This document shows positions 1-24,952 of a stretch of 24,952 bases of DNA, piece after piece. The translations under genes were made by a program, and so were the position numbers. Source of the DNA: a virus. The notes beneath the pieces are model-generated. The model worked only from the letters and a program-made list of their open reading frames with translations, was not told the origin of the DNA and ran no database searches. The stretch is taken from positions 1-24,952 of IMG/VR virus record IMGVR_UViG_3300032117_000146. One strand, written 5' to 3'. Numbering within the stretch: the first letter of the stretch is position 1; the number at the start of each line of letters is the position of its first letter.

Positions 1-173
1 AGGTTGTAAACCATGTAGCGCCTGCGTTGCCATTGCGCCATCATCATGTTTAACTGATTGAAACAGTCATTCGTATCCTGTGCCAACGGGGTTTGACCCA
101 CACCGATCACATTTGCAGTCTTAAGGGCTAAATTAATAATGTCTGACGGTGTTGTTGGCAATGGTTGTGTCAT
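1..173 (-). CDS. P22 gp4-like tail accessory / packaged-DNA stabilisation protein (5' part only)
   Basis: The reading frame starts at the ATG at 173 and stays open to the window edge, so only the first 57 codons are present. It begins MTQPLPTTPSDIINLAL and then has a helix with N-x-L-N-M-M-M-A-Q-W. This resembles the N-terminus of the P22 gp4 family (D-L-V-x-x-A-L ... L-x-x-M-M-A-E-W), which attaches below the portal and starts assembly of the tail after packaging. Its ATG overlaps the stop of the preceding small gene as ATGA, so translation is probably coupled. The position just after coat matches the head-completion genes of P22-like phages. The family call is by motif and synteny; the missing C-terminal part prevents certainty. 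Confidence 0.6.
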   Translation of the reverse strand, partial: MTQPLPTTPSDIINLALKTANVIGVGQTPLAQDTNDCFNQLNMMMAQWQRRRYMVYN

Positions 174-367
174 TTTTTAGGCCTGCCCCTCTTAACTTTT
201 GGCATCTCTGCGACTGGTTCTACTGCTTGATTCAATATTGTTTGTTCTTCTTCCGCATCATTAGCTAGTTGCGGAATCCCAGCAGGGCTTGTGACCCATT
301 TGGGATATTCCTTAAACTCATAAAAAGGGGGAGGGTTTCCCCTCACCCCCAACCGATTAAACAACAT
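170..367 (-). CDS. Small protein with C-terminal AT-hook-like motif, between coat and gp4-like genes
   Basis: A 65-residue protein read from the ATG at 367; a TTG two codons further upstream is possible but less likely. The start lies inside the last codons of the coat gene, and the stop overlaps the next start as ATGA. The middle (E-Y-P-K-W-V then N-D-A-E-E-E) looks like short proteins found beside head genes in other phages, but I cannot name a family. The C-terminus is KVKRGRPKK, an AT-hook-like R-G-R-P core flanked by basic residues, a type of motif known to bind the minor groove of AT-rich DNA. Unusually, codons about 6 to 15 coincide with a strong terminator hairpin (322-350), so this gene is probably expressed only by readthrough or from transcripts that escape termination. 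Confidence 0.65.
   Translation of the reverse strand: MLFNRLGVRGNPPPFYEFKEYPKWVTSPAGIPQLANDAEEEQTILNQAVEPVAEMPKVKRGRPKK
322..350 (-). terminator. Rho-independent terminator after the coat gene
   Basis: On the minus strand the sequence forms a G-rich arm (GGGGG, a TG bulge, then AGGG), a GAAA tetraloop, and the complement CCCT CCCCC, followed directly by TTTTT. It begins seven bases past the coat stop codon and lies inside the 5' codons of the next reading frame. It shares the core AGGGGAAACCCT with the terminator at 7934-7957. Confidence 0.8.
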
Positions 368-1559
368 CGGCAACTACACAAGACCATTCAGGACGGATTG
401 CAGCATAACCGTAAAGGATGTCCATACGAGTAATCAAGCTATCGCTCATTACGTCATATGCTTCGATCATACGGAGGCTGATGCCGTCAAAGTTAGCGCG
501 AGCAGCTTGTACCACACCGGCAGTAGGCATTTCCAAGTCGGCAGTAGCCAAAGTAAATGCTTCAGGGTAGTAAGCCAAGTTCTGACGATACTGTGAGCTA
601 GCAGGCATTACCAAGCTAATCGTTGCAGAGTTTGCAGGAGAAGCAGTTACTGTATTAAACGCTGCAGGAGCAGGAATAATGCCAGGGTAAATAGGAATGC
701 TTGTTGCGCCAGACGCTACGTTTGATGTAACAACGAACTGACGGAGTTGACCTTGTGATTGGCCAGTCAGACGGTTAATTGCATAAACACCAGCGATAGT
801 GATGATGTCACCAGCATTTAATGTGCCAGTAATAGCGTTCACAGTCAAAGTTGTACCAGTTTGGCTTGCACCGTTAACAGTACCAGCAGAGAAAGAACCA
901 ACAGTATGAACTGTAGTGGTTTGATCGTACATCCAATCAAAGCCGAGGGTATCTTTGCTGATAATGCCTGTTTCGTACTGATCAGCGATCTTAACTTGTG
1001 GGTTAAACAAGCCAGCCAAAGAGCTAATTGTGCGGGATTGTGTAACTGGATCAAGGATGATCTTACGATCCATACGTGGTGACAAGTTCTGATCCAAAGC
1101 AGCACCAGCTTGTAGCCATTGTGATGCTTGTGGGCTTGACAAAGTAGAACCGCTTAAATTTGCTACTAAGTTAGCAGATTGAGCAGCTACGTTCATCAAG
1201 TCAGCAGCAACATAAGCAGCCAAACGGTTAACCGCAGGAGCAAGTACGCGCTCAGAGAAATCATCCAAGCTCATTGTTTTCTCAGCAGTACCGAAAGAAA
1301 CTGGTACGTTTGCTTGAGTAGCAACGGTCAAAGAAGTATTTTGTTCGTTAGTACCTTGTGGGGTAATAGCTGGGCCAGTAGAAACTGTGTAATCGTTCGG
1401 TAAACGGATACGCAGAGTCGAACCGATCTTAGCGCCTGTACGAGCAAATTGATCGTCATATTGACGGGAAACTGTACGCAAGAAAGCGTTAGTTTGTGTA
1501 AACAGACGCACCGCTTCATTGGTGATCTGATTGATCGTTAATAATGAATTGCTAGTCAT
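357..1559 (-). CDS. Major capsid protein, P22 coat (gp5) family
   Basis: A 400-residue protein, close to the 430 of P22 gp5. It opens MTSNSLLTINQITNEAVRLF and continues with the family's N-terminal pattern (R-Q-Y-D-D-Q-F-A, G-x-T-L-R-I-R-L-P, then V-P-V-S-F-G-T-A-E-K-T-M-S-L-D-D-F-S-E-R-V-L-x-P-A). It is expected to build the icosahedral shell with the scaffolding protein encoded just upstream. A GGAGG ribosome site lies six bases before the ATG, preceded by a U-rich stretch (1573-1591) that could act as an S1-type translation enhancer. Its own promoter (1672-1700) and terminator (322-350) make it an insulated, high-output unit inside the late operon. The insertion around residues 225-300 probably corresponds to the variable I-domain region; that placement is inference. 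Confidence 0.92.
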   Translation of the reverse strand: MTSNSLLTINQITNEAVRLFTQTNAFLRTVSRQYDDQFARTGAKIGSTLRIRLPNDYTVSTGPAITPQGTNEQNTSLTVATQANVPVSFGTAEKTMSLDDFSERVLAPAVNRLAAYVAADLMNVAAQSANLVANLSGSTLSSPQASQWLQAGAALDQNLSPRMDRKIILDPVTQSRTISSLAGLFNPQVKIADQYETGIISKDTLGFDWMYDQTTTVHTVGSFSAGTVNGASQTGTTLTVNAITGTLNAGDIITIAGVYAINRLTGQSQGQLRQFVVTSNVASGATSIPIYPGIIPAPAAFNTVTASPANSATISLVMPASSQYRQNLAYYPEAFTLATADLEMPTAGVVQAARANFDGISLRMIEAYDVMSDSLITRMDILYGYAAIRPEWSCVVADVV

Positions 1560-1671
1560 TTAAGACCTCCATAAGAAAAAGAAAAAAGAAACTACACTTT
1601 TCGCCCCTGCCCTATGGAGTCGATACTTAACGGGCCATCCATCAGTTTACGGTCTGATTACACCTAAATGC

Positions 1672-1700
1672 ATTAAAACGCTTTTTTGAATAATTGTCAA
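1672..1700 (-). promoter_or_regulatory. Near-consensus sigma-70 promoter for the coat gene, with 5' leader
   Basis: Minus strand: TTGACA (1695-1700), a 17-base spacer, TTTAAT (1672-1677). That is six of six and five of six matches to consensus at ideal spacing. It starts directly after the scaffold stop codon. The resulting leader of about 105 bases (1560-1665) contains an ATCAG-N8-CTGAT hairpin (1641-1658) and a polypyrimidine tract next to the coat ribosome site. The 141-base gap 1560-1700 holds nothing else I can support. Confidence 0.75.
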
Positions 1701-2468
1701 TTATCTGCGTTTATTTTTGTTGCGCCACGTGATCCAGGCTTGATGATCAGACGGATCAGGTTCAACCGTTCCACCAGTACCACTTGAACCACCGCCAACT
1801 TCACTCATTGGAGGGGGAGTGCGCGACACTTGTTTGCTAAAAGATTTGACAGCTTTGCTTGATAATTTGGTCAATTCGATGCCCATTTGCAATGGAGATA
1901 GGTTGGCAATACGGATGGCATCGCCCACGTTTTCAGATTTGCCAAGAAAAGTAATGACCGCCTCAGGATTGGGAACGGATGCAATGGCTTGCAAGAAATC
2001 ATTTCCACCGACACCGGCCAAATTCAAATTGGAAATCGAACGGTCATATTCTTGACCAAATTCAGCCTTTGCTTTTTGTTCAATGTCATTCATGGCATTA
2101 ATAAAGGTTTGTTGCTGGACGCGTTGCTCAGCGATTTGTTGAGCGTAAACCATTGCCAATTCCTCGACATTGCCTTGATTTTGAGCAGGCGCTTGGGATT
2201 GTTGGGTTTGTTGTTGCTGGATTTGGGATTGAGCAGATTCCAAAGCAGCAAGGCGCTCGCGAGCAGCATTCTTCTCAGCAGCTAATTCGCCCATTCTGCG
2301 CTTTGCCCATTCAGGCAGATCATTGTAGGAATTCTCGCCAGTCTTGCCATCAGGCTCGGCAGGAGGGGTATTTTGCCCATCGTTGCCCTGATTTTGACCT
2401 TCTAATTGTTGCACTGCGTTATTTTGTGCGTCTAGTTCTTGTGTAGTTGCACCAGTTGCGTTGTCCAT
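1701..2468 (-). CDS. Scaffolding protein
   Basis: A 255-residue, strongly hydrophilic protein between portal and coat, the standard place for scaffold in P22-like phages (P22 gp8 is about 300 residues). Residues 1-50 are Q/N/G-rich and disordered-looking. Residues about 55-130 are a Q- and A-rich helical or coiled-coil segment. The last residues, W-I-T-W-R-N-K-N-K-R-R, form a basic tail; in P22 the basic C-terminal helix-turn-helix of scaffold binds coat. It would guide coat assembly into procapsids and then leave. The ATG at 2468 follows an AGGAG site that overlaps the portal stop codon. Identification rests on position, composition and the basic tail, not on strong sequence identity. Confidence 0.8.
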   Translation of the reverse strand: MDNATGATTQELDAQNNAVQQLEGQNQGNDGQNTPPAEPDGKTGENSYNDLPEWAKRRMGELAAEKNAARERLAALESAQSQIQQQQTQQSQAPAQNQGNVEELAMVYAQQIAEQRVQQQTFINAMNDIEQKAKAEFGQEYDRSISNLNLAGVGGNDFLQAIASVPNPEAVITFLGKSENVGDAIRIANLSPLQMGIELTKLSSKAVKSFSKQVSRTPPPMSEVGGGSSGTGGTVEPDPSDHQAWITWRNKNKRR

Positions 2469-2476
2469 TACGACTC

Positions 2477-4615
2477 CTAGGTTATTTGTGAAAGATTGTC
2501 AGAAAGCACTTGTGACGGATCAAAGTGGCTTAAATCATACTCCTTGCCAGGTTGAGGTGTCCCTTCGATTTCTCTAACGGTTTTATCAGCGATCTTGGAA
2601 AGATCAATCTTGCTGAGTTCGGATAGCAAAGCCTTGACGCGATCGGTCTCAGCCTTGAATGCTTGGATAGAGTCTTGACGCTCATTTTCAAAGCGCAGAG
2701 CCAAGTGATTGAGGGCATCCATATCAAGACGTTGTTTATCAAGCGCCAAATAGGATTGCTTCTCTTGGAGTTGCTCTTGCAATTGCTGGATGATGGCTTG
2801 AGCCTGCTGGAGTTGTTGTTGCAATTGTTGCTCTTGCTCGGATGGCCCAGTACCCAAGATATTTGGAGGAATCCAGTTGCGCATACGCTCCTGTAACTTG
2901 TCAGCATTCGGGAAGTCAGCAGATCCCATATAAAGATCGCCAATAACCTGAGAAAGAGCAGGCTGAGCAGCCAAGAGTTTAGTCATTGCATCAAAAGCCT
3001 CTTGTCTGCGGGTGTCATAGCTTGGCCCAACTTCCGCAACCACGTCATATTTGCCCACATTCGGATTAAAGATGGCAGTAACTCGAGCGTTTTCTTCGTC
3101 CTCAGTCTTTTTCATTGGCTCAGCCAATTCAGGATCAACCATGATCTGACTCTCGGTATTGTCATCGCCAAGGATTCGCACGATTCGCTTGGTGTCATAG
3201 ACTTTAGGGATCAAATCAATAATCATGCGACCAGTCGTTTGAATGGCCATGTTTTGATTGTCTTGGAAGTGATAAGTAACGCGCTCGCCTTGGTTTACGC
3301 GCTTCTCGATCGATATACCTGAAAGCTCTTGGGATTGCTCGCCAAAGGTTTGATCGTATTGACCGGAGGTCATCATCAATTCTTGAGCAGCAGTTGCCAT
3401 GCCTTCCATATAAACAGGAGCGCTTGATGGAGGTTGCTGACGAACTGGTGAAGGAATCGCATTGCCATTCTCATCTGCATGGTTGTATGGCAAATAAGCA
3501 TGGTTCTCAGTATTGGCAGTAGCCCAATAGTTTTCCAAACCTTCGATGGCTTCGACTGGGGCCATGTATGGGGATTTAGATTGCAATGCGCCAAACTCTA
3601 TGGCAGCAGAAGCATTGTAGTTGTAAGCGCGCTGAGCATCCTTCATGTAGCGGATTAAGCCCTTACGATCTAAACGTCCTTCGATAACGACTTCTTCTCC
3701 TGGACAACGAATAATAGGCACATAAGAGCCAGGCCATGTACCCTTCTCAAGCACTTCATCGCCACCAATCAGATACTTTTTGATGGTGCGCTTATCGATT
3801 CTGCGTCTTGTAATTCCTTCCGCGCCCTGACGAATTGCCTCATTAAATAGCTTGCGCTCATCGACAGAAATATCGCTTTCTTTGGCATAGCGCATAGATC
3901 CATCGGGATTCTCAAGGGCATAAAGCCATTCTTTGCGCACTTCAAGCTCGTAGTATTCAGCCAAACGAACCACGTCTTTAGTAATCCACATTTGATTGCC
4001 TGACGGACTTGTGGCCGGCAATTTGAAGTTAGGGAACTTGCGCTCAAACTCTCTGCGAGGCATATCCTCATAGATAAAGCCAAATTTTGCGTCAAGGCCA
4101 TCCTTACGCTTGATATGCGGATCGAGATATACGCTCATCGCATCGGGAACTTCTTTAATGAAGATTTCCTGATCGAAGGTGGAATCGTCAGCGTAGGCAG
4201 TAGTTAGTCTCCAATAACCTATGCCACCGCCAACCATATGCTCGGCAGCAATGTCATAAGCGACTTTGGCATTGGATTTGTATTCAATATGACGAACCAA
4301 TCCCTCGAAGATTTCAGCAGCCTCATAGGTTGCCTCGTCATTAGTTGGGTGAACTTGAACGGATGGCTTATTGGCTTTGAGATTGTTGACAACGTGAAGC
4401 CAATGCGTATGCGTCTTATTGATCGTGAGCATCGGCTGGGTATTTAAATGCCGTCTTGCTTTGACTGACGGCTCCCATTGGTCTTGATTGTCAGAATCAG
4501 CATACAGGAAGCGCATATCTTCGCGATAGCGTTGACGAGTGGCTTGTTCCCAGTTTAGGCAAGCCTGAAAGTTCTCGTATGCACGTTCTATGATGTCTTT
4601 TTCTCTATCTGCCAT
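2477..4615 (-). CDS. Portal protein, P22 gp1-like
   Basis: A 712-residue protein (P22 portal is 725) directly after the terminase. It starts with a helical, charged N-terminus, followed by T-I-N-K-T-H-x-H-W-L-H-V-V-N-N-L-K-A-N-K-P, a pattern typical of P22-type portals. The region around residues 590-640 is a long Q-rich coiled coil followed by a second charged helix, comparable to the C-terminal barrel of P22 portal that projects into the head. The portal dodecamer forms the packaging channel and later the tail attachment site. The start codon is one base after the large terminase stop (TGA-T-ATG), with only a weak ribosome site, so translation is probably coupled. The gene ends eight bases before scaffold. 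Confidence 0.92.
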   Translation of the reverse strand: MADREKDIIERAYENFQACLNWEQATRQRYREDMRFLYADSDNQDQWEPSVKARRHLNTQPMLTINKTHTHWLHVVNNLKANKPSVQVHPTNDEATYEAAEIFEGLVRHIEYKSNAKVAYDIAAEHMVGGGIGYWRLTTAYADDSTFDQEIFIKEVPDAMSVYLDPHIKRKDGLDAKFGFIYEDMPRREFERKFPNFKLPATSPSGNQMWITKDVVRLAEYYELEVRKEWLYALENPDGSMRYAKESDISVDERKLFNEAIRQGAEGITRRRIDKRTIKKYLIGGDEVLEKGTWPGSYVPIIRCPGEEVVIEGRLDRKGLIRYMKDAQRAYNYNASAAIEFGALQSKSPYMAPVEAIEGLENYWATANTENHAYLPYNHADENGNAIPSPVRQQPPSSAPVYMEGMATAAQELMMTSGQYDQTFGEQSQELSGISIEKRVNQGERVTYHFQDNQNMAIQTTGRMIIDLIPKVYDTKRIVRILGDDNTESQIMVDPELAEPMKKTEDEENARVTAIFNPNVGKYDVVAEVGPSYDTRRQEAFDAMTKLLAAQPALSQVIGDLYMGSADFPNADKLQERMRNWIPPNILGTGPSEQEQQLQQQLQQAQAIIQQLQEQLQEKQSYLALDKQRLDMDALNHLALRFENERQDSIQAFKAETDRVKALLSELSKIDLSKIADKTVREIEGTPQPGKEYDLSHFDPSQVLSDNLSQIT

Positions 4616-4616
4616 A

Positions 4617-5972
4617 TCACATCCAATATCCGCCTCTTTGATTACCAGGCATAGTGTTAAATGGTTTCTTAGGATTAGAGAGTTTTTTCTCTTTCCTATC
4701 CCTTACCATTCCAGGGAATAATTCTGTAAGCACCCAAATCCAAGCATCTGCTCGGTTAGGTGACTTACTTCCATTGTAGCCATTCGTAGAAAACGAGGCA
4801 AGCTCATCTTCAAGGTCAAGGAATCGACCAACGTGCCTAATTTTGCCTTGCTCATAAAGAAGTGAAAACGGTTCAGCGCGAACGACTTTGCCACGCGAAG
4901 CACTCACCGCTTTAAATGGAGTCCTTGATCGAGCCGACTGGATGACTTGCTCAACCATTGCACCCCCGAAGTTAGTCTCGGCAACAACCAAGTCAGCCTT
5001 GTGGCGATCATACGCAGACGCAGCCATGCGCCCCCAATTAACAGGGCCAGCTTTAATCGTTGCATCCTCTAGTAGATAGGCATTTCCGTCAATACCCAAT
5101 GCACCAACCACGATCCCAGTAGCATCATTGTCAGCATTATCGGAATCGCCAGCACCGCTAGGATCAACTCCAACAATAACCCTAACAAGCTCGGGGAGGT
5201 TTTCTTCATCGACTCGCCATTTGTCTATGTTTTCCTCGGAGAATAGCTGATTCGGATTAGCGTCAGCAAATTCACCCAAAAGAAAGCGTTTTTGCAGTCT
5301 TGCACTTAGATTTCTCAAAGTGTCCAAATAATTATCCGACAAGTTGGCAGCATTGTCCGAAGGATTTATCTGAAAATTAGCGTAATCGTCCTTATTGGTA
5401 AGCTCAATTTTTGTATCAGGATCGCGCTTAAGCACGAATATTTGATAAGTCCAATGGTTTTTGTTGGGTGGATTGCAGTCAAAATACATCTTTGGCTTTA
5501 ATAGCCTATCGGGTTTACCCTCAATCTTTTGCATGACTTTTTGAGCCAAACGAGTGATTGCGATACCAACCGACTGCCAATTGATCTGAGAAGATTCGTT
5601 TAGATAAATGGTTGCAAACTCCATACCAAGGATCTTCTCGGTTCTTTCCTTGTCATCAAGGCCACCAAACCATATCTCAGAGCCATTCGGAAAGGTGACG
5701 AACCAGTCCGACTTGTTCATTTTGTATTCAATATTTGGGAAAGCAAGCTCCATGACCTTTGGGAAAGTGTCATAAACAATGGAATTCTTGACCTGATTAA
5801 ACCGAAAACGAAGCACCGCATGACGCGAGCCAGGCGCTTTTAATGCCCTAACGATGACCTGACGCATTAAAAGAAAGGTTTTCCCTGACCGAGATCCCCC
5901 AAAAAGCATGATGTAGGTTGCCTCAGAGGAAAGCACCTCCAATGCCATAAGCTGCTTTTTATGTAGCTTCAC
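4617..5972 (-). CDS. Terminase large subunit
   Basis: A 451-residue packaging motor and headful nuclease. Walker A is G-G-S-R-S-G-K-T at residues 25-32. A hydrophobic strand ending Y-L-N-E (122-126) is the Walker B region, with N before the catalytic E, as seen in some terminases. The nuclease domain starts V-I-V-G-V-D-P-S-G-A-G (D270), continues with L-V-V-A-E-T (E332), and has S-P-N-R-A-D-A (a D near 410), the expected three acidic metal ligands. The start is GTG at 5972, overlapping the small-subunit stop as GTGA and preceded by GAGGAT. The motor docks on the portal encoded immediately downstream. Confidence 0.94.
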   Translation of the reverse strand: MKLHKKQLMALEVLSSEATYIMLFGGSRSGKTFLLMRQVIVRALKAPGSRHAVLRFRFNQVKNSIVYDTFPKVMELAFPNIEYKMNKSDWFVTFPNGSEIWFGGLDDKERTEKILGMEFATIYLNESSQINWQSVGIAITRLAQKVMQKIEGKPDRLLKPKMYFDCNPPNKNHWTYQIFVLKRDPDTKIELTNKDDYANFQINPSDNAANLSDNYLDTLRNLSARLQKRFLLGEFADANPNQLFSEENIDKWRVDEENLPELVRVIVGVDPSGAGDSDNADNDATGIVVGALGIDGNAYLLEDATIKAGPVNWGRMAASAYDRHKADLVVAETNFGGAMVEQVIQSARSRTPFKAVSASRGKVVRAEPFSLLYEQGKIRHVGRFLDLEDELASFSTNGYNGSKSPNRADAWIWVLTELFPGMVRDRKEKKLSNPKKPFNTMPGNQRGGYWM

Positions 5973-6301
5973 GCATCCTCGTCCAATGGATTGATGATGA
6001 CTTGCAATGCACCGCCATTTTTGCCGGTCAATTCATGTTGCATCTTTTCAGACCATCCCATTTGGGTTTTAGTCCACCAAATAGCAGCAGTCGTATCGCC
6101 ATTGATCGCTTTATTGAATAAAGACTTGGACACTTGGGCAGAGGCAGTCGCTTTTCCAAGGCCAAGCTCAAGCTCATAGTGCTTAGTTAATGTTTTGACA
6201 GAGATTCCAATCAAAGCAGCGATTTGTTCTTGAGGCAAACCAAGACCGGATGCTTGTTGCACCTGAGCCTTTGTCTTATCGGTTGGGCAATGTTCTATCA
6301 T
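5969..6301 (-). CDS. Terminase small subunit (DNA recognition)
   Basis: A 110-residue protein directly before the large terminase. Residues about 12-42 form a helix-turn-helix (V-Q-Q-A-S-G-L-G-L-P-Q-E-Q-I-A then G-I-S-V-K-T-L-T-K-H-Y), typical of small terminase subunits that recognise the packaging site. The remainder is a helical oligomerisation segment with A-I-W-W-T-K-T-Q-M-G-W, a sequence often seen in this family. The ATG at 6301 has only a weak A-rich upstream sequence (AAAGAAA). The 43-base gap before it, after the methyltransferase, shows no convincing promoter. The pac site is probably in or near this gene, but I cannot see it. Confidence 0.88.
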   Translation of the reverse strand: MIEHCPTDKTKAQVQQASGLGLPQEQIAALIGISVKTLTKHYELELGLGKATASAQVSKSLFNKAINGDTTAAIWWTKTQMGWSEKMQHELTGKNGGALQVIINPLDEDA

Positions 6302-6344
6302 TTTCTTTTATAGTCGGGAAGTGTCCAAAATAATCTTAATTAAA

Positions 6345-7526
6345 TCAAGAATTTAGCAATTCCGCTTTCCTTCCTGTGAAATCTTCCCAACGCTTAACGA
6401 TTACATCGCAATATTTTGGGTCTAATTCCATAACTCTAGCGCATCTGCCAATCTTTTCACAAGCAATAAGAGTAGAGCCTGAACCACCAAATAAATCTAA
6501 TACTATATCTTTTGCTTTAGAACTATTATTTAATGCTTTTTCTACCAACTCTAATGGCTTTTGAGTAGGATGAACATAATTCTTTTCTCGGCTTACTTCC
6601 CATACTGTGCTTTGGTCATATCCTGCATAAAACTCACCATTTACATAAATTGCACATTCATGCTTGGGTCGATAATTTGACCACATAGTGCCTAATCCAT
6701 TTTTTACCCAAACAATTTGTGAACTTGCTTCTTTTCCACATAATTTAAGAGCATGATAAAACTCATAGATACCTTTGTAACCATGCCATATATACCAAGC
6801 AGCTTTATCTTTTAATGATAAATTTGCACAATTAAATACAGCAACAAGGAAATCAACTAAACCATTTCCTGTTACAGCATCATTTTTAATCATATCCCAA
6901 TCTTTTGAGCCACCCTTTCCATCATAGCTAACTCCATAAGGGGGGTCTGTATGCAATAAATCAGCTTTTTGACCATTCATTAGCTTTTCTACAGCATCAA
7001 TGCTTGTGCTATCTCCGCACATAAGCCTATGATTTCCAAGGATATATATATCACCAGGCTTGGTTTTTGGCTCTTCGGGTATTTCGGGAACGGAATCTTC
7101 ATCCGTTAGGCCTTCTTTTGATTCGATGGGGTTTAGTAATGCATTAAGCTCGTCTTTACTAAATCCGATCAAATCTAGGTCAAATCCTAAATCATTTAAT
7201 TCATTTAACTCTAAATTGAGTATTCCAGTATCCCAATCGGCATTTAAAGCCAATTTGTTGTCGGCAATGATTAAAGCCTTTTTTTGGGCTTCCGAAAGAT
7301 GGGAAAGTTCAATAACTGGTACTTTAGACATTCCCATCTTACGAGCAGCAAGTAAACGACCGTGGCCAGCGATAAGACCATTATCCCCATCCACCAAGAT
7401 AGGGTTAGTCCAACCGAACTCTTGAATACTGGCAGCGATTTGAGCCACTTGTTCATCGGAATGCTTCCTTGAGTTGTTGATATATGGGATTAAGCTATCA
7501 ACGGACTTCTGAACGATTTTGCTCAT
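6345..7526 (-). CDS. ParB-like nuclease domain fused to a beta-class DNA methyltransferase
   Basis: A 393-residue two-domain protein. Residues 1-75 form a ParB/Srx-like fold with G-H-G-R-L-L-A-A-R-K-M-G at 54-65. After an acidic linker (132-158), the catalytic motif D-P-P-Y is at 194-197. The SAM-binding motif, L-D-L-F-G-G-S-G-S-T-L, lies near residue 347, close to the C-terminus, followed by the acidic E-L-D-P motif. Catalytic motif before SAM motif is the beta arrangement; D-P-P-Y fits N6-adenine (or N4-cytosine) methylation. Such phage enzymes usually protect phage DNA from host restriction or alter host regulation. The start overlaps the preceding stop as ATGA. The target sequence cannot be deduced. 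No cognate endonuclease is nearby. Confidence 0.92.
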   Translation of the reverse strand: MSKIVQKSVDSLIPYINNSRKHSDEQVAQIAASIQEFGWTNPILVDGDNGLIAGHGRLLAARKMGMSKVPVIELSHLSEAQKKALIIADNKLALNADWDTGILNLELNELNDLGFDLDLIGFSKDELNALLNPIESKEGLTDEDSVPEIPEEPKTKPGDIYILGNHRLMCGDSTSIDAVEKLMNGQKADLLHTDPPYGVSYDGKGGSKDWDMIKNDAVTGNGLVDFLVAVFNCANLSLKDKAAWYIWHGYKGIYEFYHALKLCGKEASSQIVWVKNGLGTMWSNYRPKHECAIYVNGEFYAGYDQSTVWEVSREKNYVHPTQKPLELVEKALNNSSKAKDIVLDLFGGSGSTLIACEKIGRCARVMELDPKYCDVIVKRWEDFTGRKAELLNS

Positions 7527-7732
7527 TGAACGGAAGCGGAATGGTTACGATAATGCTCGATGTCTTGAGCGATCTCGAGAAGGTGCTGAGCCATTGCTTC
7601 GCCCTTCATAATCTGCTGGCGATTTGATGGCACGATTTGAGCCATAGCGATCCATACGGAGTAGAACTGAGAGAGCTTCTCATATTCGTTTGGATCAATT
7701 TCGTTTTTGACGTTGTCTTGTGTAGTTGTCAT
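7523..7732 (-). CDS. Hypothetical 69-residue helical protein
   Basis: It starts at the ATG at 7732 and ends with an ATGA overlap into the methyltransferase gene, which suggests coupled translation. It is acidic at the start (N-E-I-D-P-N-E-Y-E-K-L), then amphipathic helices with S-V-W-I-A-M-A-Q-I and A-M-A-Q-H-L-L-E-I-A-Q. No cysteine pairs, signal or membrane segment are visible. No clear ribosome site precedes it. I do not recognise a family. The context between DUF6496-like and methyltransferase genes gives no firm function. Confidence 0.65.
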   Translation of the reverse strand: MTTTQDNVKNEIDPNEYEKLSQFYSVWIAMAQIVPSNRQQIMKGEAMAQHLLEIAQDIEHYRNHSASVQ

Positions 7733-7753
7733 AAATTGAATTGATGTTGTTGG

Positions 7754-7915
7754 TTATTTTTTCTTTGCTTTTGCTTTCCCTGCTTTTTTAGCAATTGCTT
7801 CACGTTGAACTGCATATCCGATCGCTTCGGCCTGCTTTGGCTTTTTGCCTGCCTTGATTTCCTTGGCAATATTGGCAGAGCGAGTCTTGTCTGACGTTCC
7901 TTTGCGTAATGGCAT
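7754..7915 (-). CDS. Small basic protein, DUF6496-like
   Basis: A 53-residue protein starting MPLRKGTSDKTRSANIAKEI and followed by A-G-K-K-P-K-Q-A-E-A-I-G-Y-A. This pattern (M-P-x-x-K-G-x-S, S-x-N-I-x-x-E, G-K-x-x-K-Q-A-x-A-I) recurs in very small phage proteins that I associate with DUF6496. The C-terminus is almost pure K and A. The start at 7915 has a clear AAGGA site. It begins just past the terminator at 7934-7957 and has no visible promoter, so it would depend on readthrough. High lysine content would suit nucleic-acid binding, which is inference. Confidence 0.75.
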   Translation of the reverse strand: MPLRKGTSDKTRSANIAKEIKAGKKPKQAEAIGYAVQREAIAKKAGKAKAKKK

Positions 7916-7933
7916 TTTTTGTCCTTAAAAGGT

Positions 7934-7957
7934 AAAAGACTAGGGTTTCCCCTAGTC
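7934..7957 (-). terminator. Rho-independent terminator with GAAA tetraloop
   Basis: On the minus strand GACTAGGG, loop GAAA, CCCTAGTC: a perfect eight-base-pair stem with a GNRA loop, then C-independent TTTT. It lies five bases past the stop of the 73-residue gene and ends the mini-operon that begins at the 8726-8754 promoter. Its core AGGGGAAACCCT is shared with the post-coat terminator at 322-350. Confidence 0.82.
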
Positions 7958-7962
7958 AGTTA

Positions 7963-8184
7963 TTAGGCGATGTTTTGCCATTTAGTGCCATCGGAATAGA
8001 ATATTGCGCCAATTCCAGTAGCGTTTGTGGTGATTCCAAGTGATCCGGCTGCTGCGCCTGCTGGAACTGAAGTCGAGTTCGCAGTAATTGCAGTAGTCAG
8101 AGCATAGAATCGCGCTCCACTTTCAAATTTAATAAAGTTGACGATTGGTTCGTCATTTTCTACACCAGCAAAATAATTAGGCAT
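7963..8184 (-). CDS. Hypothetical 73-residue protein, last gene of an insulated mini-operon
   Basis: Starts MPNYFAGVENDEPIVNF. The middle is rich in A, T, S and G (A-I-T-A-N-S-T-S-V-P-A-G-A-A-A-G), and the end has G-I-G-A-I-F-Y-S-D-G-T-K-W-Q, a short beta-hairpin-like pattern found in many phage structural or surface-exposed domains. The ATG at 8184 has a good AAGGAAA site, and a terminator follows directly. The insulated transcription unit with strong signals suggests a product needed in quantity, possibly a small virion or decoration protein. That role is inference; I do not recognise a named family. Confidence 0.7.
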   Translation of the reverse strand: MPNYFAGVENDEPIVNFIKFESGARFYALTTAITANSTSVPAGAAAGSLGITTNATGIGAIFYSDGTKWQNIA

Positions 8185-8186
8185 GA

Positions 8187-8411
8187 TTATTTCCTTTTAG
8201 TTACTTTGGCCAAGACAGAGATCTGCGCTTTTGCTTCTCTCTGTGCTGCAGCCATTCTTGATCTATTAGCTTCGATCTCTTTAGCCCGTTGAAGGGTGCG
8301 AAGATCATCTTGCGCTCGCCACTTCTTTTCTTCGGCATCCATGCGAGGCGCAGCAATGATTACTTCTGCTTTACTTGGGGATTTACGATCTTTAGTGGTG
8401 AGCGTAGCCAT
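8187..8411 (-). CDS. Hypothetical 74-residue helical basic protein
   Basis: The ATG at 8411 shares its A with the preceding stop (TAATG). After a short disordered start there is D-D-L-R-T-L-Q-R-A-K-E-I-E-A-N-R-S-R-M-A-A-A, then a basic C-terminus ending T-K-R-K. The D-L-R-T-L-x-R-A-x-E-I pattern recurs in small uncharacterised phage proteins near head genes. It is expected to be mostly helical, without membrane segments or cysteines. It is the second gene of the promoter-to-terminator unit 8.75-7.93 kb. Function unknown. Confidence 0.7.
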   Translation of the reverse strand: MATLTTKDRKSPSKAEVIIAAPRMDAEEKKWRAQDDLRTLQRAKEIEANRSRMAAAQREAKAQISVLAKVTKRK

Positions 8412-8665
8412 TATTTGACGTTGGTTTCTTTGATCATTGGGACACCGTTCGTCAAGTTAGGCTCTTTAACAGGGCCTTCAGGTGGAACGATGTATGGCTC
8501 ATTACCAACTCGGCATTGCTGAGCATAGTCAGCAGCGCGTTGTAGGTGTCCAGGATCTTTAATTCCTGATTTGCCTGTTTTTTCTTTTTCAGCCTTGGAT
8601 TCATAGGACATTTTGCCCTTTTCGCCCATGCCACGCTCTTTAGTGCGCATTTCTTCTTTGCTCAT
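8411..8665 (-). CDS. Hypothetical 84-residue charged protein, first gene of the mini-operon
   Basis: I place the start at the ATG at 8665, because a GGAG site lies six bases upstream; an in-frame ATG at 8677 has no ribosome site. The N-terminal half is extremely charged and lysine-rich (K-E-E-M-R-T-K-E-R-G-M-G-E-K-G-K). The middle contains D-P-G-H-L-Q-R-A-A-D-Y-A-Q-Q-C and the end is proline-rich. No known domain is recognised. It would be translated from the leader of the promoter at 8726-8754, with about 50 bases of untranslated RNA that includes a small hairpin and the palindrome at 8688-8699. Confidence 0.7.
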   Translation of the reverse strand: MSKEEMRTKERGMGEKGKMSYESKAEKEKTGKSGIKDPGHLQRAADYAQQCRVGNEPYIVPPEGPVKEPNLTNGVPMIKETNVK

Positions 8666-8687
8666 GTTTAACTCCATAAATAGGTGA

Positions 8688-8699
8688 ATTTAGCTAAAT
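8688..8699. repeat. 12-bp palindrome ATTTAGCTAAAT, copy 1 (possible operator)
   Basis: A perfect palindrome about 20-30 bases downstream of the expected transcription start of the 8726-8754 promoter. The same 13 bases, AATTTAGCTAAAT, recur at 12437-12449 inside the Cro-like gene. The location just past a promoter would suit a repressor site; this is inference. Confidence 0.4.
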
Positions 8700-8725
8700 C
8701 CCACCCATTAGGGGTGATTAGCCCA

Positions 8726-8754
8726 ACTATAAATCAAATCAAGGCATTTTTCAA
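8726..8754 (-). promoter_or_regulatory. Sigma-70-like promoter at the end of ninG
   Basis: Minus strand: TTGAAA (8749-8754), a 17-base spacer, TATAGT (8726-8731). Both boxes match consensus at five of six positions. The -35 box lies within the last codons of NinG. The start would fall near 8719, giving a leader with a CACCC-CTAAT-GGGTG hairpin (8701-8715). It would drive the three genes 8665 to 7963, which end in a terminator. Confidence 0.65.
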
Positions 8755-9321
8755 AAGATTTTTTTTCTTCTCTTTGTAGATCCGAATAATCTCTTTTAGA
8801 TCATCAATGGTGTATTTTTTTATCGAATTATCGGACTCCAAAGCCTCGACACGCTCGATGCCAATTCGTTTGATCAATCCAATACGATAGTCAACTGCTC
8901 GCCCAGCTCCCCATCGATTGCATTGCTTGCGCTGGCCATGAGCGTTATCTTCATGGAATCGAAGATGAGGGGCAGATCCAACCGACCGGTAATGGCCACA
9001 ATCAAACGCGCCCCCAACTTCATAAAATCCTAAATCCAATCCGCAACAAATACAGGGTTTACCCTTATCTCTTTCACGAATGTAAGCATTAAACGCGACT
9101 TGGGCTTCACGCTTCCAATCTGACAGGGTTTTGTAGGCTTGTAGGCGCTTTTTGGTTTCAGCACGATCAATCCGTTGCTCTTTGGCTTTTTGCTTTGCTA
9201 TGGCCTGTTTTGCCAACTCTAAGGAGCATTCCACACCGCAAACTGATTGACCAAGGCGCTCTTGCATAAATCTTTCTTTGCAAAATTTGCAGTTTCGCTC
9301 TTTTAGCCTTAGTTTAATCAT
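8734..9321 (-). CDS. ninG: NinG recombination-associated protein
   Basis: A 195-residue protein from the ATG at 9321, whose first codons overlap the NinB stop (ATGATTAA). An upstream ATG at 9360 would lie deep in ninB and is not favoured. The N-terminus has C-K-F-C and V-C-G-V-E-C, a zinc-finger set. The centre has the NinG hallmark A-F-N-A-Y-I-R-E-R-D then P-C-I-C-C-G, followed by D-C-G-H-Y-R-S-V-G and H-G-Q-R-K-Q-C-N-R, an HNH-like nuclease signature. In lambda, NinG (Rap) is a structure-specific endonuclease that acts on recombination branches. Here it follows NinB, as in lambdoid nin regions. The C-terminus is lysine-rich. Confidence 0.92.
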   Translation of the reverse strand: MIKLRLKERNCKFCKERFMQERLGQSVCGVECSLELAKQAIAKQKAKEQRIDRAETKKRLQAYKTLSDWKREAQVAFNAYIRERDKGKPCICCGLDLGFYEVGGAFDCGHYRSVGSAPHLRFHEDNAHGQRKQCNRWGAGRAVDYRIGLIKRIGIERVEALESDNSIKKYTIDDLKEIIRIYKEKKKNLLKNALI

Positions 9322-9703
9322 ATGCAATATCCGAAAATTTAACACCGCGCTCAGCACCAAAAGCCATCATAAGCTCAATAAGCTCGGCCATTTCTGATTT
9401 TGTCATTTTGCTGGTGCGCTGCCCACAAACTACAAAACCGCCATCAATGCCAGGCACTACCTTTTGACTTTTAAGCGATGCAGAAAAGACATCCTTCCAT
9501 TCATCGGATGTAAGTTTATTGCCGTACCAATTGACTTGATCGCTGACCTCGGCAAGCATTGCCCACATTTTTGCATTTTGCTCCAAAGATCGAGTTTTCT
9601 TTTTAATCTCGCAAATCATGTCCTCAGATGCCATTTTTATTGCTTGCATGGCATTTTGTTTGACTTGTGGATTAATCAAAAAAAAGGTTTGCTTATCGCT
9701 CAT
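9314..9703 (-). CDS. ninB: NinB (Orf-type recombination mediator)
   Basis: A 129-residue protein with the NinB pattern: S-L-E-Q-N-A-K-M-W-A-M-L-A-E-V-S near residue 40, then W-Y-G-N-K-L-T-S-D-E-W-K-D-V-F, G-G-F-V-V-C-G-Q-R-T-S-K-M, and a C-terminal A-E-L-I-E-L-M-M-A-F-G-A-E-R-G-V. In lambda, this protein (Orf) binds SSB and DNA and helps load recombinase. The start overlaps the previous gene's stop as ATGA and it overlaps NinG by eight bases. It fits the ERF, Gp157 and SSB-tail genes on the other strand as part of the phage recombination set. Confidence 0.92.
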   Translation of the reverse strand: MSDKQTFFLINPQVKQNAMQAIKMASEDMICEIKKKTRSLEQNAKMWAMLAEVSDQVNWYGNKLTSDEWKDVFSASLKSQKVVPGIDGGFVVCGQRTSKMTKSEMAELIELMMAFGAERGVKFSDIAYD

Positions 9704-9849
9704 ACGATGTCGGAAGTCTGAGAAATACCTTTTGCACGAAGGATTTTGCGTACTTTTCGATAAACACGCTTCAAAATGTCAGCGACTGCTTGATGGCTTA
9801 TTCCTTCAGCTTCGGCAATTTCACGCAATGTCATTGGTTCTTTTGTCAT
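9700..9849 (-). CDS. Micro-protein resembling sigma-70 region 4 alone (second of a tandem pair)
   Basis: A 49-residue protein. T-L-R-E-I-A-E-A-E-G-I-S-H-Q-A-V-A-D-I then L-K-R-V-Y-R-K-V-R lines up without gaps against the E. coli sigma-70 region 4.2 segment T-L-E-E-V-G-K-Q-F-D-V-T-R-E-R-I-R-Q-I followed by E-A-K-A-L-R-K-L-R. That region holds the helix-turn-helix that reads the -35 element. No other sigma region is present. Both ends overlap neighbours as ATGA (with the 52-residue gene and with ninB). Likely roles are a transcription regulator or a DNA-binding cofactor; replacement of the E after I by L is a departure from true sigma factors. By-eye comparison only. Confidence 0.75.
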   Translation of the reverse strand: MTKEPMTLREIAEAEGISHQAVADILKRVYRKVRKILRAKGISQTSDIV

Positions 9850-10004
9850 AGTAAATCCTGTAATTCAATTCCACGATTTTTAAGTTCTTGCTTAAATTTT
9901 TCAATTGCTTGCTTTTCAATAGTAGCTACAGTCTTGTAATTCATAAAAGTTTTTTCTGCCACTTGAACTTGAGTCATTTCATATTGATCTTGTAATTGCC
10001 TCAT
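9846..10004 (-). CDS. Micro-protein resembling sigma-70 region 4 alone (first of a tandem pair)
   Basis: A 52-residue protein. After a short N-terminal helix, T-Q-V-Q-V-A-E-K-T-F-M-N-Y-K-T-V-A-T-I followed by E-K-Q-A-I-E-K-F-K aligns without gaps to sigma-70 region 4.2 and retains the I-E pair and the A-x-x-K pattern of the recognition helix. It is linked by ATGA overlaps to the gene before it and to the second sigma-4-like gene after it. Two such genes in a row immediately before ninB suggest a regulatory pair, perhaps controlling the late promoters at 8726 and 1672. The DNA-binding call is by motif; the regulatory role is inference. Confidence 0.75.
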   Translation of the reverse strand: MRQLQDQYEMTQVQVAEKTFMNYKTVATIEKQAIEKFKQELKNRGIELQDLL

Positions 10005-10183
10005 TTCTCATTAGCCTTTCTTAGTAAAGCCTTAAATGGAATATGCCCTGCAAATATTTTTGATGGACATTCTTTGTGAAGTGCAAGCCATATTTCAAAT
10101 GTCTGTCTTGATGATATTTTGTTTTCATCGTAAAAATCGATGCTAAATTCCGCACCGCATCGGCATTTTGAAGTTATATTCAT
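10001..10183 (-). CDS. Hypothetical 60-residue protein with cysteines
   Basis: It begins MNITSKCRCGAEFSIDF and later has L-H-K-E-C-P. C-R-C-G plus H-x-x-C could coordinate a metal as a small zinc knuckle, similar to short phage zinc-ribbon proteins, although the set is atypical. The stop overlaps the next gene as ATGA, so it belongs to the same translational chain as the sigma-4-like pair. No ribosome site is evident before the ATG at 10183. Family not recognised. Confidence 0.6.
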   Translation of the reverse strand: MNITSKCRCGAEFSIDFYDENKISSRQTFEIWLALHKECPSKIFAGHIPFKALLRKANEK

Positions 10184-10195
10184 TTTTTATTTTTG

Positions 10196-10300
10196 TTAAT
10201 CAAACGGATTTAAATAATCAACACAGTCTAAACAAGACCAAAAAACATATATCACACCAATAATTGACAAAAAAACCAAAAAATAAAATAAATAAGTCAT
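10196..10300 (-). CDS. Small single-span membrane peptide (34 residues)
   Basis: Starts at the ATG at 10300, preceded by GAGG nine bases upstream; longer in-frame starts overlap the previous gene extensively. Residues 3-21 are an unbroken hydrophobic stretch (L-F-Y-F-L-V-F-L-S-I-I-G-V-I-Y-V-F-W), then C-L-D-C and an acidic end. A one-pass inner-membrane peptide is likely. Its coding sequence is very AT-rich. Tiny membrane peptides of unknown role are common in phage early regions; no specific function can be given. Confidence 0.5.
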   Translation of the reverse strand: MTYLFYFLVFLSIIGVIYVFWSCLDCVDYLNPFD

Positions 10301-10304
10301 TTTT

Positions 10305-10685
10305 TTATTCCTCATCTTTGAGCAAAAACTTTGCAATTCGATTGCATATCCATGAATCATCGCCATAGCAATACTCTCTGCAAGGACAGGGTTGAAATTC
10401 TTCATTTTCCAAATTACAAGGTTCTGTCATGGTTTTTTCAATATAAAGCCCTGACTTGACCGCTAAGTCTTGCAGCTCTCCACCGTCCCAATCACTAACG
10501 CATTCATCTCCATGAACCAATATTGGTTTTACAAATTTCTTTAGTTTTTGATTTTCTTCTTCCAACCTTGCAATTCTTTCTATTGCTTGTTGGACGGTTT
10601 TATAAAACTGGTGTCGAGACAATTTATCATTCATAGCCATTTCATATGGCATATTTAAAATTCCATAAAACATAACATCACTCAT
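10305..10685 (-). CDS. Hypothetical 126-residue phage protein
   Basis: I chose the ATG at 10685, because the AAGGGG site lies six bases upstream; the ATG at 10691 would abut that site. The start M-S-D-V-M-F-Y-G-I-L-N-M-P-Y-E-M-A-M followed by K-L-S-R-H-Q-F-Y is a pattern I have seen in uncharacterised small phage proteins of the early region. Residues about 30-50 form a coiled coil (I-A-R-L-E-E-E-N-Q-K-L-K-K). The C-terminal part has E-P-C-N-L and C-P-C-R-E-Y-C, a possible metal cluster. It overlaps the preceding gene at its start. Function unknown. Confidence 0.75.
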   Translation of the reverse strand: MSDVMFYGILNMPYEMAMNDKLSRHQFYKTVQQAIERIARLEEENQKLKKFVKPILVHGDECVSDWDGGELQDLAVKSGLYIEKTMTEPCNLENEEFQPCPCREYCYGDDSWICNRIAKFLLKDEE

Positions 10686-10878
10686 TCCCATCCCCTTTCA
10701 TAAAAGCTAATATTTGATCCCGACTCGGTGCATTCTTGAACCTTGCTATTGATGCAAGCATGATCTCTTGTTTTTTCCGGCTTGGCCTCGCGCTTTTTAC
10801 TAATCTCACACAACAAATAAGGCATGACATATTGAAAATTCCCGATGAACCAAGACATCGTGACGATTCGCATTGCAT
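10678..10878 (-). CDS. Hypothetical small protein, frame uncertain (option A)
   Basis: The competing frame to 10682-10873. It starts at 10878 as a TAATG junction with the DUF6378-like gene and ends inside the next gene's first codons. The first half is unusually rich in S and C (looks like an out-of-frame reading). The second half, I-M-L-A-S-I-A-R-F-K-N-A-P-S-R-D-Q-I-L-A-F-M-K-G, looks like a real helical protein. A short version starting at the internal M before L-A-S-I is possible. Mutually exclusive with option B unless a frameshift joins them. Confidence 0.35.
   Translation of the reverse strand: MQCESSRCLGSSGIFNMSCLICCVRLVKSARPSRKKQEIMLASIARFKNAPSRDQILAFMKGDGNE
10682..10873 (-). CDS. 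Hypothetical small protein, frame uncertain (option B)
   Basis: Two overlapping frames compete in 10678-10878. This one gives 63 residues from the ATG at 10873 and ends with an ATGA overlap into the next gene, a junction used often in this phage. It reads as W-F-I-G-N-F-Q-Y-V-M-P-Y-L-L-C-E-I-S-K-K with a charged second half. An internal ATG at 10858 could also serve. The alternative frame starts with a TAATG overlap at 10878. I cannot decide by composition; both show purine-rich first codon positions. Only one, or a frameshifted hybrid, is likely real. Confidence 0.4.
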   Translation of the reverse strand: MRIVTMSWFIGNFQYVMPYLLCEISKKREAKPEKTRDHACINSKVQECTESGSNISFYERGWE

Positions 10879-11138
10879 TAATCTTCTTTCAATCGATTAG
10901 CAACCAAAGTGGCATATCCAGCAATATCATGCCAATGATCGTGAATATCAGGATTTCCATTAAGGATTCGCGCAACTTTGTGCATGATCATCTCGAGCGC
11001 TTCTTTTTGATCTAATTGAAGATGCAACCAATTACTGTTTTGTTTTAATTGAAATTTTAAGTTTTGTGAAATATTTGCATGATTGACAAATTCTCCATGA
11101 GTTTTTTGACGCTCATTTAATGTTTTATTGATATCCAT
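10878..11138 (-). CDS. DUF6378-like phage protein
   Basis: An 86-residue protein with R-Q-K-T-H-G-E-F near the start and the C-terminal signature Q-K-E-A-L-E-M-I-M-H-K-V-A-R-I-L-N-G-N-P then D-H-W-H-D-I-A-G-Y-A-T-L-V-A. This E-A-L-x-M-I-x-x-K-x-A-R-I, D-H-W-x-D-I-A-G-Y pattern is the one I know from DUF6378 phage proteins, all-helical and distantly reminiscent of MazG-type nucleotide hydrolases. The ATG at 11138 has an AGGA site seven bases upstream. Enzymatic role unproven. Confidence 0.8.
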   Translation of the reverse strand: MDINKTLNERQKTHGEFVNHANISQNLKFQLKQNSNWLHLQLDQKEALEMIMHKVARILNGNPDIHDHWHDIAGYATLVANRLKED

Positions 11139-11153
11139 GATTTGTCCTGATTT

Positions 11154-11306
11154 TTAAAATAATGCATCTTCAAATTGAAATACTGGTTTATTGATCTTTT
11201 TTGCAACAATTTTCCATTCAGGCCTAAGTGAAACCAAATAACGCGCTTCAGTTTTGCTTTTTACCTGACGAATCATGCCCAGCTCATCATAAATGTAATA
11301 AATCAT
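11154..11306 (-). CDS. Hypothetical 50-residue protein
   Basis: Starts at the ATG at 11306, overlapping the P-like gene's stop as ATGA. It reads MIYYIYDELGMIRQV, then K-T-E-A-R-Y-L-V-S-L-R-P-E-W-K and ends E-D-A-L-F. It looks like a compact alpha/beta micro-protein (strand, helix, strand); the phrase E-A-R-x-L-V-x-x-R-P-x-W recurs in tiny phage proteins. The coding frame is uninterrupted and joined by a coupling junction, which supports it. No function is known to me. Confidence 0.65.
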   Translation of the reverse strand: MIYYIYDELGMIRQVKSKTEARYLVSLRPEWKIVAKKINKPVFQFEDALF

Positions 11307-11695
11307 CGGCCAAATCCCCTGGTGAATTCTTTTAATTTTGCAAGAGCTTCTTCTTTTGCTTTTATTCCTGCTTGAATCTCTGCCTGTGTTTTTTGTTGAG
11401 TCAATGTTCTTTCAGGTTTAACTGGAATACGTCCGGCTTGCCTGCATAGATCTCTAAACGCAATAGCCGAAGGCACAAACGATTTATCCATCGATTTAAG
11501 GGCAAAGTCCAAAGTAGGTTTGTAAGTCGCGTAAACCCCCAGCATTTCCTTCCAGGTTGCCCTTACAAGACTTAAATCAACTCCATCCCAATGTCTTGTA
11601 AAAGCCCCGCCATAAATTGCGCCCATTTTGCCAAAAATGTAATCAAGGCCATTGTCGGCAGTTGTGAAATCACTCTCCAAGTAATCCAACATCAT
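11303..11695 (-). CDS. Replication protein P-like (putative helicase loader)
   Basis: From the ATG at 11695, just after a strong GGAGGAGGAA site; an ATG three bases on could also be used, and a TTG at 11707 is less likely. About 130 residues, with G-K-M-G-A-I-Y-G-G-A-F-T-R-H-W-D, A-T-W-K-E-M-L and F-V-P-S-A-I-A-F-R-D-L-C-R-Q-A-G. This resembles phage replication P-type proteins, where the segment L-P-S-P-x-x-F-x-x-W-C occurs near the end and the protein loads host DnaB helicase. It lies directly after the DUF1376 initiator, the same order as lambda O-P. Its first 26 bases overlap that gene. The P assignment is by position and weak pattern. Confidence 0.55.
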   Translation of the reverse strand: MMLDYLESDFTTADNGLDYIFGKMGAIYGGAFTRHWDGVDLSLVRATWKEMLGVYATYKPTLDFALKSMDKSFVPSAIAFRDLCRQAGRIPVKPERTLTQQKTQAEIQAGIKAKEEALAKLKEFTRGFGR

Positions 11696-12368
11696 TTCCT
11701 CCTCCAATTAAACCTCTGGTCAAGCCTTTCAAAACTGTTGAATTACGATTTTCTGCTGGTACTGTTACTTTTACCCATTCAGCTTTAAATCCTCTCCAAC
11801 CCCTAGCAGCGCATTCAGCCAATGCTTGCTCCAAAGTCCATCCAGCTTTTTGAGCTTCTTTTGCAATTGATTTCAATACATTTTCAGAAATAACTGCGCG
11901 CGCTTTTTTTCTTTGAGCAACAAAATCATTCCAAATTTCAATTGATACCCCTTCAGGGGCTTGTATTGTTTTTATATGGTTCTTGGTTATTGGTTCTTGG
12001 TTATTGGTTACGTTCTGATCCGGTTCTGATTTCAGTTCTGATTTCAGAGCAGATTTCTTTTCTGATTTGATTCTGTTTGCGTTGCGAGCTGAGTCTGCTT
12101 TCACGCGATACTTGGCAATTTCATCATCACATCGCTTGGAAACCCATAAATCGTCAATTTTTTCAAAAAACATTTCCAAAATGTATTGCACGTCAGAGCT
12201 GAAATCAGACATTCCAATTCTTCTAGCAATAAAAGATGGCTCGCCTTTTAATGGGCATTCATCTAAGTAATATTGATCAATTAGCCTGCGATAAGCCAAA
12301 TCTTCCATAAAACTAAGATGCCTAGTATGAGCTGCATAATCCCCAATATGAAACGGGTAAAAGTTCAT
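11670..12368 (-). CDS. DUF1376 replication initiation protein (lambda O-like position)
   Basis: A 232-residue protein. Residues 1-85 form the DUF1376 domain, with M-N-F-Y-P-F-H-I-G-D-Y at the start, then H-L-S-F-M-E-D-L-A-Y-R-R-L-I-D-Q-Y-Y and the winged-helix-like segment to about residue 90. A low-complexity linker (about 97-135, repeats of K-S-E-x and N-N-Q-E-P-I-T) follows. The C-terminus has W-N-D-F-V-A-Q-R-K-K-A-R and G-W-R-G-F-K-A-E-W-V, typical of these proteins. It should bind the phage origin and recruit P. The linker DNA holds two sets of tandem repeats, so the origin may lie inside the gene as in lambda O. Start ATG at 12368 with AGAGGA; one base separates it from the Cro-like stop. 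Confidence 0.85.
   Translation of the reverse strand: MNFYPFHIGDYAAHTRHLSFMEDLAYRRLIDQYYLDECPLKGEPSFIARRIGMSDFSSDVQYILEMFFEKIDDLWVSKRCDDEIAKYRVKADSARNANRIKSEKKSALKSELKSEPDQNVTNNQEPITKNHIKTIQAPEGVSIEIWNDFVAQRKKARAVISENVLKSIAKEAQKAGWTLEQALAECAARGWRGFKAEWVKVTVPAENRNSTVLKGLTRGLIGGGNDVGLLGE
11977..12010. repeat. Tandem 14-bp repeat in the replication gene
   Basis: TGGTTCTTGGTTAT occurs perfectly twice (11977-11990 and 11991-12004), followed by a partial third copy. It encodes the N-Q-E-P-I-T-K-N linker on the minus strand. Similar linker repeats are found in DUF1376-type proteins, so the repeat may be only protein low complexity. Confidence 0.7.
12013..12071. repeat. Tandem 12-bp repeats (candidate origin iterons)
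   Basis: TTCTGATTTCAG occurs perfectly at 12024-12035 and 12036-12047, with imperfect copies at 12013, 12048 and 12060, so about five units in one phase. On the minus strand they encode K-S-E/A-L/K. The central position in an initiator gene is where lambda carries its origin iterons. Confidence 0.6.
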
Positions 12369-12369
12369 T

Positions 12370-12570
12370 TCAGTCCTCTTTGAATAGGTCTGGTCGCAAA
12401 ATTTCTTTAGTTAATCTGCCTTCCGAAAGTTCCCTTAATTTAGCTAAATGTTTAATTGGAATATGACCGCGATCTGCCCAGTTGTAGATTGCAGTTGCAC
12501 GAATGCCTAAAATTTTGGCAAGTCGCGTTAATGTGCCGAATTCGGCTTTTAAAAGCTCAAGTTGATGCAT
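12370..12570 (-). CDS. Cro/YdaS-like helix-turn-helix regulator
   Basis: A 66-residue DNA-binding protein, from the ATG at 12570, with a strong AAGGAGG site; the longer frame to 12600 lacks one. Helices 1-45 include F-G-T-L-T-R-L-A-K-I-L-G-I-R-A-T-A-I-Y-N-W, a classic helix-turn-helix where the second helix (A-T-A-I-Y-N-W) is followed by the G-H-I-P turn. The C-terminus, L-S-E-G-R-L-T-K-E-I-L-R-P-D-L-F, is the YdaS/Cro-type ending in lambdoid regulators. It is the first gene of the minus operon beside the divergent control region, where its operator probably lies (12681-12696). The 12-bp palindrome also lies within its coding sequence. Confidence 0.85.
   Translation of the reverse strand: MHQLELLKAEFGTLTRLAKILGIRATAIYNWADRGHIPIKHLAKLRELSEGRLTKEILRPDLFKED
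12437..12449. repeat. AATTTAGCTAAAT palindrome-containing repeat, copy 2
   Basis: Identical 13 bases to 8687-8699; contains the perfect 12-bp palindrome. This copy lies inside the Cro-like gene. It could be chance in AT-rich DNA or a binding site. Confidence 0.35.
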
Positions 12571-12588
12571 AAATCCTCCTTTTTCAAA

Positions 12589-12617
12589 ACTATACCACAA
12601 TAAAATGATATTTTAAG
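12589..12617 (-). promoter_or_regulatory. Promoter for the Cro-like gene (extended -10)
   Basis: Minus strand: TATAGT (12589-12594) with a preceding TGG (extended -10, TGn), a 17-base spacer and a weak -35 CTTAAA (12612-12617). The start would be near 12582, a short leader carrying the AAGGAGG site. It reads into cro, the replication genes and beyond. Confidence 0.6.
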
Positions 12618-12662
12618 AATATAAACTAGGGAAAGCACCTATAAAATAATTACATAAAAGTG

Positions 12663-12690
12663 TTGCTAAGTGGTTTTATTGGTGTATAGT
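12663..12690 (+). promoter_or_regulatory. Promoter for the plus-strand recombination operon
   Basis: TTGCTA (12663-12668), a 16-base spacer, TATAGT (12685-12690). The -10 lies inside an inverted repeat, so a repressor bound there would block RNA polymerase. It faces the ERF operon. The 137-base gap 12601-12737 holds this promoter, its mirror for Cro and the operator, and no gene. Confidence 0.6.
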
Positions 12691-12696
12691 AACACC
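12681..12696. promoter_or_regulatory. Candidate Cro operator, GGTGT-N6-ACACC
   Basis: A perfect inverted repeat with five-base arms (12681-12685, 12692-12696) overlapping the -10 of the plus promoter. A related half, GTGTTGCTA, lies nearby at 12660-12668, compared with GTGTTACTA in this operator's reverse strand. Size and spacing suit a small helix-turn-helix dimer. Confidence 0.55.
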
Positions 12697-12737
12697 CATG
12701 CAGTAAATTTTTTAAACAAGTGATGAAGGAGAAAGTG

Positions 12738-12818
12738 ATGAAAAAAGCAATTTTTGAATGGATCGGGGTAATCATTCTTGGAATCATCTTGGGCGCGATG
12801 TTCGCTTGGGGGTTTTAA
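12738..12818 (+). CDS. Tiny single-span membrane peptide (26 residues)
   Basis: Starts at the ATG at 12738 with an excellent AAGGAG site six bases upstream. The sequence is short, begins MKKAIFEWIGVIILGIILGA and ends with a W-G-F. Residues 5-25 are hydrophobic with a basic N-terminus, so a one-pass inner-membrane peptide is likely. It is the first product of the plus-strand operon. Early phage peptides of this type can alter host membranes or host proteins. Function not known. Confidence 0.6.
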   Translation: MKKAIFEWIGVIILGIILGAMFAWGF

Positions 12819-12820
12819 TT

Positions 12821-13108
12821 ATGATAATGAGCCGACACGATGCCTACTACGAGCCTGAAGACTACGATGATCGCACAGACGAGATCGAGGAACGCACCTG
12901 GCAATTAATGAAAAAAGAATACAACCCAAAAACTTCTATAGCAATTGCAGAAGCGCTGAGTGAATTAGAGGTTGATACCGCGCAATCCCTTCAAGACGCG
13001 ATCGATACCGGTGATTATGAGCAAATTGGCAGAAAAATCATGGCCATTTCTTTTGATTACCAAGAATCACTAGCCAAGCAAGTTGCTGAGTTTGAAATTA
13101 ACGATTAA
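12821..13108 (+). CDS. Hypothetical 95-residue acidic protein
   Basis: From the ATG at 12821, eight bases after a GGGGG stretch; a second ATG at 12827 is possible. The longer reading upstream coincides with the membrane peptide in another frame and is not real. The start is very acidic (Y-Y-E-P-E-D-Y-D-D-R-T-D-E-I-E-E), followed by amphipathic helices (S-I-A-I-A-E-A-L-S-E-L and S-L-Q-D-A-I-D-T-G-D-Y). Strong negative charge in early proteins can mimic DNA, but nothing specific supports that. It lies directly before the ERF gene. Family not recognised. Confidence 0.7.
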   Translation: MIMSRHDAYYEPEDYDDRTDEIEERTWQLMKKEYNPKTSIAIAEALSELEVDTAQSLQDAIDTGDYEQIGRKIMAISFDYQESLAKQVAEFEIND

Positions 13109-13116
13109 GGAAACCC

Positions 13117-13770
13117 ATGAAAGTCTATCAAGCAATTAATGCAGTTCAAGCCGAATTAGCAAAAGTCGGTATCACCAAAAGCCGAACCAACCAACAAGGC
13201 GCATCTTACAAATTTAGGGGGATTGACGATGTTTTCAACACAGTCAGCCCTTTAATGGCCGAGCATGGCCTTTGTATCCTTCCAAGGGTTTTGACAAGGG
13301 AATGCGTAGAACGTCAAACCAAAGCGGGGGGAGCAATTTTCTATGTTACGGTTGAAGTAGAGTTTGATTTCGTATCGGCAGAGGATGGCTCAAAACACAC
13401 CGTCAAGACCTTTGGTGAAGCGATGGACACATCGGACAAAGCAACCAACAAGGCAATGTCAGCAGCCTACAAATACGCAGCATTGCAGGCTTTTGCGATT
13501 CCGACCGAGGGTGACAATGACGCAGACTTGCATACCCATGAAGTCGCTCCAAAAGCTAAACCAGCAACGGTTCAAAAAACCCCATTGTCAGAAAATCAAG
13601 TTTCAGACTTTGTGATTTCAATAATGGATAGCGACACGCTCGATGCTTTAAAGATTAATCACGCAACCGCTTATAAGTTAGCTTTTGCACAAAATGATAC
13701 TTCCGCGATCAAGAAGATTGATAGCGCAAAGGACATTCGCAAAGGCGAATTGATGGCCACTCAAGCATAA
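13117..13770 (+). CDS. erf: ERF-family single-strand annealing recombinase
   Basis: A 217-residue protein with the ERF hallmarks: K-F-R-G-I-D-D-V-F-N-T-V-S-P-L-M-A near residue 32, then G-E-A-M-D-T-S-D-K-A-T-N-K-A-M-S-A-A-Y-K-Y-A and F-A-I-P-T-E-G-D-N-D-A-D. This family anneals complementary single strands in phage recombination, and helps circularise phage DNA in P22. A linker follows, then a helical C-terminal part of unknown function. It has an AAGGAAA site before the ATG at 13117. It is followed by Gp157 and a SSB-tail protein, the usual recombination module. Confidence 0.95.
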   Translation: MKVYQAINAVQAELAKVGITKSRTNQQGASYKFRGIDDVFNTVSPLMAEHGLCILPRVLTRECVERQTKAGGAIFYVTVEVEFDFVSAEDGSKHTVKTFGEAMDTSDKATNKAMSAAYKYAALQAFAIPTEGDNDADLHTHEVAPKAKPATVQKTPLSENQVSDFVISIMDSDTLDALKINHATAYKLAFAQNDTSAIKKIDSAKDIRKGELMATQA

Positions 13771-13779
13771 GGAATCAAA

Positions 13780-14283
13780 ATGACCGATTTAACCCTTTAT
13801 ACAATCGCTGACCAATATTTGCAAGATATTCAAAAGTTGCAAGATATGGATTTGGACGAGCAAACCTTTGCTGATACTTTGGAAAGCCTATCCGGTGATT
13901 TAGAAGTCAAAGCAACCAACGTGGCTATGTTTGTTCGCAACCTAGAGGCAAGCGCAGAATCCATCAAAGCAGCAGAAAAACAGATGGCAGAGCGCAGAAA
14001 AGCCATCGAAGCCAAAGCCGAACGAATTAGGAATTATCTTAAAGACAACATGGCTCGGACAGGAATTACTAAGATTGATTGCCCATACTTTGCGCTTAGT
14101 TTGCGCAATAGCCCACCAGCAGTTGAAGTAATCAATGCCGATGAGATTCCAGCGCAATACTTTGATATTCCTGAACCCCCAGCTCCAGTTTTAAACAAAA
14201 ATCGCTTAAAAGATGACCTTAAAAATGGGGTTATTGTTGAAGGCGCTCGATTAACCCAAGGCAGTTATCTTCAAATCAAATAA
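13780..14283 (+). CDS. Siphovirus Gp157 family protein
   Basis: A 167-residue protein with the Gp157 pattern: L-Y-T-I-A-D-Q-Y at the start, E-Q-T-F-A-D-T-L-E-S-L-S-G-D-L-E-V-K-A-T-N-V, a coiled coil with A-E-K-Q-M-A-E-R-R-K-A-I-E, and Y-L-K-D-N-M-A-R-T-G-I-T-K-I. The C-terminal half has P-x-Y-F-D-I-P-x-P-P-A-P-V-L-N-K, another family feature. Members are associated with phage resistance to host restriction and with recombination modules. Here it follows ERF with an AAGGAA site. The biochemical role is not well settled. Confidence 0.9.
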   Translation: MTDLTLYTIADQYLQDIQKLQDMDLDEQTFADTLESLSGDLEVKATNVAMFVRNLEASAESIKAAEKQMAERRKAIEAKAERIRNYLKDNMARTGITKIDCPYFALSLRNSPPAVEVINADEIPAQYFDIPEPPAPVLNKNRLKDDLKNGVIVEGARLTQGSYLQIK

Positions 14284-14291
14284 GGACAATC

Positions 14292-14552
14292 ATGGCAATT
14301 AAATTCTATATCAATGCTGCAGTTTCAGAATTCGAAGGCAACGATGGCAAAAGCAAAAGACGCTATCAAACCATTGGGGTTATTGTTGAGACACGTCACG
14401 GACTCATGCTTAGCCTTGAATCAATCCCATTGTTAGGGCTTAAAGATGGCAAATTATTGGCATTTTTAAATGAACCAGGCGAAAAGAATGCTGATCAGAA
14501 TCAGCAAACTTCAGCAACCGAATCAAATCTTGATGATCAAATTCCATTTTAG
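14292..14552 (+). CDS. Small protein with SSB-like C-terminal tail (DDQIPF)
   Basis: An 86-residue protein. The first 60 residues look like a compact beta-fold (I-K-F-Y-I-N-A-A-V, R-R-Y-Q-T-I-G-V-I-V-E-T then G-L-M-L-S-L-E-S-I-P), comparable in size to a minimal OB-like domain. A disordered N/Q/S linker ends L-D-D-Q-I-P-F, nearly the acidic peptide (D-D-x-I-P-F) by which bacterial SSB recruits partner proteins. It may be the phage's single-strand binding protein or a decoy that draws host SSB partners. The ATG at 14292 follows an AAGGAC site; the recombination module ERF-Gp157-SSB-like is typical. No specific family recognised. Confidence 0.7.
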   Translation: MAIKFYINAAVSEFEGNDGKSKRRYQTIGVIVETRHGLMLSLESIPLLGLKDGKLLAFLNEPGEKNADQNQQTSATESNLDDQIPF

Positions 14553-14561
14553 GAGAATACG

Positions 14562-15032
14562 ATGAACCAAAAAGAATTAAATGAAATTTTTAAATATGAG
14601 AATGGAAATCTTTATTGGAATATATCGAAAAAAGGAATCAAAAAAGGCAATAAAGCTGGAGCAATAAGCGAAAAAGGTTATTTAGTAATTAAATTAAATC
14701 AAAAAACTTATTACGCTCATCGTATTATTTTTATGATGTTTCATGGATATATGCCAAATCAATTGGATCATATAAATGGCATAAAAAACGATAACCGAAT
14801 TGAAAATTTAAGAATTGCGACTCATGGTCAAAATCAACAAAACAGAGGAATGTTTAAAAACAATTCTACTGGAGTAAAAAACGTAACTTTTGAAAATGGA
14901 AAATGGAGGGTTAGATTAGGAATAGATGGAAAAAACAAGCATTTTGGATCTTATTTTGATATTAACGTAGCCAAATTTGTAGCTGAAATGATTAGGAATA
15001 AATACTATGGCAACTTTGCAAGAAATGTATAA
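14562..15032 (+). CDS. HNH homing endonuclease with AP2-like C-terminus
   Basis: A 156-residue protein. The HNH motif is Y-Y-A-H-R-I-I-F-M-M-F then L-D-H-I-N-G-I-K-N-D-N-R-I-E-N-L-R, followed by an AP2-like DNA-binding segment (G-V-K-N-V-T-F-E-N-G-K-W-R-V-R, G-x-Y-F-D-I-x-x-A-K-F-V-A). The full gene (no deletion) suggests an active element. Its coding sequence is clearly richer in A and lysine codons than its neighbours. It sits in a tight operon, with its ribosome site overlapping the previous stop. Such genes spread by cutting alleles that lack them. An 18-codon frame at its end is discussed separately. Confidence 0.93.
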   Translation: MNQKELNEIFKYENGNLYWNISKKGIKKGNKAGAISEKGYLVIKLNQKTYYAHRIIFMMFHGYMPNQLDHINGIKNDNRIENLRIATHGQNQQNRGMFKNNSTGVKNVTFENGKWRVRLGIDGKNKHFGSYFDINVAKFVAEMIRNKYYGNFARNV

Positions 15033-15059
15033 AGAATATCGTTGCATCGGGAGAACCGT

Positions 15060-15233
15060 ATGAGGGATTATTCTGAAGTGCTTATTGAGCTAGACGCGCA
15101 AATCAAAAAAATGCACGTTTGCAGCTTAAAAGAAGATTGGAAAGGGGCAAGCAAAGAAGCAGCGCAAGCCCATACCCTGACCAATGAATTAGCAGTAATT
15201 TTTAGAACCCTGAAAGGAAAGAAAAATGATTAA
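15060..15233 (+). CDS. Hypothetical 57-residue helical protein
   Basis: From the ATG at 15060, preceded by GGGAG; an in-frame TTG at 15042 is less likely. It starts M-R-D-Y-S-E-V-L-I-E-L-D-A-Q-I-K-K-M and continues with W-K-G-A-S-K-E-A-A-Q-A-H-T-L-T-N-E-L, all helical. It ends eight bases into the next gene (ATGATTAA). Similar short helical proteins occur in phage early operons. No function recognised. Confidence 0.65.
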   Translation: MRDYSEVLIELDAQIKKMHVCSLKEDWKGASKEAAQAHTLTNELAVIFRTLKGKKND

Positions 15234-15438
15234 CCTCGTACTTGAGAATGATGAATTTAATTTTGTAGTTGGCTTGGTAGGAAAAGAGCCATTTAATAAC
15301 GTGGCCGGCTTAATGGGTAAATTGATCCAGCAAGCCCAAGCGCAACAAATGGCACAAGCACCAGTAGCGCCACCCGCACCAACGACATCTCCTGCACCTG
15401 GCGATCAAGCTGGTTTAATAGAGCAAAACGTACAGTAA
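15226..15438 (+). CDS. Hypothetical 70-residue protein with Q/A/P-rich tail
   Basis: A short ordered part (I-N-L-V-L-E-N-D-E-F-N-F-V-V-G-L-V-G-K-E-P-F-N-N-V, given with breaks) precedes a low-complexity Q/A/P-rich C-terminus. The first 35 residues have a pattern (L-x-E-F-x-x-I-V-G-L-x-x-x-P-x-x-x-V-x-x-L-x-x-K-L) met in small phage proteins of recombination regions. Its start overlaps the preceding gene by eight bases. Function unknown. Confidence 0.65.
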   Translation: MINLVLENDEFNFVVGLVGKEPFNNVAGLMGKLIQQAQAQQMAQAPVAPPAPTTSPAPGDQAGLIEQNVQ

Positions 15439-15440
15439 TC

Positions 15441-15917
15441 ATGCCAAGACTTCGCCATGAAACTTATACGTTGATGGATGAAATTATGTCCAGTCCGACT
15501 GTCTCCATATCCGATGACAGGAGAACTTATCAGCTTACTTTGCTATATCAAGCATTGGCAGCTTTAAAACTAGATCCTCAACCGACTAAGTACGATTGGC
15601 AAGTCTGCTCTGATTGCGTCAATTTGATGGAAACCCTGATTCTTGAGATGAAAGTCTGCCAGGATCAGGACAACCTACTTAATGACGCAACAATGGCCTT
15701 GGTTCGAGCAGGAAAGCGCAAAAAAGATGGAAACAATATCAGACTAGATGCCGAAGGAATAAAAGCCCTACAAGCGCTTTTTGAGGACTATGCTGAGCTT
15801 GTGGCCATCTTGCCCGAGCGCGTAATGGTGAAGTGCTTTCGATTAACAGAAAAGCGCATTCAAGACCTTAGAAAAGGCAAAAAGAAAGCGCATGACGTGG
15901 AGATTATGGAGTTATGA
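15441..15917 (+). CDS. Hypothetical 158-residue protein
   Basis: Two bases after the previous stop, with no clear ribosome site. Mostly helical: L-M-D-E-I-M, L-L-Y-Q-A-L-A-A-L-K-L and W-Q-V-C-S-D-C-V-N-L-M-E-T-L-I-L-E-M, then a long charged segment with A-L-V-R-A-G-K-R-K-K-D-G and R-L-D-A-E-G-I-K-A-L-Q-A-L-F-E-D-Y-A. Comparable proteins occur in phages of beta-proteobacteria without assigned function. A regulatory or DNA-associated role would be speculation. It ends with an ATGA overlap. Confidence 0.75.
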   Translation: MPRLRHETYTLMDEIMSSPTVSISDDRRTYQLTLLYQALAALKLDPQPTKYDWQVCSDCVNLMETLILEMKVCQDQDNLLNDATMALVRAGKRKKDGNNIRLDAEGIKALQALFEDYAELVAILPERVMVKCFRLTEKRIQDLRKGKKKAHDVEIMEL

Positions 15918-16144
15918 CCAAGAATGACCGCAGCCTTTTAAAGCAAATGATTGAAGCTGGACGATTTAATTTTGATATTTATGAGCTTTTGGTTGAGCAA
16001 AATGCCATCAATGCCAAAGAATCAATTAAAAAAATGGGTGAAAAATGGTGTTGTCATCCAGCAAATAAAGTAAAAAGACTTGAGATGCCTTTGCCGATCT
16101 TAAGCGACATGAGAGCGAGCAAGATCTTAAAAACACGCAAATAG
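15914..16144 (+). CDS. Hypothetical 76-residue protein
   Basis: The start overlaps the previous stop as ATGA. It opens M-T-K-N-D-R-S-L-L-K-Q-M-I-E-A-G-R-F-N-F and has a central W-C-C-H-P-A-N-K, then a basic end (K-I-L-K-T-R-K). The lone C-C pair does not form a usual zinc site. No family recognised; the coupling supports it as a real gene of the operon. Confidence 0.6.
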   Translation: MTKNDRSLLKQMIEAGRFNFDIYELLVEQNAINAKESIKKMGEKWCCHPANKVKRLEMPLPILSDMRASKILKTRK

Positions 16145-16153
16145 GCCAATAAA

Positions 16154-16321
16154 ATGACAGACGCATATAAATTAGCTGATAGACTTGAAGAACTTTATAT
16201 GGATTTGCATATCATGGAAGCAGCAAAAAAATTAAGGCAATTGCAAAGCCAGCTTGATAAAATTGAAAAGGGAATAGTTAATCAGGCGCAACAGGATGGC
16301 ATAAGCGAGGATTTTTCCTGA
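16154..16321 (+). CDS. Hypothetical 55-residue coiled-coil protein
   Basis: Starts at the ATG at 16154, nine bases after the previous stop. It reads M-T-D-A-Y-K-L-A-D-R-L-E-E-L-Y-M, then A-K-K-L-R-Q-L-Q-S-Q-L-D-K-I-E, an amphipathic helical heptad pattern, and ends E-D-F-S. The ribosome site is weak (AGG). The 54-base gap after it carries only a short palindrome and the ribosome site of the lipoprotein. Function unknown. Confidence 0.55.
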   Translation: MTDAYKLADRLEELYMDLHIMEAAKKLRQLQSQLDKIEKGIVNQAQQDGISEDFS

Positions 16322-16375
16322 TTTCATACTCGTATGTAGCAATGCCCAAATGTTTATTCCCACCTGGAGATAATA

Positions 16376-16783
16376 ATGAGCAAACCACCAAAACGCGATG
16401 AAAGACGCAAAACAAGAGAAAACAAGCGCTATCCGTTTAAATTAATTCCTATTTTGTTTTTGTCAGGATGCAGTTTAATGATCGGCAATTATGATCCGCT
16501 TGAATATGGTTTGGTCAATAGAATAAGAACCGAAGCACAAGTATCAGATTGCTCAAAACAAAGCACTTATGTCATATATGTAAGCGCTTTAGAATTAAAG
16601 AATTACAGTCAATATTTGCCAAATAATGATCAAGAGATTGCGCTAGTTGATGATCTTTACAAAATAGTTGATCAGCTTTATACATTCAAAAGCCCCAGCG
16701 CAGCATATTGCAAGGCCAAATTAAACATAATCGAAACTACTGCTGAGCGCATTCAGCAAGTTACAGGGAGCAAACCAAGATGA
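16376..16783 (+). CDS. Putative phage lipoprotein
   Basis: A 135-residue protein with a very basic N-terminus (about 20 residues of K and R), then the hydrophobic F-K-L-I-P-I-L-F-L-S-G-C-S. L-S-G-C is a lipobox, so the cysteine near residue 32 would be lipidated after signal peptidase II cleavage. The mature part has two more cysteines (D-C-S-K, Y-C-K-A) and is mostly helical. The long basic n-region and short hydrophobic core are unusual for a lipoprotein. A GGAGA site precedes the ATG at 16376. It might act at the envelope, for example in superinfection exclusion; that is inference. Expressed from the early strand, apart from the lysis cassette. Confidence 0.7.
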   Translation: MSKPPKRDERRKTRENKRYPFKLIPILFLSGCSLMIGNYDPLEYGLVNRIRTEAQVSDCSKQSTYVIYVSALELKNYSQYLPNNDQEIALVDDLYKIVDQLYTFKSPSAAYCKAKLNIIETTAERIQQVTGSKPR

Positions 16784-16992
16784 ATATTAGTGATTTATAC
16801 AAAGAAGCAAAATCTTACAAGATGATGCTAGAAAACCAATCAATTGATCAATATGAGTTTAAAGATTTGATTGAAAGTTTAAAAATTGCGGATCAGATCA
16901 AAGAAAATGCCGATGAATTTAGCAAGAATCAAGAAATCAGAGATTATTTGATGACCTTGTATAACTTGGCAAGTGCTATTTCAAGCCTTTAA
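16780..16992 (+). CDS. Hypothetical 70-residue helical protein
   Basis: Start overlaps the lipoprotein stop as ATGA, so they are probably translated together. Composition is helical and acidic: Y-K-E-A-K-S-Y-K-M-M-L-E, D-L-I-E-S-L-K-I-A-D-Q-I and L-Y-N-L-A-S-A-I-S-S-L. No membrane segment. The last gene of the plus operon, it overlaps the end of the minus-strand zinc-finger gene by 17 bases, with no terminator visible between them. Function unknown. Confidence 0.6.
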   Translation: MNISDLYKEAKSYKMMLENQSIDQYEFKDLIESLKIADQIKENADEFSKNQEIRDYLMTLYNLASAISSL

Positions 16993-17191
16993 TTTTTGCG
17001 ATTCTTTCATAGCGCTGATATTCATCTCGACACCAAGCATCACAAAATCTTTTTGAATCTTCTAAGCGTTCATTGCAAGTTAAGCAAAAACCAGTAATTT
17101 TAAGTTCTTTCTTTTGTAATCTAGCTTTGGCAAGGGCAACAGATCGATGATGCTCTTCTAAATCGCTTGCATCGTCAAAAATGTCGCTCAT
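16976..17191 (-). CDS. Small zinc-finger protein
   Basis: Read from the ATG at 17191, overlapping the endolysin stop as ATGA; the longer frame to 17275 lies inside the endolysin gene and is not favoured. 71 residues. After an acidic start (M-S-D-I-F-D-D-A-S-D-L-E-E-H-H), G-F-C-L-T-C-N-E-R-L-E-D-S-K-R-F-C-D-A-W-C holds four cysteines (C-x2-C-x10-C-x3-C), a treble-clef-like zinc site related in pattern to the DksA/TraR C4 finger. DksA-like phage proteins modulate RNA polymerase. Being at the end of the lysis operon is unusual for a regulator. Family by pattern only. Confidence 0.75.
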   Translation of the reverse strand: MSDIFDDASDLEEHHRSVALAKARLQKKELKITGFCLTCNERLEDSKRFCDAWCRDEYQRYERIAKIKGLK

Positions 17192-17634
17192 GCCAATTTT
17201 GAAATAAACATTGCAGCCTCTGCTTCTCTGCGTTTTAACAAGCCAGCCATATGATGACCGGCAGCCATATCCCATTTAATAAACTCATGTGATGCGCCCT
17301 CATAATCGCCAGCATTTAGCTTCTTCATAAGAGTTGATGAGTCTAAATTGCGACATCCACAATTGAATGCGAAGTCCACAAGCGCGTCAAATTCTTCTTG
17401 GGTTAACTCTACATGAACTACCGCATTGACGTTCGCCTCGGCTTGTTTAATGTCTTGAGCAAGGTATTGCTCTGCCTGTTCTTGAGTAATTACTAATCCA
17501 TCAACAACTTCAGGGCCAGTATGACCATAGCCAATAGTCCAAGGATCACCCCAACTTCCAGGATCGGGGTAGGCACTAAGTCGGCAACCTTCAAAACGCT
17601 CTGTAAGATGTAAGCCATTTTTTGAATATTCCAT
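17188..17634 (-). CDS. Endolysin, GH24 T4-type lysozyme
   Basis: A 148-residue lysozyme that cuts the glycan strands of peptidoglycan. The catalytic triad of this family is visible: E15 (F-E-G-C), D24 (Y-P-D-P) and T33 within W-T-I-G-Y-G-H-T. Downstream it has L-T-Q-E-E-F-D-A-L-V-D-F-A-F-N-C-G and A-G-L-L-K-R-R-E-A-E, both typical of GH24. No signal peptide or SAR segment exists, so export must depend on the holin candidates upstream in the same operon. The ATG at 17634 shares a base with the spanin stop (TAATG), and its end overlaps the zinc-finger gene. Confidence 0.95.
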   Translation of the reverse strand: MEYSKNGLHLTERFEGCRLSAYPDPGSWGDPWTIGYGHTGPEVVDGLVITQEQAEQYLAQDIKQAEANVNAVVHVELTQEEFDALVDFAFNCGCRNLDSSTLMKKLNAGDYEGASHEFIKWDMAAGHHMAGLLKRREAEAAMFISKLA

Positions 17635-18056
17635 TATTTCACCGTCAAATCGTTATATTTATCAATTACTTCGTTTCGCTCGATTTCTGTGGTTGCGCAC
17701 GATTTAGCAAATCCGATAAGAAATTCTGCATCTGACTCAAGTAATCTGAGTCCTTTCTTTGGTATTGCAATGGAGGCGGATTGGTTGCTGGAGGAGTTAT
17801 GGTTGTGCAACCCGATACCGCGATACTGATTAAGGAGCAACTCATAATGAGATTGGAGAGCGTCTTTTTCATTTTGGGCTTTCTGAGTGTCTTGGGCTTG
17901 TTTGTTAATGATCTCGGTTTGATTTTTAAGTGCTTGAGTTACTGCTTCGGCTTTTGCTTTTTCTATCGATGAATAATCAATTTCATGCGTAATATATGCA
18001 CTTCCCAAAGATATGCATAGCAAAATGGCAATTTTTATGTATGTTGATAAAAACAT
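17634..18056 (-). CDS. Rz: Rz-like inner-membrane spanin (i-spanin)
   Basis: A 140-residue protein from the ATG at 18056 (TAATG junction with the preceding holin-like gene); a longer frame to 18173 lies in that gene and is spurious. Residues 4-24 (Y-I-K-I-A-I-L-L-C-I-S-L-G-S-A-Y-I) form one membrane helix with the rest in the periplasm. Residues 30-80 are a coiled coil rich in K, E, Q and A. The Rz1-like lipoprotein is nested in its reading frame +1 (17666-17872). In lambda, Rz and Rz1 join inner and outer membranes to finish lysis of Gram-negative hosts. Ends overlap the endolysin start. Confidence 0.88.
   Translation of the reverse strand: MFLSTYIKIAILLCISLGSAYITHEIDYSSIEKAKAEAVTQALKNQTEIINKQAQDTQKAQNEKDALQSHYELLLNQYRGIGLHNHNSSSNQSASIAIPKKGLRLLESDAEFLIGFAKSCATTEIERNEVIDKYNDLTVK
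17666..17872 (-). CDS. Rz1: Rz1-like outer-membrane spanin lipoprotein (nested)
   Basis: A 68-residue reading frame wholly within Rz but out of frame. The N-terminus has a signal and a lipobox (I-A-V-S-G-C) with the lipidated cysteine at residue 22. After it comes T-T-I-T-P-P-A-T-N-P-P-P-L, a proline-rich stretch typical of Rz1, then a polar helical tail (about 45 mature residues). The start is the ATG at 17872; a start at M10 could also give a signal. The nesting is a hallmark of lambda-type spanins, making this real rather than a shadow. Confidence 0.85.
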   Translation of the reverse strand: MKKTLSNLIMSCSLISIAVSGCTTITPPATNPPPLQYQRKDSDYLSQMQNFLSDLLNRAQPQKSSETK

Positions 18057-18373
18057 TATTTCACCGTCATTTCTTGCATTTTTTCTTGAGTACGACCATA
18101 AGCAGTAATTCCAAGGATTGCACCCATTGAAAGATGAAAAAATCCAGCACCTTGTAACGTCAAAGGATTCCATTGGTTTTGGACAACTCCTTTACCAAAT
18201 ACTTGCACCAAAGACCAAAATATAGGAGCAATCATAAAATCAAATATGCAAACTGACATATACATCCAAGCCATTGCTGGTCGCCATTTTGTATTAAGCC
18301 AATTTTGATTGTTGTCGGCAACAATTACTTTTTCTGATTCAGATGACTCTAAAAGATTGGCTTCTTCGATCAT
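18056..18373 (-). CDS. Holin-like membrane protein (GTA/3TM holin type)
   Basis: A 105-residue protein. After an acidic start, N-W-L-N-T-K-W-R-P-A-M-A-W-M-Y-M then V-C-I-F-D-F-M-I-A-P-I-F-W-S-L-V form a first hydrophobic hairpin, and G-A-G-F-F-H-L-S-M-G-A-I-L-G-I-T-A-Y-G-R-T a further span. The W-R-P signature followed by hydrophobic spans and a G-R-T/S-x-E-K end is the pattern of the three-span holins of gene-transfer agents and podoviruses. It should form the lesion that releases the endolysin. The start is ATGA-coupled to the gene before it and its stop shares the A of the Rz start. Confidence 0.75.
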   Translation of the reverse strand: MIEEANLLESSESEKVIVADNNQNWLNTKWRPAMAWMYMSVCIFDFMIAPIFWSLVQVFGKGVVQNQWNPLTLQGAGFFHLSMGAILGITAYGRTQEKMQEMTVK

Positions 18374-18723
18374 TTTTTTGTAGTAATGCTATCTGAGCCT
18401 TTGGTTACTGTAACTTTATCTCCGTCAACAGTAACTGACATTGGAGGTTCTTTATCGGCAAGATGATCTAAGCGTTGAATGAGTTGTTGAATAACTGCAA
18501 ATTCGGGCTTTTCTTCTTTTTCAGTAGTGCCTGAAACCGCATTCATCATATTAATAATGGCCATGATTGCACCGCCAGCCATACCAATAACTGCAGCAAT
18601 CTTTGATGCATCTAAAAAAATGCTTGCTGCAACGCTTATAACAATAATTGCAGTTATGTAAGCCAATCCATGTTGACCAATTGATTTGCCAGCGACTTCT
18701 TTTGCGCTATCTTGATCGGCCAT
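18370..18723 (-). CDS. Second membrane protein of the lysis cassette (117 residues)
   Basis: I use the ATG at 18723, one base after the previous stop and preceded by an AAAGG site. A start at 18804 would lie in the 59-residue gene. It has two hydrophobic helices (L-A-Y-I-T-A-I-I-V-I-S-V-A-A-S-I-F-L and I-A-A-V-I-G-M-A-G-G-A-I-M-A-I-I), and a coiled, charged C-terminus with V-T-V-D-G-D-K-V-T-V-T. It may be a holin, antiholin or pinholin accessory; which one cannot be told. The first residues M-A-D-Q-D repeat the start of the ejection-protein gene. Confidence 0.65.
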   Translation of the reverse strand: MADQDSAKEVAGKSIGQHGLAYITAIIVISVAASIFLDASKIAAVIGMAGGAIMAIINMMNAVSGTTEKEEKPEFAVIQQLIQRLDHLADKEPPMSVTVDGDKVTVTKGSDSITTKK

Positions 18724-18724
18724 A

Positions 18725-18904
18725 TTAACCTTTTGGTGAAACCCATCCATGACCAGCAGCCCATAAATAAACAAGACCAACCAAACCAACAGAAAGAAGG
18801 CCATTTAATGTCCATTTGCCAAATTTAGAAAACTGACTATCAAGCCATTCTTGCAATGCTTCCTTTATGGCTTCTTTTTGTATTTTTGGATCTAATTCAG
18901 ACAT
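18725..18904 (-). CDS. Small membrane protein, DUF6127-like (59 residues)
   Basis: A previously easy-to-miss gene read in a different frame from the next one. The start M-S-E-L-D-P-K-I-Q-K-E-A-I-K-E-A-L-Q-E-W-L precedes F-G-K-W-T-L and a hydrophobic span (G-L-L-S-V-G-L-V-G-L-V-Y-L-W), ending G-W-V-S-P-K-G. This matches a family of short phage membrane proteins that I associate with DUF6127. The ATG at 18904 follows an AAGGA site. It is the first gene after the promoter at 18924-18952 and ends one base before the next ATG (TAATATG). Holin or antiholin function is possible. Confidence 0.75.
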   Translation of the reverse strand: MSELDPKIQKEAIKEALQEWLDSQFSKFGKWTLNGLLSVGLVGLVYLWAAGHGWVSPKG

Positions 18905-18923
18905 TCTTATTTTTCCTTTTTAA

Positions 18924-18952
18924 ATTATTATTTTTGATGCAAAACTTGTAAA
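18924..18952 (-). promoter_or_regulatory. Possible promoter of the lysis cassette
   Basis: Minus strand: TTTACA (18947-18952), a 17-base spacer, AATAAT (18924-18929), each five of six to consensus. The region is very AT-rich, so chance matches are likely. It lies just before the ribosome site of the first lysis gene. No terminator is visible between it and the tailspike stop at 19006. Confidence 0.45.
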
Positions 18953-19005
18953 CCCTCAAAATATTTAACTATTTGTTTTTTTAATAATTTAATGTATAAA
19001 TATTT

Positions 19006-20868
19006 TTATTCAAAAATAGCCACAGAAAAACGAATTAAACCAGCAGTTAAATTTGTATTGGTTTTATTAGCAACAGTAAACTGAACAGCAGTTGCAGTTC
19101 CTGTTGTAAAGTTAAACCACCCTATAACTCCTGAAGAATCAGTTGACATTAAAAAACCAGACGTTGGTTTATTTTTAAAATAAGATGAAGGAACAGGAAT
19201 TGTAACTACTTCAGTAGGAGAGCCACCTGTTAATGTATATACAACAGAATCATTGTATTGACGCTTAGGAATGTAATTATCTGTTGCTAATGTGTAATCA
19301 ACACCTGAAATTGAAATTCCAGTATTTAAATCAATAAAATTAGAAATACAAGCATTATCAATAGCGACTATATTAGTTGATGTATAAACTAAATTTGAAA
19401 GAATATAGTTTGCTTGAGAAAAACTAGAACCTGAATTTAAATATATTCCTGCTCCATTAAAATAATAAATAGAGTTTTCTGTTGCATAACTTCTAGCTAT
19501 ATCTCTTAAAATAATTCCCCAAGCAAGATTTGTTGATAATGATTGGTTTTGATTAGAAATAGCATTATTATGAATTGTATTTCCGCTGCCTGTATCTAAA
19601 ATAATACCAACAAAATTAGTATCTGCGTTTTGTGGGTTTAGATAAATATTTAAATCTGATATAAAACTTTGACTTACATTAACAATTTTAATTGCTGCTA
19701 TACGGCAATTAATATGTCCATTTGTAATAGTTGGTTGCAATAAACCGCATAAAGCTTGAGAAGGATAAAAACTTACTCCTACTGTGTATTGTGCAAGTAT
19801 TCCATACTGCACGTTAACCATATCAAATTGAGTAACATACAAACCTTCAAAATAATCAGGTAAAAAGATGCCAGCATAAGCAGAATAAATAGATAATTTG
19901 CTAAACTTGCTTTCAACAGGCATACCATCACCATCAATTTGAATAGCATATCCTTGCCAATTTCCTGTCGATGAGCCTTGTGAGTAATCCCCTAAAAACG
20001 CATAGTTAGATATGTTAGACCAACCAAGAGAGGTAACTCTAATTCCAATACCCCATCCAGTTGTAGCAGAATCATTTATTCCTCGTATTTCTACATCATC
20101 TATTAAAATTCTTCTTTCAGACCTATTTAAAGTTGTTCCTCTTGGTGAACCTGAGGTAACTTGAGGGCTTCCATTAATATATAAAGCTGTTTTGCCAGAA
20201 ACATATCCTGTAGAAGTTGAAAGGGTAAGGCCAGTTACTTTTGCATAATTAAGGTCATTTTGTTGTGTAAAATTAAATCCTGCATTTCCAGCAACAGAAG
20301 ATGTAAATTGAATTTCTGTAATATTTGCGCCATCACCATAAATATGAAAAAATCCAGTTGTCTTTGTAATTTGAGCAGAACATAAATAAGTTCCACTTGG
20401 AAAATAAACAGATTTATTTGAATTTATAGCAGATTGGATAGCAGTAGCTGAATCAACAGTACCAGTTGGGTCTGCGCCAAAATCTAAAACTGAAACAGAT
20501 TCTTGAAGTTTTTGAGCTACTGTGCGAACTACAGAATTAGATTGTCCTTCTTGATAACCAATGTATGTTGCTCCAGCAGCAACTTCTAAATCGCTGATTG
20601 ATAAAGGAGCGTCTGATTCCTGATCCCAAATTAAATTATTATTAACATCATAAACTTGTTGACGATAAGACCCATTTCCATAAGCAATACATTGTCCATT
20701 TGCATCCAATTGAATTGGATTTGTATTCAAAATGGTTAATGCTGGATCTTGATATGTGTTTTTAAATGTTGTTGTGCTTGGAATATAGTAATAAACCTTG
20801 CCTGAAGCTAAGGGATTACCATTAGAGTCAATAAATTGTTGTTTTCCGTTTGGTAAAATTCCACTCAT
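19006..20868 (-). CDS. Tailspike: phage head-binding N-terminus and right-handed beta-helix
   Basis: A 620-residue protein. Residues 1-90 are a virion-attachment domain: N-G-N-P-L-A-S-G-K-V-Y-Y-Y then N-T-Y-Q-D and Y-G-N-G-S-Y-R-Q-Q-V-Y-D. Residues 120-165 start the pectate-lyase-like helix with S-V-L-D-F-G-A-D-P-T-G-T and V-Y-F-P-S-G-T-Y. Repeated N-, S- and G-rich coils to about residue 530 fit a beta-helix, and the last 80 residues form a separate trimer tip. Tailspikes bind and usually cleave host surface polysaccharide. The active site cannot be read without structure. Codon use is much more AT-rich than in the neighbouring genes, which suggests exchange for host range. GAGGG lies nine bases before the start. 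Confidence 0.85.
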   Translation of the reverse strand: MSGILPNGKQQFIDSNGNPLASGKVYYYIPSTTTFKNTYQDPALTILNTNPIQLDANGQCIAYGNGSYRQQVYDVNNNLIWDQESDAPLSISDLEVAAGATYIGYQEGQSNSVVRTVAQKLQESVSVLDFGADPTGTVDSATAIQSAINSNKSVYFPSGTYLCSAQITKTTGFFHIYGDGANITEIQFTSSVAGNAGFNFTQQNDLNYAKVTGLTLSTSTGYVSGKTALYINGSPQVTSGSPRGTTLNRSERRILIDDVEIRGINDSATTGWGIGIRVTSLGWSNISNYAFLGDYSQGSSTGNWQGYAIQIDGDGMPVESKFSKLSIYSAYAGIFLPDYFEGLYVTQFDMVNVQYGILAQYTVGVSFYPSQALCGLLQPTITNGHINCRIAAIKIVNVSQSFISDLNIYLNPQNADTNFVGIILDTGSGNTIHNNAISNQNQSLSTNLAWGIILRDIARSYATENSIYYFNGAGIYLNSGSSFSQANYILSNLVYTSTNIVAIDNACISNFIDLNTGISISGVDYTLATDNYIPKRQYNDSVVYTLTGGSPTEVVTIPVPSSYFKNKPTSGFLMSTDSSGVIGWFNFTTGTATAVQFTVANKTNTNLTAGLIRFSVAIFE

Positions 20869-20896
20869 GTTTGATACCCTCTTTCAGTTCATCCAA

Positions 20897-20916
20897 GCGC
20901 ATCCTAAACCATGCGC
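20897..20916. repeat. Inverted repeat GCGCAT-N8-ATGCGC before the tailspike
   Basis: Perfect six-base arms (20897-20902, 20911-20916) in the 103-base gap before the tailspike gene. No T-run follows on either strand, so a terminator is unlikely. It may be a protein site or an RNA hairpin. Confidence 0.45.
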
Positions 20917-20971
20917 ATTCTTATTTGTTGCTTGTTCCTATAACTTCATTATCAATTTCAAAAAAGCCTTT

Positions 20972-23443
20972 TTATTGGCGCTGAGAAACTGAATTTGTGC
21001 CTACTCCAATCATACTTGGATAGAGCAATTCCATCAATTGCGGAGTGACAACGGGCTTTTTCGCCTGAATTGTCATTTGTGTTGGATTTAATAAATGCTC
21101 TGTTAAAGCATTAATGACCGCATCATTTTTGCGTTCCATTAATGATTGCCAAATTGATCCAGCTTTTCCACCAATTACACCACCAGCAGCAGCGCCACCA
21201 TATCCGCCCAATAATCCTCCAACAGTAGCTCCAGCAGCTCCTGACAAAGATCCAGTAGGCAGATGAGAAGCTAAAGTTCCCAATTTACCTGGCAAAACTG
21301 TTTCAAGCATATTTTGAGTAACTAAGTTTTGAACGGTATTAGATCCCAATGATTTTCCAAGACCAACCTTGCCTTGTCTTTGAAGGTCATCGCGAATAGA
21401 ACGTAAAGTGCTTAATTGATCAGCATCTAAGGATTTAGCTCTGTTTTTACCAAGAGATCCAATCTTCTTCTCGATGTCATTAATTGCATTATTAATTTTT
21501 CCAAGAGAAATATTGCCAAAATTATCGGTAATTTTTAAACCTTGGAGCAATTTCATTGCATCAATATCTTTTGATGAGGCAGAGTAATTTTCTAAATATT
21601 TATCAAATCCCTTATCAGGAACTCCATTATTGATTACCTTATCAAGCTCACTTTGAACTGTAAGCAATTCTCTACTTGCTTGTTGAGCAGCAGGATTTTC
21701 TTTAGCAGCGCGAGGATCAAGCAAATCACCAATGTGTTTGCGGACAGATTCATATAAATATTCAGGATCTGTATTTTTTGGATTTTCTAATTTAGATTTG
21801 ACATCATTAAGAACGGTTTTAACAGATGATCTTTCACCGCCTGCACCATTCAAGATTGAATCAATCTTATCTAATACTGGCTTTGGATTAACATTTGATT
21901 TATTAGCCCATAATTCGCTTAATTGTTCATTAGCAGATTTATCTCGAGCATTAATTGCTTCATTTAAAACTGTTGGATTTTCTGCAGCTTTATTAAAGAA
22001 ATTTAATCTTGCTTCTGCATTTGCTTGTTCGCGCTCAACAAAAGGAGTTGGGTTAATATCACGAATTGAGCGTTGCAAAGTGCTTAATCCAGCATTATTG
22101 GCAAGTTCAGCTAAAGTTGGGTTTGATAAAGGAACTATATTGTTTGCTCCATATGCATCTGTGCTTATTACATTTATAGGCTTATTTCCTGCAGCACGAT
22201 TTAATATGTTTTGAGCGATTTTTTCAGCACCACCTTGAGTAAATGGATTAACTGCAGCGCCTGCGACATTGCCTAAATATTGACCAACTTTTCCTGCTGC
22301 TGGTACTGCCAAAGGAATAGCAGCACCAACACCCGCATTAGTTTGAGCATTTTGAGCGATTTGTTGCCAAAATGGTTGTTCACCTAAAGTTGGCTGAGTT
22401 AAACCATAAAGAGCAGATAATCCAGCACTTCCTGCAGCTTGACCGCCTAACTTTGCAGCACCTTGACCGAATTCTTGCAATCCTAGACGTGCAGCCAAAT
22501 TAGCAGCTTGTTCGCCACCTTGAGTAATCATTGAACCGCCACCAGTTGCCAAAGCAGGCAAAACCTCACCAATCGTTGCGCCAGCAAGCGATGCAGCATT
22601 GGTTGGGGTTTGGGCTTGATATTGCTTTTCCCATGCTTTTGTGGCCTCTACGTCAGCATTGGCAGTATTTTGAATGAGTTTGGCAATATCGCTATTTGGT
22701 GCGATTTTATTGACACCGGATGCCAATAATTGCTCGAGCAGATTTGCGCCACCATGCAAAGGGGCAGCAATATGATGGCCAGCAGCAGCTAAAAAGTCCG
22801 ATGGATTGCCAACTACGTCCTTGGCTTGTTGCAATGGCTCATTATTTGCACCAGTAACGGTAACGGATGACTGTGGAGTTGCGCCAGTTGGTTGCTTTAC
22901 AAAAGCATTAAATTGATTCTCAACGTCTTGATCTACGTTTGCGCTGACATGAGGCAAAAAGTCTTTTGCGCGAGCGCCAGCTTCATGCGTAATAAGGGTT
23001 CGAGTAAAGGCAGCATTTGCTTCGGGTACGTTTGGAATTGTTCCGTCTGCGTTTAATTTAACCCCTGCGCTTTCTAATTCTTTTTTAAGGGTTTGTACGT
23101 ACTTTCCACCTTGAACGCTTGCGCCAGTTGTCGGATCACCATTGACCCAAGTGCCAACTAAACTTTCAGGAGTAATCTTTTGACCCTTCATTGCACCTTG
23201 GCCAGCCAAATAAGTGCCTGCTAAAGCCTGAGTGTCAAAAACACCATCCTCGGGTTTTTTGTAGGATTTATAGATCGGTCTGCCTGATTCATCTTTTCCA
23301 AGCAATATCCCGCTTGGATTGTTTGCGTCTGCTGCAACTCTTGGGCTTTTTGCGTCAGCAGGAGCAGTTCCTTTCGCCAAAGGAAGGGGAGTTTTTAGAA
23401 AAGAACTAAAAATCGAATCTTCAGAAAGATCTTGATCGGCCAT
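20972..23443 (-). CDS. Large virion protein, probable DNA ejection (injection) protein
   Basis: An 823-residue protein between another virion protein and the tailspike. The N-terminal region has residues around 70-160 with T-P-E-S-L-V-G-T-W-V-N-G-D-P, a motif found in phage structural transglycosylase-like proteins. The middle (about 270-400) is A/G-rich and hydrophobic, then a long charged helical part follows. Residues about 733-764 hold G-x-x-x-G/A patterns (V-G-G-L-L-G-G-Y-G-G-A-A-A-G-G-V-I-G-G), a glycine zipper that could insert into membranes. Large ejected proteins of P22 (gp16, gp20) and T7 act in this way. Start ATG at 23443, one base after the previous stop. Family not certain. Confidence 0.6.
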   Translation of the reverse strand: MADQDLSEDSIFSSFLKTPLPLAKGTAPADAKSPRVAADANNPSGILLGKDESGRPIYKSYKKPEDGVFDTQALAGTYLAGQGAMKGQKITPESLVGTWVNGDPTTGASVQGGKYVQTLKKELESAGVKLNADGTIPNVPEANAAFTRTLITHEAGARAKDFLPHVSANVDQDVENQFNAFVKQPTGATPQSSVTVTGANNEPLQQAKDVVGNPSDFLAAAGHHIAAPLHGGANLLEQLLASGVNKIAPNSDIAKLIQNTANADVEATKAWEKQYQAQTPTNAASLAGATIGEVLPALATGGGSMITQGGEQAANLAARLGLQEFGQGAAKLGGQAAGSAGLSALYGLTQPTLGEQPFWQQIAQNAQTNAGVGAAIPLAVPAAGKVGQYLGNVAGAAVNPFTQGGAEKIAQNILNRAAGNKPINVISTDAYGANNIVPLSNPTLAELANNAGLSTLQRSIRDINPTPFVEREQANAEARLNFFNKAAENPTVLNEAINARDKSANEQLSELWANKSNVNPKPVLDKIDSILNGAGGERSSVKTVLNDVKSKLENPKNTDPEYLYESVRKHIGDLLDPRAAKENPAAQQASRELLTVQSELDKVINNGVPDKGFDKYLENYSASSKDIDAMKLLQGLKITDNFGNISLGKINNAINDIEKKIGSLGKNRAKSLDADQLSTLRSIRDDLQRQGKVGLGKSLGSNTVQNLVTQNMLETVLPGKLGTLASHLPTGSLSGAAGATVGGLLGGYGGAAAGGVIGGKAGSIWQSLMERKNDAVINALTEHLLNPTQMTIQAKKPVVTPQLMELLYPSMIGVGTNSVSQRQ

Positions 23444-23444
23444 A

Positions 23445-24866
23445 TTATTGTCCTGGTGCTTCTAAGAAACCTTGTTTAACCATATTAACTAAATCTTTTT
23501 TGAATTTAGGCAACGTACCGGCAGCATTTTGACGCTCAATAAAGCTCTTTTGTTGCGCAGGAGTCATTACTGAAAACACGAATGCATCAGGATTGATTTG
23601 TTTATTCCATTGTGACTGCCACTTATTGAATTGGTCAGCAGGAGTGCCTGAATTCTGCCAAGCATAATCTTGAGCTTGGCGCATTTTCTCGATTGCGATG
23701 TTTTTGGTAAGAATATCCTCGTTTGCTAATTTGGAGATCGATGGATTAGCGTTACCAGTCAAAGCAGCATTTAAACGAGCATCTGTGCCAGTTCCAAGGC
23801 CTGCGGAAGCCAAAGACGCATAGTTTGTCATAATCTTCTTGAACTCGTCATAATCTTTGATTTCGCCCTTGAAGTCTTTTCCAGCGACTTTTTCAACAAC
23901 GTCAGGAGCAAGTGAATTCATAAACGATTTCATTTGATTGCGCCAATCTGTGCCTGGGCCAGTTTGGACACCAGGATTAGCCAAATTCTCGCGAGCTTGC
24001 TCAAGATAATTGATGCGAATAGGCACATCTGCAGCCACATCATGCAGATTTTGAGCAGCATTTGCTTGGTTTGTGCCACCAGTTGTCAATGCAGCTTGTT
24101 GTCCAGGGCCAAGAGTTGTTTGGAAACCGCCTGTGGATTTATTTTGACCGCCCATAGGCGCGTTTTGTGCGCCACCTTGAGCATTTGCACCACCCATAGG
24201 ATTTTGACCGCCTGTGATGCCTAAAAGCTCGGCTTTGCTGACTAAACGCTTAGCGCCAGTTGAAGGATCAATAATTTCTTGACTTGGAGTCAATAATTCA
24301 ATTTGACGAGCATTGTCTTGAGTGGCCAAATAATGTTGTCTGACATAAGCCCCGTATTGTTTTGGATCTTCAGGAATGCTTTGGACTTCTTGCTGAGCAG
24401 CCGTTGGAGATAAAACACCGCGCGTCATGGCATGAGCCATCTCATTTAGGATGTCATCTTTGGTGACTTTGTCGCCTTTTTGCATTAAACCACCAAGGCG
24501 AGCATTCCAGTAGTCATTTTCTTTGCGCGCATTGTCAATTTTGGCATTTAAAGCCGTATATTTTGCGCCTTCCATTTGCTGAAGTTGCGTACCAATCTGC
24601 GGAAGATTGTATGCAGCATTAGGATCTTGCGATAAAGCCTGCATGATTTGCGGAATATTGACATTCCCGTTTTGATCGGTATTTTGCTGAATTGCTTGTG
24701 AAACTGCTTGATTAGCAGCCATTTGTTGTTGCGCTTGTGCAATTCCTACTTTATTTTTCTGAATGTTCATTATTTGGCTAATTTCAGCAGGAATTGCGCC
24801 AAAATCAGGCAAATTTTGTTTTGTAGGAATGATGCTTGGATCAATCGTTTGTAAATTTAATGGCAT
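23445..24866 (-). CDS. Probable virion/ejection protein (473 residues)
   Basis: Directly before the 823-residue protein, with its stop one base from the next ATG (TAATATG). Helical and rich in Q, N and A: A-Q-A-Q-Q-Q-M-A-A-N-Q-A-V, then Y-W-N-A-R-L-G-G-L-M-Q. A G/N/Q-rich linker lies around 218-246 (P-M-G-G-A-N-A-Q-G-G), after which a second helical domain includes F-M-N-S-L-A-P-D and Y-A-S-L-A-S-A-G-L-G. Such composition is common for phage proteins that leave the head with DNA. AAGGA lies before the ATG at 24866. I cannot name a family; the order (ejection proteins then tailspike) fits a podovirus. Confidence 0.6.
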   Translation of the reverse strand: MPLNLQTIDPSIIPTKQNLPDFGAIPAEISQIMNIQKNKVGIAQAQQQMAANQAVSQAIQQNTDQNGNVNIPQIMQALSQDPNAAYNLPQIGTQLQQMEGAKYTALNAKIDNARKENDYWNARLGGLMQKGDKVTKDDILNEMAHAMTRGVLSPTAAQQEVQSIPEDPKQYGAYVRQHYLATQDNARQIELLTPSQEIIDPSTGAKRLVSKAELLGITGGQNPMGGANAQGGAQNAPMGGQNKSTGGFQTTLGPGQQAALTTGGTNQANAAQNLHDVAADVPIRINYLEQARENLANPGVQTGPGTDWRNQMKSFMNSLAPDVVEKVAGKDFKGEIKDYDEFKKIMTNYASLASAGLGTGTDARLNAALTGNANPSISKLANEDILTKNIAIEKMRQAQDYAWQNSGTPADQFNKWQSQWNKQINPDAFVFSVMTPAQQKSFIERQNAAGTLPKFKKDLVNMVKQGFLEAPGQ

Positions 24867-24875
24867 ATTGATTCC

Positions 24876-24952
24876 TTACCCTAACAAAGCGTAATTGATT
24901 AATTTATAACCATCGGAATCGGATAAAACCGCTTCAGGCATGATTTTTTCAA
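24876..24952 (-). CDS. C-terminal end of a virion protein resembling an S74-type tail-protein C-terminus
   Basis: The frame is open to the window edge and stops at 24876. The last 24 residues, E-K-I-M-P-E-A-V-L-S-D-S-D-G-Y-K-L-I-N-Y-A-L-L-G, contain the phrase P-E-A-V-x-x-D-x-D-G-Y-x-x-x-N-Y. This phrase is common at the end of peptidase S74 (intramolecular chaperone) domains of phage tail proteins and of related short virion proteins. Only the tail end is visible, so the call is tentative. It is the gene transcribed before the ejection proteins. Confidence 0.5.
   Translation of the reverse strand, partial: EKIMPEAVLSDSDGYKLINYALLG

Follow-up and report, generated by a model that had tools for sequence, protein, structure and literature searches.

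The window, by which we mean the whole stretch of 24,952 bases from a freshwater phage (an IMG/VR virus record) that was analysed, carries on its minus strand two consecutive and very small genes, here called P1 and P2, in a run that leads into ninB and ninG:

10001-10183, minus strand: upstream gene of 60 aa, ATGA-coupled to P1 (open reading frame)
9846-10004, minus strand: P1, a 52-aa sigma-4.2 micro-protein of P1 type (open reading frame, family profile, shuffles, AF2, RpoS alignment)
9700-9849, minus strand: P2, a 49-aa sigma-4.2 micro-protein of P2 type (open reading frame, PF04545, AF2, purifying selection)
9314-9703, minus strand: ninB, ATGA-coupled to P2 (PF05772 E=3.4e-50, phrog_72 E=6e-42)
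8734-9321, minus strand: ninG, downstream of ninB (PF05766 E=3e-54, phrog_171 E=6e-78)

The open reading frame coordinates agree with the preliminary description of the locus, in which genes of 52 and 49 residues were joined by ATGA to each other and to ninB; a third ATGA overlap on this strand joins P1 to the 60-aa gene, which has no match in Pfam or PHROG. Between P2 and its counterpart in L009 there are 9.5 synonymous changes against 2.5 nonsynonymous ones, and between P2 and that of L006 there are 6 against 0; from such codon changes the P1 and P2 types are both under purifying selection. P1 and P2 are real genes, selected and homologous to each other.

Both proteins match region 4.2 of sigma-70. 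P2 does so directly, through PF04545 (E=8.5e-5, 22.4 bits, profile positions 19-50 of 50), just under the Pfam cut-off of 24.1 bits; P1, also under the cut-off, is marginal when searched alone against Pfam (E=0.081) and is found at E=7e-7 by a profile of 14 P2-type proteins (members from viral contigs and one cultured record) run over all open reading frames of the loci fetched by then. Against profiles from which the protein under test had been left out, each scores above all of 20,000 shuffled versions of its own sequence, and each is recovered by the profile of the other type. Among their relatives, the P2-type proteins of L022 and L023 reach 27.1 bits, over the cut-off, and the P1-type protein of L040 reaches 42.8 bits; a match over the cut-off is present in 7 of 12 whole records, and PF04545 is the best or near-best Pfam model in all tested members, several of which exceed its cut-off. 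The region 4 match is beyond chance, and P1 and P2 are paralogues, members of an unnamed family of phage micro-proteins for which Pfam, PHROGs and NCBIfam yielded no model of its own.

The preliminary description, which had assigned both proteins to region 4.2 with an I-E pair in P1 and I-L in P2, holds on these points, as it does in finding regions 1-3 absent: there is nothing but a piece of region 4 in either protein. Its further statement that each is just a region 4 stands as far as isolation goes and fails as to completeness, the proteins consisting of 4.2 and a C-terminal tail only. The helix-turn-helix (HTH) of region 4.2 that marks the sigma-70 family is present by PF04545, family profiles and AF2 models alike. 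Region 4.1 (H1-H2) is absent, wholly or for the greater part, in all members, profile matches starting at position 16-19 of 50 and running to 50 in every case, so that region 4 is represented by its last two-thirds only; and region 2, responsible for core binding and -10 recognition, is absent from P1 and P2, which end at 52 and 49 aa and are unmatched by models of the other domains.

In sigma-70, H3-turn-H4 reads the -35 box, and the beta-flap is touched by residues in or near H1, H2 and H5, the last of these being a hydrophobic/acidic last helix (PMC2988021). Profile searches of PDB aligned RpoS nearly to the end of the query, whereas alignments to RpoD and SigA mostly stopped near position 34. 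For L040, eight RpoS chains came first, aligned over residues 7-52 and as far as the RpoS C-terminus, and an NCBIfam RpoS model covers this protein to its end (2.4e-8). P1 and the other members listed align without a gap to the last 43 residues of RpoS, and P2 does so with one extra residue; in 21 of 22 members the tail by itself aligns to the RpoS C-terminus better than its shuffles do (p 0.02 or less). The conserved tail is KGIKLEDLL-like, or G[IL]xx[EQ]xL[LF] in the comparison with RpoS. P1 has the 4.2 core and a terminal G[IL]xx[EQ]DL[LI]-like tail in full, and P2 has them with a diverged tail, KGISQTSDIV, that includes the extra residue. Since the tail aligns to the RpoS C-terminus, P1 and P2 keep H3, H4 and an H5-like helix without H1-H2. 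We infer that this tail works as H5, and that RpoS, not some other sigma factor ending in a tail of this kind, is the ancestor of these proteins. A 132-aa phage open reading frame in L197 (3752-4150) is a C-terminal piece of RpoD comprising regions 3-4 (TIGR02393 E=2e-29) and ends in VSLEDLL; it may represent a stage between complete sigma factors and the micro-proteins.

AlphaFold2 predicted for both monomers a pair of confident helices arranged as an HTH, followed by a short final helix, with the row from the cultured-phage collection left out of the inputs. The helices span residues 12-19, 23-43 and 48-51 in P1 (mean pLDDT 85.6; HTH core about 10-43, tail 44-52) and 8-15, 19-39 and 45-48 in P2 (mean pLDDT 85.2; HTH core about 6-39, tail 40-49). 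The Foldseek and VIA-align lists for these models consist mostly of chains of sigma region 4; at a length of ~50 residues the scores are modest, as is to be expected, and none of the Foldseek matches has an E-value under 1; sigma-S tops the structural match list for P2. AlphaFold and profile searches of each protein, the check suggested at the outset, returned HTH folds with sigma region 4 as the best structural match, and P1 and P2 are predicted to fold as H3-turn-H4-H5.

The residues that would read DNA are a different matter. In sigma-70, R584 and E585 make contact with the promoter at -31 and -33, and the E585Q change loosens specificity (PMC2613000). At the positions of R584, E585 and R588, P2 has H, Q and A and P1 has Y, K and A, so that the -35-reading residues of the sigma-70 family are found in neither. 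H-Q in place of R584-E585 is shared by nearly all P2-type members, with SHQ conserved within the type, and P1 types have Y-K, T-K, E-K or others. Because these three residues are replaced in both proteins, the earlier proposal that P1 and P2 read canonical -35 boxes is not supported, and the TTGACA and TTGAAA boxes of the window are not obvious targets. Given a recognition helix so replaced, unlike that of sigma-70, the sequences indicate that the P1 and P2 types most likely each read sites of their own; a helix conserved within the P2 type, and unlike those of sigma-70 and the P1 type, is what one would expect of a protein that reads a DNA site of its own.

The boxes in question belong to two candidate promoters, listed here with a hairpin that lies between the first of them and the packaging genes:

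8726-8754, minus strand: candidate promoter after ninG, TTGAAA-N17-TATAGT, from a scan, unchanged in seven sister contigs
7938-7957, minus strand: terminator-like hairpin, an 8-pair stem and then TTTT
1672-1700, minus strand: candidate promoter before the capsid gene, TTGACA-N17-TTTAAT, read from intergenic 1560-1700

Both promoters, at 8726 and 1672, can be read where they had been placed, the one at 8754-8726 being conserved in the seven sister contigs; as a class, promoter-like sites show no excess (19 observed against 18.9 in shuffled DNA). The non-coding stretch after ninG (8678-8733), which includes a sigma-70-like promoter, the repeat CACCCCTAATGGGTG and the palindrome ATTTAGCTAAAT, is nearly unchanged in the same seven contigs. 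This palindrome is perfect and occurs at 8688 and again at 12438, the second copy inside a cro-like coding region.

An operator for P1 or P2 was sought among shared 8-10-mers and dyads in the intergenic DNA of 12 carriers. The first shared motif, TCATGGCA, was put down to Met-Ala start codons that the stretches contained. A second, TAGGG-N4/5-CCCTA, shows an eightfold over-representation in carriers and frequently lies before an operon with a member gene, so that it first resembled a P operator; it was dropped as a target because it is common in relatives without the gene, being present in 30 of 75 such control loci fetched by exonuclease and in 20 of 75 fetched by replication protein. No target DNA for P1 or P2 was found in this search, the best shared repeat being equally frequent in relatives that lack the genes. 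Sites of this form occur at 7941-7954 in the window, in the hairpin 7957-7938, at G006 1545, G014 14143, G030 31091, G042 4241 and L254 5986, and at many other places; in related phages with or without P1 and P2 they fall in the gaps that follow the exonuclease gene and in regions of divergent early promoters. The element probably serves early control or termination in this phage group rather than as a P target, and is possibly a repressor/Cro operator or terminator element of the group.

In scans of viral contigs, P2-type genes were found in about 54 contigs and P1-type genes in about 17. Members are mostly free-standing, of 47-60 residues, and sit in early operons beside recombination and replication genes. 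In a sister phage (L008 4731-5012) the open frame of P2 is 44 residues longer upstream. Proteins of 80-87 aa in L036-L039 and L042-L050, in which a cysteine-rich N-terminal half (CxxxC...DCRxW...NCTxIAIYNN) precedes sigma region 4.2, are a related but separate architecture. A tblastn search of cultured phages with P2 gave one good match and a direct one with P1 gave none, a search of plasmids found no member, and a scan of bacterial genomes yielded no free-standing member, its hits being five sigma factors and a long protein without relation to the family (L127). A single annotated case came to light, cnrH (MW202753.1), which bears the name of a sigma factor. In the window's clade, all nine contigs whose ninB is near-identical have P2 ahead of ninB, as does L007, and in most of them other small genes take the place of P1; a NinB-anchored scan found no member beside ninB below about 91% NinB identity, and the P2-ninB link is specific to this clade. 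Among relatives fetched with an exonuclease of carrier phages, 75 of 80 have no member gene in the locus DNA examined, as is the case for 75 of 79 fetched with a replication protein of carriers. With a member in only about 9 of 159 control loci, two of which are this same virus, the gene is accessory.

Two members occur together in five viruses, namely this virus, L007, L162, G014 and G042, and most members are alone. The pairs are adjacent in this virus and L007, one gene apart in L162, and about 1.7 kb apart, within one early operon, in G014. The heterodimer that had been proposed would be favoured, in an obligate form, by this proximity and by the translational coupling of P1 and P2 here; the P2 type, however, stands alone in G006, G008, G011, G013, G029, G030, G036 and G049 and the P1 type in G019, G021, G023 and G026, though such records may be fragments, G042 carries two P2 types at opposite ends of the record, and P2 is kept without P1 within the window's own clade. 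Because so many long relatives have only one type, obligate pairing is not supported, and we consider it most improbable.

Models of the Q antiterminator (PF06530, PF03589, phrog_79) have no match at E<=0.5-1 in the window (G000) or in G001. The latter, from the same virus, is identical to the window over 8904-24952 and 1-127, with 7,177 further bases between (G001 16050-23226); the window is therefore incomplete, and the virus genome is suggested to be a circle or permuted, of about 32.1 kb; by size and order, the genes in the missing 7,177 bases look structural. That no Q protein is seen in the window, as first described, thus holds by these models and extends to G001 with the missing 7.2 kb. 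It had been suggested that P1 and P2 form a late-gene switch in its place, which would have RNA polymerase from the post-ninG promoter pass the hairpin at 7957-7938. A Q family match is indeed lacking in this virus, promoter and hairpin follow ninG in the right order, and phage 21 Q, encoded like its counterparts at the end of lambdoid early operons, has in H3-H6 a sigma-4 fold with HTH (PMC6606751). At 49-52 aa, however, P1 and P2 are far shorter than Q models (phrog_79 has 156 positions), and three carriers of members (G008, G012, G013) also have, just before the late genes, a separate protein with a fuller sigma-4-like C-terminal half:

G008 18453-18860: 134-135-aa region-4 protein
G012 9144-9551: 134-135-aa region-4 protein
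G013 3392-3841: 134-135-aa region-4 protein
(also L022 4081-4485 and L023 5500-5907)

This protein has weak matches only, to ECF sigma models (TIGR02937 E=0.0027) and phrog_19609, and is a candidate late regulator. Because the gene is missing from the DNA examined in 75 of 80 and 75 of 79 relatives, members of L029 and L164 lie in the opposite early operon, and a separate 135-aa protein is present, a substitute for Q is not supported by these data, and we think it very unlikely.

We hypothesize instead, as a reading with an even chance of being right, that P1 and P2 are accessory DNA-binding modulators of transcription made early, and neither sigma factors nor an essential late switch. Each would represent the C-terminal 43-48 residues of an RpoS-like sigma factor, comprising the 4.2 HTH and a short hydrophobic/acidic last helix, and would be made early from the early operons. 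The altered recognition helix may bind specific DNA sites of its own and not the TTGACA box, and the proteins probably act as dimers or with a partner, since the hydrophobic face normally covered by H1-H2 in a sigma factor would be exposed; transcription from particular phage or host promoters could be raised or lowered as a result.

A conserved H5-like tail would also fit a protein acting on RNA polymerase, and because of this tail the main rival to DNA-bound modulation is a flap-bound mimic of sigma region 4. The tail would sit on the beta-flap tip and replace host region 4, as T4 gp33 does, and the HTH would pick a new upstream DNA element or block the normal one, redirecting or inhibiting the host holoenzyme. 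Conservation of the tail in both types, its alignment to the RpoS C-terminus, the flap contacts of sigma-70 residues in or near H1, H2 and H5 (PMC2988021) and the precedent of gp33 as a phage flap-bound sigma-4 mimic (PMC2988020) all argue for such a role; yet H1 and H2, and much of the flap-binding surface, are absent, and we regard the mimic as possible but doubtful. It is tempting to go further and speculate that one or two of these units are minimal sigma-4 substitutes, a DNA-reading hook and a flap-touching last helix, diverting host RNA polymerase towards phage promoters that carry a new upstream element, though we think this rather unlikely.

Region 4 is known as a module within sigma factors and larger regulators such as phage 21 Q, and sigma-4-like domains in phage regulators are no novelty; what appears to be new is a family of nothing but H3-H4-H5, sometimes doubled, of which we found no instance in the literature searched. 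Proteins of ~48 residues, conserved as a family, would reveal how small a part of a sigma factor can function by itself, and their minute size makes them probes, simple to test, for flap binding and for DNA specificity.

One of the closest known systems is RpoS (sigma-38), whose last 43 residues, including the tail, align end to end with the micro-proteins; P1 and P2 differ in having neither regions 1-3 nor 4.1 and in the replacement of the -35-reading residues, and of sigma-70 region 4 as modelled by PF04545 they hold only positions 16/19-50 of 50. YlxM/UPF0122, which also has a sigma-4-like HTH, is the top NCBIfam row for P2 (E=2e-5), but P2 falls outside that family, with 24.6 bits against a cut-off of 80, only 30 model residues matched, and 19.8 bits against 22.7 for the Pfam UPF0122 model. 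Phage 21 Q and its relatives have in common with P1 and P2 a sigma-4 fold with HTH, whereas P1 and P2 are only a third as large and without the remaining helices, and no Q model is matched in this virus. T7 Gp5.7 is likewise a very small, HTH-like phage protein (7 kDa); it modulates promoters of the host RNA polymerase, is required for optimal growth only, and differs in its fold, reported to be a winged HTH (PMC5569994). T4 gp33 is, like P1 and P2 in the rival reading, small, encoded by a phage and viewed as a mimic of sigma region 4 (PMC2988020); it is without sequence similarity to sigma factors, whereas P1 and P2 have such similarity and keep the DNA-reading part rather than H1-H2.
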